NCBI RefSeq assembly: GCF_027533845.1
Contig: NZ_JAPZVN010000027.1
Coordinates: forward strand, 1-64,000
Reading direction: 5' to 3'
From: Streptomyces sp. RPT161
Lineage (GTDB): Bacteria > Actinomycetota > Actinomycetes > Streptomycetales > Streptomycetaceae
Length of the DNA: 64,000 nucleotides
Shown: positions 1-64,000 of the stretch, piece by piece
Numbering within the stretch: the stretch's first letter is position 1
Layout: the number at the start of each line of letters is the position of its first letter
The notes under the pieces: model-generated
What the model saw: the letters and a program-made list of their open reading frames with translations, nothing else
The model's database searches: none
Told to the model about the DNA's origin: nothing
Translations under genes and position numbers: made by a program

Positions 1-64
1 GCCACCTCGGGCGCACTATCGTCGTGGCCCAGGCACTGGCGGGCGGCAGACAGGGGGTCGGTAA
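1..64 (+). other. Tail of an upstream gene, frame unresolved
   Basis: The window opens inside or just after another gene. One forward frame closes with TAA at 62-64, five bases before the next start codon, which would fit the end of an upstream gene in the same operon. Another frame reads HLGRTIVVAQALAGG, which looks like real protein but runs on past the next start. The fragment is too short to name. Confidence 0.25.
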
Positions 65-66
65 CG

Positions 67-819
67 GTGAGTGCGCACACCCTGATCGGGACCGGCGAGC
101 ACCATGTGATCGCGCTGCACGGCTGGTTCAGCGACCGCACCGGCTACCAGGGCCTGTGGCCGTACCTCGACCAGCGGGCGTTCTCGTACGCGTTCATGGA
201 CTACCGCGGCTACGGCGAAGCGATCGGCGCCGCAGGGGAGTTCACGATCGACGAGATCGCGTCTGACGTGCTCGCGCTCGCCGACCGGCTCGGCTGGGCC
301 GAGTTCAGCCTGATCGGCCACTCGATGGGCGGAGTCGCCATACAGCAGGTGCTGGCCCGGGCACCGGGCCGGGTGCGCAAGCTGATCGGTGTCTGTCCGG
401 TGCCCGCCTCGGGGTTCCCGTTCGACGACGACGGCTGGCGACTGTTCTCCAGCGCCGCCGACAGCGCCGACAACCGACGGGCGATCATCGATCTGACCAC
501 CGGACGCCGACTCGCGGACGGCTGGCTGGACGCCATGACCGCCCGCTCGCTGGACCGTTCGGCCCGGGACGCCTTCGCGGCCTATCTGCCGCAGTGGGCC
601 GGTGCGGACCTGGTGCACCTGGTCAAGGGCAGCCCGCTGCCGGTGAAGGTGGTCGTGGGTGAGCACGACCCCGCTCTGTCCGCCGACTTCATGCGCGCCA
701 CCTGGCTGACCACGTACCCGAACATCGAACTAGAGGTGATAGCCAACTCCGGCCACTACCCGATGGACGAGACCCCCATCGCCCTGATCGCCTCCGTGGA
801 AGCGTTCCTCAGCCAGTGA
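67..819 (+). CDS. Alpha/beta hydrolase
   Basis: A 250-residue cytoplasmic alpha/beta-hydrolase-fold enzyme with no signal peptide. It shows the HGW oxyanion segment near residue 18, the nucleophile elbow GHSMGG with Ser86, an Asp in the VGEHDP segment and a C-terminal catalytic His in NSGHYPMDE. The GTG start is supported by an AGGGGG ribosome site nine bases upstream (52-57). Its stop overlaps the start of the P450 gene by four bases (GTGA), so the two are translationally coupled and probably act on the same small molecule, for example ester hydrolysis before or after hydroxylation. The substrate cannot be told from sequence. Similar folds include haloperoxidases and C-C hydrolases. Confidence 0.85.
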   Translation: MSAHTLIGTGEHHVIALHGWFSDRTGYQGLWPYLDQRAFSYAFMDYRGYGEAIGAAGEFTIDEIASDVLALADRLGWAEFSLIGHSMGGVAIQQVLARAPGRVRKLIGVCPVPASGFPFDDDGWRLFSSAADSADNRRAIIDLTTGRRLADGWLDAMTARSLDRSARDAFAAYLPQWAGADLVHLVKGSPLPVKVVVGEHDPALSADFMRATWLTTYPNIELEVIANSGHYPMDETPIALIASVEAFLSQ

Positions 820-2138
820 CCGCCCCACCGCTGGACGAGCGGCAACGCGCCGACGCCGCAAGGATCCTGAGCCCCGACACCTATGCGCACGGCATGCCGC
901 ACGCGGCGTTCCGCCGACTGCGCGCGAGGGCCGCGGTCGTACGCTTCGAGGAGCAGGGAGTCGTCGCCGTGCTGCGCCACGCCGAAGTACGGCAGGTGCT
1001 GCGCTCGCCGCGGCTGTTCTCCTCGCACCTCGGCGGCACGCAGATCATCGATCCGGCGACGCCGGAGGACCTGGCGGCGGTGCGCCGGATGATGCTCAAC
1101 ATGGATCCGCCCGACCACTCCCGGCTGCGCTCGCTGCTGGCCCGCGCCTTCACACCGCGCGCGGTGGACGCGTTGGGCACGCGCGTCCGGTCGCGCGCCC
1201 GCGCGCTGGTCGACGCGGTGGCCGAACGCGGAGAGTGTGACTTCGCCACCGAGGTCGCCGCCGACCTACCGGTCGCCACCCTCGCCGAGATCCTCGGCGT
1301 CCCGGCCACCGACCGCGGGCTGCTGTACGACTGGTCCAACCGCGTCGTCGGCTACCAGGACCAGGAGTACGCCGCCTGCCACACCGTCGACCCCCGCACG
1401 ACAAGCGAAGCGGCCCGCCACGCCCTGGAGTTGCGCCCCCAGCCCGACGCCGGAGGCCGGATGCCCGACCCGCGCTCCCGCCACGGCATGCCCGACCTGT
1501 ACGCGTACGCCCACCGGCTGGGCGAGTTGAAGCGGGAGGGCCCACCGGACGACATCATGGGCGTCCTGATGCGCCAGGTCGACACGGACGGCGGCCGGGT
1601 CTCCGTCGAGGAGTTCGAGCAACTCTTCTGGCTGCTGACGGTCGCGGGCAACGAGACCCTGCGCAACGGCCTGCCGGGCGGCCTGCTCGCCCTGATCAGC
1701 CACCCCGACCAGTACCGCAGGCTACGCGAGGACCGGTCACTGCTGCCGGGCGCGGTGGAGGAGATGCTGCGCTGGTGGACGCCCGTGCTGCACATCCGCC
1801 GCACCGCCACCGCCGACACCGAACTCGGCGGGGTGCCGATCAGGGCCGGGGAGAAGGTGGTCGTCTACTTCGGCTCGGCCAACCGCGACGAGCGCGTCTT
1901 CAACGAGCCGGACACGTTCGACGTCGGCCGGGCACCGGTCGACCATCTGGCGTTCGGTCACGGCCCGCACTTCTGCCTCGGTGCCCAACTGGCCCGGTTG
2001 CAGATGCGGGAGATGTTCGCCGCGGTCCTCGACCGGCTTGGCGAGGTCGAACTCGCCGGGGAGCCACGGCGGTTGCGGTCCGACTTCCAGAACGGCGTCA
2101 AGCATCTGCCGATCCGCTGGCGGCCGGTCGGCCGTTGA
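816..2138 (+). CDS. Cytochrome P450
   Basis: A 440-residue soluble bacterial class I P450. Seen directly: the MDPPDHSRLR segment of the B-C region, an I-helix AGNET at 277-281 in place of the commoner AGxDT, the ExxR motif in EEMLRWW, and the haem loop FGHGPHFCLG with the Cys ligand at residue 387. Length and the MDPP/AGNET pattern resemble the CYP124/125/142 and linalool-hydroxylase groups that act on steroids, terpenes or branched lipids; that assignment is inference. No ferredoxin or reductase gene is adjacent in the window, so electrons must come from elsewhere. The last 41 bases overlap the end of the opposite-strand PucR-type gene. Confidence 0.93.
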   Translation: MTAPPLDERQRADAARILSPDTYAHGMPHAAFRRLRARAAVVRFEEQGVVAVLRHAEVRQVLRSPRLFSSHLGGTQIIDPATPEDLAAVRRMMLNMDPPDHSRLRSLLARAFTPRAVDALGTRVRSRARALVDAVAERGECDFATEVAADLPVATLAEILGVPATDRGLLYDWSNRVVGYQDQEYAACHTVDPRTTSEAARHALELRPQPDAGGRMPDPRSRHGMPDLYAYAHRLGELKREGPPDDIMGVLMRQVDTDGGRVSVEEFEQLFWLLTVAGNETLRNGLPGGLLALISHPDQYRRLREDRSLLPGAVEEMLRWWTPVLHIRRTATADTELGGVPIRAGEKVVVYFGSANRDERVFNEPDTFDVGRAPVDHLAFGHGPHFCLGAQLARLQMREMFAAVLDRLGEVELAGEPRRLRSDFQNGVKHLPIRWRPVGR

Positions 2139-3372
2139 CGGTGCGCGTGCCGCGCAGCAGCAGGGCGGCCAGCGCCAGCGCCGTGCCGCGCGGTGCGGAC
2201 AGGTCGAGACCGGTGAGTTCGGTGATCCGGGCGAGCCGGTTGTCCACCGTGTTGGGGTGCAGACCGAGTTGGCGTGCGGTGCCGCGCCGGTCCCGCTGGC
2301 TCTCCAGATAGGTGCCCAACGTCGCGAGCAGCTCCGGCCGGTCCGCTATCGGGTCCAGCAGGGCGGCTATCGGGGCGCTGCTCTCGGTGTCGCGGGACAG
2401 ATGGAACTCCAGCAGCACGTCGTCCAGCCGGTGCAGCCCCGGCGGCCGCCCGCAGGCCCGGGCCACCCGGATCACCTCGGCCGCGGTACCGGCGGCCTCG
2501 GCGAAGTCCGCCGCCGTGGCGGCGGGCACGGCGGCCAGCCGCACCTCGGCACCGCAGTCCCTGCGCAGCAGTTCGGTGAGCCCCTCGGGTACTTCGGGCA
2601 TTCCCTGGCCCTCCCGCCCGGGTACGACTGCATGCCCGCCGTCGTCCGTGAGCACGGTGAGCACCTCGCCGCCGAGACCGCCCTCCAGCGCCGTCCGCAG
2701 CCGCCGTCTGCGGCGCCGCTCGGTCAACGCACGCCCCGCGACCGACGCCGGCGACTCGACCCGCAGGCACAGCACCAGCCCGCCGTGCTCGACCCCCAGC
2801 GCGCGCACCGCCTCGTCGTCCGCCGCCCGGGTGCCGTCGAGCAGCCCGCGCAGCACCGAGCGGCGCCGCTCATAGCGTTCGGCGTCGAGCGCCGCCCGCT
2901 CGTCGAGATACGTTTCGGCGACCGCGCCCATGATGCCCTCCTGGGCGCGCAGCAAAAGCCCGGCCAACTCGGTCAGCGCCGCCTCCTCGCCGGGCCGCGC
3001 GCTGTCGTGCAGCGCCTGCCACAGCACCCGCACCCCGAGCGCGTGGCTGCGCAGCAGCCGACGCAGCGGTACGCCCTCCTCGGCGCGCTGCGCGGCGCGC
3101 TCGCGGAACGGGCGGTAGTCGTCGGCGCGGCCCGCGGGGTCATGGGTCCCGCGGGCGAACAGCCGTAGACCGTAGCGGGCGGTGGCGGCGATCTCGGCGT
3201 CCTCGAAGCCGCCGGGCGACTGCGCGCCCTCCGGGACCTGTTCGCCTCGGTCCCGCGATATCCGCCGGGCCAGCTCGTCTATCCGGGGTTCGCAACGGGC
3301 CACGAGCGCACGGGCGTTCGGGGAGACCTCGTACCGGCTGGGCGGACGGGTCGTCCGCGGACGTGCGGTCAT
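2098..3372 (-). CDS. PucR/CdaR-family transcriptional regulator
   Basis: A 424-residue regulator. The C-terminus carries the characteristic PucR helix-turn-helix (YLESQRDRRGTARQLGLHPN followed by TVDNRLARITELTGLDL, about residues 360-400). The middle region resembles the GGDEF-like domain of CdaR proteins and the N-terminus is helical, as expected for an effector domain. It reads towards the P450 gene and overlaps its end by 41 bases, and it diverges from the methyltransferase gene across a 177-base gap with two palindromes. It is a good candidate to control one or both neighbours, but the direct target is inferred only from position. Confidence 0.88.
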   Translation of the reverse strand: MTARPRTTRPPSRYEVSPNARALVARCEPRIDELARRISRDRGEQVPEGAQSPGGFEDAEIAATARYGLRLFARGTHDPAGRADDYRPFRERAAQRAEEGVPLRRLLRSHALGVRVLWQALHDSARPGEEAALTELAGLLLRAQEGIMGAVAETYLDERAALDAERYERRRSVLRGLLDGTRAADDEAVRALGVEHGGLVLCLRVESPASVAGRALTERRRRRRLRTALEGGLGGEVLTVLTDDGGHAVVPGREGQGMPEVPEGLTELLRRDCGAEVRLAAVPAATAADFAEAAGTAAEVIRVARACGRPPGLHRLDDVLLEFHLSRDTESSAPIAALLDPIADRPELLATLGTYLESQRDRRGTARQLGLHPNTVDNRLARITELTGLDLSAPRGTALALAALLLRGTRTVNGRPAASGSADA

Positions 3373-3407
3373 CGCGGTCCTCCGAGCACTGAACGTCGCC
3401 TGCCGGT

Positions 3408-3449
3408 CTGTGATTCATCACAGTATGAACGGTTACCGGATCCGTAACC
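3408..3449. promoter_or_regulatory. Two tandem palindromes between divergent genes
   Basis: CTGTGAT-TC-ATCACAG (3408-3423) is a perfect inverted repeat, and GGTTAC (3431-3436) pairs with GTAACC (3444-3449) a few bases further on. This AT-richer patch lies between the divergent PucR-type and methyltransferase genes and is the likely operator/promoter region. The bound protein is unknown; the adjacent PucR-type regulator is the obvious candidate. Confidence 0.55.
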
Positions 3450-3549
3450 TGGCGGGTCCGTCGGCGTTCTCACAGTGGCTGCCTCATGCAATGACCTCGC
3501 GGTCGAGGCAGCGGTGCCGCGAGGGCCCGTCGGTCGAAAGGCTGCCGCA

Positions 3550-4323
3550 GTGCTGCGCATCTCAGCCACGCCCCCGATGCCGGTCCGTGTCCTCGACCCG
3601 GCGGGCGCGGAGTACCACCGCGCCTTCCAGACGTTCCTGGCCAGTACCGACCAGAAGCGGGTAGCCGAGGATCAGCTGTCCACGGTGCTACGCAGGCTGC
3701 CGCACCGCCGCCTGTTCGTGGACGTGGGCGCGGGCGACGGAGCCACCACCAGCCGCCTCGCCCGGCACTTCCAGCGGACGCTCGCCATCGAGCCCAACGC
3801 CGATCGGCACGACGCGCTGCGCGAGGCCTGCCCGGACGCCGAACTGCTGCCCGGCACCATCGCCGAGGTGCACCCCGACACACCAGCCGACCTGGTCCTT
3901 TGCTCGGACGTCCTGTGCCACGTACCGCGCCGGTCCTGGGCCGAGACCTCCCACCGGATGCTCGACTGGCTCGCGGACGGCGGCGAACTCCTCGTGGTGC
4001 TGCAGAACCCCGACAGCGACTGCCAGCGCCTGGTGCGCCACTTCACCGGCGTGCACCTCGATCTCGCCGAGTTGCGCGACGAGTTGAACCGGGACGGCGT
4101 GGTGGCGGAGGTGGAGACGCTGACCTCCCATGTCCAGGCCGGCACCTTGGCGGATGTCGTGGTCATCGCGGAGTTCCTGCTCAGCATGGCACCGTTGGAC
4201 GAGCTGGGGCCGCCCGATCGCAGGGATCTGGAGGTCTACGTCCGGCGGGCGTTCGCCGACTACTCCGGAGGCTTCTCGTTCACCTGCACCCAGGACTTCC
4301 TCCGCGTCCGGAGGGCAGACTGA
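3550..4323 (+). CDS. SAM-dependent methyltransferase, class I
   Basis: A 257-residue class I methyltransferase. The SAM-binding motif I is clear (FVDVGAGDGATTSR, about residues 56-70), followed by an acidic motif (LAIEPNADR) and motif III/IV (DLVLCSDVLCHV). GTG 3550 was chosen because GAAAGG lies eight bases upstream; the frame stays open to 3475 and an internal ATG at 3577 is also possible. The substrate is not identifiable. The stop codon shares one base with the start of the following lipoprotein gene, so they form a two-gene unit divergent from the PucR-type regulator. Confidence 0.8.
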   Translation: MLRISATPPMPVRVLDPAGAEYHRAFQTFLASTDQKRVAEDQLSTVLRRLPHRRLFVDVGAGDGATTSRLARHFQRTLAIEPNADRHDALREACPDAELLPGTIAEVHPDTPADLVLCSDVLCHVPRRSWAETSHRMLDWLADGGELLVVLQNPDSDCQRLVRHFTGVHLDLAELRDELNRDGVVAEVETLTSHVQAGTLADVVVIAEFLLSMAPLDELGPPDRRDLEVYVRRAFADYSGGFSFTCTQDFLRVRRAD

Positions 4324-4784
4324 TGCGCCGCTCCGGAACGCCGGTACGGCTGCTGCTACTTGGCGTCCTTCCCGGGCTGCTGTGCGGTTGCATGGCGGTG
4401 CCCTCGCCTTCGCGGTCCACCGATGCCGCGAACCCGTTCGGTCCGTCGGCCGGTGCTGGTGCGGCGAGCCCGGCGAGCGCGCCGCCGGGGGAGGGTACGC
4501 CCCCGGCAGCGCTGCCCTTCGCGCGGATCACCGCCCCCGCCGCGCCGTCACACAGCCGGCCCGCCGCCGTTCAGCACCTGGACGCCCCCGCCGGCCTGCC
4601 CGCGGAGTCCCCCAGGAGTGAGAGCCCCCGGCAGCCGGTCCCACACCACCTGCGGCAGAACCGTGCGCCGGTTCAGGCCCGGCCGCCGGTGAACGTCCCA
4701 CCGGGTATGTGCGACCAGGCGGAGTGGTCCGGCCAACTGCCGTCGGGCCTCGGGTCGTCCTGCCGTCAGATGTTCGGCCGCTGA
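4323..4784 (+). CDS. Small proline-rich lipoprotein
   Basis: A 153-residue predicted secreted lipoprotein. The N-terminus has an Arg-charged head, a hydrophobic stretch and a lipobox-like LCGC with Cys near residue 22. The remainder is low complexity, rich in Pro, Ala and Ser, ending with a short segment holding two Cys residues (MCDQAEW and SSCRQMFGR) that could form a disulfide. I recognise no domain. It overlaps the methyltransferase stop by one base (TGATG), which is the best evidence that it is translated. Confidence 0.55.
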   Translation: MRRSGTPVRLLLLGVLPGLLCGCMAVPSPSRSTDAANPFGPSAGAGAASPASAPPGEGTPPAALPFARITAPAAPSHSRPAAVQHLDAPAGLPAESPRSESPRQPVPHHLRQNRAPVQARPPVNVPPGMCDQAEWSGQLPSGLGSSCRQMFGR

Positions 4785-4788
4785 GGAG

Positions 4789-5040
4789 TCACAGCCCGCG
4801 AAGCCGGTCGATCACCTCCCGCAGCAGTCCGGGATCCGGCTGGTCCATGGCCGCCCGGACGGGCGCGTTCCCGGCCGCGGGGGCGGTGCCTACCAGAACG
4901 AGGCGGCGTTCTCCACGAGTTCGGCGGCCCTATGGATGACGTCCGCCACCGCCTCGGCGGCGATGCCGCCCCTGGACCTCGGCGGCACCACGGCGAGGGG
5001 ACACGGTGCCATGAGGACGTCAAGGTGACGGGCGGGTGCG
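4789..5040 (-). pseudogene. Frameshifted C-terminal remnant, family unknown
   Basis: The minus strand between the phosphatase stop and the lipoprotein gene contains two protein-like stretches in different frames. One reads LDVLMAPCPLAVVPPRSRGG and continues IAAEAVADVIHRAAELVENA before a stop near 4890. The other reads LVLVGTAPAAGNAPVRAAMD and QPDPGLLREVIDRLRGL before a stop at 4789-4791. Read together they look like the end of one gene broken by a frameshift, with its front missing. I do not recognise the family. An alternative is that neither stretch is coding. Confidence 0.3.
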
Positions 5041-6111
5041 GCTGAGGGCGAGCACCGCCATGTCGTCCGCGTCCCGTCCGCCGGTCCATCCGCCGATGTC
5101 CCGCACCAGGACGTCGATCGTCTCCTGGGGCTCCCCGAACGGGCCGCGCCCGGCCAGTCGCGCCGCCGGATCGTAGAAGTGCCCGGCCCGGTCCCGTGCC
5201 TCGGTCACTCCGTCGGTGACCAGCAGCAGCGTGGCACCGGACGGGAAGGGAAAACTGTCCGCGGCCGACCGCCGGGGATTCAACTGGCCCATGCACAGCG
5301 GAAGATCCGGTTCCGTCGCGTCCAACGTGCGTACCCCACCGTCCTCGTGCAACAGGTAGGGCGAAGGGTGGCCGCGGTTCAGCAGCCGTACCGTGCCGTG
5401 CTCCAGGTCGAGTTCGCCGACCAGCGCGGTGACGAAGCCCTCCGCCCGCTCGTCGCCCTCGCGTCGCTGCCCCTCCCTGACCAGCGCGTGCTCCAGCCGC
5501 CCGGCCAACTCCACCAGATCGGCCGCCTGTTCGGCGGCCTCCCGGAAGGCGCCCAGCAGCACCGAGACGGCACGCACCGCCTCCAGCCCCTTGCCGCGCA
5601 CGTCCGCCATCAGCAGCCGGACCCCGTACGGGGTCTCCTCCACGGCGTAGGCGTCACCGCCGATCCTGGCCTCGCTCTGCGCCGCCCGGTACAGCGCGGC
5701 CACCGACAACGGGCCGAGTCGGCACGGCGGATCCGGCAGCAGGGCGAGCTGGGCGGCCTCCGCCACCGTGCGCACCGCCTCCAACCGGCGCCCGTAGCGG
5801 GAGATCACCCTGTTCACCTCAAGGCCGACCAGCGCCCCGATGATGACGTTGCCGGCCTCCACCGCGCCGTGCAGCGGGCCGAACGTGCCCTGCCGGAACG
5901 TCCACCACAACATGGCCACCACCATGGCGGCCGCCACCACCACGGTGCGCCGCAGCGGCAGTGTCGCCCCGGCCGCCACACAGGCCACCGCCACCAGCGG
6001 GCCGCCGGAGTACTGGATCGGCGTCAGCAGGTCGAAGACGACCCCCGCGCCGATCAGCGCCGTGGGCGCCCACCGGACCAGGCCGAGCCATGACTCGGCG
6101 GCGGGATCCAT
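5020..6111 (-). CDS. Membrane-anchored PP2C/SpoIIE-type Ser/Thr phosphatase
   Basis: A 363-residue protein with about three hydrophobic segments in the first 105 residues (TALIGAGVVFDLL, VAVACVAAGATL, VVVAAAMVVAMLWW), then a linker helix and a PP2C/SpoIIE catalytic domain from about residue 130. Metal-binding signatures are intact: IGGDAY, ADVRGKGLEAV, LLVTDGVTEARD and DDMAVLAL. Such proteins dephosphorylate anti-anti-sigma factors or other phosphoproteins, but the partner is not in the window. The start is eight bases after the stop of the beta-propeller amidohydrolase on the same strand, so both are probably co-transcribed. It is paralogous to the phosphatase at 35015-36148. Confidence 0.87.
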   Translation of the reverse strand: MDPAAESWLGLVRWAPTALIGAGVVFDLLTPIQYSGGPLVAVACVAAGATLPLRRTVVVAAAMVVAMLWWTFRQGTFGPLHGAVEAGNVIIGALVGLEVNRVISRYGRRLEAVRTVAEAAQLALLPDPPCRLGPLSVAALYRAAQSEARIGGDAYAVEETPYGVRLLMADVRGKGLEAVRAVSVLLGAFREAAEQAADLVELAGRLEHALVREGQRREGDERAEGFVTALVGELDLEHGTVRLLNRGHPSPYLLHEDGGVRTLDATEPDLPLCMGQLNPRRSAADSFPFPSGATLLLVTDGVTEARDRAGHFYDPAARLAGRGPFGEPQETIDVLVRDIGGWTGGRDADDMAVLALSRTRPSP

Positions 6112-6118
6112 CAGCCGC

Positions 6119-9100
6119 TCAGAGCACGGTCGGGTCGGTGGCGTCCGGCGGCGCGCAGCAGGACTCGCGCCGCAGCTGGGTGCTGACCGCCAGCCACACC
6201 GACTCGTCCACCCGGTGCGGATCGGTGTGGTCCGCGTTGTGGTCCGGGCTGAACGCGTTCACCAGGTCCGCCTGGCGGTGAACCACCCCGTCGCGCAACA
6301 CCATGCTGGTGCGCACCAGATGGTTGAAGTCCTTGAAAGGATTGCCGTCGATCACCGTCAGGTCCGCGAGCTTGCCCGGCTCCACCGTGCCGAGGTCGTC
6401 GCTGACCCCGAACATCCGCGCGGGCGCCGCGGTGGCGGTGCGCAGCGTCTGCGCCACGGTCAGCCCGCCGAAGCGGTGCAGCCCTCGCAGCGCCAGGTGC
6501 AGGTGGATGCCGTACGGGACGAGCGCGGCATCGGTGCCCACCGCCAGGTTGGCGTGCTCGCCGATCAGCCGGTGGTAGATCTCCATCTCCCGCCGCAGCG
6601 CCCGCAGTTGGTCGTCGCTGGGCCGTCTGTCGGCGGTGTTCCTGATCAACGCGGCGTCCCAGCGCGGCATCAGCGTGCTCACCCGGGGATCGTCGGCCAG
6701 GTACGGGTCGGCGCCCAGCAGAGGGGAGGCGGTGAACGGGGTGACGATGATCTGGAACTCGGCGTCCCGGTAGATCTCGTCGATGTCCTGGTAGCAGTGC
6801 CGGGTGGGGGACAGCGCGTGCCCGTACTCCAGCCGCTGGGTGGCGTGCAGATGGGTGGTGAGGTCCAGCCCGAGCCCGACTCCGGGTGCGCACAGATGGC
6901 CGCCGGTGCGCACGCCCAGGATCTGGTGGGCGGTACGGGCCGCCTCGGCCATGATCCAGGCGGACGCCCTGACGTACGTCTTGACGAAGTCGTAGTCCAG
7001 CGCGACGGCGCGTTGCAGGCTGCGCCGCACCCCGTCGGCCGTGCGGTGCGCGCGGTCGTGGTTGGACGCCACCCGGCTGCCGTCGATCAGCTCGCCGGTG
7101 GCGAACTGGCGCGGCCCGTTCATCGTCCCGGCCGCCACCGACTCGCGCACCCGCACCGACTCGTAGGCCAGACCGCCCATGAAGACGCAGCTGGTGATGC
7201 CGTAGGCGAGCATCAGATGGTTCTGCCGCCCGCCGTAGCAGAACTGCCAGGGGTGGATGTGGGCGTCCCACAGCCCGGGGATCACGGTGCTGTCGGAGGC
7301 GTCGACAAGATGCTCACCGCGGTGTCCGGCGCCTCGGCGGTGCGGTTCGATCGCGCTGATGCGGTTGCCGGTGATGACGATGTCCATGTCGTTGCGGACC
7401 GTCTCGCCGGTGCCGTCCCACAGCCGTCCGGCATGCACCCGGGTGACCGCGGTGCGCGGCGGCAGCCGTCGGCCGTACTCCAGCGGGACCGGGACGGTGC
7501 GCCGCCCGGTGCCGTCCCTGCGGATCAGCCGCAGCCGTCCGTTGGACAGGTACAGCAGCGTCATGGAGTCGGCCGCCCAGGACGGGTGGTCGGCGGCCTC
7601 CTCGGTCAGCCGCTTCGGCGGCCCGCTGGGCGTGCCGTCCGGCTTGACTGGCAGCACCCACAGCGCGGACTCCATGATGATCGCCATCCAGGCGCCGTCC
7701 GGCGACCAGACCGGCCCGCTGTCGCCGCGGTCGGACAGCGGAGAGTGCGGCAGCGGCAGGTGCGAAGTGCAGTTGCCGGTACGGGTGTCGACGATGCGGA
7801 TGTGGTTGTAGCCCTCGCGGAAGCGGTAGTTGAGCCGGTTGCGGTCGCAGAACGCGATGTAGCGCCCGTCAGGGGACCAGCTCGGCCGCCCGGGGAGCCC
7901 CCCGCCGTGCAGCGAGGAGGCCAGGGCGCGCTCGGTGCCGGAGCGCAGGTCGCGGACGATGAGCTTGCCGGTGACGTCCTGGCAGGCCAGCCGGGTGCCG
8001 TCGGGGGAGAGTGCGGGGTTGAGCCGTCCGCCGGTGGCCAGCACGGTCTCGCTCTGGTCGGCCAGCGATCTGCGGTGCACGGCGAAGTGCCCGTCCCCGT
8101 CGTACGCGTACAGGATGCTCCCGCCGTCCCTGGACCAGGACGGCATCTGTACGTACCGGGAGGGATCTGCCTGGGCGAGCTTGCTCGGGCGCCCGCCGAT
8201 CGGCATCAGCCACAGGGCGTTGAGCGCCACGAAGGCCACCGACCGCCCGTCGGGGGACAGCGCCGGAAGGTGGATGCCGCGCACCGGTACCAGGGAGGTG
8301 GAGTCGAAGTCGTACCGCTTGGAGCGGTAGCGGGGGCGGGGCACGTCCAGGCGCGCGGTGAACGGGATCTCCTCGGCGGCGTCGGACCGCGACCCGGTGC
8401 CGCGTACCTTGACCCGGCCGTCGGCCACGTAGAACAGCTCTCCGCTCGCCGACCAGCAGGCGGGCTGCGGGCAGACGTCCTCGCCGTCGGTGACCGTGAG
8501 GCCGTCCACCTTCAGTGTGGAGGTGCGCGAGCCGGTGGGCAGCGGGCCGGGGTCGAGGTAGACGTAGGCGATCCGGCCGTCGGCGGACACCGCGGGGCCG
8601 GAGACCGCGCCGACCCGCACGCTCTGCTCCACCCGGACCCTGCCGCCATGGGCGGGCACCGAGGCGATGATCCGGCCGTTCTCCTTGGTGTTGCCGCTGA
8701 CGTGCTCGGCGCGTACGAAGACCACCCTGCCGCCGCCCGGGTGCCAGGTCGGGTCGTAGTCCTCATGCGGCCCCTCGGTGAGCCGGTGTAGTTCACCGGT
8801 GTGCGCGTTGACCTTCCAGATGCTGTACGAGCTGCCGACGACATCGTCCCCGCCGCGCTCGGAGGAGAACGCGATCCACTGGCTGTCCGGTGACCAGGAC
8901 ACACCCCGGTCGTCCCAGGGCCCGTCGGTCAGCTGGCGCAGCTGGGAGCCGTCCGGTGCCATGGTCCACACATGGAAGGAACCGCCCCGGTAGGCGCAGA
9001 AGGCGATCCGTGAGCCGTCCGGCGACCAGGCCGGGCGGGTGGGTTCCAGGTCGATCGGGGTCAGTGCCTTCGCCGTGCCGCCCTGCCGGGGCAGCGACCA

Positions 9101-9316
9101 CAGCACCCCCTGGACCTCAAGGACAAGTTGGTCCCCTTTGGGGGAGACGGTCACGCAGGCGTTGGTGCCGCCGGTGAAGGTGACCGTCCGGGTGCCGGCC
9201 GTCTGAGGTGAGGCGTCGGGGGCGGCGGTCGCGGTCGGCGTGAGAGCGGAGATGCCCGCTCCGGTACTCGTCAGGGCCGCCGCTCTTACGAAGCCTCGCC
9301 GGGTCAGGTGGTCCAC
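6119..9316 (-). CDS. Tat-exported amidohydrolase with N-terminal WD40-like (PD40) beta-propeller
   Basis: A 1065-residue exported enzyme. The N-terminus has a twin-arginine signal (TRRGFVRAA, then a hydrophobic run ending TATAAP). Residues about 60-620 hold repeated TolB/PD40 blades, each marked by variants of SPDGxxIAF or SWSPDGxWI. The C-terminal part is an amidohydrolase-superfamily TIM barrel with the metal-binding WDAHIHPW, further His residues in THLHATQRLEYGH, and GTDAALVPYG. GTG 9316 follows GGAGGG at good spacing. The usual reaction is hydrolysis of amide or ester bonds in small molecules such as dipeptides or lactams, outside the cell; the substrate is unknown. It probably heads an operon with the downstream phosphatase. 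Confidence 0.88.
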   Translation of the reverse strand: MDHLTRRGFVRAAALTSTGAGISALTPTATAAPDASPQTAGTRTVTFTGGTNACVTVSPKGDQLVLEVQGVLWSLPRQGGTAKALTPIDLEPTRPAWSPDGSRIAFCAYRGGSFHVWTMAPDGSQLRQLTDGPWDDRGVSWSPDSQWIAFSSERGGDDVVGSSYSIWKVNAHTGELHRLTEGPHEDYDPTWHPGGGRVVFVRAEHVSGNTKENGRIIASVPAHGGRVRVEQSVRVGAVSGPAVSADGRIAYVYLDPGPLPTGSRTSTLKVDGLTVTDGEDVCPQPACWSASGELFYVADGRVKVRGTGSRSDAAEEIPFTARLDVPRPRYRSKRYDFDSTSLVPVRGIHLPALSPDGRSVAFVALNALWLMPIGGRPSKLAQADPSRYVQMPSWSRDGGSILYAYDGDGHFAVHRRSLADQSETVLATGGRLNPALSPDGTRLACQDVTGKLIVRDLRSGTERALASSLHGGGLPGRPSWSPDGRYIAFCDRNRLNYRFREGYNHIRIVDTRTGNCTSHLPLPHSPLSDRGDSGPVWSPDGAWMAIIMESALWVLPVKPDGTPSGPPKRLTEEAADHPSWAADSMTLLYLSNGRLRLIRRDGTGRRTVPVPLEYGRRLPPRTAVTRVHAGRLWDGTGETVRNDMDIVITGNRISAIEPHRRGAGHRGEHLVDASDSTVIPGLWDAHIHPWQFCYGGRQNHLMLAYGITSCVFMGGLAYESVRVRESVAAGTMNGPRQFATGELIDGSRVASNHDRAHRTADGVRRSLQRAVALDYDFVKTYVRASAWIMAEAARTAHQILGVRTGGHLCAPGVGLGLDLTTHLHATQRLEYGHALSPTRHCYQDIDEIYRDAEFQIIVTPFTASPLLGADPYLADDPRVSTLMPRWDAALIRNTADRRPSDDQLRALRREMEIYHRLIGEHANLAVGTDAALVPYGIHLHLALRGLHRFGGLTVAQTLRTATAAPARMFGVSDDLGTVEPGKLADLTVIDGNPFKDFNHLVRTSMVLRDGVVHRQADLVNAFSPDHNADHTDPHRVDESVWLAVSTQLRRESCCAPPDATDPTVL

Positions 9317-9665
9317 AAGGGTTCCCTCCGATGTCTCGGCAACAGGCCTTGGCGGCAGTCCACATGAAGTATGAAACTGTACGAAAAACCCGATCCCTCC
9401 ACTTGAGGACGTGTCAGGCGGTACAGACAGCCCGAAAGCAGTACGCCACCACCCGTACTCCGGTCAGCAGTGCGAATCGCCGCTCTGGCGTACGGGTCAC
9501 CCGCTTGACTGGAGTGTGGTGGCCGCCGAAGTGGGTCTTCGCGGCGGGGGAGAGGCGGGGACCAGCAGTCGACCAGCACGGTCAGGCCCTGACGGAGCGC
9601 GTGCGCAGGCGCATTCGGGGTGACCGGTGTTCGCCGGGTTCCGGGATCGGCCACCGGGCGTCGTT
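9317..9665. promoter_or_regulatory. Upstream region of the amidohydrolase gene, no gene seen
   Basis: About 350 bases without a supportable ORF. The ribosome site GGAGGG of the 9316 start lies at its left edge. A relatively AT-rich patch around 9365-9395 (TATGAAACTGTACGAAAA) is the most promoter-like part for the leftward gene. The short word GTAC recurs several times between 9385 and 9500 without forming a convincing operator. Confidence 0.35.
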
Positions 9666-9693
9666 GGCCCCCGCCGGGCGACCGGCGGGGGCC
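9666..9693 (-). terminator. Strong GC hairpin after the DUF4232 gene
   Basis: Perfect 12-bp stem, GGCCCCCGCCGG (9666-9677) and CCGGCGGGGGCC (9682-9693), around a GCGA tetraloop. It lies 13 bases beyond the stop of the minus-strand DUF4232 gene, the expected place for an intrinsic terminator. There is no long T-run, as is common in streptomycetes. Confidence 0.8.
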
Positions 9694-9706
9694 AGGGCGG
9701 GCGCCG

Positions 9707-10252
9707 CTATGCGACGTTGATGGACCGCGTGAAGGCGGTCACGGACAAGTCGCCGTTGGTGACGATGTGGTTGAACGGAATGGTCAGGTGACCGCGGGAG
9801 GCGGGCGGGGTGACCTCCAGGTAGGCGGCCCGCACCATGCGCGGTGCGTCGGCGTCGGCCCACACCAGGTCCGCCTCGGCGGACTGGCCGGGGCGCAGCA
9901 CGATGGTCTTGGCACCCGGGTCGGGCACGAAGTAGGTGGCGCCCCAGCGGGTGTGGGTGGTCTGCGACTGGTGGTGGCCGTTCTCCAACCGCAGCCCCGG
10001 GTAGCCGCGCAACGCGCAGGTGCGGCCCGAGGTGTTCTTCAGCACCAGCACCTTGCCTATGTGCGACATGCCGGCCTGGCCGCCGCGGCCCTTGTCCACC
10101 AGCGAGGCGTGCAGACCGGAGGTGGTACAGGTGGCGGCGCCGCGCGCGGCGGGTGCCGCGGCGGCGACCCCGGAGGCGGCGAGGACGGTCCCGGCGGCGA
10201 GTGCGATTCCCGCGGTGACCGCGGCCGTCTTGCGAGCGCTGTTCCGCATCAT
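9707..10252 (-). CDS. Secreted DUF4232-family protein
   Basis: A 181-residue secreted protein. It has a basic N-terminus, a hydrophobic signal core (AAVTAGIALAAGTVLAA) and an Ala-rich cleavage region, followed by a DUF4232 domain recognisable from TCTTSGLHASL, the two Cys (CTTSG and TCALRGYPGL) and the LKNTSGRTCALRGYPG segment. The function of DUF4232 is unknown; it is a beta-sandwich domain abundant in actinobacterial secreted proteins. The start at 10252 (Met-Met) is preceded by GAAGGAG at seven bases, better than the longer open frame to 10300. A strong terminator follows at 9666-9693. Confidence 0.85.
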   Translation of the reverse strand: MMRNSARKTAAVTAGIALAAGTVLAASGVAAAAPAARGAATCTTSGLHASLVDKGRGGQAGMSHIGKVLVLKNTSGRTCALRGYPGLRLENGHHQSQTTHTRWGATYFVPDPGAKTIVLRPGQSAEADLVWADADAPRMVRAAYLEVTPPASRGHLTIPFNHIVTNGDLSVTAFTRSINVA

Positions 10253-10602
10253 CGGATGGCTCCTTCGGTGTGTTTCGGGTACCGGCCGCCCATGGGGCAC
10301 AAGGGGCGCGCCGCGCCCAACGGTGCGCGGGCGGCCTCATCCGTCACTTTGCGGGATGGATGTAGCGGTTCTGCCACACGCTCGTAACCGCTTCTCGCCG
10401 TTGTTCCGGGGCAGTTATCGTGACGGGCCGTCAATGCAGGCCGGGCGTACGGCGGTTACTCGCGCCCTGCGCGCGGCGGGCTCGGGCACGGCACGCCCTG
10501 CTCCGTACCGCCCGCTCACTGGTACCGCGTCTTCGATGGTAGGGCGTCCGGCCCGGATCGGCTCCCGCACGGTCCGCGACCAGCACCCGTATCCTTGCCG
10601 AC
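10253..10602. promoter_or_regulatory. Divergent intergenic region with an inverted repeat
   Basis: This 350-base gap separates the leftward DUF4232 gene from the rightward phosphatase gene and shows no ORF I can support. AGCGGTT (10364-10370) pairs with AACCGCT (10386-10392) over a 15-base spacer, a possible operator. Just before the phosphatase start, GTATCCT at about 10588-10594 resembles a -10 element, which would give a nearly leaderless transcript. Confidence 0.35.
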
Positions 10603-11067
10603 GTGCACATTTGCTTCGTATGCACCGGGAACATCTGCCGCTCGCCGTCCGCCGCGCTGGTCTTCGCAGAGCATCTGCGCCGGGCGGGACTCGCCGACGC
10701 CGTGCGGGTCAGCAGCGCCGGCACCGGCCCCTGGCACGCCGGTGAACCGATCGACGCGCGGGCCGGTGCGGCGCTGAAGCGTCGCGGCTACCCCACCGTC
10801 CATGTGGCGGCGCAGGTCAGCGCGGAGCAGTTGGACGCCGATCTGCTGCTGGCGCTGGACACCGGCCATGAGAAGGCGCTGCGGCGCATGGTCGACGAGC
10901 CGGAGGGGGTGCGGCTGTTGCGTTCGTTCGACCCGGACGCCGATGCGGACCTGGATGTTCCGGACCCGTACTACGGCGGGTCCGAGGGCTTCGACGAGGT
11001 GCTGGACATGATCGAGACAGCGATGCCCGGACTGCTCGCCTGGGTGCGCGACCAACTCGACGCATGA
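10603..11067 (+). CDS. Low-molecular-weight protein-tyrosine phosphatase
   Basis: A 154-residue phosphatase that hydrolyses phosphotyrosine in proteins. The P-loop is at the very N-terminus, C7-TGNIC-R13-S (CX5R), and the general-acid Asp lies in VPDPYYGG. Length is normal for the family. The start is GTG. Its last four bases overlap the start of the next gene (ATGA), so it is co-translated with a fructosamine-kinase-like enzyme. No bacterial tyrosine kinase is adjacent. It could act on capsule-related kinases or on free phosphorylated metabolites. Confidence 0.93.
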   Translation: MHICFVCTGNICRSPSAALVFAEHLRRAGLADAVRVSSAGTGPWHAGEPIDARAGAALKRRGYPTVHVAAQVSAEQLDADLLLALDTGHEKALRRMVDEPEGVRLLRSFDPDADADLDVPDPYYGGSEGFDEVLDMIETAMPGLLAWVRDQLDA

Positions 11068-11945
11068 CCGGCGGCGACGGTTGCCGGCCCACCGAGCGGC
11101 CGGAGGCCGCGGCGGCCAGGCTGACCCGCCGCCGCACCACCGCGCTGCGCCGACTCTCCGGGGCGATGACCGAGGTGGTGCTGGACGGCGGGGACGTCGT
11201 CGTGGTGAAGCGCGGGAACGGACCGAACGCGACCCGGGCCGAGGCGGCCGGGCTGCGCTGGCTCGCCGCCGCGGGTGCCGTGCGGGTACCGGCGGTACAG
11301 GGCCAGGACGAGGACTGGCTGGTCATCGACCGCGTCGAGGAGCGGCAACCGACCCCGGCGGCGGCCGAGCGGCTGGGCCGCGAACTGGCCGCCCTGCACG
11401 ACTGCGGTGCGCCCGCGTTCGGGGCGCCGCCGCCCGGCGGCCCGGCGGACGCCTGGATCGGCCTGGCCCCGCTGGCCAACGTGCCCGGCGCGAGCTGGCC
11501 GCAGTGGTACGCCGAGCGGCGGGTGCTGCCCTATCTGCGCCGGGCCGTGGACGAGGGGACGATCGACCGGGCCGGGGCCGCCACCGTTGAGCGGGTCTGC
11601 CGGCGGCTACCGGATCTCGCCGGACCCGCCGAACCCCCGGCGCGGCTGCACGGCGACCTGTGGAACGGCAACGTGCTGTGGGGGAGCGACGGGAACGCCT
11701 GGCTGATCGACCCGGCGGCGCACGGCGGCCATCGGGAGACCGACCTCGCCATGCTCCAGTTGTTCGGCTGCCCGCACCTTGACCGGGTGCTCGCCGGATA
11801 CCAGCAGGTGCACCCGCTCGCCGACGGCTGGGCGGACCGGACCGGGCTGCACCAGCTCTTTCCGCTGCTGGTGCACACCGTGCTGTTCGGCGGCGGCTAC
11901 GCCCGGCGGGCGGTGGCGGCGGCCAGGAGCGCGCTGGCGCTCTAG
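11064..11945 (+). CDS. Fructosamine kinase-family phosphotransferase
   Basis: A 293-residue enzyme of the fructosamine-3-kinase/aminoglycoside-phosphotransferase fold. The catalytic loop RLHGDLWNGNVLWG and the metal-binding IDPAAHGGHRETDLAML are clear signatures, with an N-terminal VVVVKRG strand holding the ATP-binding Lys. Members phosphorylate sugar adducts on protein lysines (deglycation) or related small molecules. The four-base overlap with the upstream tyrosine phosphatase suggests linked function. Its end overlaps the convergent DUF429 gene by four bases. Confidence 0.87.
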   Translation: MTGGDGCRPTERPEAAAARLTRRRTTALRRLSGAMTEVVLDGGDVVVVKRGNGPNATRAEAAGLRWLAAAGAVRVPAVQGQDEDWLVIDRVEERQPTPAAAERLGRELAALHDCGAPAFGAPPPGGPADAWIGLAPLANVPGASWPQWYAERRVLPYLRRAVDEGTIDRAGAATVERVCRRLPDLAGPAEPPARLHGDLWNGNVLWGSDGNAWLIDPAAHGGHRETDLAMLQLFGCPHLDRVLAGYQQVHPLADGWADRTGLHQLFPLLVHTVLFGGGYARRAVAAARSALAL

Positions 11946-12625
11946 TACCAGATGGCCACCGGCAGACCGCTGGCAGTGCGCTCGGGCGGGTCGGGCAGCG
12001 GCACGGCGGTGCGGTCACCGATCCGGCCCGCGCTCCAGGCGGCGGCGCAGGCGTCCAGGAGGTCGTCGGGCGGCACGGTGCCCACCACACCGTCGAAGTG
12101 TTCGGGCAGCGCGATGCCGTGGGCGCCCAGCAGTCGCCTCCTGGTCATCTGGCCGTTCCAGCCGCGTTTGCTCCAGGAGATCGGCTCGCCGTCGTTCATG
12201 GCGGCGAAGGAGACCTCCGGGTGCACCTCGTACAGCCGCTGATCGCCGTTGCACCGGCGGGAGTTGGCCTCGCGGAGCTTGACCTTGAGCGCCCAGGTCT
12301 GGCGGCTCAGCCCGGAGCCGGTGAGTTCGCGGCACCGCAGGTTCGCCGTGGCGTAGTCGGGCGCGTCCCAGACCGGTCGCGGCGCCACCCGGAAGACGCG
12401 GGAGCGGTGCCGTCCGAGCCGGGTGGCGGCCAGTAGGTCGGCGCGCCGCCAGGTGGCCGTCTCCAGCAGCCCCAACGGCATGTCGATGCCGATCACCGCG
12501 GCGTCCGGCACTTCGGCCAGCAGCGTGTCCAAGTCGCGTGCCGCGCAGGCCCGTAGGAACGCGCCGTCCCGCAGCACGACGCCGACCCAGCCGGAAGCGC
12601 AGGCGTCCACCCCAAGCACCGTCAT
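11942..12625 (-). CDS. DUF429-family protein
   Basis: A 227-residue protein of the DUF429 family (predicted RNase H-like nuclease fold). Recognised from VLGVDACASGWVGVVL at the N-terminus, IGIDMPLGL, the FRVAPRPVWDA segment, YEVHPEVSFAAMN and DDLLDACAAAWSAGR near the end. Acidic residues in VDAC, IDMP and DDLLDA are placed as in RNase H folds; no activity is established to my knowledge. ATG 12625 was preferred over GTG/ATG further upstream because the conserved domain starts immediately after it and AGGA lies eight bases before. Confidence 0.85.
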   Translation of the reverse strand: MTVLGVDACASGWVGVVLRDGAFLRACAARDLDTLLAEVPDAAVIGIDMPLGLLETATWRRADLLAATRLGRHRSRVFRVAPRPVWDAPDYATANLRCRELTGSGLSRQTWALKVKLREANSRRCNGDQRLYEVHPEVSFAAMNDGEPISWSKRGWNGQMTRRRLLGAHGIALPEHFDGVVGTVPPDDLLDACAAAWSAGRIGDRTAVPLPDPPERTASGLPVAIWY

Positions 12626-12675
12626 GACAGCAATCCTGGCAGCGCGCGGCGGCCGGGGCGTGCCCATGACCTCGG

Positions 12676-12704
12676 ATATTCGCCCAGTGTGAGCTGGGCG
12701 ATAT
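12676..12704. promoter_or_regulatory. Hairpin/palindrome upstream of DUF429 gene
   Basis: CGCCCAG (12681-12687) pairs exactly with CTGGGCG (12694-12700) over TGTGAG, and the ATAT words on each side extend the symmetry. It lies in the 326-base divergent gap, 55 bases upstream of the DUF429 start, where an operator would sit. Confidence 0.4.
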
Positions 12705-12732
12705 GGCGTGGATCACTATTTCCGGCCGGAGA

Positions 12733-12838
12733 TGTGACCTTCACAATGTGACCTGCCTCACTACGAAGCTCAATAGTGCAGGAAAAGGGACTTTCGTCCC
12801 AGATAGTGCGTGATACGTGGGGATCCCGCTTAAAGCGG
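12733..12838 (+). promoter_or_regulatory. Structured leader/operator region of the transglycosylase gene
   Basis: The region opens with TGTGA-CCT-TCACA and then TCACA-A-TGTGA (12733-12751), two overlapping palindromes. GGGAC-TTTC-GTCCC (12787-12800) is a small hairpin flanked by copies of ATAGTGC at about 12773 and 12803. CCGCTT-A-AAGCGG (12826-12838) is a third symmetric element. It is AT-richer than its surroundings and lies 115-220 bases before the transglycosylase start. I could not fit it to the c-di-AMP (ydaO) riboswitch consensus found before some streptomycete cell-wall hydrolase genes. Confidence 0.45.
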
Positions 12839-12951
12839 CATACGGCCCTTCATAGTAGAAAACCGCTATTGACCAGGATTTATATGCCGCTAACACTTCC
12901 GGTACCCGCCGGGCTTTCCCCGGGTCCCCGAAAGGTTGAGGTGGTCCTCGC

Positions 12952-13410
12952 ATGCAGTTCTCCGTGATGTCGAAGTTCGGTCGGCTGGCCAAGACCGCGA
13001 AGTACTCCGTTGGCGCCACGGTCGCCGGTGTCGCCGTCGCCGCGGGTGCGCTCGCCGCCGCTCCGGCCGCGTCCGCCGCCCCCGCCTACCAGAACAACCT
13101 CAACGGCTGGATCAACCAGGCACTCTCCGTCATGCACTCCCAGGGCATCCCGGGCAGCTACGACGGCATCTACCGCAACGTGATGCGCGAGTCGTCCGGC
13201 AACCCGAACGCCATCAACAACTGGGACTCCAACGCGGCGATGGGCATCCCCTCGAAGGGGCTGCTCCAGGTCATCGACCCGACGTTCAACTCGTACCACG
13301 TCCAGGGCACGTCCTGGAACATCTACGACCCGGTCGCGAACATCACCGCCGCCGCCAACTACGCGGCGCACCGGTACGGCTCGATCGACAACGTCAACTC
13401 CGCCTACTGA
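12952..13410 (+). CDS. Secreted SLT-domain lytic transglycosylase
   Basis: A 152-residue secreted cell-wall enzyme. A basic N-terminus and hydrophobic signal (SVGATVAGVAVAAGALAAAP) end at ASAAP. The mature domain is a compact SLT (lysozyme-like) fold with the catalytic Glu80 in MRESSGNP, followed by GLLQVIDPTFNSY and the ANYAAHRYGS motif. It cleaves peptidoglycan glycan strands outside the membrane. The spacing before it is unusually long and structured, and a perfect 18-bp stem terminator lies 33 bases after the stop, so it is probably a monocistronic, strongly controlled gene. Confidence 0.92.
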   Translation: MQFSVMSKFGRLAKTAKYSVGATVAGVAVAAGALAAAPAASAAPAYQNNLNGWINQALSVMHSQGIPGSYDGIYRNVMRESSGNPNAINNWDSNAAMGIPSKGLLQVIDPTFNSYHVQGTSWNIYDPVANITAAANYAAHRYGSIDNVNSAY

Positions 13411-13442
13411 TCAGCCCGTTCCGCCCGAGCGAGAACGTGTGG

Positions 13443-13484
13443 CGCCCTGCGCGCGAGGACAACGGCGTCCTCGCGCGCAGGGCG
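13443..13484 (+). terminator. Perfect 18-bp stem terminator
   Basis: CGCCCTGCGCGCGAGGAC (13443-13460) is exactly complementary to 13467-13484 around the loop AACGGC. It lies 33 bases after the stop of the transglycosylase gene and is followed by TCTTGG. This is among the strongest hairpins in the window. Confidence 0.88.
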
Positions 13485-13556
13485 TCTTGGTGTGTCCGCC
13501 GTTTGCCCGAGCGATCCACCCGCAGGTGTGCCGTACGGCGTCGACCGGCCGCGACG

Positions 13557-13593
13557 GCCGTGAAGTCGAGCCGCGGCGGCGGGACTTCACGGC
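13557..13593. repeat. Inverted repeat before the broken membrane gene
   Basis: GCCGTGAAGTC (13557-13567) pairs exactly with GACTTCACGGC (13583-13593) across a 15-base GC-only loop. Outside it, further imperfect symmetry is visible (ACCGGCCGCGAC on the left, GTCGCGACCGGC on the right). It lies between the transglycosylase terminator and the start of a pseudogene. It could be a second terminator, an operator or the edge of a small mobile sequence. Confidence 0.5.
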
Positions 13594-13647
13594 AGTCGCG
13601 ACCGGCGTGCCGGTCGCCGTCGTGAACCGCTCTGCAGGAGACGGGCG

Positions 13648-14205
13648 ATGGGTGACACGGCAACAGCGGGCGCTTCGGGCTCGCCCGGCAGCCCGGAGCC
13701 CGGGAAGCCGCGCTGGCGGCGCGCGGGAGCGCGGATCGCGGCGCCGGTACGCAGGGGCGGTGCGCGGGCGGTGGCGCTGGGCCCGCGTGGCCGCGCTGGC
13801 GCGGGCGGCCATGGAGATCCCGCCGCCCCCGGGGCCGTTCCGGCCCGGCTTCTGGCGCAGTCCGCTCCGCGGGCCATGGCTGACCTCGGTGTTCGGGCTG
13901 GTGCTGCTGATCGGCATCCCGGTCGTCTTCGTCGCCGGCCTGCTTTCGTACGCGGCCTACAACCCCGGGCTGGGCCCGCTCAACGACCAGACCCCCGGGT
14001 GCCGGCCTTCCTCTCCGGGGCGCTGCCGCTGGTGTGGTTCCCGCTGATCTTCACACTGGCGGTGCCGTACCGGGGCGCGACCGGGCTCCCGGAGGGCGTC
14101 TATCTGGGGCGCTGGCTGGCCGTCACCGGCGTGCTGTTCGGCGCGTCGGCCCTTGCCTTCGCCCTCAGACTGCGCCGGGTGCGCCGGGCGGCGCGGGCGG
14201 GGTGA
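13648..14205 (+). pseudogene. Broken membrane gene resembling the N-terminus of a molybdopterin oxidoreductase/cytochrome b-type protein
   Basis: An ATG at 13648 with a good AGGAG site starts a basic, Pro-rich leader (MGDTATAGASG...). Around 13760-13785 the coding potential moves to another frame, which continues FRPGFWRSPLRGPWLTSV, then a membrane helix (FGLVLLIGIPVVFVAGLL) and SYAAYNPGLGPLNDQTPG. This is how membrane-linked molybdopterin oxidoreductases of streptomycetes begin, as I remember them. At about 14000 it breaks again: the original frame resumes with two different hydrophobic segments (LPLVWFPLIFTLAVPY and WLAVTGVLFGASALAFAL) and stops at 14205, with the rest of the expected protein missing. 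At least one frameshift and one deletion or fusion are needed. Confidence 0.6.
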
Positions 14206-14220
14206 CCGCCCGGCGGCGGG

Positions 14221-15441
14221 ATGGGCTTGGCAGGGCGGAAGTCAGAGTCGTCGCATGTGACGACGCTCGCGGTGGACAACTACCGGTCGCTGCGGCACCT
14301 CGTCGTCCCGTTGGGCCCGCTCAGCGTGGTGACCGGCGCCAACGGCAGCGGCAAGTCCAGCCTCTACCGCGCGCTGCGGCTGCTCTCCGACGCCGCGCGG
14401 AACGGTGCCGTGGCGGCGCTGGCCCGTGAGAGCGGGCTGACCTCGACCCTGTGGGCCGGTCCGGAGAAGGTCGGCAGCCAACCCGCGCGCCCCACGGCCC
14501 GCGTCGAGCCGGTCAGTCTGCGGCTGGGCTTCTCCGGCGGCCAGGACGACTTCGGATACGCCGTCGACCTCGGCCAGCCCTCGGGGGGTGCCGGCGCGTC
14601 GGCGGGGGAGCGGACGATGTTCGGCTCCGACCCGGAGACCAAACGCGAGAGCGTGTGGAGCGGCCCGGTGCTGTGCCCGGCCGCAATGCTCGCCGAGCGG
14701 CACAACGGCGCGGTCCGCATCCGCGACACCGACGGAGCCTGGTCGCACCAGAACCACCCCATCCGTCCGTACGACAGCATGCTCAGCGAGTTCGCCGACC
14801 CGCAGGACGCGCCCGAGGCGCTCCGGCTGCGCGACCGCATCCGCTCCTGGCGGTTCTACGACCACTTCCGCACCGACGCCGCCGCACCGGCCCGCGGCAG
14901 CCATGTCGGCACCCGCACCCCGGTCCTCAGCCACGATGGGGCGGACCTGGCGGCGGCGTTGCGGACGATCCGGGAGATCGGTGACCGCACGGCGCTGGAC
15001 ACCGCCATCGGCCTGGCCTTCCCCGGCAGCCAGCTCACCGTCGCCGACCACGCCGGGCGCTTCGACCTCCAGCTGCGGCAGCCCGGCCTGCTGCGTCCGC
15101 TACGGGCCGCGGAGCTGTCCGACGGGACGCTGCGCTACCTGCTGCTCGTCGCCGCGCTGCTCACCCCGCGCCCACCGGAGCTACTGGTGCTCAACGAGCC
15201 CGAGACCATCCTGCACCCGGAACTGCTGCCCCCGCTGGCCCAGCTCATCACGATGGCCGCGGCACACTCGCAGGTCATCGTGGTCTCCCACTCCCAGCCG
15301 CTGACCCACGCCGTGCAGCGGCTGGCCGTCGACGACGCGCCGGAAGTCACGACCATCCAGCTTGTCAAGGAGCACGGGCGGACGCGGGTCGTCGGCCAGG
15401 GGCCGCTGGACGAGCCCGCCAGGCACTGGCCGAAGCGCTGA
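14221..15441 (+). CDS. AAA-family ATPase (RecF/OLD-like, AAA_21)
   Basis: A 406-residue ATPase of the SMC/RecF/OLD-related AAA_21 type. Walker A is GANGSGKSS (39-47) directly after a DNYRSLRHL strand typical of RecF-like proteins. The signature-like ELSDGTLRYL, Walker B LLVLNEPETILHPELLPPL and the switch His in VVSHSQPL follow in the expected order near the C-terminus. No TOPRIM nuclease domain is present, so it is shorter than OLD nucleases. Its cellular role is unknown; relatives occur in DNA repair and phage defence. GTG 14257 (VTTLAVDNYR) is an equally possible start. It stands alone on its strand after a pseudogene. Confidence 0.8.
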   Translation: MGLAGRKSESSHVTTLAVDNYRSLRHLVVPLGPLSVVTGANGSGKSSLYRALRLLSDAARNGAVAALARESGLTSTLWAGPEKVGSQPARPTARVEPVSLRLGFSGGQDDFGYAVDLGQPSGGAGASAGERTMFGSDPETKRESVWSGPVLCPAAMLAERHNGAVRIRDTDGAWSHQNHPIRPYDSMLSEFADPQDAPEALRLRDRIRSWRFYDHFRTDAAAPARGSHVGTRTPVLSHDGADLAAALRTIREIGDRTALDTAIGLAFPGSQLTVADHAGRFDLQLRQPGLLRPLRAAELSDGTLRYLLLVAALLTPRPPELLVLNEPETILHPELLPPLAQLITMAAAHSQVIVVSHSQPLTHAVQRLAVDDAPEVTTIQLVKEHGRTRVVGQGPLDEPARHWPKR

Positions 15442-15790
15442 CGGCCGATTGGAGACAGACGACAGCCCCCGGTGCTCCATGTCGATGCCGTGAACCTCAG
15501 TCGTCGCCGACGGTTCCAACACCGGCATGTGCTTCTGCCGGGGGCCTAACCAGAGCCTCGATGGGGGTCACTCGGGTCGACAGACGTCTCTGCCAACGGG
15601 ATGCGGCTCTCTCTGGTTTTCTGGTGTATTGCTATTTTCGTCACTATTTGTCCGGAGTCAAGGGCTGCGCCGAAGATTTCACTCCCTGGCCGCGGCTACG
15701 GGGAGTGCCGGGAATTTAACTAAAGGATCACGGCGGCGTAGCCTGGGGCTGGGACTTTTGGGGGGCCAAGGGCGACCCCGGAGGCGCACT
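15442..15790 (+). other. Long leader/intergenic region, no gene seen
   Basis: About 350 bases. GCCCCCGG near 15464 can pair with CCGGGGGC near 15537-15544, enclosing a weaker internal symmetry (CATGTCGATGCCG and CCGGCATGTG), so a folded RNA or terminator is possible. From about 15595 to 15725 the sequence is clearly AT-richer (GTGTATTGCTATTTTCGTCACTA), the likely promoter zone for the zinc-ribbon gene. No tRNA-like T-arm lies in the right place. Confidence 0.35.
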
Positions 15791-15991
15791 ATGGCTGAAG
15801 CCGCTGAAGCTATGGAGTCGTGGCCGTGTCGGAACTGCGGTGAGACGGATCCGGAGAAGGTGCGCTGGACCGAGCCGGAATTCGCGGTGAGGACCGACAC
15901 CGAAGGCCACCAGACGATGTACGTCTACGCCGCGCTGATGGAGTGCGCCACCTGCGGCACCAGGTGCCGGGTGATCCTGGAGGGTGACTGA
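15791..15991 (+). CDS. Small zinc-ribbon protein
   Basis: A 66-residue protein with CRNCGE near residue 13 and CATCGTRC near residue 52, i.e. two CxxC knuckles that would bind one zinc. Between them is an acidic segment ending TMYVYAALME. GGAGG sits six to seven bases before the ATG. I do not recognise a named family. It resembles small zinc-finger proteins of streptomycetes with unknown partners. It ends eight bases before the convergent end of the APC permease gene. Confidence 0.65.
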   Translation: MAEAAEAMESWPCRNCGETDPEKVRWTEPEFAVRTDTEGHQTMYVYAALMECATCGTRCRVILEGD

Positions 15992-15998
15992 CGTACCG

Positions 15999-17600
15999 TC
16001 AACTCCGCTCGCTCCGCACCGCGGTGTCCACCGCATCGGACGGCAACGCGAGCCGCACCGCGGTGTAGTGCACGGCCAGGCTGAACGCGATCACGACCAG
16101 CAGGTCCCACCAGCCGGGCAGCGCGCGGGTGCCGCCGTACCGGCCGAAGCGGCAGATGACCACCAGGCCGCCCAGCCACGGCCACACCCAGGCCGCCGAC
16201 CGCCAGCGCAGCACGCCCCGGTCGCCCACCGGGATCCCCCTGCGGGTGACCGCCAGCACGACGAGCCCGAACAGCACGACGGCGGCGAGCTTCCAGTCGG
16301 CCTGGTACCCGGACCAGTAGAAGATCAGGTTGGCGAAGACGAACCCCGCCGGAGCCAGCACCGACCCGGCGGGCAGCCGGTACGGGCGCGGTCGTGCGCT
16401 GTCCCGTACCCGTAGCGCGTGCAGTGCCACCGGCGCGAAGGCGTACATGACCGCCGCCGCCGAGGTGACCACGCTGACCAGCGCCTGCCAGCTGGGGAAC
16501 GGCAGGAATGCCAGCTCACCGACGACGAACGCGAGCAGCACCGAGACCACCGGCACACCCCGGCGGCCCACCGCGGCGACCGGCGCGGGCAGCACCCGCT
16601 GCCGTCCCATCGCGTACGACAGCCGAGCGGCCCCCGCCATGTAGACCAGCCCGGTGCCCGCGGGGGAGACGACCGCGTCGACGTAGAGCACGACCGCCAG
16701 CCAGGCGGCACCGAGCGCGGTCGCCAGAGTGGCGTACGGCCCGAAGTCGCCCCTGCCGACCGGGCTGGCCCAGCCGTGGCTCACCGCCGAGGGCTCCAGC
16801 GCCGCGATGAAGGCGATCTGCAGCAGCAGGTAGACCGCGGTGCCGATGGCCATGGCGACGATCACCGCCCGGGAGACGTCCCGCTGCGGGTCACGTGCCT
16901 CGCCGGCCAGTTGGATGGCCTGCTCGAAGCCCAGGAAGGCGAACACCACACCGGCGGGCAGCGCCGCGAAGACACCGTGCGCCCCGTGCGGGGCGAAGCC
17001 GCCTCCCGCGGTGAAGTTCGCACCGTGGAAGGCCAGCGACATCAGCACCGCCACGGTCAGCAGCGGCACCGCGGTCTTCAGGACCACGGTGACCGAGTTG
17101 GTGGAGGACAGCAGCCGCACGCCGAGGATGTTGACGACCGTGAACAGCAGCATGAAGCAACTGGCGATCACCAGACCCGCGAGGGTGAGGGTGCCGTTCG
17201 GATGCAGGATGTGCACCCGGTCGTGGACCCAGCCGATGCGGTCCGAGTAGGAGAGGGTCGCCTCCACCTCGATCGGCGAGATCATCACGGACCGCAGCCA
17301 GGACATCCACCCCGCGGTGAAGCCGACCAGCGGGCCGAAGGCGAAGTACGGGAACCGCGCGGTGCCGCCCGAGATCGGATACGCCGCCCCCAACTCGGCG
17401 TGCACCAGTGCCAGCACCCCGAGCATCACCGCTGCCAGCAGCCAGGACAGCAGCGACGCGGGACCGGCGATGACGGCCGTGGTGAGCGCGCCCAGCAGCC
17501 ACCCGGAGCCGATGATCGACCCGAGCGAGAGGAACATCAGGCCCCAGAACCCGACCGCCCGATGCAGCTCTCCGTCCGTGGCCGCGTTGGGGTTCGACAC
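15999..17600 (-). CDS. APC-superfamily permease
   Basis: A 533-residue membrane transporter with about twelve hydrophobic segments. The first helix shows the broken-helix signature FLSLGSIIGSGWLLGAL, and helix 6 the segment VVFAFLGFEQAIQLAGEARDP, both diagnostic of amino-acid/polyamine/organocation permeases. It probably imports an amino acid or amine by cation symport; the substrate is unknown. The GTG start (MSNPN) is 36 bases after the stop of an MmpS-like gene on the same strand, so both may be co-transcribed. Confidence 0.88.
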   Translation of the reverse strand: MSNPNAATDGELHRAVGFWGLMFLSLGSIIGSGWLLGALTTAVIAGPASLLSWLLAAVMLGVLALVHAELGAAYPISGGTARFPYFAFGPLVGFTAGWMSWLRSVMISPIEVEATLSYSDRIGWVHDRVHILHPNGTLTLAGLVIASCFMLLFTVVNILGVRLLSSTNSVTVVLKTAVPLLTVAVLMSLAFHGANFTAGGGFAPHGAHGVFAALPAGVVFAFLGFEQAIQLAGEARDPQRDVSRAVIVAMAIGTAVYLLLQIAFIAALEPSAVSHGWASPVGRGDFGPYATLATALGAAWLAVVLYVDAVVSPAGTGLVYMAGAARLSYAMGRQRVLPAPVAAVGRRGVPVVSVLLAFVVGELAFLPFPSWQALVSVVTSAAAVMYAFAPVALHALRVRDSARPRPYRLPAGSVLAPAGFVFANLIFYWSGYQADWKLAAVVLFGLVVLAVTRRGIPVGDRGVLRWRSAAWVWPWLGGLVVICRFGRYGGTRALPGWWDLLVVIAFSLAVHYTAVRLALPSDAVDTAVRSERS

Positions 17601-17636
17601 ACGTGCATCCTGGTACCGGGCGGCGGAAGCCGCACG

Positions 17637-18119
17637 TCAGCGGGGCCTCGTGGGCCACTTCTCCGGCGTGCTGCTGGTGGTCACCTCGCAGACCGCGGGC
17701 TCGCCGGGGGCCGGGGACCTGCCTTCGGCGACCACCCGGACGCCGTCGAGCAGGATCCGGCAGGAGACCTGCCCTTCCCCGGCCGGGGCGACCTCCATCC
17801 GGGCCACCGCCCCCGTGTTGATGTTGGCCTCCGTGTGCCACGGCAGCCGGGTGGCCCCCAGCCGCTCGTCGCGGAAGTCCTTCCTGAACGAGTCCGGGTT
17901 GTGCCGGTACCGCACCGCGGCAGCCCGCGGGTCACCGCTGACCGCTGCGGCCTCGTAGGTCAGGTTCCAGGCGTTTCCGCCCCGCCACTCCTTGACCGTG
18001 GACATGTTGTACTTCGCCCAGAACAGCCCGCCGACCACCAGCAGCGCCAGCAGGGCGCCGCCGGTGACGAAGCAGGAGTCGGCACGGAAACGGCGTGACG
18101 ATGGGGACTGGTCCGGCAT
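17637..18119 (-). CDS. MmpS-like single-pass membrane protein
   Basis: A 160-residue protein with one N-terminal membrane helix (TGGALLALLVVGGLFWAKY) and an external beta-rich domain resembling MmpS accessory proteins: WNLTYEAAAVSGD, ATRLPWHTEANINTG, VSCRILLDGVRVVAEG and a final Cys (AVCEV) that can pair with the SCR Cys. MmpS proteins normally accompany MmpL lipid or siderophore exporters, but no MmpL gene is next to it; the neighbour is an APC permease. GTG 18155 would add 12 residues. ATG 18119 was chosen because a GGAGG lies 12 bases upstream. Confidence 0.6.
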   Translation of the reverse strand: MPDQSPSSRRFRADSCFVTGGALLALLVVGGLFWAKYNMSTVKEWRGGNAWNLTYEAAAVSGDPRAAAVRYRHNPDSFRKDFRDERLGATRLPWHTEANINTGAVARMEVAPAGEGQVSCRILLDGVRVVAEGRSPAPGEPAVCEVTTSSTPEKWPTRPR

Positions 18120-18268
18120 GCTGGCTCGGTTCCTCCGCGCTGGCTGGGCTCTCACCTCACCGTACGCACGCCGGACCGGTCGCAGTCGCGCCCTGGGGCG
18201 GAGCTGAGGGTCAGCCTGTGGTCGTACGCCCGGCCGCCAGGTCGGTCATCCGGCTGACGGCCGGAGCG

Positions 18269-18565
18269 TCACGGGCACCGCTCCTTCGTCTTGACCACCC
18301 GCAGCTCGGCGCGCTGGCCGCCAAGCGGCCTGCCCGGCGCGGGACTTTGCGAGCAGACCTTCCAGTTCGCCGGCCACAGCACATGGCGCCCGGCTTCGCG
18401 CGCGTCCACCAGCGTGACCCGCACGCCGTGCGGCATCGCCCGCTCGGCGGCGACCAGGCCCTTGCCGGTGACGTCCGGCATCGCACCCGCGCCGGCCTGG
18501 GCAGGGGCGGCGAGGGTGCCGAGGAGCGCGACGGCTCCCACAGCGGTGGCGGTTGTACGGCGCAT
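18269..18565 (-). CDS. Secreted PASTA-like protein
   Basis: A 98-residue secreted protein: Arg-rich start, signal segment (AVGAVALLGTLAAPAQAGA), then one PASTA-like domain of about 65 residues (MPDVTGKGLVAAERAMP, VCSQSPAPGRPL, ELRVVKTKERCP). PASTA domains bind peptidoglycan or beta-lactams in penicillin-binding proteins and Ser/Thr kinases; here the domain stands alone with two Cys that may form a disulfide. The start is backed by GAAGG eight bases upstream. No operon partner is obvious. Confidence 0.75.
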   Translation of the reverse strand: MRRTTATAVGAVALLGTLAAPAQAGAGAMPDVTGKGLVAAERAMPHGVRVTLVDAREAGRHVLWPANWKVCSQSPAPGRPLGGQRAELRVVKTKERCP

Positions 18566-18750
18566 CGGTGACACCTTCCGTGCGGGGAATCGGGACGTGT
18601 AGTGACCTCCCCGCAACTCCCCGAAACCGGCACGAAGGAACGGAAGTTCACCCGTCCGCGACACCCGGGCCGCCTCACCGGATGATGTGCGGCACGAAAC
18701 GCGCGTACCCGTCGGTCACCAGGCCGCCGGACGGTGAGCGTGGGCGGCGG

Positions 18751-19725
18751 TCAGATCCAGTCCTTGCGCTTGAAACTGATGTAGAGGACGACCGACAGGA
18801 TCACGATGGCGGCGGTGGACGCCGCGAAGCCCCATTCGGTACTGAACCCCGGGTAGGGGACGTTCTGCCCGTAGAAACCGGTCACCGCGGTGGGCACCGC
18901 GATGATCGACGCCCAACTCGTCACCTTCTTCATGATGAGGTTCATGCGGTTGCCCTGGACGGTCAGGTTCGTCTCCATGATGGAGGTGACCATGTCCCGC
19001 AGCGATTCGGTCCATTCGGTGGCCCGCAGCACATGGTCGTAGATGTCCTGGTAGTAGGGCATCAGCGGTTCGCTGACGATGTGCAGGTCCCGGCGCAGCA
19101 GGCTGTTGACCACCTCGCGCATTGGAATGACGACCCGGCGCAGTTTCGTCAGGCTCTTGCGCAGTTCGTACGAGCGGCGCTGCACGGATTCGATCTGTGC
19201 GCGGCTGTCCTCGAACAGGAGGTCCTCGACCTCCTCGATGCGGTCGTCCAGGTTCTGCACCGCCGTGAAGTGCCCGTCGACGATGACGTCGAGCAGTCCG
19301 TACAGCAGGAAGCCCACGCCGTGTTTGGCCAGGTCGGGGTTGTTGTCCCAGCGGGCGACGACCTGTTCGATGTCGAAGCTGTCGTCGTTGCGGATGGTGA
19401 TCAGGGCGCTCTTGGTGATGAAGACCGAGATCTCACTGGTGGTGAGCAGCCCGCTGTCGGCGTCGCTGCTGACCGAGTAGGCGCTGACGAAGGCATGGGT
19501 GCGGTAGTGGTCGAGCTTCGGGCGCTGGTGGTCGTGCCGGGCGTCCTCCACCGCCAGTTCGTGCAGGCCGAACTCCTCGCTGATCATCTCGAAGTCGGCG
19601 TGCTCCGGGGCGCACAGGTCGAGCCACACCGCCGCGTCGGGATCGGTGACGTATTCGGATATGTCCTCGACGGGGAAGTTCTCCAGCGTGAGGGTGCCAT
19701 TGCGGTAGAGCCGGGTTCGAGCCAT
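18751..19725 (-). CDS. corA: CorA-family magnesium/divalent cation channel
   Basis: A 324-residue CorA protein: an N-terminal cytoplasmic alpha/beta domain, a long helical stalk (about residues 140-260) and two C-terminal membrane helices. The loop between them reads TGFYGQNVPYPGF, so the usual pore signature GMN is GQN. This variant is known to me from actinobacterial CorA proteins and need not be inactivating. The C-terminus FKRKDWI is basic, as expected. It forms a pentameric channel for Mg2+ in the membrane. It is monocistronic here. Confidence 0.9.
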   Translation of the reverse strand: MARTRLYRNGTLTLENFPVEDISEYVTDPDAAVWLDLCAPEHADFEMISEEFGLHELAVEDARHDHQRPKLDHYRTHAFVSAYSVSSDADSGLLTTSEISVFITKSALITIRNDDSFDIEQVVARWDNNPDLAKHGVGFLLYGLLDVIVDGHFTAVQNLDDRIEEVEDLLFEDSRAQIESVQRRSYELRKSLTKLRRVVIPMREVVNSLLRRDLHIVSEPLMPYYQDIYDHVLRATEWTESLRDMVTSIMETNLTVQGNRMNLIMKKVTSWASIIAVPTAVTGFYGQNVPYPGFSTEWGFAASTAAIVILSVVLYISFKRKDWI

Positions 19726-19770
19726 GGCGCCAGAGCCTAGGGGCGCCGGCTATGAGCTCCGCGACGGGGG

Positions 19771-20214
19771 TCAGGGCTGGGTGCCCGTGACCGTTTTGAG
19801 GTACTTCCCGAAGCTGTCCAGGAGGCCCGTGGCCCCGGCGACGGCCTGGTCGCAGGTGAAGGGGGCGACGACGGTCTGGTGGTACACGGCGACGGTCCGG
19901 CCGTCCCGTTCGGTGAAGGTGGCGGTCATCACCACCGGATCGCCCGGCGTGTCGACGGTCCACACCAGCTTCTCCCCGTCGATCACCTCGCGGTAGACAC
20001 CCGACATTGGCATCTCCCCACCAGGGGTCTGCATCACCGCTCGCCACGGACCTCCGGTGCGCAGGTCGAGTTCGACGGTGCCGGGTTTGGCGTGGAACCA
20101 CTGCTGGAAGTGCTCGGGGCGGGTCCAGGTGTCCCACACGGTTGCCAGGGGAGCCGGGAAGGTCCGGGTGATGGTGAAGGCCGTGTCCGTGGTGCGGACG
20201 TTCTCCTCTGTCAT
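19771..20214 (-). CDS. SRPBCC/AHSA1-domain protein
   Basis: A 147-residue START-like (SRPBCC, AHSA1 type) protein: TRTFPAPLATVWDTWTRPEH, a WF-containing segment, GGPWRAVM and VYREVIDGEKLVWT are the standard landmarks. AAGGAG precedes the ATG. It lies 57 bases after a second SRPBCC gene on the same strand. In many actinobacteria such pairs follow an ArsR repressor gene, which is absent here. The hydrophobic ligand is unknown. Confidence 0.87.
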   Translation of the reverse strand: MTEENVRTTDTAFTITRTFPAPLATVWDTWTRPEHFQQWFHAKPGTVELDLRTGGPWRAVMQTPGGEMPMSGVYREVIDGEKLVWTVDTPGDPVVMTATFTERDGRTVAVYHQTVVAPFTCDQAVAGATGLLDSFGKYLKTVTGTQP

Positions 20215-20271
20215 GGCGCTGCTCCTTGTGGACGGTGTGACGGTCAGGTGGGCGGGCGCTGGCGACGGGGC

Positions 20272-20721
20272 TCAGCCGTAGCGCAGGGAGCCGGGCGTGG
20301 TGAGCTTCTCGCCGGTTTCCAGCCAGGTCTTCAGGCCCGAGAGGATCATCGGCCAGCCGCCGTACAGCTCGTTGTTGGCGCCCTGGCGCAACCGGTCGTG
20401 GGTGATGGTGAGTTGGCAGGAGTCCTCGGCGATGCGGTCGATCCGCCAGGTGACCCGTGAGGGGCCCTCGCGCCTCACCTGGTCGCTCCACAGCGCGACC
20501 ATGCTCTGCACCAGCCGATGGGGCGGGTCCACCTCCAGGTTCTCTCCCTCGCCGAGCGGCCCCGGGGCGCCCGGCGCGATCATCTGGAACCGTGAGCCGG
20601 GGGTCCAGTCGGAGACGACACGGGCGCCGAAGTTGTACTTGCTCCGGATCTCCGGGTCGGTGATCGCCTCCCAGAGCCGCTCAGGGGTGGTGCGGATGTA
20701 GATCTCGTAGACCTTCTGCAT
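20272..20721 (-). CDS. SRPBCC/AHSA1-domain protein
   Basis: A 149-residue SRPBCC protein with KVYEIYIRTTPERLWEAITD at the start, SRFQMIAP and VTWRIDRIAEDSCQLTITHD. It is only distantly similar to its downstream neighbour (19771-20214) but has the same fold and length, and the two probably form an operon. GGAGGG lies four bases before the ATG. The C-terminal WPMILSGLKTWLETG helix is typical and closes the ligand cavity. Specific function is unknown. Confidence 0.87.
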   Translation of the reverse strand: MQKVYEIYIRTTPERLWEAITDPEIRSKYNFGARVVSDWTPGSRFQMIAPGAPGPLGEGENLEVDPPHRLVQSMVALWSDQVRREGPSRVTWRIDRIAEDSCQLTITHDRLRQGANNELYGGWPMILSGLKTWLETGEKLTTPGSLRYG

Positions 20722-20798
20722 GGCACCCTCCAGTCTCCAGACCGCACGGCCCTGTCGACTGGTTACCACGCCGGGCGCACTCTGTCGCCCCGAGCGAC

Positions 20799-22040
20799 TC
20801 AGGGGCGGGGGCGGGCGGCGGTACGGCGTACCCCGTGCAGCGAGTGCAGGCCTAGACCGGCGACCAGGCCCCAGAACGCCGAGCCGATGCCCAGCACGCT
20901 GATGCCGGAGGCGGTGACGGCGAACGCGATCATGGCCGCCTCGCGGGCCTCGGCGTCGGCGACGGAGGCGGTCAGCGCGGAGCCCAGGGTGCCGAGCAGG
21001 GCGAGGCCCGCGACCGCCTCGATCAGCAGTGGGGGCGCGGCGGTGAGCAGCGCGGCGGACAGGCCCGCGGTGAGTCCGAGCCCCAGATAGGTGGCGCCCG
21101 CCGTGGTGGCGGCGATCCAGCGGCGCTTCGGATCGGGTCCGGCGTCCGGCCCGGCCGCGAGCGCGGCACTGATCGCGGCCAGGTTGAGCGCGTAGCCGCC
21201 GAACGGCGCGCACAGTGCGGTGGCGGCGCCGGTGCTGACCAGGATCGACCGGGTGGGCGGACGGTAGCCGAACTGGTTGAGCACGGCGATCCCGGGGACG
21301 TTCTGGGCGGCCATCGTGACCACGTACAGCGGCAGCGCGATGCCGATCACCGCACCGGTGCTGAGCGCCGGGCGGGTCGCCGTCGCGGTGGGCAGGAGTT
21401 GCGCGAGCGAGCCCAGATCGGGGTGGCGCAGCACGACGAGCGAGCCGATCGCCACCACGAGCGCCGCGGGGGTGGCCCAGCGCCTGGCGAACGGCGTCAA
21501 CACCGCCCACGTCACGATGGCGGGCAGGGACAGGGACGGCAGCGCCACGGCGGCCCGCACCGGTGTGAGGCACACCGGCAGCAGGACCCCGGCCAGCATG
21601 GCGGAGGCGAGTGGCGCCGGAATGGCGGTGACCCATCGGCCGAGCCGCCCCCACATGCCGGTGACGGCGAGCAGGATTCCGGTGACGGCGAAGGCGCCGA
21701 CAGCCTGGGCGTAGCCGCCCGGTTGGCGGCCGGTGGCGACCAGGAGGGCGGCTCCTGGGGTCGACCAGGCGATGCTGATCGGCTGCCGGTGGCGCGTCGA
21801 CAGGCCGATGGCCAGCAGGCCCATCGCCGTGCACAGTGCCAGAAGTCCGGAAACGGCCTGGCGCTGGTCCGCACCGACCGCCCGCAGTCCGGAGACGACC
21901 ACGGCGAACGCGCCGGAGAAGCCGACCACCGCGGTGACGACTCCGGCGATCAGCGGTTGCGCGAGTCCGGGGGGTGAAGTGGATTCGGGTATTCGGCCGG
22001 TCTGCCGGTCGTCTGCCGGGTGGAGCCGCTGCTGTTCCAT
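20799..22040 (-). CDS. benE: BenE-family benzoate/purine-type transporter
   Basis: A 413-residue inner-membrane protein with about twelve hydrophobic helices, matching the BenE benzoate:H+ symporter family in length and order: an N-terminal PLIAGVVTAVVGFSGAF, STPGAALLVATG, and a helix with VTMAAQNVPGIAVLNQFGY followed by TGAATALCAPFGGYALNLAAI. The natural substrate may be benzoate or another aromatic acid, but no aromatic degradation genes are nearby. Its ATG lies inside a perfect 16-bp palindrome shared with the divergent XRE-cupin regulator, so it is very probably the regulator's target. Confidence 0.85.
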   Translation of the reverse strand: MEQQRLHPADDRQTGRIPESTSPPGLAQPLIAGVVTAVVGFSGAFAVVVSGLRAVGADQRQAVSGLLALCTAMGLLAIGLSTRHRQPISIAWSTPGAALLVATGRQPGGYAQAVGAFAVTGILLAVTGMWGRLGRWVTAIPAPLASAMLAGVLLPVCLTPVRAAVALPSLSLPAIVTWAVLTPFARRWATPAALVVAIGSLVVLRHPDLGSLAQLLPTATATRPALSTGAVIGIALPLYVVTMAAQNVPGIAVLNQFGYRPPTRSILVSTGAATALCAPFGGYALNLAAISAALAAGPDAGPDPKRRWIAATTAGATYLGLGLTAGLSAALLTAAPPLLIEAVAGLALLGTLGSALTASVADAEAREAAMIAFAVTASGISVLGIGSAFWGLVAGLGLHSLHGVRRTAARPRP

Positions 22041-22049
22041 ATATGGAAC
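22034..22049. promoter_or_regulatory. Perfect 16-bp palindrome overlapping the benE start
   Basis: GTTCCATATATGGAAC is fully symmetric. It contains the ATG of the transporter gene (complement of 22038-22040) and lies 45 bases before the ATG of the divergent XRE-cupin regulator. A repressor bound here would block both genes. Its AT content stands out sharply from the neighbouring sequence. Confidence 0.8.
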
Positions 22050-22094
22050 GCTAGCCCATCGGGGCCGCCGGGCGCTCCCGGGATACTGAATGTC

Positions 22095-22658
22095 ATGGTG
22101 CAGGCATGGACGCCCGAGTCCGCTGTCGCGATGGGGCGGCGGATCCAGCGGCTTCGGCAGGAAAGAGGGCTCAGCCTCTCGGAGTTGGCCCGTAGCGCGG
22201 GCATCGGCAAGGCGACCCTCTCCGGGCTGGAGGCGGGCACCCGCAATCCGACGCTGGAGACGCTCTACGCCATCACCGGCCAACTGGGTATCCCACTCGC
22301 CTCCTTGCTGACAGAGGCGACGGGCGAGGTACGCGGTGCGGCGGTCACGGCGCGGCTGCTGGAGGTCTTCGAGGACACCACGGCGACCACCGAGCTGTAC
22401 TGGCTGACGATCAGGCCCGGTCGGGTCCAGCACTCACCCGCCCATCCGGCAGGCGTGACCGAGCAGTTGACAGTGATCGCCGGAGCCGCCCGGGTGGGGC
22501 CGCGCGGGGCGGAACGGCTGGTGCGGGCGGGCGAGCACATCTCGTGGGCCGCGGACGTCCCGCACACATACGCCGCGGTGCACGACCAGGAGGTGCAGGC
22601 CAGCCTGCTGATCCGGCAGCCGTGCGATCCGGCGGCCGGAAGTCGAACGGCCCCCTGA
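22095..22658 (+). CDS. XRE-family regulator with C-terminal cupin domain
   Basis: A 187-residue regulator. Residues 10-70 form an XRE/Cro helix-turn-helix (RIQRLRQERGLSLSELARSA, GIGKATLSGLEAGTRNPTLE), and residues 105-180 a cupin fold (HPAGVTEQLTVIAGAARVGP, AGEHISWAADVPHTYAAV) likely to bind a small effector. ATG 22095 was chosen because the fold starts there. The adjacent divergent BenE transporter is a typical partner for this class of regulator. It likely binds the palindrome at 22034-22049 and controls both genes. Confidence 0.88.
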   Translation: MVQAWTPESAVAMGRRIQRLRQERGLSLSELARSAGIGKATLSGLEAGTRNPTLETLYAITGQLGIPLASLLTEATGEVRGAAVTARLLEVFEDTTATTELYWLTIRPGRVQHSPAHPAGVTEQLTVIAGAARVGPRGAERLVRAGEHISWAADVPHTYAAVHDQEVQASLLIRQPCDPAAGSRTAP

Positions 22659-23064
22659 GCGGCCAATACGGCCGTATGGCGCCGCCGAGACGCGAACGAG
22701 CGTGGCAGTCGGGGTGAAAGGGGAAACCCCGGAGCGGCCATGAGTCCAAGCCGAAACGCCTCTGACTCCGACATCCGCCGGGGCGCGGCTCCGCGCGGCG
22801 GACGGAGGGCTCCACCTGGAGTTCTCGGAAGTGATGGCCCGGCTTGGGCCGGGCGGGATGTACCGGTTGTCACCCCCGGCGGCGGGCCGCCGGAAAGCAA
22901 CGACCAGTAGGCGGCCGGTGGCCGCCCGCGTACGCCACGCGCGTTACCGCGCTGCGTCGCCGGACTGGATTTCCGGGGCCACGGCGGCGGTGCGCACCGG
23001 TCCCGGCACGCGTCCGGCGGCACGGTGAAGGCACACCGCATCGCCGGGCGAAGGGACGTACGCC
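22659..23064 (+). other. Intergenic region with a possible terminator
   Basis: About 400 bases with no ORF I can support. GCCCGGC-TTGG-GCCGGGC (22847-22864) is a 7-bp perfect hairpin and the best terminator candidate for the regulator gene, though it is nearly 190 bases past its stop. A short frame around 22835 reads EFSEVMARLGPGGMYRL and may be a decayed coding scrap. GC content is high throughout, with no clear promoter. Confidence 0.3.
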
Positions 23065-24324
23065 GTGAGCAACCCCAGTCGTCACATCCTGAAGGCACTG
23101 CTGGCCATGGCTGTCGCGGTGGGCGGCTGCTCCGCCAGCCACGGCGCCCCCGCCTCGGGCTCGGCCACCGCCTCCGGCCACTCCACCGCCGCGCCCCCCG
23201 ATGTACGCGTCGCGGACCACACCTACCAGGTGCCGCGGCCCCTGCCCGAGGACGCCCCGGGTGCCCTGATCGCCGCCACCGACCAGGGCCCGGACCAGCA
23301 GACCGGCGCCGCACACCGCTGGACCGTGCTCTACCACTCGGTCAACGCCCACCACGCGGACATCCCGGTCAGCGGCACCGTGCTCGTCCCCCGGGGCGCA
23401 CCGCCGCCCGGCGGTTGGCCGGTGGTGTCCTGGGGGCACGGCACCACCGGCGTCGCGGACCGCTGCGCGCCGTCGCAGGCGCCGAACCTGGGGTTCAACG
23501 AGTACGCGCAGGAGCTGCGCACCCTGCTGGGCGCCGGTTACGCGGTCACCGCCACGGACTATCCGGGGCTCGGCACACCCGGTATGCACACGTATCTGGT
23601 CGGCGCCGACGAGGGCAACGCGGTGGTCGACATCGTCACCGCCGCCCGCCGTGTGGAGCCCAACCTGGCGCCGACCTGGTTCGCCGTCGGCCACTCCCAG
23701 GGCGGCCAGGCCGCCCTTTTCGCCGCCAACGCGGCGCGCCGGGTGCCCGGGCTGCGACTGCGGGGCACGGTCGCCATCGCACCGGCCAGCCACCTGGAGG
23801 TGATGCTTCCCGGCGTCATCGCCGCACACCAGCCGTCCCAGCTGAGCTTCGCGCTGTACTCCCTCGCCGGGCTGAGCGCCACGGATCGGTCCGTCAACCT
23901 CCGCTCCCTGCTGGGGCCTTCGGCCGCCAGGACCGCCGCCGGGATCCTCAGCCAGTGCCTCGGCGGAGGGCACACCAAGCTGACCGACGCCAGCACCGAA
24001 CAGGCGCTTCCGCTCAGCGGCGAGCAACTCAGCCGGGTGGACGGTGAGATGGGCGCGTACGGCGACCCGGACCGCGCAGCGATCCATGGACCGGTGCTGG
24101 TCATCCAGGGCTCGGCCGACCAGGACGTACCGCCGCGGTGGACCGACGCCGTGGTGGGCAACCTGCGGTCGCTGGGCTCGCGCGAGGTGGTGGAGCGCAC
24201 ATACCCCGGGCTTGACCACGACCAGGTACTCGGCCAGTCCGTCTGCGACCTGCTGGCGTTCCTCGGCGCACACGGCGGCCGGCCCTCGGCCAACTGCGTC
24301 CCCTACCAGAGCGACGGCGGCTGA
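23065..24324 (+). CDS. Secretory lipase-family lipoprotein
   Basis: A 419-residue secreted hydrolase of the secretory-lipase (LIP) family. The N-terminus has a lipobox, AVGGC with Cys near residue 22, so it is probably anchored to the outer face of the membrane. The catalytic core shows WGHGTTGVADRCAPS, the nucleophile elbow GHSQGGQAA with Ser211, an Asp in QGSADQDVPP and a His in GLDHDQVL. The GTG start has GAAGGGA upstream. Actinobacterial members hydrolyse triglycerides, esters or steroid esters. It is not in an obvious operon. Confidence 0.87.
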   Translation: MSNPSRHILKALLAMAVAVGGCSASHGAPASGSATASGHSTAAPPDVRVADHTYQVPRPLPEDAPGALIAATDQGPDQQTGAAHRWTVLYHSVNAHHADIPVSGTVLVPRGAPPPGGWPVVSWGHGTTGVADRCAPSQAPNLGFNEYAQELRTLLGAGYAVTATDYPGLGTPGMHTYLVGADEGNAVVDIVTAARRVEPNLAPTWFAVGHSQGGQAALFAANAARRVPGLRLRGTVAIAPASHLEVMLPGVIAAHQPSQLSFALYSLAGLSATDRSVNLRSLLGPSAARTAAGILSQCLGGGHTKLTDASTEQALPLSGEQLSRVDGEMGAYGDPDRAAIHGPVLVIQGSADQDVPPRWTDAVVGNLRSLGSREVVERTYPGLDHDQVLGQSVCDLLAFLGAHGGRPSANCVPYQSDGG

Positions 24325-24368
24325 GGCGCGGCCCCGAACCGGTCACGCCAAGGCCGTTCGGCGGTGGC

Positions 24369-24830
24369 TCACCCCGTGGCGGGTCGCGGACGCGGCAGCG
24401 GGAGGTGCTTCGCGCGGTGCGCCTTGGACCGACGCTTGGCCTCGCTCAACGCGGTGCGCAGCCCTTCCTCGACCAGCTTGACCTGCTCCAGCATCGCCCG
24501 GGCCCAGTCCCGCTCATGGGTGTAGAGCTCGGAGGCCTGCGGCAGGCGCGCGTCGTGGCCCGACAGCGAGTCGGTCAGGTCACGCAGCCCGGCCTGCATC
24601 GCGTGGACATCCGCCTCCAGCCACCGCCGCACCATCGACGCCAGCTCCACCGGGTGGCGGTGCAGCAGCTCCTCGTGCCACCAACGGGCTGGAGCCAGGT
24701 CGAACAGCCAGTTCTTGGCCGACTGCTCGAACTCCGGAGAGTCCGGCGGACGGACCGAGCCCGGCCAGTTCACCGGCGGTCGTTCGGGTCGGTAGGGGAA
24801 CGGTTCCGGCTGCGAAGAGGAACGTGCCAT
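24369..24830 (-). CDS. Conserved protein of unknown function
   Basis: A 153-residue, mostly helical, charged protein with no signal or membrane segment. Notable features are a Pro-rich start (PEPFPYRPERPPVNWPG), WLFDLAPARWWHEELLHRHP, and a long C-terminal helix (WARAMLEQVKLVEEGLRTAL) ending in a very basic tail (EAKRRSKAHRAKH). I recall similar streptomycete proteins but no function. The ATG has a GGGAG site upstream, followed by a small inverted repeat (CCTCA-CTGG-TGAGG) at about 24850 that could be an operator. Confidence 0.6.
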   Translation of the reverse strand: MARSSSQPEPFPYRPERPPVNWPGSVRPPDSPEFEQSAKNWLFDLAPARWWHEELLHRHPVELASMVRRWLEADVHAMQAGLRDLTDSLSGHDARLPQASELYTHERDWARAMLEQVKLVEEGLRTALSEAKRRSKAHRAKHLPLPRPRPATG

Positions 24831-25426
24831 GTTGTGCTCCCTGGAGGATCACCTCACTGGTGAGGCGGTGTGTGCTGATGACGCGGGGGACGAGGAGCGG
24901 CGGGCGCGGGAGGCGCTCCTCGCACACTTGGGACCAGGATCTTTAGCGGCTGTTTTTCAGCGAACGATATCTACTCGCTGGTATGCGCACAAGGTTCCGA
25001 ATTGCCGCAATCCCTGCCGTTGGGTGCAGCGCGTTGCGCGGGGGGTGCGGTGAGGTGCCCGGTCATGATCGGCGAGAGCGCGCCCGCCGGGTCCCGGAAG
25101 GCATTTTCGGCCCGAGGAGTTCCCTGAGCGGTACGCCCGCTGGCGGTAGTTCGACCAGAGCGATCAAGGCGGCCGGGGTGTTCCTCGCCAACGACGGGCT
25201 GGTCAAGCCCGACGTGGCGCGATCGTCCGGGGGTGCGGCGGTGAGACGCAGATCACATTGGAAGCAGCCCGCCGACACGGGCAGTTGTCCGCCTCGATCC
25301 CGGCGGCCACCACCGCGGAAGCGCTGGCGCTGCTCGGTCCGAACGACTCCTAGGGGCGCGACCAAGGAGGTGGCGACAGTCCCGAACGGGGCGACCCCCG
25401 ATTCGGATCGGCCCCGACCGAGGGTG
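24831..25426. other. Region without a confident gene; possible decayed C-terminus
   Basis: Nearly 600 bases. On the plus strand one frame ending at TAG 25351-25353 reads RGAIVRGCGGETQITLEAAR and RHGQLSASIPAATTAEALAL LGPNDS, which looks like the end of a real protein, but its upstream part loses coding character and shifts frame. An AT-richer patch at about 24945-24985 (CTGTTTTTCAGCGAACGATATCTACTCG) may be a promoter. No named element is visible. Confidence 0.3.
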
Positions 25427-26410
25427 TCAGCCCAGCGCCGTCACCGCTGCGGCGACCCGTTCCGGGTTGGAGATCATCGTCAGGTGGCGCCCGTCGGGGA
25501 TCAGGGTGGGCGGTGGTGCTCCGATGCGGGCCGCGGTCTGGGCGGGGACCTGGGGGGTGAAGACAGCGTCCCGGGAGCCGAACACCACGGCCTTGGGGAT
25601 GTGTACGGCCCGCAGCTGTTCCAACTGGTCGGCGGGTAGGCCGGGCACTCCCGCGTCGAGCAGGCCCCACAGCGCCGCCTCTGCGCCCGGTACCTGAAGC
25701 GGCCGCCGCCACACGTCCACCCCGGCGCGGTCCAGCCGTGGGCACCTGGGGCCGCACTGTGCCTCGTACAGCCGCCGGATCAGCGCGTCGGAGCCGAGCC
25801 CGAGCCGCAACAGGCTGGTGCGGTACGGGTCGATCAGCAGGTACCGCAGCGCGGACGGCGCCCCCGCACCGGTGTTGAGCGCGTCCCCGTCGAGCAGGAC
25901 CAACCCGCCGATGCGCCCGGGGGCCCGCAGGGTCGCCTCCGCGACCATCGCCGCACCGCTGGAGTGGCCGACCAGCACGGGACGGTTCAGTCGCATCGCG
26001 TCGAGGAAGCCGAGCAGTTGCCGGGTGAGGTGGTCGACGGTGTAGGGGCCGCGCCGCTCGCTGTATCCGTCGCCGGTGAGGTCAAGGGCGTACACCCGGT
26101 GGTCGAGGGCGAGCAGCGGGGCGAGCCGGGACCAGGTGTCGACCGACTCGAAGGCGCCGTGCACCAGGACGATCGGCGTCCCGGTGTGCCCCCACGTCTG
26201 GTAGCGGGTACGGACGTCCGCCGCCTGCACGTATCTGAGCCCGGACGGAGGCGCGGCCCGGCCCGCCGTGGCGGCGTTGTAGCCGAACGACGCGACGGTC
26301 ACCGCGATCAGTAGTCCGGCGCAGGCCAGGGCGGCGCGCCGGAACCAACGCGCCAGCCGCGGACGGCCCCGGGCGGGCGCCGGGCCGCCCGAAGTGGTTG
26401 ACGTGGACAT
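25427..26410 (-). CDS. Alpha/beta hydrolase with N-terminal membrane anchor
   Basis: A 327-residue alpha/beta hydrolase. One hydrophobic segment (AALACAGLLIAVTVASFGY, about residues 28-46) after a basic region anchors or exports it. Landmarks: PIVLVHGAFESVDTW (oxyanion loop), the nucleophile elbow VGHSSGAAM, a Cys pair in AQCGPRCP typical of an extracellular disulfide, VFGSRDAVF with the Asp, and the catalytic His in IPDGRHLTM. AAGGGG precedes the ATG. It diverges from the chitosanase gene across a 25-bp palindrome, so both may share control. Confidence 0.87.
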   Translation of the reverse strand: MSTSTTSGGPAPARGRPRLARWFRRAALACAGLLIAVTVASFGYNAATAGRAAPPSGLRYVQAADVRTRYQTWGHTGTPIVLVHGAFESVDTWSRLAPLLALDHRVYALDLTGDGYSERRGPYTVDHLTRQLLGFLDAMRLNRPVLVGHSSGAAMVAEATLRAPGRIGGLVLLDGDALNTGAGAPSALRYLLIDPYRTSLLRLGLGSDALIRRLYEAQCGPRCPRLDRAGVDVWRRPLQVPGAEAALWGLLDAGVPGLPADQLEQLRAVHIPKAVVFGSRDAVFTPQVPAQTAARIGAPPPTLIPDGRHLTMISNPERVAAAVTALG

Positions 26411-26432
26411 GGTGACCCCTTACGGTCTGGGG

Positions 26433-26457
26433 CTAGTTAGGAAACTTTCCTAACTAG
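26433..26457. promoter_or_regulatory. Perfect 25-bp palindrome between hydrolase and chitosanase genes
   Basis: CTAGTTAGGAAA (26433-26444) and TTTCCTAACTAG (26446-26457) are exact reverse complements around a single C. It is centred 43 bases before the chitosanase ATG and 35 bases before the divergent hydrolase ATG. In Streptomyces, GH46 chitosanase genes are controlled by the ROK-family repressor CsnR through a palindrome in this position; the motif fits my memory of that operator but I cannot verify it. No ROK or MarR gene is adjacent. Confidence 0.85.
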
Positions 26458-26487
26458 CGGGGTGTCTCGACCACAAGGGAGATTCGC

Positions 26488-27327
26488 ATGACACGCACCG
26501 TGCTCCGTTTCCTGGTCCCGGTATCCCTCATCGCGGCGTTCGGCACCGCGATGGCCGTACCCGCGACGGCCACCGCCACCGCGAGGCCCGGCACCGACCA
26601 GCAGACGATCTACATGATGGACGACATCACCGCGGTGTTCGAGCAGAGCGCCAGTTCCCCGCGGTACGCCAACATCGAGAACGACAACGACGGCTGCGGC
26701 TGGACGGCGGGCTGGATCGGCTTCTGCACCGCCACCGGCGACATGCTGGACCTGGTGAAGCAGTACAACGCCGCCGAGCCCGACAACGTACTGGCCAAGT
26801 ACACCGCAACGCTCCAGCAGTTGGCGGATTCAGGTAGCGACGACACCAGTTCGCTGGGCAGCGCCTTCCCCGACGACTGGAAGCAGGCCGCGCAGGACCC
26901 GACGTTCGTACAGCTGCAGCTCAAGGTGGGGCACGACACCTACCTCACCCCGGCACAGGACCTCGCGGCCAAGGAGGGCGTCAAGACCAACCTCGGCCTG
27001 GAGAACCTCTTCGACACCGCGCTGATGATGGGGCCCGGCCCCGACGACTGCGACGGCATGGTCAAGATCGCCAGCGAGACCGACTCCGCGCTCGGCGGCA
27101 ACCCCGCGTCGGGCGTGGACGAAGCCCGGTGGCTCTCCCAGTTCAACACCATCCGCCAGCAGCACATGACCAACCCTTGTACGCCCGGACGGCAGAACGA
27201 CTGGCCGCAGGCCGTCGACCGCTCGCAGGCGCTGCAGCAGCTGGCCGATCAGGGCAACTGGGACCTGAGCGCACCACTGACCGTGGGTGCCGACTTCAAC
27301 ATCACCATCACCGACCCGCACGACTGA
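26488..27327 (+). CDS. csn: Secreted GH46 endo-chitosanase
   Basis: A 279-residue secreted chitosanase that hydrolyses beta-1,4 bonds in chitosan. The signal peptide is clear (FLVPVSLIAAFGTAMAVPATA). The catalytic Glu is E52 in AVFEQS and the catalytic Asp is D68 before GCGWTAGWIGFC, matching the E22/D40 pair of the Streptomyces sp. N174 enzyme, with the family motif TGDMLDLVKQYNAAEP next. Length is normal for GH46. AAGGGAG lies seven bases before the ATG. A long palindrome upstream and a strong hairpin after the stop make it a self-contained, probably inducible gene. Confidence 0.92.
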   Translation: MTRTVLRFLVPVSLIAAFGTAMAVPATATATARPGTDQQTIYMMDDITAVFEQSASSPRYANIENDNDGCGWTAGWIGFCTATGDMLDLVKQYNAAEPDNVLAKYTATLQQLADSGSDDTSSLGSAFPDDWKQAAQDPTFVQLQLKVGHDTYLTPAQDLAAKEGVKTNLGLENLFDTALMMGPGPDDCDGMVKIASETDSALGGNPASGVDEARWLSQFNTIRQQHMTNPCTPGRQNDWPQAVDRSQALQQLADQGNWDLSAPLTVGADFNITITDPHD

Positions 27328-27332
27328 GGCGT

Positions 27333-27373
27333 CGTCCCGTCGTGGCCGGATCACCGCCGGTCACGGCGGGACG
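27333..27373 (+). terminator. Hairpin terminator of the chitosanase gene
   Basis: Starting five bases after the stop codon, CGTCCCGTCGTGGCCGG (27333-27349) pairs with 27357-27373 with two mismatched positions, around ATCACCG. There is no T-run. Position and stability fit an intrinsic terminator. Confidence 0.8.
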
Positions 27374-27860
27374 TGAAGCACGGCCGAACTCGGGGGAGTT
27401 GACGGAACCCAGCAGCGCCCGGCCCTCCACGGCGGCTGCGGCGGACTGTCCGTGCCGACCCGGGGCGCGGTGGCCCTGCGCCATGTGCAGGAGCGTCTGC
27501 CCCTCCCAGTACCGCTGACGCGCCACGCGGAAGACACACCGTCAGCGGCCCAGCCCCCAGCCAGGTCCAGCCCCAACACCTCCACCTCACCACACGAGTT
27601 CGCGTCGGCGCGGAAGTCGGCCAGCGCCGTGCTCAGCAGGGTGCCGCTCTCCTCGTGACGGCCACAGCCCAAGGCGATCACCCCGCGCAGTCGGTGCGCA
27701 CAGCCGAGGCCGATCGGGTCCTCTGCGGCCGTGGCGAGCAGCCGCGAACGCCGGGCCTCACCTTCCGCCTCGGCCGACCTGGACGGCGAGCCGGTACTGA
27801 CCGCACGATTCCGCGATGTCCAGCGTGGCCGCGCGATCCTCCACGCGCTGCGCGCGACGG
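27374..27860 (-). pseudogene. Remnant of a TPR-containing (SARP/LuxR-type) regulator
   Basis: The minus strand holds tetratricopeptide-like protein sequence split over frames. One frame reads RSRLLATAAEDPIGLGCAHR, LRGVIALGCGRHEESGTLL and STALADFRADANSCGEVEVL; a second continues RYWEGQTLLHMAQGHRAPGR and AVEGRALLGSVNSPEFGRA. These match the helical repeats in the C-terminal part of BTAD/SARP and LuxR-type transcription factors. No DNA-binding domain and no start are left, and at least one frameshift separates the parts near 27525. It is therefore a decayed fragment between the chitosanase and lectin genes. Confidence 0.5.
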
Positions 27861-28230
27861 ACTGACGGCTGTCGCCCCGCGTGTTCCGAAAATCCGCCAG
27901 CGCACGCGTCCGTCCGCCCGTCCAACTCGGCGGAACCCGCCGTCGGCCGGGTGGAATCGGTGGGCGGAATCGGACGAACGGGCGATGCGGGACGGGAGTT
28001 GGCGAGTCTGGGCCAACGGTGGCGGGACTCGCTGGTCCGATCCCGTGCGCGGGCGTCGCGCGGTGCTGCGGGGAGTTGAGGCATATGCGTACGGCACTGG
28101 CAGGAAAGTGCCGCTCACTGCGCAGCGATCACGCCAGTCTCAATTTCCCACTGTAGTCGGGGACTTGCACACCGTTACCGTTGCGGAGTTCGTTTCCACC
28201 GCTTCGATCCAAAGGATCCAAAGGAGACGT
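27861..28230 (+). promoter_or_regulatory. Leader region of the lectin gene, no gene seen
   Basis: About 370 bases with no supportable ORF. The last 80 bases (from about 28140) are AT-richer and probably hold the lectin promoter. ACCGTT occurs twice in tandem (28170-28182), and GGATCCAAA-type words are repeated in tandem at 28206-28222, directly before the AAGGAG ribosome site. Confidence 0.4.
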
Positions 28231-28713
28231 ATGCGCACGTTAGCGCCCTTAGGGCGGATGGTAGCCGTAGCGGCCTCGGGTCTCGTGCTCATCGCGATGC
28301 CCCTTCTCGCCGCACCGGCGCAGGCGGCCCCGGCCCCGACGGCCGGCCATCAGGTCACCGTCAACCGGCCGATGGACGACAGCTTCTTCCTGGCCGGCTC
28401 GACACTCCAGCGCAACCAGGCGTGGACGTCGGGCAACGGCCGTGCCGTGCTGCGGCTGCAGCAGCACGGCAACCTGGTGCTGTACAAGGACGGCCGCGCC
28501 GCGTGGCAGGCCGTCGGCGCCTGGCCCAGCGGCTCCAGTGCCGTGATGCAGGCCGACGGCAACTTCGTGGTCTACGCCGCCGACGGCAGCCCGCTGTGGG
28601 CCTCCGGCACTTGGGGGTACTCGGGCGCCTACCTGGCGGTGCAGGATGACGGCAATGTCGTCATCTACACCAGCGCCGGCGTCCCGATCTGGGCGACCGA
28701 CACCGGAGACTGA
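28231..28713 (+). CDS. Secreted bulb-type (B-type) lectin
   Basis: A 160-residue secreted protein made of a signal peptide (MVAVAASGLVLIAMPLLAAP, AQAAP) and one bulb-type mannose-binding lectin domain of about 110 residues. The three family sugar-site motifs of the QxDxNxVxY type are visible as LRLQQHGNLVLY, VMQADGNFVVY and AVQDDGNVVIY; the first has His in place of Asp. It probably binds mannose or related glycans outside the cell. ATG 28231 follows a perfect AAGGAG. A bidirectional terminator at 28722-28760 ends the transcript. Confidence 0.88.
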   Translation: MRTLAPLGRMVAVAASGLVLIAMPLLAAPAQAAPAPTAGHQVTVNRPMDDSFFLAGSTLQRNQAWTSGNGRAVLRLQQHGNLVLYKDGRAAWQAVGAWPSGSSAVMQADGNFVVYAADGSPLWASGTWGYSGAYLAVQDDGNVVIYTSAGVPIWATDTGD

Positions 28714-28721
28714 CGCACCGT

Positions 28722-28760
28722 GGGCTCCCCGTGGCGGCACCCCGCCGCCGCGGGGAGCCC
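28722..28760. terminator. Bidirectional terminator between lectin and HIT genes
   Basis: GGGCTCCCCG (28722-28731) pairs with CGGGGAGCCC (28751-28760), with a second inner stem GGCGG/CCGCC around CACC. It lies nine bases after the lectin stop and 12 bases from the convergent HIT gene stop, so it can serve both. Confidence 0.83.
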
Positions 28761-28771
28761 GCACGCCGCCG

Positions 28772-29194
28772 TCACCCGCGGTCCGCTTCCAGCGCCGCGC
28801 GTACCCGGGCCGCCACCTGCGCCGCCTCCCCGTCCGAGGCGTAGCGGTGTCGGGGCCAGAAGAAGCCGCGCAGCCCGTCCTTGGGGTTGCGCGGCACCAC
28901 ATGCACATGGAAGTGCGGAACCGACTGGCTGACCCGGTTGTTGGCGGCGACGAACGATCCCGCGGCTGCCATGGCGCGCTCCACCGCCCCTGTGACCAGC
29001 CGGACCCGGGCGAAGAACGGCCCAACCTCCGCCTCGGGCAGGTCGGTCAGCGTCTGGGCATGCCGTCTGGGCACCACCAGCACATGCCCGGGGAACAGCG
29101 GTCGGGCGTCCAGGAAGGCCACCGTCGTTCCGTCATCGAAGACCCGGTGGGCGCTCGCCTCACCGGCAGCGATCGCACAGAAGATGCAGTCCAC
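28772..29194 (-). CDS. HIT-family nucleotide-binding protein
   Basis: A 140-residue histidine-triad hydrolase. The triad H94-x-H96-x-H98 is in VPHFHVHVVPR, and the N-terminal CIFCAIAAGE plus the LDARPLFPGHVLVVPRRH segment are family hallmarks; the two Cys of CIFC often help bind zinc. It would hydrolyse or transfer nucleoside monophosphate groups such as AMP. The start is GTG. It stands alone, convergent with the lectin gene. Confidence 0.92.
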   Translation of the reverse strand: MDCIFCAIAAGEASAHRVFDDGTTVAFLDARPLFPGHVLVVPRRHAQTLTDLPEAEVGPFFARVRLVTGAVERAMAAAGSFVAANNRVSQSVPHFHVHVVPRNPKDGLRGFFWPRHRYASDGEAAQVAARVRAALEADRG

Positions 29195-29341
29195 GGCGAA
29201 CAGTCAACTACGCCTGCCGCTGACCATGCGTCCTCCGGTCGCCGAGCCCGCGCAGGTGCGCTCTCATGGAGACGTGGCCTGTGCGCGAAGTGCCAGGGCA
29301 CCTCGGCGCACGGCCGCACCCCCTCCCCGTTGGAGGATGCC

Positions 29342-30361
29342 ATGAACTCCATGCGCGTCGCCCAGGCCGCCGCCAAGGGCGGAAAGCTGGAGGTCGTCGA
29401 GCGGGAAGTGCCGCAGCCCGGGCCCGGACACGTGCGGATCACGGTCGAGGCGTGCGGTGTCTGCCGCAGTGACGCGGGGTTCATCGACGCCGTCTTCCCT
29501 GGCGTGCGGTTCCCGTTGGTGCCCGGACACGAGATCGCCGGACGGATCGACGCGCTGGGCGACGGTGTGGCGCAGTGGCAGGTCGGCGACCGGGTGGGGG
29601 TGGGCTGGTTCGGCGGCTCCTGCGGGCACTGCCTGCCGTGCCGGCAGGGCGACTTCATCGCGTGCGTCAATCTCAAGGTGCCTGGCTGGGCGTATCCCGG
29701 CGGCTACGCGGAAGCGATGGTCGCCCCGGTCGACGCACTGGCCCGGATCCCGGACGGACTGACCCCCGTCGAGGCGGCGCCGTTGGGGTGCGCGGGCGTG
29801 ACGACGTTCAATGCGCTGCGGCGCAGCGGTGCGCGCGGCGGGGACCTGGTGGCCGTGCTGGGGGTGGGCGGACTGGGGCACCTGGGTATCCAGTTCGCCG
29901 CCAGGCTCGGCTTCGAGACGGTGGCCGTCGCCCGCGGTACGGCGAAGGAGGAGCTCGCCCGCGAGCTGGGCGCGCACCACTACGTCGACAGCCAGGCCAC
30001 CGATGTCGCCGAGGCGCTGCGAGGGCTCGGCGGGGCGCGGGTCGTCCTGGCCACGGCTGCCGACTCCGCCGCGATGGCGGCCACCGTCGACGGGCTGTCC
30101 CACCGCGGGCAGCTGCTGGTGATCGGAGCCACCCCGGAGCCACTGGAGATCTTCCCGCTCCAGCTGATCACGGGCGGGCGCGGTGTGCGGGGTCATGCTT
30201 CGGGGACCGCCCAGGACGTGGAGGACACCATGCACTTCGCCGCGCTCACCGGCGCGCGGCCGATGGTGGAGACCATGGCACTGGACGACGCGGAGGCGGC
30301 GTACCAGCGGATGCTCAGCGGCCAGGCCCGCTTCCGCATGGTGCTGACCACCGGCGACTAG
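29342..30361 (+). CDS. Zinc-dependent alcohol dehydrogenase (MDR family)
   Basis: A 339-residue medium-chain dehydrogenase. Catalytic zinc ligands are Cys41 in CGVCRSD and the His of VPGHEIAG; the four Cys of the structural zinc are in GSCGHCLPCRQGDFIAC. The NAD(P)-binding Rossmann motif is VLGVGGLGHLGIQFA at about 175-190. It resembles AdhP-like enzymes acting on primary alcohols and aldehydes. ATG 29342 has GGAGG upstream; an in-frame ATG at 29351 is possible. It is a single-gene unit ending in a hairpin at 30363-30406. Confidence 0.93.
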   Translation: MNSMRVAQAAAKGGKLEVVEREVPQPGPGHVRITVEACGVCRSDAGFIDAVFPGVRFPLVPGHEIAGRIDALGDGVAQWQVGDRVGVGWFGGSCGHCLPCRQGDFIACVNLKVPGWAYPGGYAEAMVAPVDALARIPDGLTPVEAAPLGCAGVTTFNALRRSGARGGDLVAVLGVGGLGHLGIQFAARLGFETVAVARGTAKEELARELGAHHYVDSQATDVAEALRGLGGARVVLATAADSAAMAATVDGLSHRGQLLVIGATPEPLEIFPLQLITGGRGVRGHASGTAQDVEDTMHFAALTGARPMVETMALDDAEAAYQRMLSGQARFRMVLTTGD

Positions 30362-30362
30362 C

Positions 30363-30406
30363 CGCCCGGGGCGCGGTGGGCGTCGCGACTCGGCCACCCC
30401 CGGGCG
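30363..30406 (+). terminator. Hairpin terminator after the alcohol dehydrogenase gene
   Basis: CGCCCGGGG (30363-30371) pairs with CCCCGGGCG (30398-30406); an inner GGTGG/CCACC pair extends the structure. It begins immediately after the stop codon. Confidence 0.75.
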
Positions 30407-30470
30407 CGCCGCATTCCATGCCGAGGGCGAAGCTTGAAGGGCGGGGGTGACGCCTGCCTGAAGGAGCGGG

Positions 30471-31595
30471 ATGAACGGCTCCGTACTGATCGGGAAGATC
30501 TTCGGAATACCGCTGCGGGTCCACTGGAGTGTGCTGGTACTGGTGGTGCTGCTGGGGTACGGCCTGGGGCGCGGCACGATTCCCGCGCTGGCCCCGGGCC
30601 GGGGTACGGGTGTCTACACGCTGGCCGCGCTGCTCGGTGCGCTGGCCCTGCTGGCGAGTCTGCTGCTGCACGAGTCGGCCCATGCGGTGATGGCCCGCCG
30701 GCGCGGTGTGGCGGTGGAGGACATGACGCTGTGGGCGCTTGGCGGGGTCACCCGGATCGGGCGGGCCGAGACACCGCGGGCGATGCTGGTGATCTCCGGC
30801 TGCGGCCCGCTGGCCAGCCTGCTGCTGGCCGGAGTCGGCATCGGCGGTGCGCTGGCGGTACGGGCGGCGCTGGGCTGGAACGTGGCGGCGGCCGTGCTGT
30901 TCTGGTTGGGCTGGGCCAATGCGCTGCTCGCCGGGTTCAATCTGCTGCCCGCCGCCCCGCTGGACGGCGGGCGGATCGTCCAGGCCCTGCTGTGGGGGCG
31001 CACCGGGGACCGGGAGCGCGCGGAGCGGGCCGCCGGGCGAAGCGGGCAGGTGGTGGGCATGCTGCTGGTGGGGTTCGGCGTCGTCAGCTTCTTCTACGGT
31101 TCGGCCACCGGGCTGTGGCTGGCGCTCATCGGTTTCTTCCTGTCCGGCACCGCGGGCGCCGAGGCCCAACGCGCCACCCTCAGTGCCGCGCTGCACGGGG
31201 TGCCGATGTCCCGTGCCATGTCCGCGCCCGTGGTGACCAGCCCGGAGTGGCTGACGGTCAGCCGGTTCCTGGACGAGACGGAGTCCCAGCGGCGCCACTC
31301 GGTGATACCGCTGCTCGACTTCGACGGCCGGCCTTCCGGCCTGGTGACGCTGCGGCAGCTGGCCGCCGTGCCGGGGCCGCAACGGGACCAGGTACGGCTG
31401 CGCGACGTCGCCACCCCGCTCTCCCGCTGCACCGTCGCCACCCCCGACGAGGCGCTGCTGGACGTGCTGAGCCGGGTGTCAGGGCCGCCGCGGATCCTGG
31501 TCGTGGACGGCGGGCACCTCGTCGGCATCGTCACCGCGCACGACATCTCGCGCCTCACCCACCTGCTGAAGGACCGGCACGACGCCCCGCGGTGA
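30471..31595 (+). CDS. Site-2 protease-family metalloprotease with CBS domains
   Basis: A 374-residue membrane zinc protease of the M50B type. H67-ESA-H71 is the HExxH zinc site inside a membrane helix, and the third ligand Asp is in NLLPAAPLDGGRI. About five to six hydrophobic segments surround them. The C-terminal 120 residues form a CBS pair (MSAPVVTSPEWLTVSRF and ILVVDGGHLVGIVTAHDISR), which usually senses adenine nucleotides. The family cleaves membrane-bound anti-sigma factors and similar substrates; none is evident nearby. It is followed by DedA and acylphosphatase genes on the same strand. Confidence 0.92.
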   Translation: MNGSVLIGKIFGIPLRVHWSVLVLVVLLGYGLGRGTIPALAPGRGTGVYTLAALLGALALLASLLLHESAHAVMARRRGVAVEDMTLWALGGVTRIGRAETPRAMLVISGCGPLASLLLAGVGIGGALAVRAALGWNVAAAVLFWLGWANALLAGFNLLPAAPLDGGRIVQALLWGRTGDRERAERAAGRSGQVVGMLLVGFGVVSFFYGSATGLWLALIGFFLSGTAGAEAQRATLSAALHGVPMSRAMSAPVVTSPEWLTVSRFLDETESQRRHSVIPLLDFDGRPSGLVTLRQLAAVPGPQRDQVRLRDVATPLSRCTVATPDEALLDVLSRVSGPPRILVVDGGHLVGIVTAHDISRLTHLLKDRHDAPR

Positions 31596-31664
31596 AAGAC
31601 CGCCATCGCGCTGTCCGCGGCCTAGGCTCTGGGCCACCGCCCGCTGACGAGTACGGGGAAGCGC

Positions 31665-32321
31665 ATGGATGGCTCGCCGCAACTGCCTGGCGTACTGGCC
31701 GACTTGGCCCCACTGCTGGACCACTGGGGGTATCTGGCGGTCGGCGGCCTGATCTTCCTGGAGGACTTCGGCGTTCCGGTGCCGGGTGAGACCCTGCTGA
31801 TCGCCGCCTCGGTGTACGCGGGCGCGGGGCGGCTGAACATCCTGGTGGTCGCGGTCGTAGCCTTCGTCGCCGCCGTCTGCGGCGACAACGTCGGCTACGC
31901 CATCGGCCGGTTCGGCGGCCACCGGCTGGTCACCCGCTTCGGGCGGTACGTACTGCTGACCCCCGAACGCGTCGCCAGGGCCGAGGAGTTCTTCGCCAGG
32001 CACGGCGGAAAGGTCGTCACCGTCGCCCGATTCATCGAGGGCCTGCGGCAGGTCAACGGCATCATCGCTGGTCTGGCCGAGATGTCCTGGCGGCGGTTCC
32101 TGGTCTTCAACGCGCTGGGTGCGGCCCTGTGGGTCGGACTGTGGGTGACCGTGGGCGGCCTGGCGGGCCAGCACATCAACACCCTCTACCCGGCGATCCA
32201 GCGCTACGAGCTCTACCTGCTGGCCGCCCTCGCGCTACTGGTGGTCTTCCTCGTCGTCCGCCGCTGGCGCCGCCGCGCGTCCGCCAAGAAGTCGGACGGC
32301 GGGCGGAGGATGGAGTCATGA
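31665..32321 (+). CDS. DedA-family membrane protein
   Basis: A 218-residue inner-membrane protein of the DedA/VTT superfamily. Landmarks are LEDFGVPVPGETLLIAASVYAG (the reentrant G-x-P-x-P-G-E loop), GDNVGYAIGRFGGHRL and the second reentrant helix FARHGGKVVTVARFIEGLRQ ending in the NGIIAGLAEM segment. Family members are linked to phospholipid flipping and membrane homeostasis. Its stop overlaps the acylphosphatase start by four bases (ATGA). Confidence 0.92.
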   Translation: MDGSPQLPGVLADLAPLLDHWGYLAVGGLIFLEDFGVPVPGETLLIAASVYAGAGRLNILVVAVVAFVAAVCGDNVGYAIGRFGGHRLVTRFGRYVLLTPERVARAEEFFARHGGKVVTVARFIEGLRQVNGIIAGLAEMSWRRFLVFNALGAALWVGLWVTVGGLAGQHINTLYPAIQRYELYLLAALALLVVFLVVRRWRRRASAKKSDGGRRMES

Positions 32322-32599
32322 TCCGTAAGAGAGTCATCGTCTCGGGGGACGTGCAGGGCGTCTACTTCCGCGACACCTGCCGCCGTACCGCACTGGAACT
32401 CGGCGTGGCGGGCTGGGTGCGCAACCTCCCGGACGCAACCGTCGAGGCGGTCTTCGAGGGCGAAACGGGCGCGGTGGAACAGATGGTGGCCTGGTGCCAC
32501 CACGGTCCACCACTCGCGATCGTGGACCGGGTCATCGTCCACGACGAGGCGCCCGAGGGTCTCGTCGGCTTCGAGATCCGCCCAACCCCCTCGGGTTAG
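32318..32599 (+). CDS. acyP: Acylphosphatase
   Basis: A 93-residue acylphosphatase, the normal length for the family. The catalytic Arg18 is in SGDVQGVYFRDT and Asn36 in GWVRNLPDATVEA, the two diagnostic motifs. It hydrolyses carboxyl-phosphate bonds such as 1,3-bisphosphoglycerate or acetyl-phosphate in the cytoplasm. It is translationally coupled to the upstream DedA gene by ATGA. Its last codons overlap the end of the opposite-strand aldo/keto reductase remnant. Confidence 0.94.
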   Translation: MIRKRVIVSGDVQGVYFRDTCRRTALELGVAGWVRNLPDATVEAVFEGETGAVEQMVAWCHHGPPLAIVDRVIVHDEAPEGLVGFEIRPTPSG

Positions 32600-33160
32600 G
32601 TGACCGGGTCCAGGGTACGGCGGTAGGTGGCGCCCCGGTCGATGATGTCGGCCCAGCGGTCCCCGTAGACGTTCCGCGTGATTCCCGGCTCCCGCAGGAA
32701 GTCGTGCGGGAAGCCGAGCGACACCGCGCTCACCTCGTTGAGCCGTTGGACCACGACCGGGGCCAGGCGCACCTCGACACTGCGAGGTTGTCGGCGAGCT
32801 GGCTCTCCTTGGTGGCGCCGATGATCGGGATGATGTTGCCGGGCCGTGCGCGCAGCCACGCCAGGGCCACCTGTGCCGGGCTCCACCCGCCCTCCTCGGC
32901 GACCTCCAGTACCGCGCTGTTGACCGCATCCTCGTTGCGTTCCGCCTGGTCCTCCCAGTTGCCACTGGTCAGCCTGCCCGACTCACCGCGGCGGCACTTG
33001 CCGGTGAGCCTGCCCGACGCCAGCGGGCTCCACGCCAGCACCGCCAGGTCGAACGCCCGCGCCTGCGGGAGCAACTCGCGCTCCGGGGTGCGCTCCAGCA
33101 GGTTGTAGCGCAGCTGGGAACTGGCGAAGGCGGTCCAACCGCGAAGCTCCAAGGGCGGCT
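32596..33160 (-). pseudogene. Truncated and frameshifted aldo/keto reductase
   Basis: The minus strand encodes only the C-terminal half of an aldo/keto reductase. It begins abruptly at LRGWTAFASSQLRYNLLERT, continues AFDLAVLAWSPLASGRLTGK and IIPIIGATKESQLADNLA, then shifts frame near 32780 and resumes VEVRLAPVVVQRLNEVSAVS and LGFPHDFLREPGITRNVYGD to a stop at 32596. The first half, with the catalytic Tyr, Lys and Asp, is absent, replaced by the end of the thiolase gene about 20 bases away. No start or ribosome site precedes the fragment. Confidence 0.8.
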
Positions 33161-33181
33161 CGTGACTTCGCTGAGGTACCG

Positions 33182-34363
33182 TCAGATCGCTTCGAGCAGC
33201 GTCGCGTTGGCGAGGCCGCCCGCCTCGCACATGGTCTGCAGGCCGTAGCGGGCGCCGCGTTGCTCCATGGTGTGGACGAGGGTGGTCATCAGACGGGTGC
33301 CGCTGGCGCCCAGTGGGTGACCCAGTGCGATGGCACCGCCGTTGACGTTGACCTTCGCCGGATCCGCGCCGGTCTCCTGCAGCCAGGCCAGGACGACGCT
33401 GGCGAACGCCTCGTTGACTTCGAACAGGTCGATGTCCGCCAGTCGCAACCCGGCGCGACGCAGCACCTTCTCAGTGGCCGGGATGACCCCGGTGAGCATC
33501 AGCAGCGGGTCGGATCCGGTGACCGCGAAGCTGTGCAGCCGGGCCTTGGGGCGAAGGCCGAGTCGGGCGGCGGTCTGGCTGGAGGTGATCAGCACGGCGG
33601 AGGCTCCGTCGTTGATCGGGCTGCTGTTGCCCGCCGTGACCGACCAGTCGATCTGCGGGAAGCGTTCGGCGAAGCCCGGGTCGGCGAAGGCCGGACGCAG
33701 CCCGGCGAGAACGTCGGGCGTGGTGCCTGGGCGTACCGACTCGTCGGCGGTCACCACACCGGAGTCCGTGGTGACCGGGGCCAGTTCGGCGTCGAACAGT
33801 CCGTCGGCGTGGGCCTTGGCCGCGCGCTGGTGCGAGGTGGTGGCGAACTCGTCCATCCGCTCCCGGCCCAGCGACCACTTGGCGGCGATCAACTCGGCGC
33901 TGATGCCCTGCGGTACCAGCCCGTCGGGGTAGCGGGCGGCGATCCCCGGGCCGAACGGGTCGGCGCCCGGCGGCACGTTGGACCACATCGGAACCCTGCT
34001 CATCGACTCCACGCCACACGCGACGACCAGGTCGTAGGCGCCGGAGATGACGCCCTGGGCGGCGAAGTGGACGGCCTGCTGGGACGAGCCGCACTGCCGG
34101 TCGACGGTGGTGGCCGGGACGGACTCGGGGAGTCCGGCCGACAGCCAGGCGTTACGGGTGGTGTTCATCGCCTGCTCGCGGACCTGGTCCACGCATCCGC
34201 CGATGACGTCGTCGACGAGTGCGGGATCCACGCCGCCGCGGTCGAGGAGGGTGCTGAGGGTGTGGGCGAGCAGTTCGACCGGATGGACTCCGGCGAGCGC
34301 GCCGCCCGGCTTTCCCTTGCCGATCGGAGTGCGTACGGCTCCGACGATGACCGCGTCATTCAT
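33182..34363 (-). CDS. Acetyl-CoA C-acyltransferase (thiolase)
   Basis: A 393-residue thiolase. The acyl-accepting Cys is in DRQCGSSQQAVHFAA near residue 90; the catalytic His is in GGAIALGHPLGASG and the second Cys, C379, in MCEAGG. Length is normal. It acts in fatty-acid beta-oxidation or in making acetoacetyl-CoA; no partner hydratase or dehydrogenase is adjacent. The ATG start has AGGAGG nine bases upstream. It diverges from an HxlR-type regulator across two inverted repeats, a probable regulatory pair. Confidence 0.93.
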   Translation of the reverse strand: MNDAVIVGAVRTPIGKGKPGGALAGVHPVELLAHTLSTLLDRGGVDPALVDDVIGGCVDQVREQAMNTTRNAWLSAGLPESVPATTVDRQCGSSQQAVHFAAQGVISGAYDLVVACGVESMSRVPMWSNVPPGADPFGPGIAARYPDGLVPQGISAELIAAKWSLGRERMDEFATTSHQRAAKAHADGLFDAELAPVTTDSGVVTADESVRPGTTPDVLAGLRPAFADPGFAERFPQIDWSVTAGNSSPINDGASAVLITSSQTAARLGLRPKARLHSFAVTGSDPLLMLTGVIPATEKVLRRAGLRLADIDLFEVNEAFASVVLAWLQETGADPAKVNVNGGAIALGHPLGASGTRLMTTLVHTMEQRGARYGLQTMCEAGGLANATLLEAI

Positions 34364-34417
34364 GTCCGGCTGCCTCCTGGGCGATCGGCGGCGGTGGGTC
34401 CCCGATCGCATGGCCGC

Positions 34418-34470
34418 GAGTGAGTTTGAAATCCGAACTCACTCTAGCCTAGTGGGTTTGAGAAGCAAAC
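34418..34470. promoter_or_regulatory. Two inverted repeats between thiolase and HxlR genes
   Basis: GAGTGAGTT (34418-34426) and AACTCACTC (34436-34444) are perfect arms separated by nine bases, and GTTTG-AGAAG-CAAAC (34456-34470) is a second symmetric element close to the HxlR start. Both fall in an unusually AT-rich 130-base divergent promoter. HxlR-type repressors commonly bind such dyads and autoregulate. Confidence 0.7.
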
Positions 34471-34491
34471 GCGCGCAAATATGCTGGGACG

Positions 34492-34947
34492 GTGAAGAAC
34501 CCACGCCCGTGCTCGGTGGCCGACACCCTCGCCGTCGTAGGGGAGAAGTACGCCCTGCTCGTGCTCCGCGAGGCGTTCCTCGGGGTACGGCGCTTCGACG
34601 CGATGGTCCGCAACATCGGCGCCCCGCGCGACGTGCTGGCCACCCGGCTGCGCCGACTCGTGGAGGCGGGGGTGCTGGAGAAGCTCCCGTACAGCGAGCG
34701 GCCGAGGCGCTTCGAGTACCGCCCCACCCCGGCGGGCTGGGAGCTGCAGCCGGTACTGCTGATGCTCATGAAGTGGGGCGACCGGCACCTCGCCGACCGA
34801 CCGCCGATGGTGCTGGAACACTCCTGCGGCGCCGACCTGACCCCGGTCGTGGTCTGCGGCCACTGCGGTCAGCAGGCCGACCAGGGCACCCTCACCCCGC
34901 ACGTCCAGGCCCCCGGCTGGACCCGCACCGGCCCGGCCGCCGACTGA
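34492..34947 (+). CDS. HxlR-family transcriptional regulator
   Basis: A 151-residue winged-helix regulator of the HxlR type. The N-terminus CSVADTLAVVGEKYALLVLR, the REAFLGVRRFDAMVRNIGAP segment and LATRLRRLVEAGVLEKLPY are standard. The last 35 residues add a HSCG...VVCGHCGQ segment with Cys residues that could sense zinc or oxidants. The start is GTG. It probably represses the divergent thiolase gene and itself. Confidence 0.9.
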   Translation: MKNPRPCSVADTLAVVGEKYALLVLREAFLGVRRFDAMVRNIGAPRDVLATRLRRLVEAGVLEKLPYSERPRRFEYRPTPAGWELQPVLLMLMKWGDRHLADRPPMVLEHSCGADLTPVVVCGHCGQQADQGTLTPHVQAPGWTRTGPAAD

Positions 34948-35014
34948 GACACACGGCGCCGCGGATCAACGCCTGCGGCGGCGCCCAGCGGCGATATGGA
35001 TGCAAGCTGGGGAC

Positions 35015-36148
35015 ATGCCCCTTCGGCCGCTCAGCGGAAGTCCACGCACCTGGCAGCCCGGACATGCGCCAGCGCTGGTCGTGATCCCGTTGGCGCTCAT
35101 CGCCGCGGTCGTCACCGCCGACCTGCTCGCCCCGCCGCACATCCATCTGGGCCCGCTGCTGGTGGCGGCCCCCGCGGTCTCGGTGGCGTTCGCCGGCGCC
35201 CGGCTCACGTCGCTCATCGGGTTGCTCGCGGTCGGGGCGCAGATGCTGATCGGGGTGTATCGGGAGTCGCTGACCTCGGCCAACATCGACGCCCAGATCG
35301 CCGCGCTGGTCGTGGTCTCCGCCCTGCTGGTCGTCTTCTGCCTGGTACGGGACCGGCGCGAACGGCAACTGCACCGGGTGCGGTCGGTCGCCGAGGCCGC
35401 CCAGCACGTGCTGCTGCGACCGCTGCCCCGGCGCAGCGGCCCGCTGCGAATCGGCTGCCTGTACCTGCCCGCCGAGGAGGAGGCCGAAATGGGCGGCGAC
35501 CTGTACGCCGCCGCCCGCACCCCCACCAGCACCCGGCTGCTCATCGGCGATGTGCGCGGCAAGGGCCTGGCCGCCATCAGCCATGCCGCGCTGCTGCTCG
35601 GCGCCTTCCGTGCCGCCGCCCACCGGCTGGCCACCCTGCCCCGGCTGGCCATCCATCTCGACGGCGCCACCCGCTGGGACTCCAGCCAGTGGCGCTCGGC
35701 GTCGGACGAGGACACCGACGAGTTCTTCGCGACCGCGATCTTCATGGACATCCCCGACGACGAGTCGGTCGTCCACATGATCGTCTGCGGCCACCCGCCC
35801 CCGCTGCTGTTCCGCGACAACGAAGTGACCACGCTGCGGCCGAAGGCCAGCCATCTGCCCATCGGCCTGGGGGGAATGGTCGACGCCATTGAGTACGAGG
35901 TCGAGACGTCCCCGTTCGAGACCGACGACCTGCTGCTGTTCTACACCGACGGGGTGATCGAGGCCCGTGACGCGAAAGGGCGCTTCTACCCGCTCGCCGA
36001 ACGGGCGGCGGCCTGGGCCAAGGACGACCCCGACGAAGTGGTCCGCAAGCTCCGCGACGACCTGCTGGACCATGCCCAGGGCCACCTCGGCGACGACGCG
36101 GCCGTGGTCGCCATCCGCCGCGGCGGCCCCGCCACCAAACTTCCGTAA
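35015..36148 (+). CDS. Membrane-anchored PP2C/SpoIIE-type phosphatase
   Basis: A 377-residue phosphatase with three to four hydrophobic segments in its first 110 residues and a PP2C/SpoIIE domain after about residue 130. Metal-site motifs are present: EMGGDLYAA, LIGDVRGKGLAAI, LLLFYTDGVIEARD and GDDAAVVAIRR. It is a paralogue of the 5020-6111 protein. An in-frame ATG at 35000 is also possible; 35015 was preferred because the conserved-looking MPLRPL start follows it. It probably dephosphorylates a regulator of the anti-anti-sigma type, not found nearby. Confidence 0.85.
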   Translation: MPLRPLSGSPRTWQPGHAPALVVIPLALIAAVVTADLLAPPHIHLGPLLVAAPAVSVAFAGARLTSLIGLLAVGAQMLIGVYRESLTSANIDAQIAALVVVSALLVVFCLVRDRRERQLHRVRSVAEAAQHVLLRPLPRRSGPLRIGCLYLPAEEEAEMGGDLYAAARTPTSTRLLIGDVRGKGLAAISHAALLLGAFRAAAHRLATLPRLAIHLDGATRWDSSQWRSASDEDTDEFFATAIFMDIPDDESVVHMIVCGHPPPLLFRDNEVTTLRPKASHLPIGLGGMVDAIEYEVETSPFETDDLLLFYTDGVIEARDAKGRFYPLAERAAAWAKDDPDEVVRKLRDDLLDHAQGHLGDDAAVVAIRRGGPATKLP

Positions 36149-36173
36149 CCGTGGAGGAGTTGGCGTCCCCCCG

Positions 36174-37223
36174 TCACGTGTCGGGCGGCGGGGGCAGCCG
36201 TAGGTGCGCCAGGTCCGCGGGCACCGGCGCGGCCGGGCGGATGAACGGCGGGGCCTGGTCCGCCGACGCGGGCGCGTCGGCCAGCCGGAAGCGGTCCCTC
36301 AGCCGCCGGTAGAAGTCGGTCTGGCCGAGCCGCAGCAGCCGCAGCCGGGCCGGAGCCTTGTAGGCGGCCACCCAGTCGCCGGGGTTCAGCACTCCGCGCA
36401 ACTGGCCGTCGATGCTGACCGCCACCTGCCCGGACTGCGGCAACACCCGCACCGCGATGGCCTCGTCCGCCGATGCCACCACGGTGCGGTCGAACGCCAT
36501 GTGAGCCGCGACCGGGGTGAACACCACCGCGTCCGTGTACGGCGAGACGACGGGCCCCCCGGCCGCGAAGCTGTACGCCGTGGAGCCGGTGGGGGTGGCC
36601 ACGATGACCGCGTCGGCGGAGTAGGCGGCGAGCAACTGGCCGGTGATGTAGACGCCAAGGCTGGCCTGCCGGTCCCGGGCGAGCTTCTCGAAGACCACGT
36701 CGTTGACGGCGATGACGTCCAGCGCGACGCCCCAGCCGACCTCCTGGTCACTGCGGGCCTTCGGCGGCGGCAGGGCGGGGCCGCGCGCGTAGCACAGCAG
36801 CGCCTCCATGCCGATCGGCATCTCCAGCGGGCGGGACGCCCGCAGCGTGAGCATCATGCGCTCCTCGACGGTGGCCCGCCCCTGGTACACCTCTTCCAGC
36901 GCGTCCAGCACCTCGTCCGCGGTGGTCTCGGTGAGGAATCCGAGACGGCCCACGTTCACGCCCAGGACCGCCGCGCCGTTCTTGGCCGCGATGCGCGCAC
37001 CCCGCAGGAACGTGCCGTCGCCGCCGAAGGTGACGATCAGGTCGGGGTGCCCGGCCGCCGCCGCCTCCTCCTGGCCGCTGCGCCGCGGGATGTCGCTGCG
37101 CCACACGTCGATCTCGGTGCAGGGGATACCCCGGTCCGCACACCAGGCGCGTACGGCGCCAGCCGCCGCGACCGCTACGGGGCGGGCCTGGTGGACCACT
37201 AGGCCAAGCCGGTTGACAGCCAT
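36174..37223 (-). CDS. nadK: NAD kinase
   Basis: A 349-residue NAD kinase (ATP + NAD to NADP). The GGDGT motif is at residues 67-71, the NE/D-type motif follows as AVNDVV, and the glycine-rich conserved region is TPTGSTAYSFAAGGP. ATG 37223 was chosen because GGAG lies six bases before it; an in-frame GTG four codons upstream contains that site. The protein is longer than typical NadK because of a Pro-rich C-terminal tail and an insert (PALPPPKARSDQEVGWG). Streptomycetes often carry two NAD kinases and this may be the accessory one. Confidence 0.9.
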   Translation of the reverse strand: MAVNRLGLVVHQARPVAVAAAGAVRAWCADRGIPCTEIDVWRSDIPRRSGQEEAAAAGHPDLIVTFGGDGTFLRGARIAAKNGAAVLGVNVGRLGFLTETTADEVLDALEEVYQGRATVEERMMLTLRASRPLEMPIGMEALLCYARGPALPPPKARSDQEVGWGVALDVIAVNDVVFEKLARDRQASLGVYITGQLLAAYSADAVIVATPTGSTAYSFAAGGPVVSPYTDAVVFTPVAAHMAFDRTVVASADEAIAVRVLPQSGQVAVSIDGQLRGVLNPGDWVAAYKAPARLRLLRLGQTDFYRRLRDRFRLADAPASADQAPPFIRPAAPVPADLAHLRLPPPPDT

Positions 37224-37274
37224 CGTCGTCTCCACGGTAGAGCCAAGCGGGCCACGGGGCGCGCCGGGCGCGCC

Positions 37275-39620
37275 TCACTCGCGGCGGGTGGGCCGGCGGC
37301 CGGGTGGCTGCTCCGGTTCCGGGCGCGTCGTGGTGGGCGCGAGCGGACGGGTCTGCGGGCCCTTGTCGGAGACGGTGACCATCTCGTCGCAGTGCCGGAT
37401 CTCCAGCGGCGCGCCCTCCAGCAGGGTGTATGTGGCGGACGCGTCGGTGATCTCGACCCGTAGCCGCCGCCCGCGCATCTGCACCGCGAACGCGAGCCGC
37501 CGCAGCCGCTCGGGCAGCCGCGGCGCGAAGCACAGCACCCCGTCACGGTGCCGCATGCCGCCGAAGCCCGCGACGAGGGTGAGCCAGGTACCGGCGAGCG
37601 AGGCGATGTGCAGCCCGTCCCGGGTGTTGTTCTCCAGGTCGTGCAGGTCCATCAGGGCCGCCTCCGACAGGTAGTCGTAGGCCAGCCCCAGGTGGCCGAC
37701 CTCGGCCGCCATCACTCCCTGCACGCACGCCGACAGTGAGGAGTCCCGTACCGTCAGTGCCTCGTAGTAGTCGAAGTTGCGCGCCTTCTGCTCCTCGTCG
37801 AAGGCGTCACCGCGCACGAACATCGCGAACACCAGGTCCGCCTGTTTGACCACCTGCTTGCGGTACAGGTCGAAGTACGGGAAGTGCAGCAGCAGCGGGT
37901 ACTGGTCGGGCTGGGTACGGTCGAAGTCCCACACCTGGTGGCGGGTGAACCCGGCGGACTGCTCGTGCACGCGCAGCGCGCTGTTGTACGGCAGGGTCAT
38001 CGCGTCGGCGGCGTCGCGCCAGGCGGCGGTCTCCTCGTCGTCGACCCCCAGGGCGGCCCCCTCCTTCTCGTGGCGTTCCACGGCGCTGGCGGCGGCCCGC
38101 AGGTTCAACTGGGCCAGCAGATTGGTGTACAGGTTGTCGTCCGCGACGGCGCTGTACTCGTCGGGCCCGGTCACCCCGTCGATGTGGAAGCGGCCGTGCG
38201 GATCGTGGTGGCCCAGGGAGTGCCACAGCCGCGCGGTCTCCACCAGCAGTTCCACGCCGGTCTCCCGCTCGAACTCCTCGTCGTCGGTGACCGCCACATA
38301 GCGGGTCACGGCGTACGCGATGTCTGCGTTGACGTGGAAGGCGGCGGTTCCGGCCGGCCAGTAGCCGGAGCACTCCGAACCCTCGATGGTGCGCCAGGGG
38401 AAGGCCGCTCCCTTCAGGCTCAGTTGGCGGGCGCGGTCCCGGGCGGCCGGCAGCGTGGACTGCCGCCAGCGCAGCGCGTCGGCCACCGCGTGCGGCGCGG
38501 TGTGGGTGAGCACCGGCAGTACGAAGCTCTCGGTGTCCCAGAACGAGTGCCCGTCATAGCCGGAACCGGTCAGGCCCTTCGACGGAATCGCCCGCTGCTC
38601 GGCGCGCGCTCCGGCCTGCAGTACGTGGAACAGGGCGAAGCGGATGGCCTGTTGGATCTCCTCGTCGCCGTCGATCTCGACGTCACCGCGCGCCCAGAAC
38701 TCGTCCAGGTAGTCGCGCTGCTCGTCCAGCAGCCCCTGCCAGCCCGTGCTGCGGGCCGCGGCCAGCGCGGCCTCCGTCTGGTCGCGCACAGCCGGCCGGG
38801 AGCGGCCCCCGGACCAGCCGTAGGCGACGAACTTCTCCAGCCGCAGCGTCTCGCCGGGTGCCAGCTCGGAGGTGACGGTGAGTCGGCCGATGTGCCCGCT
38901 GCTCTCGCTGGCGGACTGGGTGGACGGCGGCCCCTGCACGATGTGGTCGGCGGCCGCCGCGACCCGCAGCCCGCTGTGCTTGGTGCAGTGCAGCAGCCGC
39001 ATCCGCATGCCGTCGGAGTAGTGCTCCTCCGGCATCAGTGGGGACTCCAGAACGGCGGAGACCCGGGGGTCGCCGGTGGTCTTCGGCAACTGCTCGTTGG
39101 CCACGAGTTCGGACTGGACGACTATCCTCACCTTGGCGTCCAGCGGCTCCACCTCGTAGGCGACGGCTGCCACGGAGCGCTGGGTGAGCGAGACCAGGCG
39201 GGTGGAGCGCACCCTGATGGTGGTTCCGGCGGGCGAGGTCCACTCACACGTACGGTGCAGGAATCCGCCGCGCAGGTCCAGGACGCGTTCGTGGGAACGC
39301 AGCCGCCCGTAGCGCAGATCGAACGGTTCGTCATCCACCAGCAGCCGGATGATCTTGCCGTTGGTCACGTTGATCATGGTCTGGCCGGACTCCGGAAAGC
39401 CGTAACCCGCCTCGGCGTACGGCAGCGGATGCACCTCGTGCACGCCGTTGAGGTAACTGCCGGGCAGGCCGTGCGGCTCGCCCTCGTCCAGGTTGCCGCG
39501 CCAGCCGACATGCCCGTTGGACAGTGCGAACACCGACTCGCTCTGCGCGAGTACGTCGAGGTGCAGGCTGGTCTCGCGCAGGCGCCAGGGCTCGACCGCG
39601 AACGACGGGTGGCTGATCAT
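37275..39620 (-). CDS. Glycoside hydrolase family 65 disaccharide phosphorylase
   Basis: A 781-residue GH65 enzyme. The N-terminal super-sandwich starts [20 protein letters not shown] and the (alpha/alpha)6 barrel shows [16 protein letters not shown] and the general acid Glu488 in GVTGPDEY. Members phosphorolyse trehalose, maltose, kojibiose or related alpha-glucosides to beta-glucose-1-phosphate plus sugar, or hydrolyse trehalose. The coupled upstream gene (ATGA overlap) is a beta-phosphoglucomutase-type HAD protein, which strongly favours a phosphorylase releasing beta-glucose-1-phosphate. Which disaccharide is not decidable from sequence. Confidence 0.92.
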
Positions 39621-40360
39621 GCGTGGTCCTCCAGTAGGTCCGCGAGGTCGCGCACCACGACGTCCGCGCCGTGTGCCCGCAGGGCGTCCGCCTGGCCGAC
39701 GCGGTCCACGCCCACCACGTAACCGAAGTGGCCGCCGCGACCCGCGTCCATCCCCGCCAGGGCGTCCTCGAAAACGGCCGCCGCCGAGGGCTCGACGCCC
39801 AGGTCGTGCGCGGCCTCCAGGTAGGTGTCCGGGTGCGGCTTGCCCGGAAGCTTGCGCTCCGCCGCGACGATGCCGTCGATGCGCACATCGAAGCACTTCT
39901 CCATACCGACCGAGACCAGCACGTCACGGCAGTTGGCGCTGGAGGAGACCACCGCCGTGCCCAGCCCGGCGGCGCGCACCGCCTCGACGTAGCGGACCGA
40001 ACCCGGATATGCCTCGACGCCCTCGGTACGGATCTTCTCCAGCAGGAGCTCGTTCTTCCGGTTGCCCAGACCCCGCACGGTCTCCCGGTCTGGCGGGTCG
40101 TCATCGCCGCCCTCCGGCAACTCGATGCCGCGCGAGGCGAGGAATGTCCGCACACCGTCCGCACGCGGGCGACCGTCGACGTACTCGTCGTAGTCGGCGA
40201 CCGCGTCGAACGGGCGGAAGCCCGGCCCCTCGCGGCGCCGCAGGAACTCGTCGAACGTCGCCTTCCACGCGGCGGCGTGCACCACCGCGGTCTTCGTCAG
40301 CACACCGTCAAGGTCGAACAAGCACGCCCGGATGCCGTCCGGGAGACCGATCTTCGTCAT
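39617..40360 (-). CDS. HAD-family beta-phosphoglucomutase
   Basis: A 247-residue HAD hydrolase-fold protein with the nucleophile and general-acid aspartates D16 and D18 in [10 protein letters not shown], the Ser/Thr motif in VVSSSANC, the Lys in [11 protein letters not shown] and the acidic motif [12 protein letters not shown]. This set matches beta-phosphoglucomutase, which turns beta-glucose-1-phosphate into glucose-6-phosphate. The overlap of four bases with the GH65 gene supports that role. The frame is open further upstream; ATG 40360 starts just before the HAD core but has no clear ribosome site. Confidence 0.88.
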
Positions 40361-40603
40361 GGAACGCGCGTGCCCGCGCCCCGTCCCCGGCATGCCTGTC
40401 ACCGGCCCGGGCCAGCCGGACGCCGGAGAGTTGTCAGCCATGCCGACGAATCGGGCACCGCACTCGGCGTAGGGCGGACCTGGCCGCCGCCGTGGTTTTT
40501 CCACAACCCGGCAGGGGAGGCGGCGCGTTAGGAGTCACCGGCCAGGCGGTGCCGTCACACTGGCCCGGAGGCGGTGCACGACGAGAGGTCAGGTGAGGTC
40601 TCC
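40361..40603. promoter_or_regulatory. Divergent promoter region between the beta-PGM and KimA-like genes
   Basis: About 240 bases with no supportable ORF. GTGG-TTTTT-CCAC (40492-40504) is a small hairpin. AGGTGAGG at about 40591-40598 is the ribosome site for GTG 40604. I looked for the c-di-AMP riboswitch that precedes B. subtilis kimA and did not find its conserved segments. Confidence 0.4.
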
Positions 40604-42418
40604 GTGACGTTTGGACTGGCTCCCCGCAAGGCGCAGCCGAGGGTGCCGTTGCGCCATGGCGAGGGCGACAAGTCCCGTCTGACCGGCGTAGAGGGCCTGG
40701 CCGCGCTCTCCCTTGACGCGCTCAGCTCGGTGGCATACGGCCCCGAGGCGATCGTCGTCGTCCTGGTCGCGGCCGGGACCGGAGCGCTGACCGCCGCACT
40801 CCCGATCACCCTGGTCATCACCGGCCTGCTGGTGGTGCTCACCATCTCCTACTGCCAGGTGATCGCGGTCCACCCGGACGGCGGCGGGGCCTACGCGGTG
40901 GCCAAGAAGAACCTGGGAGCGCGGGCCAGCCTGCTGGCGGCGGCAAGCCTGGTGGTGGACTACGTGCTGACCGTGGCGGTCAGCCTCGCCGCGGGCGCGG
41001 GCAGCCTCGCCTCTGCCTTCCCCGTGCTCGGCCACCATCTGCTGGCCGTCTGCCTGGGCGGCCTCGCCCTGCTCACCGCCGTGAACCTGCGCGGTATCGC
41101 GGAGAGCGCCCGCTTCCTGATGCTGCCCACGGTGCTGTTCATCGTGAGCATCCTCGGCATCGTCGTCGTGGACCTGCTGCGCTCCCATCCGGCCGCCACC
41201 GTGGGTACCGCGCAACCCGTCCATGCCTCCGAATCCCTCGGCCTGCTTCTGCTGTTGAAGGCATTCTCCTCCGGATGCTCCGCGCTGACCGGAGTGGAGG
41301 CGATCGCCAACGGCGTACCGGCGTTCCGCGAGCCACGCGTCAAACGCGCTCAGCACACCGAGTTGATGCTGGGCACACTGCTCGCCGTGATGCTCGTCGG
41401 CCTGTCGATCCTGATCCGCCGCGACCATGTCGCACCACGCGGGGGAGTGACCGTACTGGCCCAACTGACCGCCGGTGCCTACGGAACCGGCTGGCCGTAC
41501 TACGCGAGCAACCTCATCGTCACCCTCGCCCTCGGGCTGGCCGCGAACACCAGCTTCGGCGGACTGCCCGTGCTGATGAGCCTGTTGTCCCGCGACAACA
41601 GGCTGCCGCACGTGTTCGGCCTGCGCGCCGAACGCCCGGTGTACCGCTACGGAGTGGTGGCCCTGGCGGTGCTGGCCGCCGCGCTGCTGATCGCGGTGGG
41701 CGGCAACACCCAGCGGCTGATCCCGCTGTTCGCCATCGGGGTGTTCATCGGCTTCACCATCAGCCAGGTGGGCCTGGTACGGCACTGGGCCAAGGAGCGC
41801 CCGGACGGCTGGGTGCCCCGGGCGCTGATCAACGGCACCGGCGCGGTGCTCACCGCGGTGGCGTGTCTGGTCCTGCTCACCACCAAGTTCATGGCCGGCG
41901 CCTGGGTGGTGGTCATCGCGGTGCCGCTGCTGATGCTGCTGTTCACCCGAATCCACCGGTACTACACGGTCGTTGGCGCCGAGCTGGGGCTGGGCCGGAT
42001 TCCCGGCAGGCCGATCGAGGGCAGCAGCCTGGTCATCGTTCCGCTGGGCGAGATCAGCAAGCTCGCCCAGGCCGCGATCAGCGCCGCCCTCGCCCTCGGC
42101 GGCGAGGTCGTCGCACTGTCCGTGCACACCGACCCCGACAAGGCCGAAGGGCTGCGGCGCAGATGGCAGGAGTGGAACCCGGGCGTTCCACTCGACATCG
42201 TCGACAGCCCGCAGCGCTCCCTGGTCCAGCCCATCGTCGACTACGTACAGCACGCCGCACGCGACGGCAGAGTGGTCGCCGTGCTGATCCCGCAGGTCGA
42301 ACCCCGCCACCGGCGCTACGAGTTCCTGCAGAACCAGCGCGGCCTCCTGCTCGCCACCGCCCTGCGCTACCGCACTGACGCGGTCGTGAGCGTCCTGCCG
42401 TACCGGTTGAGCGTATAG
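40604..42418 (+). CDS. KimA-like APC-family potassium transporter
   Basis: A 604-residue membrane protein with about twelve hydrophobic helices and a cytoplasmic C-terminal domain of about 150 residues that resembles a universal-stress fold. The motifs LSLDALSSVAYGPEAIVVVL, HPDGGGAYAVAKKNLG, NLRGIAESARFLMLPT and AFSSGCSALTGVEAIANGVP match, from memory, the KimA (YdaO) K+/H+ symporters of Firmicutes and their actinobacterial relatives. GTG 40604 was preferred for its ribosome site; an in-frame GTG at 40574 is possible. Position 5 kb from the kdp operon supports a potassium role; an amino-acid substrate cannot be excluded. Confidence 0.78.
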   Translation: MTFGLAPRKAQPRVPLRHGEGDKSRLTGVEGLAALSLDALSSVAYGPEAIVVVLVAAGTGALTAALPITLVITGLLVVLTISYCQVIAVHPDGGGAYAVAKKNLGARASLLAAASLVVDYVLTVAVSLAAGAGSLASAFPVLGHHLLAVCLGGLALLTAVNLRGIAESARFLMLPTVLFIVSILGIVVVDLLRSHPAATVGTAQPVHASESLGLLLLLKAFSSGCSALTGVEAIANGVPAFREPRVKRAQHTELMLGTLLAVMLVGLSILIRRDHVAPRGGVTVLAQLTAGAYGTGWPYYASNLIVTLALGLAANTSFGGLPVLMSLLSRDNRLPHVFGLRAERPVYRYGVVALAVLAAALLIAVGGNTQRLIPLFAIGVFIGFTISQVGLVRHWAKERPDGWVPRALINGTGAVLTAVACLVLLTTKFMAGAWVVVIAVPLLMLLFTRIHRYYTVVGAELGLGRIPGRPIEGSSLVIVPLGEISKLAQAAISAALALGGEVVALSVHTDPDKAEGLRRRWQEWNPGVPLDIVDSPQRSLVQPIVDYVQHAARDGRVVAVLIPQVEPRHRRYEFLQNQRGLLLATALRYRTDAVVSVLPYRLSV

Positions 42419-42421
42419 CGG

Positions 42422-42685
42422 CTACGGCGTTGCGGTGAGCCGCTCCACCAGCCAGTCCGCGCCGTGCAGATCGATGCGGGCGCTGAACTGCCGTGCTGCG
42501 CCCAGCCCTCCGCAACGCTGCGCCAGGGGCTCGATGACGTACGGATTCAGCTCGTCCCAGTCGATCCGGTACGGGCCGCTGACCGTCGCCGTGGCCCGGA
42601 TCCTCGGTTCGTGCGCGGCGCTTACGGCGGCGTAGAACCCGCCAAGGCTGAGCCCGATCACCCCGGTCCTGGCGGCGTCGACACC
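42422..42685 (-). pseudogene. Fragment of a serine hydrolase (prolyl-oligopeptidase/FrsA-like)
   Basis: On the minus strand, about 87 codons read as the middle of an alpha/beta hydrolase: VDAARTGVIGLSLGGFYAA with the nucleophile Ser, then AHEPRIRATATVSGPYRIDW and a short tail to a stop at 42422. The front part and the Asp/His part are missing. No start or ribosome site precedes it. The fragment directly abuts the transposase-like scrap that reads the other way. Confidence 0.55.
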
Positions 42686-42799
42686 GGGACGGCCCTCCAG
42701 CGCGTCGGTCTCGCCGACGACTTCGGCATCACCGAACGGGCCGGCGGCCCGAACCTCGGCCTGCCGCACTTCACCCTGGCCAACTGCCACCACCGCAGC

Positions 42800-42958
42800 C
42801 ACCCCGCGCAAACCCAGGCCCTGCACCGCTACCTGCGCTGGCGCAACGCCAACTCCCGCCACCCCGACGTACTTGCCGCCCAACGCAAGGAACGCGCCCG
42901 CATCCGCAGCGAGAAGGGCATCCGCTGGCGCGGACGCCCCCTCAACGCCGCAGCCTGA
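42800..42958 (+). pseudogene. C-terminal scrap of a probable transposase
   Basis: The last 52 codons of an open frame read ALHRYLRWRNANSRHPDVLA and AQRKERARIRSEKGIRWRG before a stop at 42958. Basic tails of this kind occur at the end of actinobacterial transposases as I remember them. No catalytic DDE region and no terminal inverted repeats are visible. It is probably what is left of an insertion that disrupted this stretch. Confidence 0.4.
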
Positions 42959-43030
42959 CCGACGCGAACCGCAGCCCCCGGAGTGCCGAAAGGGACAAGT
43001 TCACGAGAAGGACAGCGACAGAAGGACGAC

Positions 43031-43408
43031 TCAGGAGGCGGACGGCTCGATCTCCCCCGCAAAGACGATGACCTGGTCGATGAGGCTCCGCCGCAGATGG
43101 ACGACGTCCGTTCCCGCCAGGCGGGGGCCTCCATCGGGCGTGGTGAAGACCCACTGGTACCGGGCCCACTCATCAGGCATGTCCACCGCTGAGCAGCGCA
43201 CCATCGTGCCGGTCCCCGCCGGGTGGCGCCGGATGTCCAGCACGAACCGCTCGACCGCCGCGATTCCTTCGCTGCGACCCAACGGTCCCCAGAAGACCAC
43301 GTCTGAGGTCAGGGCCTGGGAGAGCAGGGCAGTCACATAGCCGTCGTCCGAGGCGTTAAACGCGGAAATGAACGTGTCGATCGCGGAGCGTGCCGTCTCT
43401 TCCTGCAT
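43031..43408 (-). CDS. SnoaL/NTF2-like protein
   Basis: A 125-residue SnoaL-like (NTF2 fold) protein: an N-terminal helix pair (ARSAIDTFISAFNASDD), LTSDVVFWGPLGRSEGIAAV, and three beta strands ending DQVIVFAGEIEPSAS. Such proteins are small ligand-binding or isomerase-type enzymes; the substrate is unknown. It is complete, with an ATG start, but it is surrounded by gene remnants and stands alone. Confidence 0.75.
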   Translation of the reverse strand: MQEETARSAIDTFISAFNASDDGYVTALLSQALTSDVVFWGPLGRSEGIAAVERFVLDIRRHPAGTGTMVRCSAVDMPDEWARYQWVFTTPDGGPRLAGTDVVHLRRSLIDQVIVFAGEIEPSAS

Positions 43409-43439
43409 GCCCCAGTAATACCAGCCGTTGCGCGTGCGC

Positions 43440-43621
43440 TCGTCCCGCGAGCCGCCTTCCGATCACGGTGGACCGTCCCGGTCACAGCACTAGACGCGCT
43501 GCTAAGGGCGTTCACCGAGACGGCGGGCAGTAGCAGATGGCTGGAGTACGACCGGGACGACTGGCTGCCGGAGGCGGGCGCCCTCACCCCGCTCGTCTCA
43601 CGCCGGGACGGGGTGCTGTAG
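43440..43621 (+). other. Possible decayed C-terminus, family unknown
   Basis: A plus-strand frame ending at TAG 43619-43621 reads SRWTVPVTALDALLRAFTET, then AGSSRWLEYDRDDWLPEAGA before a short tail. Amino-acid composition looks natural, but there is no start and I recognise no family. Its end overlaps the end of the opposite mini-kdpD remnant. Confidence 0.3.
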
Positions 43622-43857
43622 CGCGGGCGCGGCGGGCAGCGACACCACCATCGTCAGGCCGCCGCCCGGCGTGTCCTCGGGCAGGAGGGTGCCGCCCATC
43701 GCCTCGGTGAAGCCCCGGGAAAGCGCGAGGCCGAGTCCGAGGCCGGTGGTGTCGTCGGTGTCTCCCAGCCGTTGGAAGGGTTCGAACCCCCGAGGAAGAC
43801 CTTCAGCCGACCGGGCCGGGTATCTGGCGGGTCGGCCGCGACATCGCTGTTGGCCAC
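43598..43857 (-). pseudogene. kdpD deletion remnant
   Basis: On the minus strand a GTG at 43857 with an intact GGAGAG ribosome site starts a KdpD-like N-terminus: DTRPGRLKVFLGG, the segment that should lead into the Walker A motif. Instead the sequence jumps, out of frame, to the C-terminal end of a KdpD kinase: GFEPFQRLGDTDDTTGLGLG, LALSRGFTEAMGGTLLPEDT and PGGGLTMVVSLPAAP, with a stop at 43598. About 90% of the gene is missing between the two parts. Compared with the intact kdpD at 52437-54965, both ends match closely, so this is an internally deleted, frameshifted copy of the same gene type. Confidence 0.88.
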
Positions 43858-44047
43858 CGGGAACTCTCCTCGATCCGTACGGTGTCTCTTTGTCCATATC
43901 GTGGCGCCGCCAGGACCAGCTCAAAGGGGCGGATCGGCGATGTTGACACGATTCTGACCCCCGGGCGTGCGGCCGGCCCGCCATGACCGGCTCGCCGGTA
44001 CGCGCCAGGTCAGCGACCCTGTAAGCAGGGAGACGGGAGGTACCGCC

Positions 44048-44797
44048 ATGCGTCGCTTCCTGCACAGGGACCTCGCCGCGATCGTGGCCGGGCTGGTGGC
44101 TCCGCTGGCCGTGGCCGCGGCGCTGGTATCCGCCCGTGCGCACATCTCCAACACCGACGTGGCGCTGGTACTGGTCGTGGTCATCGTCGCGGTGGCCGCC
44201 ATCGGGCACCGCGTGGCGGGTGCACTCGCGGCGCTGTCGGCCGCCGCCTGGTTCGACTTCTTCTTCACCCGGCCGTACGAGCGGTTCGCCATCACCAAGT
44301 CCGCGGACATCCGTACGGCGGTGCTGCTGCTACTGGTGGGCCTCGCGGTCTCCCAGCTGGCGGCGCGTGCCAGGCGGCTGAAGGTGATCACGGTCACCGA
44401 CGCCCAGTACCTCGGAGCGATCCATGCCACCGCGGCCCGGGCGCAGACCGCGACCTCAGCGGCCCAGGTGGTCGACCAGGTCAAGCGGCAGCTGACCGAA
44501 CTGCTCCAGCTGCGCGACTGCCGCTTCGAGTACGGATCACTGCTGGGCCACCCCGCGCAGCTGCGCCCGGACGGCAGCGTGCTGGTCGGGCGCCGGAGCT
44601 GGGACGTCGACCAGCAGGGGCTGCCGGACGAGGAGATCGAGCTGCGCGCGTTCGGCAACGGCCGCTACCTCGGCCGGTTCATGATGCGTCCGGCACAGGG
44701 CGCCAAACCACCGCTACAGGCCCGTCTGGTCGCGGTCACCCTGGCCGAACAGGCCGGATCGGCCCTCGACACGGCGGGCACGACGCTGGAGGACTAG
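44048..44797 (+). CDS. Stand-alone DUF4118 membrane protein
   Basis: A 249-residue protein with four hydrophobic segments in its first 120 residues (AAIVAGLVAPLAVAAALVS, VALVLVVVIVAVAAIG, the ALAALSAAAWFDFFF segment and AVLLLLVGLAVSQLA). The phrase AAWFDFFFTRPYERFAI is typical of the DUF4118 transmembrane domain otherwise found inside KdpD. The remaining 120 residues are cytoplasmic and resemble the linker/GAF part without kinase motifs. GGGAGG lies seven bases before the ATG. It is convergent with a degenerate kdpD paralogue, and the two may work together in sensing. Confidence 0.8.
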   Translation: MRRFLHRDLAAIVAGLVAPLAVAAALVSARAHISNTDVALVLVVVIVAVAAIGHRVAGALAALSAAAWFDFFFTRPYERFAITKSADIRTAVLLLLVGLAVSQLAARARRLKVITVTDAQYLGAIHATAARAQTATSAAQVVDQVKRQLTELLQLRDCRFEYGSLLGHPAQLRPDGSVLVGRRSWDVDQQGLPDEEIELRAFGNGRYLGRFMMRPAQGAKPPLQARLVAVTLAEQAGSALDTAGTTLED

Positions 44798-44827
44798 CCA
44801 ACTCCTTCTGCGACCATCCCCGTTGGC

Positions 44828-47311
44828 TCACTCGCAGCGGTGGGCGGAGGTCGGGAAGATCAGGGTCACGGAGAACGCGGGGCCGCTCGTCGCGGGCTCC
44901 AGGGTGCCGCCCATCGCCTCCGTCAGGTCACGTGCCAGCCGCAGCGCCAGACTGTCCGACCTGGCGTCAGGGGCGCTGGCCGGGGGCGTGTTGTCCGCGA
45001 TGCCGTCGGTGACCTGGATCAGCAGCCGGTCGGGCAGTACTTCGGCGGTCAGCGTCGGAGGTCGGCCCTCGGGGCTGTGCCGCAGTGCGTCCGCGCTCAG
45101 GGCCGTGAGGGTGCGGGTCAGCGCGGCGGCGTCGGCGATGACGTCGGGCGTCCGCTCCGGTAGTTGGAGCAGTATGGTGTGGCGGCCGGGACCGAGGTCG
45201 TCCAGGGCCGCTGCCAGCACCTCGTCCAGGTCGACCGGGCGCAGGTACAGATCGAGCGCCCCGGCGTGCAGGCGGCCCAACCGGTCTAGGTCGGCGACGA
45301 GTTGGACGGCCCGATGCACCGCCGACAGCGCCGAGTCGAGCAACTGGTCCCGCTCCGCGGCCGAGGCGCCGGGCTCCCGTAGTCGCGCCAGCGCCGTCTG
45401 CGCCGAGTGCAGCGGGGACCGCAGATCGCGCCCCGCGGTCATCAGCAGTGAGGTACGGGTGCGTTCGGCCGCGGCGCGGTTGTCCGTCTCGGCGGCGCGC
45501 CGGGCCAGTCGGCCGTGAACGTGCGCCAGCCCCAACTGCGCCGCGCACGCGGCGAGCACCCGCTGGTCATCGGCGCTCAGCGGACGGCCGCGCGCGGCCA
45601 GCGTGAGGTCGTCGGTCACCGGACTCTCGACGTCCGCCTCGTACGGACGCTCCGCAGGACGCTCGCCCGCGCTGGCTACCACGTACCAGCGCGGCCGTGG
45701 TCCGTTCGCCCGGTCGCGTTCCAGGAGACTGACCGCGGTCAGGCCGAAGTACTCACGTACCAGTTCCAGCAGGGTGGGCAGGTTCTGCCCGTGCATCATG
45801 GCGGTCGCCAGACGGCTCAGGGCCCTCGCCTCCGTGGTGGCCCGCAGGGCCTGGTACGTACGCCGGGCGGCGGTTCCGGCGGCCGTGCCGACGAGCGTGG
45901 CGGTGACGATGAACACGACCAGCGCCACGACGTCGTTGAGGCGCTCGATGTCCAGCGAGTGCACGGGCGGGGTGAAGTAGTAGTCGGTCAGCATCCCGGC
46001 GGCGACCGCGGCGATCAGCGCCGGATACAGGCCGCCGACGAGCGCGATCACCACGATCGCCAGCATGTACAGCACGAGGTCGATGGCGAGACCGAGGTGG
46101 CCGCGCAGTGCCACCAGCACGGCGGTCAGCGCGGGCAGCAGCAGCACCGTGGCGGCCATCGCCGACCAGTAGCGGCGCGGCCCGGTGCCTCTGGTCGGGT
46201 GCGGTGGCCGCACCAACGGGGTGGCCGCACCGGCCGCCTCCTCGTGGGTGACGATGTGCACGTCGATGGGGCCCGAGCCGTCGATGGTGCGCTTGCCCAC
46301 GCCCGCCCGCAACAGTGAGCGCAGTCGGCCCCGGCGGCTGGCGCCCAGCACGATCTGGGTGACGTTCTCGGCCTGGGCGAACTGCAACAGCGCCTCGACG
46401 GTGTCCTCGCCGGTGGTCTGGTGGTAGCTGCCGCCCAGTGCCTCCACCAGGGTCCGCTGTTCGGCCAGCGCCGCGGGGTCGGCGTCGGCCAGCCCGTCGC
46501 TGGGGACGACGTGTACGGCCAGCAGTTCGCTGCCCGGCGTCTTGGCGGTGATCCGGGCGGCGCGGCGGATCAGCGTCTCACCCTCCGGGCCACCGGTCAG
46601 ACCGACCAGGATCCGCTCCCGGGTCTCCCACGGCGCGGCGATCCCGTGCTCCGCGCGGTACCGCTGCAGCCCCTCCTCCACCCGGTCGGCCAGCCACAGC
46701 AGGGCCAGTTCGCGCAGCGCGGTGAGGTTGCCGACCCGGAAGTAGTGGGTGAGCGCGGTCTCGATGCGGTCCGGCGGGTAGATGTCCCCGTGCGCCAGCC
46801 TGCGGCGCACCACCTCTGGCGGCAGATCGACCAACTCGATCTGGTCGGCCCGCCTGGCCACCTCGTCGGGAAGCGTTTCCTGCTGTCTGATCCCGGTGAT
46901 CTGCTCGACCACGTCGTTGACGGACTCCAGATGCTGGACGTTGAGCGTGCTGACCACGTCGACGCCCGCTGCCAGCAGTTCCTCGACGTCCTGCCACCGC
47001 TTGGCGTTGCGCGATCCCGGTACGTTGGTGTGGGCCAGCTCGTCGACCAGGGCGACCTGGGGGAGGCGGGCCAGCACCGCGTCCAGGTCCATCTCGGTGA
47101 AGTCGCTGCCGCGGTAAGTGAGGCTCCGGCGGGGGACGGTCTCCAGGCCCTCGGCCAGGGCCATGGTCGGCCGCCGCCCGTGCGGTTCGAACAGTCCGAT
47201 CACCACGTCGGTGCCCTGGGAGCGCAACCGCTGGCCCTCCTTGAGCATGGCGTAGGTCTTGCCGACCCCTGGGGCGGCCCCGAGGTAGATCCGCAGACGC
47301 CCACGCGCCAT
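44828..47311 (-). CDS. KdpD paralogue with degenerate histidine-kinase domain
   Basis: An 827-residue KdpD-type protein. The N-terminal sensor half is intact: Walker A GAAPGVGKT (11-19), VALVDELAHTNVPGSRN and the universal-stress domain to about residue 370. Four membrane segments and a GAF-like region follow. The kinase half is eroded. The phosphoacceptor motif expected as SHDLRTP reads GRDLRSP, with Arg628 in place of His. The N-box NAVRHSP is DALRHSP. The G1 box DxGxG and the F box are missing, and the G2 GLGLGLA is SLALRLA. It is full length and in frame, so it is probably an expressed pseudokinase or regulator rather than debris. It reads away from kdpFABC. Confidence 0.87.
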   Translation of the reverse strand: MARGRLRIYLGAAPGVGKTYAMLKEGQRLRSQGTDVVIGLFEPHGRRPTMALAEGLETVPRRSLTYRGSDFTEMDLDAVLARLPQVALVDELAHTNVPGSRNAKRWQDVEELLAAGVDVVSTLNVQHLESVNDVVEQITGIRQQETLPDEVARRADQIELVDLPPEVVRRRLAHGDIYPPDRIETALTHYFRVGNLTALRELALLWLADRVEEGLQRYRAEHGIAAPWETRERILVGLTGGPEGETLIRRAARITAKTPGSELLAVHVVPSDGLADADPAALAEQRTLVEALGGSYHQTTGEDTVEALLQFAQAENVTQIVLGASRRGRLRSLLRAGVGKRTIDGSGPIDVHIVTHEEAAGAATPLVRPPHPTRGTGPRRYWSAMAATVLLLPALTAVLVALRGHLGLAIDLVLYMLAIVVIALVGGLYPALIAAVAAGMLTDYYFTPPVHSLDIERLNDVVALVVFIVTATLVGTAAGTAARRTYQALRATTEARALSRLATAMMHGQNLPTLLELVREYFGLTAVSLLERDRANGPRPRWYVVASAGERPAERPYEADVESPVTDDLTLAARGRPLSADDQRVLAACAAQLGLAHVHGRLARRAAETDNRAAAERTRTSLLMTAGRDLRSPLHSAQTALARLREPGASAAERDQLLDSALSAVHRAVQLVADLDRLGRLHAGALDLYLRPVDLDEVLAAALDDLGPGRHTILLQLPERTPDVIADAAALTRTLTALSADALRHSPEGRPPTLTAEVLPDRLLIQVTDGIADNTPPASAPDARSDSLALRLARDLTEAMGGTLEPATSGPAFSVTLIFPTSAHRCE

Positions 47312-47690
47312 TGGCGTGCTCCCGCCGACTCATCACGATGCGTAACCGTGTCCCTGGCACTCCCATGGTGCGCCCGAGCGGGCTTCGAGGCAGTGTTCGA
47401 GTCGTACCGCGTGTCCGGAATTCACAGTGAAGACCCAGGTGCCGAACAGTGTGCTCAGCCACCGCTCAATGGCTTGACCACTCAATCGGCTGCGGCGTGT
47501 CAAAAGCTCATCAGGGCGCCGCTCGATAGCGTCAGAGCTCCGCTAACGGGGGTCGTCAGCGGGGGCCGGCAGCCCTTCGCTGAAAGGGCCGGTTTCAGCC
47601 GACACCGCCCTCGGCTTGAGCGCCCCCACTTCTTCCCGCCGCGGCCGAGCGGTCCCGTACCGTCATCTGCTCCGCGGGGGTGTGCCGCAC
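47312..47690. promoter_or_regulatory. Divergent promoter region of the kdp locus
   Basis: A 380-base gap between the degenerate kdpD paralogue and the kdp operon, without a supportable ORF. TTGAC (47474-47478) and GTCAA (47499-47503) form a widely spaced inverted pair in the AT-richer central part, where -35 elements would be expected. CCCTT-CGCTG-AAAGGG near 47573 is a small hairpin. I cannot assign the promoters exactly. Confidence 0.4.
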
Positions 47691-47774
47691 ATGTCGGACC
47701 TTCTCTTCATCGGCCTCATCATCGTGGTCTTCGCCCTCATCGGGCTGGCCGCCAAGGGGGTGCGGCGGCTGTGA
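47691..47774 (+). CDS. 27-residue membrane peptide upstream of kdpF
   Basis: A tiny ORF, ATG 47691 to TGA 47774, encoding one hydrophobic helix flanked by an acidic start and a basic end (MSDLLFIGLIIVVFALIGL, then AAKGVRRL). This is the shape of a single-pass membrane micropeptide with its C-terminus inside. Its stop overlaps the GTG of kdpF by four bases (GTGA), so translation is coupled. I recall a similar short ORF before kdpF in other streptomycetes, usually unannotated. It may be a second small subunit of the Kdp complex. The ribosome site is weak. Confidence 0.6.
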   Translation: MSDLLFIGLIIVVFALIGLAAKGVRRL

Positions 47775-47860
47775 GCGTCGAAAACATCGTGGGCCTGATC
47801 GTCGCCGTGGCCCTGGTGCTGTATCTGGTGTTCTGCCTGATCTTCCCCGAGAAGTTCTAG
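47771..47860 (+). CDS. kdpF: Potassium-transporting ATPase subunit KdpF
   Basis: A 29-residue membrane peptide ([19 protein letters not shown], then [10 protein letters not shown]), the standard length and ending of actinobacterial KdpF. It stabilises the KdpABC complex in the membrane. The GTG start overlaps the stop of the preceding micropeptide. kdpA follows 37 bases later with its own ribosome site (GGAGAGG). It is too short to be caught by most gene finders. Confidence 0.88.
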
Positions 47861-47897
47861 TCGCCTCGACCCGCCTCCTGAACCGGAGAGGTCCTCC

Positions 47898-49562
47898 ATG
47901 AACGAAACTCTCGCGGGCTGGCTCCAGATCCTCGCCCTGGTGGGCGCGCTGGCCCTGTCCTTCCGGCCGCTGGGCGACTACATGGCCCATGTCCTCACCT
48001 CCCCCCGGCACTGGCGGGTGGAGCAGCTGGTGTACCGGATCGGCGGTGTGCGGGGGGACGCCGACCAGACGTGGCCCGCCTACCTACGCAGCGTGCTGAC
48101 GTTCTCCGCGGTGTCGGTGCTGTTCCTGTACGCCTTCCAGCGACTGCAGAACCATCTGCTGCTCTCCGTCGGCATGAAACCGGTGGCGCCGTCCCTGGCG
48201 TTCAACACGGCGGCGTCGTTCGTCACCAACACCAACTGGCAGGCCTACTCGGGCGAGTCGACCATGGGCCACCTGGTGCAGATGGCGGGCCTGGCGGTGC
48301 AGAACTTCGTCTCCGCCGCCGTGGGCATCGCCGTGGTCGCCGCCCTGATCCGCGGCTTCACCCGGAAGAAGACCGACCGGGTCGGCAACTTCTGGGTGGA
48401 CGTCACCCGGATCGTGCTGCGGGTGCTGCTGCCGATCGCCTTCGTGATGGCCATCGTGCTGGTCGCCGGCGGTGTGATCGAGAACTTCCACGGCATCCAG
48501 TCGATCACCACGATCGCGGGCGACCACCAGAGCATCACCGGCGGCCCGGTCGCCTCACAGGAGGCGATCAAGGAACTGGGCACCAACGGCGGCGGCTTCT
48601 ACAACGCCAACTCCGCGCACCCGTTCGAGAACCCCAACCCGTTCACCAACTGGCTTGAGATCTACCTGCTGTTGGTGATCGGCTTCTCCATGCCGCGCAC
48701 CTTCGGCACCATGGTCGGGGACCGTCGCCAGGGCTATGCCATCGTCGCCGTGATGGCTCTGATTTGGGCGGCGTCGGTGGCCATCGTGACCGCCAACGAA
48801 CTGCACAGCGTGAGCAGTTCCGCCGGGCACGCGGCCGGCGGAATGATGGAGGGCAAGGAGCAGCGGTTCGGCATCTGGGCCTCCGCGCTGTTCGCCGTGT
48901 CCACCACGCTCACCTCCTGCGGCGCGGTCGACTCCTTCCACGACTCGTACACGCCGGGCGGCGGCGGGATGACCATCTTCAACATGATGCTGGGGGAGAT
49001 CGCGCCCGGCGGCACCGGCTCCGGTCTGTACGGCATCCTGATCCTGGCGGTCGTCGCGGTGTTCGTGGCCGGACTGATGGTCGGCCGCACCCCCGAGTAC
49101 CTGGGCAAGAAGCTCGGCGCCCGGGAGATGAAGTTCGCCTCGCTGTACATCCTGACCACGCCCGGCATCGTGCTGGTGGGGGCCGGTATCGCGATGGCGC
49201 TGCCGGGGGAGCGGGCCGCGATGCTCAACGCGGGCCCGCACGGCTTCTCGGAGGTGCTGTACGCGTTCACCTCGGCCGCCAACAACAACGGCTCGGCGTT
49301 CGCGGGCCTTTCGGCCAACACCGTCTGGTACGACACCGCGCTCGGCGTGGCGATGCTGTTCGGCCGCTTCCTGCCCATCGTGTTCGTGCTGGCGCTGGCC
49401 GGGTCGCTCGCCCGCCAGCAGGCGGTGCCGGTCACCGCGGGCACGCTGCCCACCCACCGGCCGCAGTTCGTCGGCCTGCTCGCGGGTGTGATCCTCATCG
49501 TCGTTGGCCTCACCTACTTCCCCGCCCTCGCGCTGGGACCTCTCGCGGAAGGGTTGCACTGA
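47898..49562 (+). CDS. kdpA: Potassium-transporting ATPase subunit KdpA
   Basis: A 554-residue integral membrane protein of the superfamily of K+ transporters, the potassium-selective channel subunit of the Kdp pump. The four selectivity-filter-like loops are recognisable: [46 protein letters not shown] and [15 protein letters not shown]. Length is normal. The stop shares one base with the start of kdpB (TGATG). Confidence 0.96.
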
Positions 49563-51697
49563 TGCCCACGGCCACCGCTCAACCCCCCGTGTCGAAGGAC
49601 CCGTTGGCGCCCAACGTGCACCGGGTCTCCGGTGGACTGCTCGACCCCAAGCAGTTGGTGACCTCCTTTCCCGGCGCGCTGCGCAAGCTCGATCCGCGGG
49701 TGATGGTGCGGAACCCGGTGATGTTCGTCGTGGAGGTCGGCGCCGTGCTGACCACCCTGTCGGCGATCAAGGACCCGGGTGTCTTCGCCTGGGTGATCAC
49801 CGTGTGGCTGTGGCTCACCGTCGTCTTCGCCAACCTGTCGGAGGCGGTCGCCGAGGGGCGTGGCAAGGCGCAGGCGGAGACGCTGCGAAAGACGAAGACC
49901 GACACCATGGCCCGTCGGCTGCCCGCCGACTGGCGGCCGGGCGCCACCGACCTCACCGAAGAGGAGGTTCCGGCGACGGCGCTGCGGCTGGGCGACCATG
50001 TGGTGGTCGAGGCGGGCCAGGTCATCCCCGGTGACGGTGACGTTGTCGAGGGCGTCGCCAGCGTCGACGAGTCTGCGATCACCGGTGAGTCGGCGCCGGT
50101 CATCCGCGAGTCGGGCGGTGACCGCTCGGCGGTCACCGGCGGTACCAAGGTGCTGTCCGACCGGATCGTCGTGCGGATCACCTCCAAGCCGGGGGAGACC
50201 TTCATCGACCGGATGATCGCCCTGGTGGAGGGCGCGGCCCGGCAGAAGACCCCCAACGAGATCGCCCTGAACATCCTGTTGGCCTCGCTGACCATCGTCT
50301 TTCTGGTGGCCGTGGTGACGTTGCAGCCGTTCGCCATCTTCGCGGGCGCCGAACAGAGCATCGTGATCCTGGTGGCGCTGGTGGTCGCACTGATCCCGAC
50401 CACCATCGGCGCGTTGCTGTCGGCGATCGGCATCGCGGGTATGGACCGGCTGGTGCAGCGAAACGTACTGGCCATGTCCGGCAGGGCCGTTGAGGCGGCG
50501 GGCGATGTGAACACCCTGTTGCTGGACAAGACCGGCACCATCACTCTGGGCAACCGCCAGGCCGCCGAGTTCCTGCCGGTCAGTGGGGTGCTGGTGGAGG
50601 AGCTCGCGGACGCCGCCCAGCTGTCGTCCATCGCCGACGAGACGCCCGAGGGCCGCTCGGTCGTCGTGCTGGCCAAGGAGCGGTACGCGCTGCGCGGGCG
50701 CGGCGAAGGGGAGTTGGCGCACGCCGAGTTCGTCCCCTTCACCGCCCAGACCCGGATGTCGGGCGTGGACCTGGACAGTTCCGAGGACAACCGATCCCTG
50801 CGCAAGGGCGCGGCGACCGCCGTGATGCGCTGGGTCAGGGAGCACGGCGGACATCCCACCGAGGAGGTCGGCCCGATCGTGGACGGCATCTCCGCGAGTG
50901 GCGGCACACCGCTGGTCGTCGGCGAGGTCGCCCGCCACGAGGACACGAGCACCGCCCGGATCCTCGGGGTCATCCACCTCAAGGACGTGGTCAAGCCGGG
51001 TATTCGGGAGCGCTTCGAGGAGTTGCGCCGGATGGGCATCAAGACCGTGATGATCACCGGTGACAACCCGCTGACCGCTCGGGCCATCGCCGAGGAGGCG
51101 GGGGTCGACGACTTCCTCGCGGAGGCGACTCCCGAGGACAAGATGGCGCTGATCAAGCGGGAGCAGGCGGGCGGCAAGCTGGTCGCGATGACCGGTGACG
51201 GCACCAACGACGCTCCGGCGCTGGCCCAGGCGGACGTCGGTGTGGCGATGAACACCGGTACCTCGGCCGCCAAGGAGGCCGGGAACATGGTGGACCTGGA
51301 CTCCAACCCGACCAAGCTCATTGAGATCGTCGAGATCGGCAAGCAACTCCTCATCACCCGCGGCGCGTTGACGACCTTCTCCATCGCCAATGACGTGGCG
51401 AAGTACTTCGCCATCATCCCGGCGATGTTCGCCAGCGTCTATCCGGGCCTGCGTCGGCTGAACATCATGGCCCTGCACAGCCCGACCTCTGCGATCTCCT
51501 CGGCGATCATCTTCAACGCCCTGATCATCGTCGCGCTGATCCCCCTCGCCCTGCGCGGGGTGCGCTACCGGCCCTCGTCGGCGGCCTCGCTGCTCACCCG
51601 CAACATCGTGCTGTACGGCTTCGGAGGACTGGTGCTGCCGTTCATCGGCATCAAACTGATCGACCTGCTCGTCCAGTTCGTCCCCGGACTGCACTGA
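49562..51697 (+). CDS. kdpB: Potassium-transporting ATPase ATP-binding subunit KdpB
   Basis: A 711-residue P-type ATPase, the energy-coupling subunit of Kdp. The phosphorylated Asp322 is in [10 protein letters not shown]; the actuator-domain TGES motif ([10 protein letters not shown]) and the hinge [12 protein letters not shown] are intact. The membrane helix signature with [15 protein letters not shown] follows residue 275. It overlaps kdpA by one base and is 17 bases before kdpC. Confidence 0.97.
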
Positions 51698-51714
51698 CCA
51701 AGGAAGGCGTCCTC

Positions 51715-52344
51715 ATGGCTGGCTCTCTCACCCGCCTGCTCCGCCACCACCTGGCGGCGCTGCGGATGCTGCTGGTGTTCACGGTCATCACGGGCATCGT
51801 CTATCCACTGGTGGTGACCGGAATCGCCCAGGCCGTCTTCCCGCACCAGGCCAACGGGTCCTTGCTAAAGGACGGAGGGCGGCCGGTCGCCTCCTCGCTC
51901 ATCGGCCAGAACTTCAACCTGCCGCCCAGCAAGGGGCAGACCACCGGCGCCCCGGACTCCAGGTGGTTCCAACCCCGGCCCTCCGCGGCCGGACCGACCG
52001 GCTACGACCCGACGAACTCCGGAGCCTCCAACCTCGGCCCCAACAACGCGGGTCTGGTCAAGGCGGTCAAGGACCGCCGGGCCGCCGTAGCCGCGTTCGA
52101 CGGCGTGCCGCCGAGCAGCGTCCCCGCCGACGCGGTCACCGCCTCGGGCTCCGGTCTCGACCCGGACATCTCACCCACATACGCCTACGAGCAGGTCAAC
52201 CGGGTGGCGAAGGCCCGCGGCCTGGACCCGGCGGCGGTACGGAAGTTGGTCGCCGAGCACGTCCAGGGCCGCAACCTCGGATTCCTGGGTCAAGAACGCG
52301 TCAATGTCGTCGTGCTCAACCACGATCTGGCCGCGTTGAAGTGA
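51715..52344 (+). CDS. kdpC: Potassium-transporting ATPase subunit KdpC
   Basis: A 209-residue protein with one N-terminal membrane helix (LLVFTVITGIVYPLVVTGIAQ) and an extracytoplasmic domain: GSLLKDGGRPVASSLIGQNF, SRWFQPRPSA, ASGSGLDPDISPTYAYEQVN and VNVVVLNHDLAALK. These are standard KdpC landmarks. It assembles with KdpA and KdpB and raises ATP affinity. AAGGAAG lies before the ATG. Confidence 0.96.
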   Translation: MAGSLTRLLRHHLAALRMLLVFTVITGIVYPLVVTGIAQAVFPHQANGSLLKDGGRPVASSLIGQNFNLPPSKGQTTGAPDSRWFQPRPSAAGPTGYDPTNSGASNLGPNNAGLVKAVKDRRAAVAAFDGVPPSSVPADAVTASGSGLDPDISPTYAYEQVNRVAKARGLDPAAVRKLVAEHVQGRNLGFLGQERVNVVVLNHDLAALK

Positions 52345-52436
52345 CGATGAAACGGAACCCAACTGCACACAGCACGCCGCCCAGGTGAGCTCCCCCTCGC
52401 CCGGGCGGCGTGCCGTCCGGTCAAGGAGGGCTCCGG

Positions 52437-54965
52437 GTGACGCGGAGCATCGGCACGGCCGCCACGCCTGGCGGCCGACCCGGCAGGCTGAAGGTCTTCC
52501 TCGGCGCCGCGCCCGGGGTCGGCAAGACCTACCGGATGCTGGACGAAGGGCGCCGCCGGGCCCGCCGCGGCACCGATGTGGTGGTGGCCTACGCCGAGTG
52601 CCACAACCGTCCGCACACCGAGGAGATGCTGGTCGGCCTGGAGCTGCTGCCCAGGACCCGGCGCCAGTACCGGGGGCGGGAGTTCGAGGAGATGGACCTG
52701 GACGCGGTCCTCGCACGCCGCCCCGAAGTGGCGCTCGTTGACGAGCTACCGCACACCAACATCCCCGGCGGACGGCACGCCAAGCGCTGGCAGGACGTCG
52801 AGGAACTGCTCGCCGCCGGAATCGACGTGCTCACCACGGTCAACATCCAGCACCTCGAGTCGCTCAACGACGTGGTGGAGAAGATCACCGGGGTGCCGCA
52901 GCGGGAGACCCTGCCCGACGAGATAGTCCGCCGCGCCGAGCAGATCGAACTGGTCGACATGCCCGCCGAGGCGGTGCGCCGCCGGATGGCGCACGGCAAC
53001 ATCTACGGCCCGGACAAGGTCGACGCGGCGCTGTCGCACTACTTCCGGGTGGGAAACCTCACCGCGCTGCGGGAGTTGGCGCTGCTGTGGGTCGCGGGCC
53101 GGGTGGACGAGACGTTGCAGCGGTACCGCAGCGAGCACGCCATCGGCGGGGTGTGGGAGACCCGTGAGCGCGTCGTGGTGGCGCTGACCGGCGGGCCGGA
53201 GGGCGAGACGCTGATCCGCCGCGCGGTGCGCATCGCCAGCCGGGCCTCCGGTGGAGATCTGCTCGCCGTCCATGTGGTGCGCAGCGACGGGCTCTCCGGC
53301 GCGTCTCCGGCCGCCCTCGCCAGGCAGCGCAAGCTGGTGGAGAGCCTGGGCGGCAGCTTCCACTCCGTAGTCGGCGACCATGTGCCCACCGCGCTGCTGG
53401 AGTTCGCCCGCGCGGAGAACGCCACCCAGTTGGTGCTCGGCACGAGCCGCCGCAACCGGCTGGAGCACCTGCTGAACGGGCGCGGCATCGGCGAGACCAC
53501 CGTCGAGCTGTCCGGTGACATCGACGTGCACATGGTGACCCATGAACGGATGGGCCGTGGACGCCGGTTGGCGGTCTCCGGCGTCCGGGCGCCGCTGGTG
53601 CGGCGGATCGCCGGGGCGGTCGCCGCGGTGCTGCTGCCGGTACTGCTGACCGTGGCACTGCGTGGCGTCGGCAGCGGGCTGAACCTCACCAGCCAGGCGC
53701 TGCTGCTCCTGCTGACCGTGGTGGGGGTCGCGGCGATCGGCGGTGTCGGCTCGGCACTGCTGGCCGCGGTCACCGCCTCCCTGCTGCTGAACTACTACTT
53801 CATCCCGCCCGTCGGCGAGTTCACCATCACCGAGCCCAACAACGTCCTGGCCCTGGCCGCGTTCGCCATAGTGGCGGTAACGGTAGCCGCCATCGTGGAC
53901 CGCTCGCAGCGGCTGGCCCGGCGGGCGGCGAACGCCACCGCCGAGGCGGAGACCCTGTCGTCCATGGCGGGCAACATCCTCGGCGGTGACCAGGCGGTGG
54001 AGGTGCTGCTGGACCGGACGCGGGAGACGTTCGGCATGGACTCCGCGGAGTTGCTGCCGCGCACCGCACCGGACGACGAAGCCCCGGACGACACGGCGGT
54101 ACTGAGGGTTCCGGTGGGCGAGAACAGCCTTCTGGTGCTCAGGGGGCGCAGGTTGCCCGCCTCCCAGCACCGGGTGGTGACCGCCTTCGCCGCCCACCTG
54201 GCCGCCGCGCTGGACCGGGCCCGGCTGGCCGAGACCGCCGCCGAGGTCGAGCCGGTCAAGGCCGCCGACCGTACCCGTACCGCGCTGCTCGCCGCGGTCA
54301 GCCATGATCTGCGCACCCCGCTGGCCAGCGGCCTGGCCGCGGTCACCTCGCTGCGCGGCGCGGACGTGGAGTTCTCCGCCGAGGACCGGGACGAGCTGCT
54401 GGCAACCGCCGAGGAGTCGCTCGTCAAGCTCAACCGGCTGGTGGACAACCTGTTGGACATGAGCCGTCTACAGGCCGGTGCGCTGCCTGTGCACCTCCAG
54501 CCCACCGGGTTCGAGGACGTCATGCCGCTGGCCCTGGACTCGCTGCCGCCGACCTGCGTGCCCGTACAGACCCAGGGGCTCGACCGGACCGGTGAAGTGA
54601 TCGCCGATCCACCGCTGTTGGAGCGGGTCATCGCCAACCTGGTGCTCAACGCGGTACGCCACTCGCCCGGGGGCCGACCGGTGCTCGTCAGCGCCAGCAC
54701 CCTCGCCCACCACGTCGAACTGCGGGTCACCGACCACGGCCCGGGACTGCCGGAGCAGGACCGGGATCGGGTCTTCGAGCCGTTCCAGCGGCTCGGCGAC
54801 CACGACAACAACGCCGGCCTCGGTCTGGGACTGGCCCTGTCCCGTGGCCTGGCGGAGGCGATGGGCGGCACCCTCACCGCCGAGGACACTCCGGGCGGCG
54901 GACTGACCATGGTGCTCTCGCTGCCCGCCGCACCCACCAGCCGCGAGGGCGCGGATCCGGCGTGA
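52437..54965 (+). CDS. kdpD: Sensor histidine kinase KdpD
   Basis: An 842-residue sensor kinase with the full KdpD layout: N-terminal KdpD domain with Walker A GAAPGVGKT (23-31), universal-stress domain, four membrane helices (about 390-490, including LLLNYYFIPPVGEF of DUF4118), GAF-like linker and kinase. Catalytic motifs are intact: SHDLRTPLAS with His623, NLVLNAVRHSP, DHGPG, VFEPFQRLGD and GLGLGLALSRG. It senses low K+ and osmotic stress and phosphorylates KdpE. GTG 52437 follows AGGAGG. kdpC ends 92 bases upstream. No kdpE follows, which is unusual. Confidence 0.95.
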   Translation: MTRSIGTAATPGGRPGRLKVFLGAAPGVGKTYRMLDEGRRRARRGTDVVVAYAECHNRPHTEEMLVGLELLPRTRRQYRGREFEEMDLDAVLARRPEVALVDELPHTNIPGGRHAKRWQDVEELLAAGIDVLTTVNIQHLESLNDVVEKITGVPQRETLPDEIVRRAEQIELVDMPAEAVRRRMAHGNIYGPDKVDAALSHYFRVGNLTALRELALLWVAGRVDETLQRYRSEHAIGGVWETRERVVVALTGGPEGETLIRRAVRIASRASGGDLLAVHVVRSDGLSGASPAALARQRKLVESLGGSFHSVVGDHVPTALLEFARAENATQLVLGTSRRNRLEHLLNGRGIGETTVELSGDIDVHMVTHERMGRGRRLAVSGVRAPLVRRIAGAVAAVLLPVLLTVALRGVGSGLNLTSQALLLLLTVVGVAAIGGVGSALLAAVTASLLLNYYFIPPVGEFTITEPNNVLALAAFAIVAVTVAAIVDRSQRLARRAANATAEAETLSSMAGNILGGDQAVEVLLDRTRETFGMDSAELLPRTAPDDEAPDDTAVLRVPVGENSLLVLRGRRLPASQHRVVTAFAAHLAAALDRARLAETAAEVEPVKAADRTRTALLAAVSHDLRTPLASGLAAVTSLRGADVEFSAEDRDELLATAEESLVKLNRLVDNLLDMSRLQAGALPVHLQPTGFEDVMPLALDSLPPTCVPVQTQGLDRTGEVIADPPLLERVIANLVLNAVRHSPGGRPVLVSASTLAHHVELRVTDHGPGLPEQDRDRVFEPFQRLGDHDNNAGLGLGLALSRGLAEAMGGTLTAEDTPGGGLTMVLSLPAAPTSREGADPA

Positions 54966-54975
54966 GGTGATGAGG

Positions 54976-55797
54976 TCAGGCCGCCGTGCGCGGTCTGCCG
55001 TCTCCGGCGGGCGCCCCGACAGCGGAGTCGACGAAGTAGTGCACCAGCTCGCGCCGCAGTCGGAACCCCGCCCGCCAAGCCAGACTGCGACTGGCCGGGT
55101 TGTCCCGGGCCACCGTCCAACTCGCCGCCAGCCCCGCGGAGTCGATGTCCGAGCAGAGCCCGGCCACACACGCCAGCGCCAGGCCACGGCGGCGGTGCGC
55201 GGGAGCCGTCGCGACCCCCACGTCGGCATGGCGGCTGCCCAGGAAATACGTACCGGCGACGCTGACCAGCCGCCCTTCGGCGATCGCGCCCCACAGGAGA
55301 CCGCGGCCCGCGAGCTGCCGGGGACCGCGCCAGGGCTCGGCGAGCCAGGCGAGGTCCGGTTCGACCGCCAGCAGGAACCCGTCGGCCGCCGTCAGCCGTC
55401 GTACGGTGACCCCGGCCGGTGCGGCGACCCGGGGCGCCGGTTCCTCGCGTAGGTACACCATCCGCTCCCAGGGGGTGAGCCGACGGAAGGCCGCACCGAG
55501 CAGCGGCAGGAACCGCTGGGGCGCGTCGATGTACGCACCGGCCAGCGGGGCCAGCCCGGTCGGCGTGCAGACCCTCGGATCGCCGCGCAGCAGACAGTGG
55601 TCGGCGCACCGTACCGCCAACGCCCGTGCGTCATAGGGGCGGTCGGCCCACCAGCCGCCGTTACCGGTCGCCAGTACGTGCCAGGCAAGCGCCGAGGGAC
55701 CCGGCTGCTCCGCACCGAACCACTCGCTCGCGGCCACGGCCCGCGTCGCCCTGCCGTGCGAGAGCGCGAACACCTGCGTACCCCACCTTTCGGCCAC
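54976..55797 (-). CDS. GNAT-family acetyltransferase
   Basis: About 273 residues. The C-terminal 110 residues show a GNAT fold: SVAGTYFLGSRHADVGVATA followed by the acetyl-CoA-binding PAHRRRGLALACVAGLCSDI and ARDNPASRSLAWRAGFRLRR. The N-terminal half (WHVLATGNGGWWADRPYDAR, DHCLLRGDP) resembles the DUF4081-type region often paired with such GNAT domains. The start is uncertain: GTG 55797 is used, but the frame is open further upstream and no clear ribosome site exists. The acceptor is unknown. Its end is 10 bases from the convergent kdpD stop, in the place where kdpE would be expected. Confidence 0.78.
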   Translation of the reverse strand: MAERWGTQVFALSHGRATRAVAASEWFGAEQPGPSALAWHVLATGNGGWWADRPYDARALAVRCADHCLLRGDPRVCTPTGLAPLAGAYIDAPQRFLPLLGAAFRRLTPWERMVYLREEPAPRVAAPAGVTVRRLTAADGFLLAVEPDLAWLAEPWRGPRQLAGRGLLWGAIAEGRLVSVAGTYFLGSRHADVGVATAPAHRRRGLALACVAGLCSDIDSAGLAASWTVARDNPASRSLAWRAGFRLRRELVHYFVDSAVGAPAGDGRPRTAA

Positions 55798-56080
55798 ACC
55801 GTCGCGGCCATCCAACCGTTGTCGGTGTGTGGGCGCGGCGGCCCTGACGGACGGCTGACGCGTCCTGACCGGATCTTGACGCACCTCATGCGCGAACGCG
55901 GCGCGGGAGGTGTCACAGCCAGGAGTCGAAGCGGCGGGTGCAGCGGGTCCTGACCAGTTGGTGGGGACGCAGTGCGAGAGCAGCGTCGTGATCAGCCACG
56001 GGAAGTAGCAGATCGGCGGCGGCAGTTGGCCCCTCCGGTGGCGAACGGGAAAAGTCCCTGATCCCGCGCATGTCGCGGGA
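55798..56080. other. Intergenic region, no gene seen
   Basis: Some 280 bases upstream of the GNAT gene and downstream of pstB. Apart from the pstB terminator hairpin at its right edge I see no ORF with coding character and no clear promoter. Confidence 0.4.
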
Positions 56081-56084
56081 TCAG
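56058..56084 (-). terminator. Intrinsic terminator of the pst operon
   Basis: CTGATCCCGCG (56058-56068) pairs exactly with CGCGGGATCAG (56074-56084) around CATGT. On the minus strand the stem begins at the pstB stop codon itself, and the 3' side runs into GGACTTTTCCC, a short T-tract. It is a good rho-independent terminator. Confidence 0.85.
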
Positions 56085-56890
56085 CCGATCTTCCCGCTGA
56101 TGTAGTCCTCGGTGGTCTGCCGCCGAGGGGAGCTGAAAATCCTTTCGGTGGGCCCCACTTCGACCAGCCGACCCGGATCACCCACCGCCGACATGGTCAG
56201 GAAGGCGGTGGTGTCCGCGACCCGGGCCGCCTGCTGCATGTTGTGGGTGACGATGACGACCGTGTACGTCTCCTTGATCTCCCTGATCAGATCCTCGATG
56301 GTCAGCGTGGAGATCGGGTCCAGGTGCGCACAGGGCTCGTCCATCAGCAGGACCTCCGGTTCCACCGCCAACGCCCGTGCGATGCACAGTCGTTGCTGCT
56401 GGCCACCGGACAGGCTCGCGCCGGGCGCCTTGAGCCGGTCCTTGACCTCGTGCCACAACCCGGCCTTCGTCAGCGCGCGTTCGGCGATCTCGTCGTGCGG
56501 GGCGCCACGGCCGAGCCGTCGGCCCAGTTGCAGCCCGGCCAGCACGTTGTCGCGAACGGACATCGTGGGGAACGGCGTCGGGCGCTGGAAGACCATGCCG
56601 ACCCGATGCCGGATCTCGACCGGGTTGCTGTCCTTGGCGTAGATGTCGGCGTCATCCAGCAGCACCTGGCCGGTCACACTCGCGCCGGGCACGGTCAGAT
56701 GCAGTCCGTTCATACAGCGCAGCAGCGTGGACTTGCCGCAGCCGGACGGCCCGATCAGCGCGGTGACCTGACGCGGTTCGATGGCCAGGTCCACGTCTGC
56801 CACCGCGGGGCGGCCGTGGTAGCGGGCGGTCAGGTTGACCACGTCGATCCGGGCCGCGGCCGCGTCGGGGGTCGGGGGTACGTGGCTCAT
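56081..56890 (-). CDS. pstB: Phosphate ABC transporter ATP-binding protein PstB
   Basis: A 269-residue ABC ATPase that powers phosphate import. Walker A is GPSGCGKST, the Q-loop region [20 protein letters not shown] is the PstB-specific form, and the signature [20 protein letters not shown] and Walker [14 protein letters not shown] follow. The last residues [11 protein letters not shown] are typical of PstB. It overlaps pstA by four bases (ATGA). No phoU gene is in the window. Confidence 0.96.
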
Positions 56891-57765
56891 CGGGCACTCC
56901 TGACGATGCCGCGGCGGCCGACCAACCGGGCGCCGACGCTGAGCACCAGCACGATGACGATCAGGGTGAGCGTCCCAGCCCAGGCCCGGGCCTGCGCGGT
57001 GGCGAACCCCGTGATGGCGTTGCTGAAGATCTGCAACGACAGGGTGGACATCCGACGGGCCGGATTCGCCTCCAGGAAAAGGTCGTTGCCCAGCGCGGTC
57101 AGCAGCAGCGGCGCTGTCTCGCCCATCGCACGGGCCACCGCGAGCATGACCCCGGTGGTGATCCCGGAGCGGGCGGTCGGCAGCACGATCGCCATGATGG
57201 TGCGGGCCCGGCTCACCCCGAGCGCCAGACTGGCCTCGCGCAGCTCGACCGGCACCAGCCGCAGCACCTCCGCGGTGGCCCGGATGATCAGCGGCAGCAT
57301 GATCAGGCCGAGCGCCACCGCCCCCGCCAACCCGGAGAACCCGAAGTGCGCGACCCACAGCGCGTAGACGAACGCCCCGGTGACGATGGACGGCAGACCG
57401 ATCAGCACGTCGGTGAGGAAGCCGCACGCCCTGGCCAGCCGGCCTCGGTACTCCACCATGTGAACGGCGGCGGCGATGCCGATCGGCACCGACAGCGCGG
57501 TGGCGATGCCGACGATCACCACCGAGCCGACGATGCCGTTGGCGAACCCGCCGCCCGCCTGCGAGGGATCCCCCGGCGGTGTCTGGGTCAGGAACATCGG
57601 CCCGAGGTACTTCAGCCCCTGACGGGCCACATAGGCCAGGATCCACAGCAGCAGCGCCACCACACCGACGGTGACCAGCCCCAGCACCACCGTCATCACC
57701 GCGTTGACGGCCATCCGACGCGGCAGCCCACGGTGGGCGGCGGACGCGGACGTGGATGCGGCCAT
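56887..57765 (-). CDS. pstA: Phosphate ABC transporter permease PstA
   Basis: A 292-residue permease with six membrane helices. The inner-membrane-component motif is [20 protein letters not shown], coupled to [33 protein letters not shown] marks it as PstA. Its start shares a base with the stop of pstC (TGATG) and its stop overlaps pstB, so pstC-A-B are tightly coupled. Confidence 0.95.
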
Positions 57766-58760
57766 CACGCGATGTCCTCTCCGGTACGCCGGACGATCAG
57801 CTTGCCGACGGTGTTCACGACCAGCGCGATGACCAGCAGCCAGGCGCCCACCACCATCAGCGACTGAAGGTGGAACGGCTCGGTGGATTCGGTGAACTCG
57901 TTGGCGATCACCGAGGACATGGTCGACCCGGGACCGAGGATGCTCGTGGTGATCGACAGCACGTTGTTGCCGATCACCATGGTGACCGCGATGGTCTCGC
58001 CGACCGCCCGGCCCAGGCCGAGCACGGCGGCGCCGGTGATGCCCGAGCGGGACCGCGGCAGTACCGCCATCCGCACCATCTCCCAGCGCGTCGCGCCCAA
58101 CGCGAGTGCCGACTCCTTGTCCGCGGTGGGGACGGTGGCGAAGACCTCGCGGCAGATCGCCGTGATGATCGGCAGGATCATGATCGCCAGCACCAGACCG
58201 GCCACCAGATAGGAGACGCCGAAGAAAGGACCGGCGAACAGCGGCCCGATCACCGGCGCCGTGCCCAGGGTCCGGGACAGCCAGACCCCGGCTGGGCGCA
58301 CCGCGGGGATCAGCGCGAAGATGCCCCAGAACCCGTACACCACCGAGGGGATCGCGGCCAGCAGGTCCACCAGGCCGGACAGTGGCCTGCGCAGCCAGCC
58401 CGGCGCGATCTCGGTGAGGTACAGCGAGACGGCCACCGCGACCGGTACCGCGAGCACCATCGCGATCAGCGAGGTCACCGCGGTGCCGTAGACGAACTGC
58501 GCGATGCCGTACGGGTTCGGATGCCTCCCGGTGGCGGTGGCCTCGGACGGCGCCCAACGGTCGGAGCCCAGGTAGCTGAGGATCCCGTACTGGTGCAGCG
58601 CGGGCCACGCCTGCTGCACCAGGAACACCGCTGTCGCCACCAGGACCACGATCACCATTGCGGCGGCGGACCTGACGGCATACCGGAAGACGGTGTCGGT
58701 GCCGCCCCGTCGGGCGCGCACCCGCCGCCACGGGGTGGGGGAGCCGGGCAGGGGGTTCAT
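57765..58760 (-). CDS. pstC: Phosphate ABC transporter permease PstC
   Basis: A 331-residue permease with six membrane helices and a longer N-terminus. The motif [20 protein letters not shown] with [18 protein letters not shown] is the permease coupling signature, and [17 protein letters not shown] is typical of PstC. The extracytoplasmic loop [20 protein letters not shown] occurs in the usual place. It lies 67 bases after pstS with a hairpin in between. Confidence 0.95.
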
Positions 58761-58789
58761 CTGTCGTCCCGGGGTCGGGCGGCGCCGGG

Positions 58790-58815
58790 GGCGGGAAGGC
58801 CTGGGCTCTCCCGCC
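58790..58815 (-). terminator. Hairpin between pstS and pstC
   Basis: GGCGGGA (58790-58796) and TCCCGCC (58809-58815) form a stem inside the 67-base gap. In many bacteria a partial terminator or stabilising hairpin here lets the binding protein PstS be made in excess over the membrane subunits. That role is inference. Confidence 0.5.
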
Positions 58816-58827
58816 GCCCGGCGGTGG

Positions 58828-60021
58828 CTAGGTGACGGCGGGCTTGCCGTTGACGGTGACCCGCTTGAGCAGGTCCACGGCCGGTTTCCGCAGGTCCTGG
58901 CCCAGGGGGGCGTAGTTCAGGTTCGCGTTGAGGTCCTGCCCCTTGGACAGCACCCAGGCGAAGAAGTTGACCAGGGCCGCGGCCTTCGCCGGGTCCGTCT
59001 GGCTCCGGTACAGCAGCGCGTAGCTGGTGCCGGTGATCGGGTAGGCGTTCGGATCGGTGCCGTCGATCACCGCGCGGTGCAGGACGGCGGGGTAGGTCGC
59101 GCCGTTCGCCGCCTTGGTGACGGTGGCGACGCACGGCTGGACGAACCGGCCCGCCGTGTTGCGCACCTGTCCGTATGTGCTGTTCTGCGCCAGTACGTAG
59201 TGCAGTTCCAGGAAGCCCAGCGCGCCTTCGGTCTGGTTGACCTGCCCGGAGACGCCCTCGTTGCCCTTGCCGCCGATACCGACCGGCCAGGCCACCGTCT
59301 TGCCCGTGCTGCGGCTCGGGCCGCCGAGGGCGTGCACCCAGGTCGGGGACTGCTCGGAGAGGAAGTCGGTCCAGATGTTCGTGGTGCCGGAGCCGTCGGA
59401 GCGGTGCACCACCGCGATCGGCTCGTTCGGCAGCTTCTTCCCGGGGTTCAGTGCGGTCAGCGCCGGGTCGTTCCACGCCTTGATCTTCCCGGCGTAGATC
59501 TTCCCGAGCACGTCGCCGGTGAACTTCAGCCCGGATTTCACACCCGAAAGGTGGTATGTGGGTACCACCGCGCCCAGCAGCAGCGGAAGCTGCAGCACCG
59601 GACCCTTGGCCTTGGCCTGCTCGGCCGGAGTCATCCCGGTGTCGCTGTCACCGAAGTCCACCGTGCGGGCCTGGATCTGCGCCACACCGCCACCGGAACC
59701 GATCGACTGGTAGGCCACCTGCACACCGGTGGCCTGGCTGTAGGTCTTGGTCCAGTACGACATCAACGGCGCCACGAACGTCGACCCGGCCCCGGACAGC
59801 GTCCTCGCGCCGCCCGGCAGCTCGCCGAACGGTGCCGGGAAGTGCGGCGCGTGGTAGCCGGACCCGCAGACCTGGGCGCCGAAGTCCGCCCCGGCCGTGG
59901 AGCTGGCGCCACCGCTGGGGCCGCCGGCGACGTTGTTGGTGCTCCCGCAGCCGGTGGCGACCAGTGCCACCGCGACCACCGGAACGAGCCCGGCAAGGGC
60001 CTTGCGCGCCATGGCACCCAT
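58828..60021 (-). CDS. pstS: Phosphate-binding lipoprotein PstS
   Basis: A 397-residue lipoprotein. The lipobox is VATGC with Cys25, followed by a Gly/Ser linker. The phosphate-binding residues lie in LSGAGSTFVAPLMSYW, the IGSGGGVAQI segment and VHRSDGSGTTNIWTDFL; FGDSDTGMTP is also conserved. It captures phosphate outside the membrane and delivers it to PstCA. Met at 60012 is an alternative start. Expression is normally under PhoP control in streptomycetes; I see no clear tandem PHO box upstream. Confidence 0.95.
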   Translation of the reverse strand: MGAMARKALAGLVPVVAVALVATGCGSTNNVAGGPSGGASSTAGADFGAQVCGSGYHAPHFPAPFGELPGGARTLSGAGSTFVAPLMSYWTKTYSQATGVQVAYQSIGSGGGVAQIQARTVDFGDSDTGMTPAEQAKAKGPVLQLPLLLGAVVPTYHLSGVKSGLKFTGDVLGKIYAGKIKAWNDPALTALNPGKKLPNEPIAVVHRSDGSGTTNIWTDFLSEQSPTWVHALGGPSRSTGKTVAWPVGIGGKGNEGVSGQVNQTEGALGFLELHYVLAQNSTYGQVRNTAGRFVQPCVATVTKAANGATYPAVLHRAVIDGTDPNAYPITGTSYALLYRSQTDPAKAAALVNFFAWVLSKGQDLNANLNYAPLGQDLRKPAVDLLKRVTVNGKPAVT

Positions 60022-60374
60022 TCTAGGAATGACCTGCGTACTTGGCGTCCGACGCGCCCTCGGGCCCGCGGACCCGCCGCCGGGCTCGACCGCGCGGCGC
60101 CCGCGGCGCGGTCGACCCACTCGGCGGCACCGCCGCCGCGGACGCGGTGCCTGCCTCCCCGGGACGGCGTGCCGATGCGCCGCCAATTCGGCTACGGCCA
60201 GGCCAAGTCGGGTCCAGGGGGACCGCTTGGGCAACGAGTCGTGGTCCATCGGGTGGCGGACGGGCCGCCGCACCTCCGTGAAGGTTCACCCCTCCCCGGT
60301 ACGGGGTGCGGGGAGTACGGACGCGGAGGAAAATGGATGCGGCGGGGGCGACCGACACACGGAGGTGTGTGGCG
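60022..60374. promoter_or_regulatory. Divergent control region between pstS and the Dyp-encapsulin operon
   Basis: About 350 bases, no supportable ORF. TCGACCGCGC (60086-60095) pairs exactly with GCGCGGTCGA (60106-60115), a strong hairpin in the pstS leader. GTGAAGGTTCAC (60278-60289) is a perfect dyad containing one GTTCAC unit like those in PHO boxes, though the required direct repeat is missing. CCCC-GGTAC-GGGG near 60294 is another small hairpin. Confidence 0.5.
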
Positions 60375-61442
60375 ATGGCCTGTCCCGCCCGGGCGGCGAT
60401 CCCGCAGCCGGTGCTCGGTCCGCTGACGAACGCGGCGATCTTCCTGGTGGTCACCATCGACCCGGGCGGCGAGCCCGTCGCACGGGAGTTGCTACCGGAC
60501 CTGCCGGGACTGAAGCGGGCCGTCGGCTTCCGGTCCGCCCAGGCTGACGCGTTGAGCTGTGTGGTGGGCATCGGCTCCGACGCCTGGGACCGGCTGTTCG
60601 GCGGGCCCCGCCCGGCCGAGCTGCATCCGCTCCGGGAACTGGTGGGCGCCGAGCACCGAGCCGTCTCCACACCGGGTGACCTGCTGTTCCACATCCGGGC
60701 CGGTCGGCTGGACCTGTGCTTCGAACTGGCCAGCGAGATCATGGACCGGCTGCGTGGCGCGGTGACGGTACGGGACGAGGTGCACGGGTTCCGGTACTTC
60801 GACCAACGCGACCTGCTCGGCTTCGTGGACGGCACGGAGAACCCGGTCGGCCCCAAAGCCGAGGAAGCGGTGCTGATCGGTGACGAGGACGCCGAGTTCA
60901 CCGGCGGAAGCTACGTGGTCGTCCAGAAGTACCTGCACGACCTGCGGGCGTGGGACGCGTTGCCGGTCGAGGCCCAGGAGCGGGCGATCGGCCGTACCAA
61001 GCTCTCCGACATCGAAATGGACGACGCCGTCAAACCGCCCGACTCGCACGTCGCGCTCAACACGATCACCGACCCCGACGGCACCGAGCGACAGATCCTC
61101 CGCGACAACATGCCCTTCGGCAGCGTCGGGCGCGGCGAGTTCGGCACCTACTTCATCGGCTACTCCCGTACCCCCGCCGTCATCGAGCAGATGCTGGAGA
61201 ACATGTTCCTGGGAACCGAGTCGGCCGCCCACGACCGGATCCTCGACTTCTCCACGGCCGTGACCGGAACGCTGTTCTTCGTACCCAGCGCGGACTTCCT
61301 GGACGACCTGCCCGAGCCCACCGGAACGGCTGGTGCCGCCGTCGCCGCGCCACCCGAGGAAAGCACCGCGTGGCCGGACGACGGCTCGCTGGGAATCGGC
61401 AACCTGAACAGGAGCGCCCCCGATGAAGAACCTGCATCGTGA
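60375..61442 (+). CDS. Dyp-type haem peroxidase, encapsulin cargo
   Basis: A 355-residue dye-decolourising peroxidase. The GxxDG motif is GFVDG with Asp152, the proximal haem ligand is His225 in DSHVALNTI, and the distal Arg243 and Asn245 are in LRDNMPFG; these fall within one residue of the numbering of Rhodococcus DypB. The C-terminus ends with DDGSLGIGNLNRS (from 61377), the cargo-loading peptide that directs Dyp enzymes into encapsulin shells, after a Pro/Ala-rich flexible linker. ATG 60375 follows GGAGG at nine bases. It uses H2O2 to oxidise phenolic or dye-like substrates. It overlaps the shell gene by 20 bases. Confidence 0.95.
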   Translation: MACPARAAIPQPVLGPLTNAAIFLVVTIDPGGEPVARELLPDLPGLKRAVGFRSAQADALSCVVGIGSDAWDRLFGGPRPAELHPLRELVGAEHRAVSTPGDLLFHIRAGRLDLCFELASEIMDRLRGAVTVRDEVHGFRYFDQRDLLGFVDGTENPVGPKAEEAVLIGDEDAEFTGGSYVVVQKYLHDLRAWDALPVEAQERAIGRTKLSDIEMDDAVKPPDSHVALNTITDPDGTERQILRDNMPFGSVGRGEFGTYFIGYSRTPAVIEQMLENMFLGTESAAHDRILDFSTAVTGTLFFVPSADFLDDLPEPTGTAGAAVAAPPEESTAWPDDGSLGIGNLNRSAPDEEPAS

Positions 61443-62226
61443 ACTGGCGCCCATCTCCGGCGCCGCATGGGCCGACATGGAGGAAGAGGCGCGGCGCACC
61501 TTCAAGCGCCATGTCGCGGGCCGCCGCATCGTGGACCTGCCCGAGCCGGCAGGTGTCGAACTGGCGGCGGTCGGCACCGGCCATCTGACCGCCATCGATC
61601 CTCCGGCCGACGGCGTGCTCGCCCACACCCGCCGATCGCAGCAGGTCGTGCAACTGCGGGTGCCCTTCACCGTCGACCGCCAGCAGGTCGACGATGTGGA
61701 GCGCGGCGCCAAGGACGCTGACTGGCAGCCGGTCAAGGACGCCGCCCGGAAGATGGCGTTCGCCGAGGACCGGGCGGTCTTCGAGGGCTATCCGGCCGCG
61801 GGCGTCGACGGCGTACGGCGGGCTACGTCCAACCCCGCACTGACCCTGCCGACCGAGGTGCGCGACTACCCGACCGCCATCAGCCAGGCGGTGAGCACCC
61901 TGCGGTTGGCGGGCGTTGGCGGCGCGTACACGCTGGCGCTCAGTGCCGACGCGTACACCGCCGTCAACGAGACGTCAGATCACGGCTATCCGATACACAA
62001 GCACATAGACCGGGTCCTGGACGGCGAGATCATCTGGGCCCCCGCCATCGACGGAGCGTTCCTGCTGTCCACCCGTGGCGGTGACTTCGAACTGCGCATC
62101 GGCCAGGACGTGTCGATCGGCTATCTCTCGCACGACGACACCAGCATCCGCCTCTACTTCCAGGAGACCTTCACCTTCCTGATGTACACGGCGGAGGCCG
62201 CCGTGGCGCTGGTGGCGCCGCAGTGA
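61423..62226 (+). CDS. Encapsulin shell protein, family 1
   Basis: A 267-residue family 1 encapsulin with the HK97 phage-capsid fold. The N-terminal helix NLHRELAPISGAAWADMEEE, the VDLPEPAGVELAAVGTG segment, AKDADWQPVKDAARKMAFAE and the C-terminal YLSHDDTSIRLYFQETFTFL are family hallmarks. Sixty copies assemble into a shell of about 24 nm in known cases. Its ATG lies inside the 3' end of the peroxidase gene, and the peroxidase carries the matching cargo peptide, so the pair forms a complete nanocompartment. Confidence 0.96.
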   Translation: MKNLHRELAPISGAAWADMEEEARRTFKRHVAGRRIVDLPEPAGVELAAVGTGHLTAIDPPADGVLAHTRRSQQVVQLRVPFTVDRQQVDDVERGAKDADWQPVKDAARKMAFAEDRAVFEGYPAAGVDGVRRATSNPALTLPTEVRDYPTAISQAVSTLRLAGVGGAYTLALSADAYTAVNETSDHGYPIHKHIDRVLDGEIIWAPAIDGAFLLSTRGGDFELRIGQDVSIGYLSHDDTSIRLYFQETFTFLMYTAEAAVALVAPQ

Positions 62227-62233
62227 CGGCGCC

Positions 62234-62761
62234 TCACGCCTGCGTACGTGCCGTGGCGAAGTGGTGGCGGGTGACGCGGGCGATCTGGTGCCAGAAGGGC
62301 ACCGCCGTCAGGTAGGCGCCGAGCACGGACATGACGCCCAGTGACACATCCACGCTCACCCGCCCCTGCTTGGCCCAGTACACGTCCTGCAGGTCCAGCA
62401 GCAGCGCGAACTCATCGGCGATCAGCGCACACCCCGCGCCGTAGGCGGCGGCCACCGCGGGATGCCCGACGGCCTTCTCGTCCCCGCGGACCGCGACCAT
62501 GCCGACGCCGGTGAGGGCGGCGATGCCGAGGTTGTAGTGGTGCAGGTGCTCACCGCCCGCGGAGAGGTTTCCCCACGGCAGCCAGCCGCCACGGATGCCG
62601 TGCGTGATCAGCCGCACCGTACCGAAGGTGGCTCCGAAGGAGGCCCAGGTGATCACCAGGGGCCTCTTGGTGGGGGAGAGGTTGGAGTCCGCCACCGCTC
62701 GCCACCGATCGATCAGCCGCGGTCGGGCGGAGCCGTTCCGTTGTTCTGCGCGATGGTTCAT
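62234..62761 (-). CDS. Integral membrane protein of unknown function
   Basis: A 175-residue protein with about four hydrophobic segments (PLVITWASFGATFGTVRL, NLGIAALTGVGMVAV, AAAYGAGCALIADEFALLL, LGVMSVLGAYLTAVPFW). The phrase GGEHLHHYNLGI, with paired His residues at a membrane border, and ADEFALLLDLQDVYW recur in a conserved actinobacterial family whose role I do not know. It ends eight bases from the convergent encapsulin stop. Confidence 0.7.
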   Translation of the reverse strand: MNHRAEQRNGSARPRLIDRWRAVADSNLSPTKRPLVITWASFGATFGTVRLITHGIRGGWLPWGNLSAGGEHLHHYNLGIAALTGVGMVAVRGDEKAVGHPAVAAAYGAGCALIADEFALLLDLQDVYWAKQGRVSVDVSLGVMSVLGAYLTAVPFWHQIARVTRHHFATARTQA

Positions 62762-62796
62762 AGGTACAGCCGATCAGCTGCGGTTGAGAAGGCCCG

Positions 62797-63000
62797 GCCA
62801 GACACGCCGTGCGGGTCGAGCTGGTGGAAGCGGTGGCCGCCGAGACGCGCGCCCCGGGCCTCGTCGAGGTCCAGTGGCAGACCCCCCGCCTGGAACGAGG
62901 GCGCGGTCCGCTTCTACGACCGCCTCGGCGCAAACGCGAAGGAGAAGCTCCGCTACATCCTTCGGGCGCTGGCTGACGACTGGTCAAGTGGTCTCGGCGG
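62797..63000 (+). pseudogene. GNAT acetyltransferase fragment with frameshift
   Basis: The plus strand reads ARHAVRVELVEAVAAETRAP and GLVEVQWQTP, then after a run of six C (62882-62887) the frame changes and continues AWNEGAVRFYDRLGANAKEK and LRYILRAL. Joined, this is the C-terminal motif of a GNAT N-acetyltransferase (WNxxAxxFYxxLGA). The front two-thirds and a start are missing. A sequencing slip in the C-run could explain the shift, but not the missing front. Confidence 0.65.
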
Positions 63001-63131
63001 AAACGCCGGGAGAGGTTCGAACGTTCATTTCGCCGACGCCTGTTGGTGGGTTTGACCGCCCTCGACGCCATCCGTCCCCCTCATAGGATCGCCGTGTTCC
63101 AACCCCTGGCGATCTTCAAGAGGAGATGACC

Positions 63132-64000
63132 GTGACACGGCCCAGAGGCCAACAGCGCAAGCGCCGCTACCTGTTCATGGCGACGGCGGCCGTGCTGGCC
63201 GGAACGGCGGTCGCCGTCCTCGCCGAGAGCGGTGCCCAGGGCGCCAACGACGCCCACGCACACGTCACTTCGCCCACTACCGGGAACTGGCTGAGTATGA
63301 GCGGCGGCCACCTGGTGTACGGACACGACGCAGAGGGCAACCGCATCCCCGACTACTCGTACGCCGGGTACGACGGCGGTGGCACACCGCTGCCGAAGGT
63401 GCCCACCCGGGTGACCGTCCCCGCGCCGGGCACCGGTGACCAGACCGCGACCATCCAGGCCGCCATCGACAGGGCCTCGGCGCTTCCGCTGGGCGCCGAC
63501 GGGTTCCGCGGCGCCGTCCAACTCGCCCCAGGCGCCTACCACATCGCCGGTCAGCTGCACATCGACGCCAGCGGTGTGGTCCTGCGGGGCGCCGGTGCCG
63601 ACTCCTCTGGCACGTCCCTGGTGGCCGACCAGCCGACCGTCCGCACCCTGGTGACCATCGGCACCAAGTCCCGCTACACCACCGTCGGCGCCGCCCAGCA
63701 GGTCACCGACGACTACGTGCCCGTCGGCGGCACCACTGTCACCCTCGCCAGCACCCAGGGCCTATCGGTCGGCGACGAGGTGGTGGTCGAACGGCCCGCC
63801 ACGCAGGCGTGGATCGACGCGCTCGGTATGACCGACGTGTGGAAGCCGAACTGGAGCCTGAAGTCGGAGCGGAAGATCACCGCCATCAACGGTGACAAAT
63901 TGACCGTCGACATCCCGCTGACGACGGCGCTGGAGAAGAAGTACACCCAGGCCACCGTCTACCGCTACACCTTCCCGCGCATCGATCACGTCGGCGTGGA
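63132..64000 (+). CDS. Secreted right-handed beta-helix protein, incomplete at the window end
   Basis: At least 289 codons, running off the right edge. A basic N-terminus (TRPRGQQRKRRY) and a signal helix (LFMATAAVLAGTAVAVLAES) show export. The domain that follows has GTGDQTATIQAAIDRASALP and QLHIDASGVVLRGAGADSSG, the opening of pectate-lyase-like parallel beta-helix proteins (GH28/GH55/PL families). It probably acts on a polysaccharide; which one cannot be said without the rest. GTG 63132 is preferred because AGGAG lies six bases upstream; ATG 63126 is too close to that site. Confidence 0.75.
   Translation, partial: MTRPRGQQRKRRYLFMATAAVLAGTAVAVLAESGAQGANDAHAHVTSPTTGNWLSMSGGHLVYGHDAEGNRIPDYSYAGYDGGGTPLPKVPTRVTVPAPGTGDQTATIQAAIDRASALPLGADGFRGAVQLAPGAYHIAGQLHIDASGVVLRGAGADSSGTSLVADQPTVRTLVTIGTKSRYTTVGAAQQVTDDYVPVGGTTVTLASTQGLSVGDEVVVERPATQAWIDALGMTDVWKPNWSLKSERKITAINGDKLTVDIPLTTALEKKYTQATVYRYTFPRIDHVGV

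Follow-up and report, generated by a model that had tools for sequence, protein, structure and literature searches.

The KdpD of E. coli, a tandem serine/histidine kinase, was described in 2024 as an atypical serine kinase that phosphorylates S162 of the KdpB subunit and inhibits the pump (PMC11018627). According to that paper, the serine kinase depends on the Walker A motif, on D109/E110 of Walker B and on the paired residues W39/R190, and neither H673 nor the DHp/CA domains are needed for this activity. KdpDs with a nonfunctional histidine kinase are also described in it, as a short KdpD/Usp form from D. geothermalis and as forms with truncated DHp/CA domains. They occur mostly in species without KdpE, which is a statistical association and not a definition (PMC11018627). 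In the survey as set out there, only a full-length KdpD meeting both of its requirements was included for species with multiple variants, and a full-length form with the histidine kinase killed in place may therefore be uncounted. A second comparison is provided by DivL, RetS and the evolved frameshift form of ChrS, in which the histidine kinase fold is kept, catalysis is lost and an intact paralogue is present in the cell. These proteins act on a partner histidine kinase, and the Corynebacterium ChrS pseudokinase works through its paralogous kinase, as described in PMC9491836.

Herein, a KdpD homologue, called PK, is analyzed in a window of 64,000 nucleotides from the start of contig NZ_JAPZVN010000027.1 of Streptomyces sp. 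RPT161. The PK gene is located on the minus strand at 44828-47311, starts with ATG and runs for 827 codons with zero internal stops. The domain order, KdpD-Usp-membrane-GAF-DHp-CA, is the same as in the E. coli protein. The KdpD domain, the predicted atypical serine kinase, covers residues 1-211 (46679-47311; PF02702, 319.5 bits) and contains the Walker A motif GAAPGVGKT starting at residue 11, with G17, K18 and T19, the Walker B pair Asp90-Glu91 and the adenine residue R171. It is followed by the Usp domain (residues 230-345, 46277-46624; PF00582, 40.2 bits) and the DUF4118 membrane sensor (residues 386-490, 45842-46156; PF13493, 79.6 bits), and all three scores are above the cut-off. The histidine kinase half is degenerate. 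Within the DHp domain (residues 615-690, 45242-45469), Arg628, encoded by CGC in the context GRDLRSP, occupies the phosphoacceptor His site. Within the CA domain (residues 691-827, 44831-45241), the N-box reads SADALRHS with Asp741 replacing Asn, the G1 and F boxes are gone and G2 reads SLALRLA. The earlier note had reported these motif changes together with the Walker A motif and the unbroken frame, and all of them were confirmed by direct reading and alignment.

The Pfam scores agree with the degeneration. HATPase_c reaches 16.5 bits in PK against a cut-off of 26.4, compared with 100 bits in the intact KdpD encoded nearby, and it is below the cut-off in all three PKs that were scanned with Pfam. 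HisKA is barely over its cut-off (28.5 versus 26.9 bits), and annotation by domain presence can thus name such proteins sensor histidine kinases. The helical DHp and the element order of the CA domain are preserved in the predicted structures, which are given little weight since each was built from a shallow alignment of 18 rows (pTM 0.30 and 0.35). A PDB structure search returned the KdpD N-domain 2r8r as the top match, followed by many histidine kinases, DivL and RetS among them. Taken together, the motifs point to a dead histidine kinase and a predicted live serine kinase within one protein.

PK is divergent from a series of kdp genes on the plus strand, namely a 27-aa membrane ORF (47691-47774), kdpF (47771-47860), kdpA (47898-49562), kdpB (49562-51697), kdpC (51715-52344) and an intact kdpD (52410-54965). 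The GTG start of kdpF, read directly from the sequence, overlaps the stop of the 27-aa ORF. A scan of 11 orthologue loci found this ORF in 10, the exception being L014; it may be a leader or a small subunit missed by annotation. KdpB contains the TGES motif with the equivalents of E. coli E161/S162. The intact KdpD, 5.1 kb from PK, has all histidine kinase boxes and no adjoining kdpE, and no kdpE-type regulator was found when the 64-kb window was searched. The source genome (7.69 Mb in 139 contigs) has three kdpB genes and three full-length KdpDs besides PK. One is the KdpD in the window, and the other two, on contigs C118 and C13, are each followed by KdpE.

On the other side, PK adjoins a stand-alone DUF4118 membrane protein (43967-44797, plus strand; 66.1 bits), which amounts to a second sensor half without a kinase. 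Similar stand-alone DUF4118 proteins were seen near other kdp loci (L095 11962-12696, L009 17343-18050, L016 17407-17622 and L131 1653-2339). Beside the DUF4118 gene, a fragment of a kdpD C-terminus is located on the minus strand at about 43625-43810. Over 64 columns it matches the intact KdpD encoded in the window at 77% identity, and it scores 34 bits for HATPase_c, as a relic of another KdpD. A reading frame at 42700-42960 (plus strand) has no Pfam match; it resembles the tail of an IS transposase and may mark a rearrangement behind the relic. Another C-terminal KdpD fragment, of 33 residues and 82% identical to PK residues 789-821, was found on another contig of the source genome, at G000:C52:698838-698936 (L005).

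Twelve orthologues of PK, 71-88% identical, were collected from Streptantibioticus and Streptomyces (L007-L017 and L032; L031, on the same contig as L017, was left out), which together with the window gives 13 PKs. The remaining full-length KdpDs of the orthologue sets are 46-52% identical to PK. For comparison, 41 canonical KdpDs were used after removal of the incomplete L053 and L055. The dead ATP site is common to all 13 PKs, with the N-box Asn changed to Asp and G1, F and G2 lost. The His column is R in eight, H in four (L010, L012, L013 and L014) and N in one (L015), and it is H in 41 of 41 canonical KdpDs. The alignment indicates that only some members have lost the His, and that this happened repeatedly if no later regain took place. 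Arg628 was therefore rejected as the defining conserved change, since the site varies among R, H and N (a deeper relative has S); what unites the group is the dead ATP site. The earlier note had asked whether the H-to-R form is conserved, which holds for eight of the 13.

The serine kinase residues were well conserved. In the alignment, all 13 PKs retain the equivalents of E. coli G36, K37, T38, D109, E110 and R190. The W39 site is Tyr in all 13, as in 36 of the 41 canonical actinobacterial KdpDs. When an invariant column was defined as one at least 95% identical across the 41 canonical KdpDs, PKs retained 92% of the invariant-column cells in the KdpD domain, 89% in Usp, 100% in a 7-column linker, 59% in TM, 71% in the GAF/linker, 57% in DHp and 43% in CA. 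The claim in the earlier note of a well-preserved sensor half stands, with a near-canonical N-terminal half. The HxxxT motif serves the phosphatase activity of histidine kinases toward the response regulator. At its last position, 10 PKs have A, two have S and one has T, versus T in 40 and S in one of the canonical KdpDs, and a retained phosphatase role on KdpE is unlikely.

The PK form was found in at least 3 of 121 genomes of the family, all three belonging to the genus of the window, and in at least 3 of 150 from the genus to which L007 belongs, including the centre genome and one deeper relative. These counts are lower bounds, with a cut-off of 1e-250 and few candidates scored per genome. 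Carriage on plasmids was also considered, and no record above 60% identity was present among 382 matching at 1e-50.

Evolutionary rates were measured domain by domain by comparing the PKs with one KdpE-linked canonical KdpD from each of the same 13 genomes. The tree lengths of PK versus canonical were 0.757/0.580 (1.3-fold) for the KdpD domain, 1.975/1.466 (1.35-fold) for TM and 1.611/1.168 (1.4-fold) for GAF, and they rose to 1.11/0.384 (2.9-fold) for Usp, 2.815/0.937 (3.0-fold) for CA and 2.921/0.370 (7.9-fold) for DHp. By tree length, no domain is shorter than DHp among the canonical KdpDs, and none is longer than it among PKs. By raw distance, TM and CA slightly exceed DHp in PKs, and the PK/canonical ratios of raw mean distance are 1.3 for KdpD, 2.2 for Usp, 1.5 for TM, 1.8 for GAF, 4.9 for DHp and 2.1 for CA. 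The DHp distance exceeds the KdpD-domain distance in 78 of 78 PK pairs versus 8 of 78 canonical pairs, which are not independent pairs, and in five of five PK versus one of five canonical pairs when disjoint pairs were taken.

The dN/dS values (Nei-Gojobori) follow the same division. In three Streptantibioticus PK pairs, dN/dS is 0.11-0.15 for the KdpD domain, 0.25-0.53 for DHp and 0.28-0.37 for CA; a comparison of the two halves was proposed in the earlier note. The DHp of canonical KdpDs gives 0.03-0.07 in the matched set and 0.06-0.10 in a second set. Among the nine PK pairs listed, dN/dS is below 1 for every domain, the highest value being 0.91 (GAF in one pair with a dS of 0.05) and the next 0.53. 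In all nine listed pairs the KdpD-domain value of PK is above its canonical match, which indicates that this domain is somewhat relaxed too. Usp is the most accelerated domain outside the histidine kinase half, with a degree of relaxation similar to that of CA. The CA domain of PKs, with dN/dS of 0.26-0.47 and conserved blocks remaining, is not neutral, and the dead half thus still has some role, perhaps dimerization.

These data are best read, with a probability of about 0.62, as a KdpD that would work only as a serine kinase and switch off the neighboring pump. On the parts kept versus the parts lost in the sequence, such control of the adjoining pump is the simplest account. The predicted activity, target and signal are modeled on the KdpDs of E. 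coli and D. geothermalis as described in PMC11018627. The N-terminal KdpD domain would bind ATP via Walker A/B, and the membrane/GAF sensors or the Usp domain would report enough K+ (or c-di-AMP). PK would then phosphorylate KdpB of the adjoining KdpFABC at its TGES serine and the pump would be turned off. The histidine kinase half would no longer bind ATP or pass phosphate to KdpE and would be a shell, and a KdpDE pair from another locus would take care of kdp transcription. The relaxed Usp, the rise of KdpD-domain dN/dS, the coexisting KdpDE and the deeper relatives with no kdp genes in the flanking DNA (L136 and L137) or with kdpB at about 10 kb (L135) count against this reading, and the conserved blocks of CA imply a function of the shell that this account leaves unexplained. 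The TGES serine itself is present in 42 of 42 KdpB-bearing loci examined and thus does not discriminate between the readings.

The neighborhood was compared across the 13 loci, and kdpA lies within about 3 kb of PK in all of them. PK lies upstream of kdpA in the same orientation in six (L007, L008, L009, L011, L014 and L016) and is divergent from it in seven. In five of the co-directional loci the gap from the PK stop to the small ORF is 149-170 bp, and in L014 there are 323 bp to kdpA. In the divergent L010, L012 and L013, 2.2-3.0 kb separate PK from the small ORF preceding kdp. An intact KdpD directly past kdpC is found in the window only, that is in one of the 12 PK loci with at least 2.4 kb on that side; L015 is outside this count since its sequence stops inside kdpB. 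The intact KdpD of the window was accordingly ruled out as part of the PK system. In L016 (Streptomyces sp. ADI95-17), the kdpB beside PK is in pieces at 14590-16529, by a frameshift or a sequencing error.

Another full-length KdpD is present in every PK genome examined (11 of 11, plus G000 and G001), and the 13 matched KdpDs retain the His and the N-box Asn. KdpE adjoins KdpD in 12 of 12 loci of the PK genomes (L080-L091); a further KdpD in the genome of L016 (L092), about 14 kb from PK, has no KdpE within 1.5 kb. KdpDE pairs are therefore encoded elsewhere in these genomes, and an absence of KdpE does not mark them. Beside the PK kdp operon, a KdpE-like gene is found in one of the 12 loci (S. 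ferralitis, G001) and in a deeper relative from Streptomyces (G248), which ruled out the proposition that PK loci never carry KdpE. In the S. ferralitis regulator (L150 5400-6107), the phosphoacceptor Asp is changed to Ser and the acidic pocket reads DG for DD. In the G248 protein, the pocket reads EH for DD and the phosphoacceptor Asp is uncertain owing to an insertion around the site. Both keep the DNA-binding domain, and their receivers score 80.0 (G001) and 73.3 (G248) bits versus 97-103 bits in three canonical KdpEs (Pfam cut-off 30.2).

Compared with E. coli KdpD, PK thus has conserved serine kinase residues, a histidine kinase inactivated in place and no adjoining KdpE in 11 of 12 loci. 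Like the KdpDs with a nonfunctional histidine kinase in PMC11018627, it keeps the serine kinase; unlike them, it is full length, its DHp/CA domains are mutated rather than truncated, and it coexists with KdpDE. Relative to the short or truncated forms, a full-length KdpD whose histidine kinase was inactivated in place, in a genome that also has KdpDE, is new. The earlier note held that, to its author's knowledge, a natural KdpD pseudokinase beside a working one had not been described in detail; no description of a KdpD pseudokinase was found in searches of the open-access PMC literature, but the short and truncated KdpDs mean that loss of the histidine kinase was already known. The PK lineage can be regarded as a natural separation-of-function experiment, in which the histidine kinase is dismantled, the serine kinase and the membrane/GAF sensors evolve at near normal rates and KdpDE is retained. 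As to the physiological weight of the serine versus the histidine kinase of KdpD, this lineage makes the purpose of the serine kinase testable in laboratory streptomycetes.

An alternative is that PK is a pseudo-histidine kinase that tunes transcription, either as a heterodimer with KdpD or by binding to KdpE. This is compatible with the intact frame, the helical DHp in the low-confidence model, the intact KdpD in every PK genome, the structure matches to DivL and RetS among many other histidine kinases, and the precedents of DivL, RetS and the laboratory-evolved ChrS form. In PK, however, the DHp is poorly conserved and there is another kinase domain in the protein. The DHp would carry the dimer and KdpE contacts. 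A conserved partner interface is expected there, and DHp is instead the most accelerated domain of PK relative to canonical (2.921 versus 0.370). The intact KdpD directly past kdpC in a single locus of 12 also speaks against this alternative, and the retention of Walker A/B is left unexplained. The alternative is thus unlikely, and the proposal in the earlier note that PK titrates or tunes the KdpD 5 kb away, or KdpE, was not supported by the same locus count and the DHp acceleration (7.9-fold, or 4.9-fold by raw distance). PK is probably a dedicated off-switch of the pump rather than a decoy for KdpD/KdpE.

Less likely still is a noncatalytic sensor of c-di-AMP or K+, or a scaffold, acting on KdpFABC without phosphorylation. 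The Usp and membrane domains are retained and the source genome encodes a diadenylate cyclase, which would suit such a sensor. To our knowledge, neither c-di-AMP nor K+ sensing requires the Walker A/B residues, yet these are kept in 13 of 13 PKs, and Usp is the fastest domain outside the histidine kinase half. Control by a c-di-AMP riboswitch was also tried as a candidate, and none was found at gathering score in the window, L007, L010 or L017. The earlier note saw selection on a noncatalytic protein: PK is indeed dead as a histidine kinase and not decaying across 13 genomes, but "noncatalytic" is probably wrong since the conserved N-terminal domain is the one described as a serine kinase in PMC11018627.

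A decaying pseudogene or an assembly artifact is highly improbable. DHp, CA and Usp are relaxed and the relic of a kdpD C-terminus (about 43625-43810) is close by, but all 13 PKs, from separate assemblies, are free of internal stops, dN/dS is below 1 in the nine listed pairs and the linkage to kdp is conserved. Recent decay or assembly error in the window, which the earlier note expected to leave canonical orthologues, is ruled out by the 12 orthologues; the boxes are missing from all 13 PKs, and only the His survives, in four. Least probable of all is a working histidine kinase with unusual motifs, for which the His in four of 13, the CA element order in the model and the HisKA score of PK could be cited, against the N-box Asn gone and G1, F and G2 absent in 13 of 13, HATPase_c under the cut-off in three of three and the His changed to R or N in PKs and S in a deeper relative.

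Phylogenetic analysis was extended to deeper relatives with a dead histidine kinase. The G248 relative, 57% identical to PK, carries Ser in place of the His and lacks the boxes, and it sits beside the same class of kdpAB (87%). The genome also encodes another KdpD-like protein, which stops short of DHp/CA. Other relatives have N-termini 65-66% identical, with L135 and L137 lacking the membrane part and L136 lacking everything past Usp. All five deeper relatives, which have lost TM, DHp or the entire C-terminus, retain the GKT of Walker A, the DE of Walker B and the Arg; at the W39 site, L131_trunc has Cys and L136 has Phe. A kdpB lies about 10 kb from the relative in L135, and no kdp genes were found in the flanking DNA of L136 and L137 (12.8 kb for L137). 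In L137, the TM-less KdpD is divergent from a Na+/H+ exchanger (203 bits), the two genes being located at 6533-8080 and 8220-10418.

PKs and the deeper relatives form one clade in the tree of KdpD-plus-Usp columns (SH-aLRT 93; 18 rows with a dead histidine kinase). In a more careful tree of the same columns, from which L131_trunc, as the longest branch, was removed together with three PKs and several canonical rows, the clade has support of 95/94 (14 such rows and 30 others). The deeper branches are long and poorly supported, and the membership of L135-L137 is therefore less certain than that of PK. In the midpoint-rooted KdpB tree, the main clade of KdpBs from other loci excludes 13 of the 14 that are linked to PK, the exception being S. 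sparsogenes (L014/L112), and the three subgroups of the PK tree appear again, joined differently. As a tentative scenario, a KdpDE of a second locus may have become a post-translational switch, with the sensor serine kinase kept and the regulator lost or turned, as the altered receivers of S. ferralitis and G248 would suggest, into a phosphorylation-independent DNA binder. The lineage may later have shed TM, DHp and CA elsewhere in the actinobacteria, and in places it may have moved away from the kdp locus, as beside the Na+/H+ exchanger, and come to phosphorylate other transporters.

A second kdp locus was also seen in the S. rubrisoli sequence (L017), and two M-box magnesium riboswitches are located near it, at 15343-15516 and 16166-16342.
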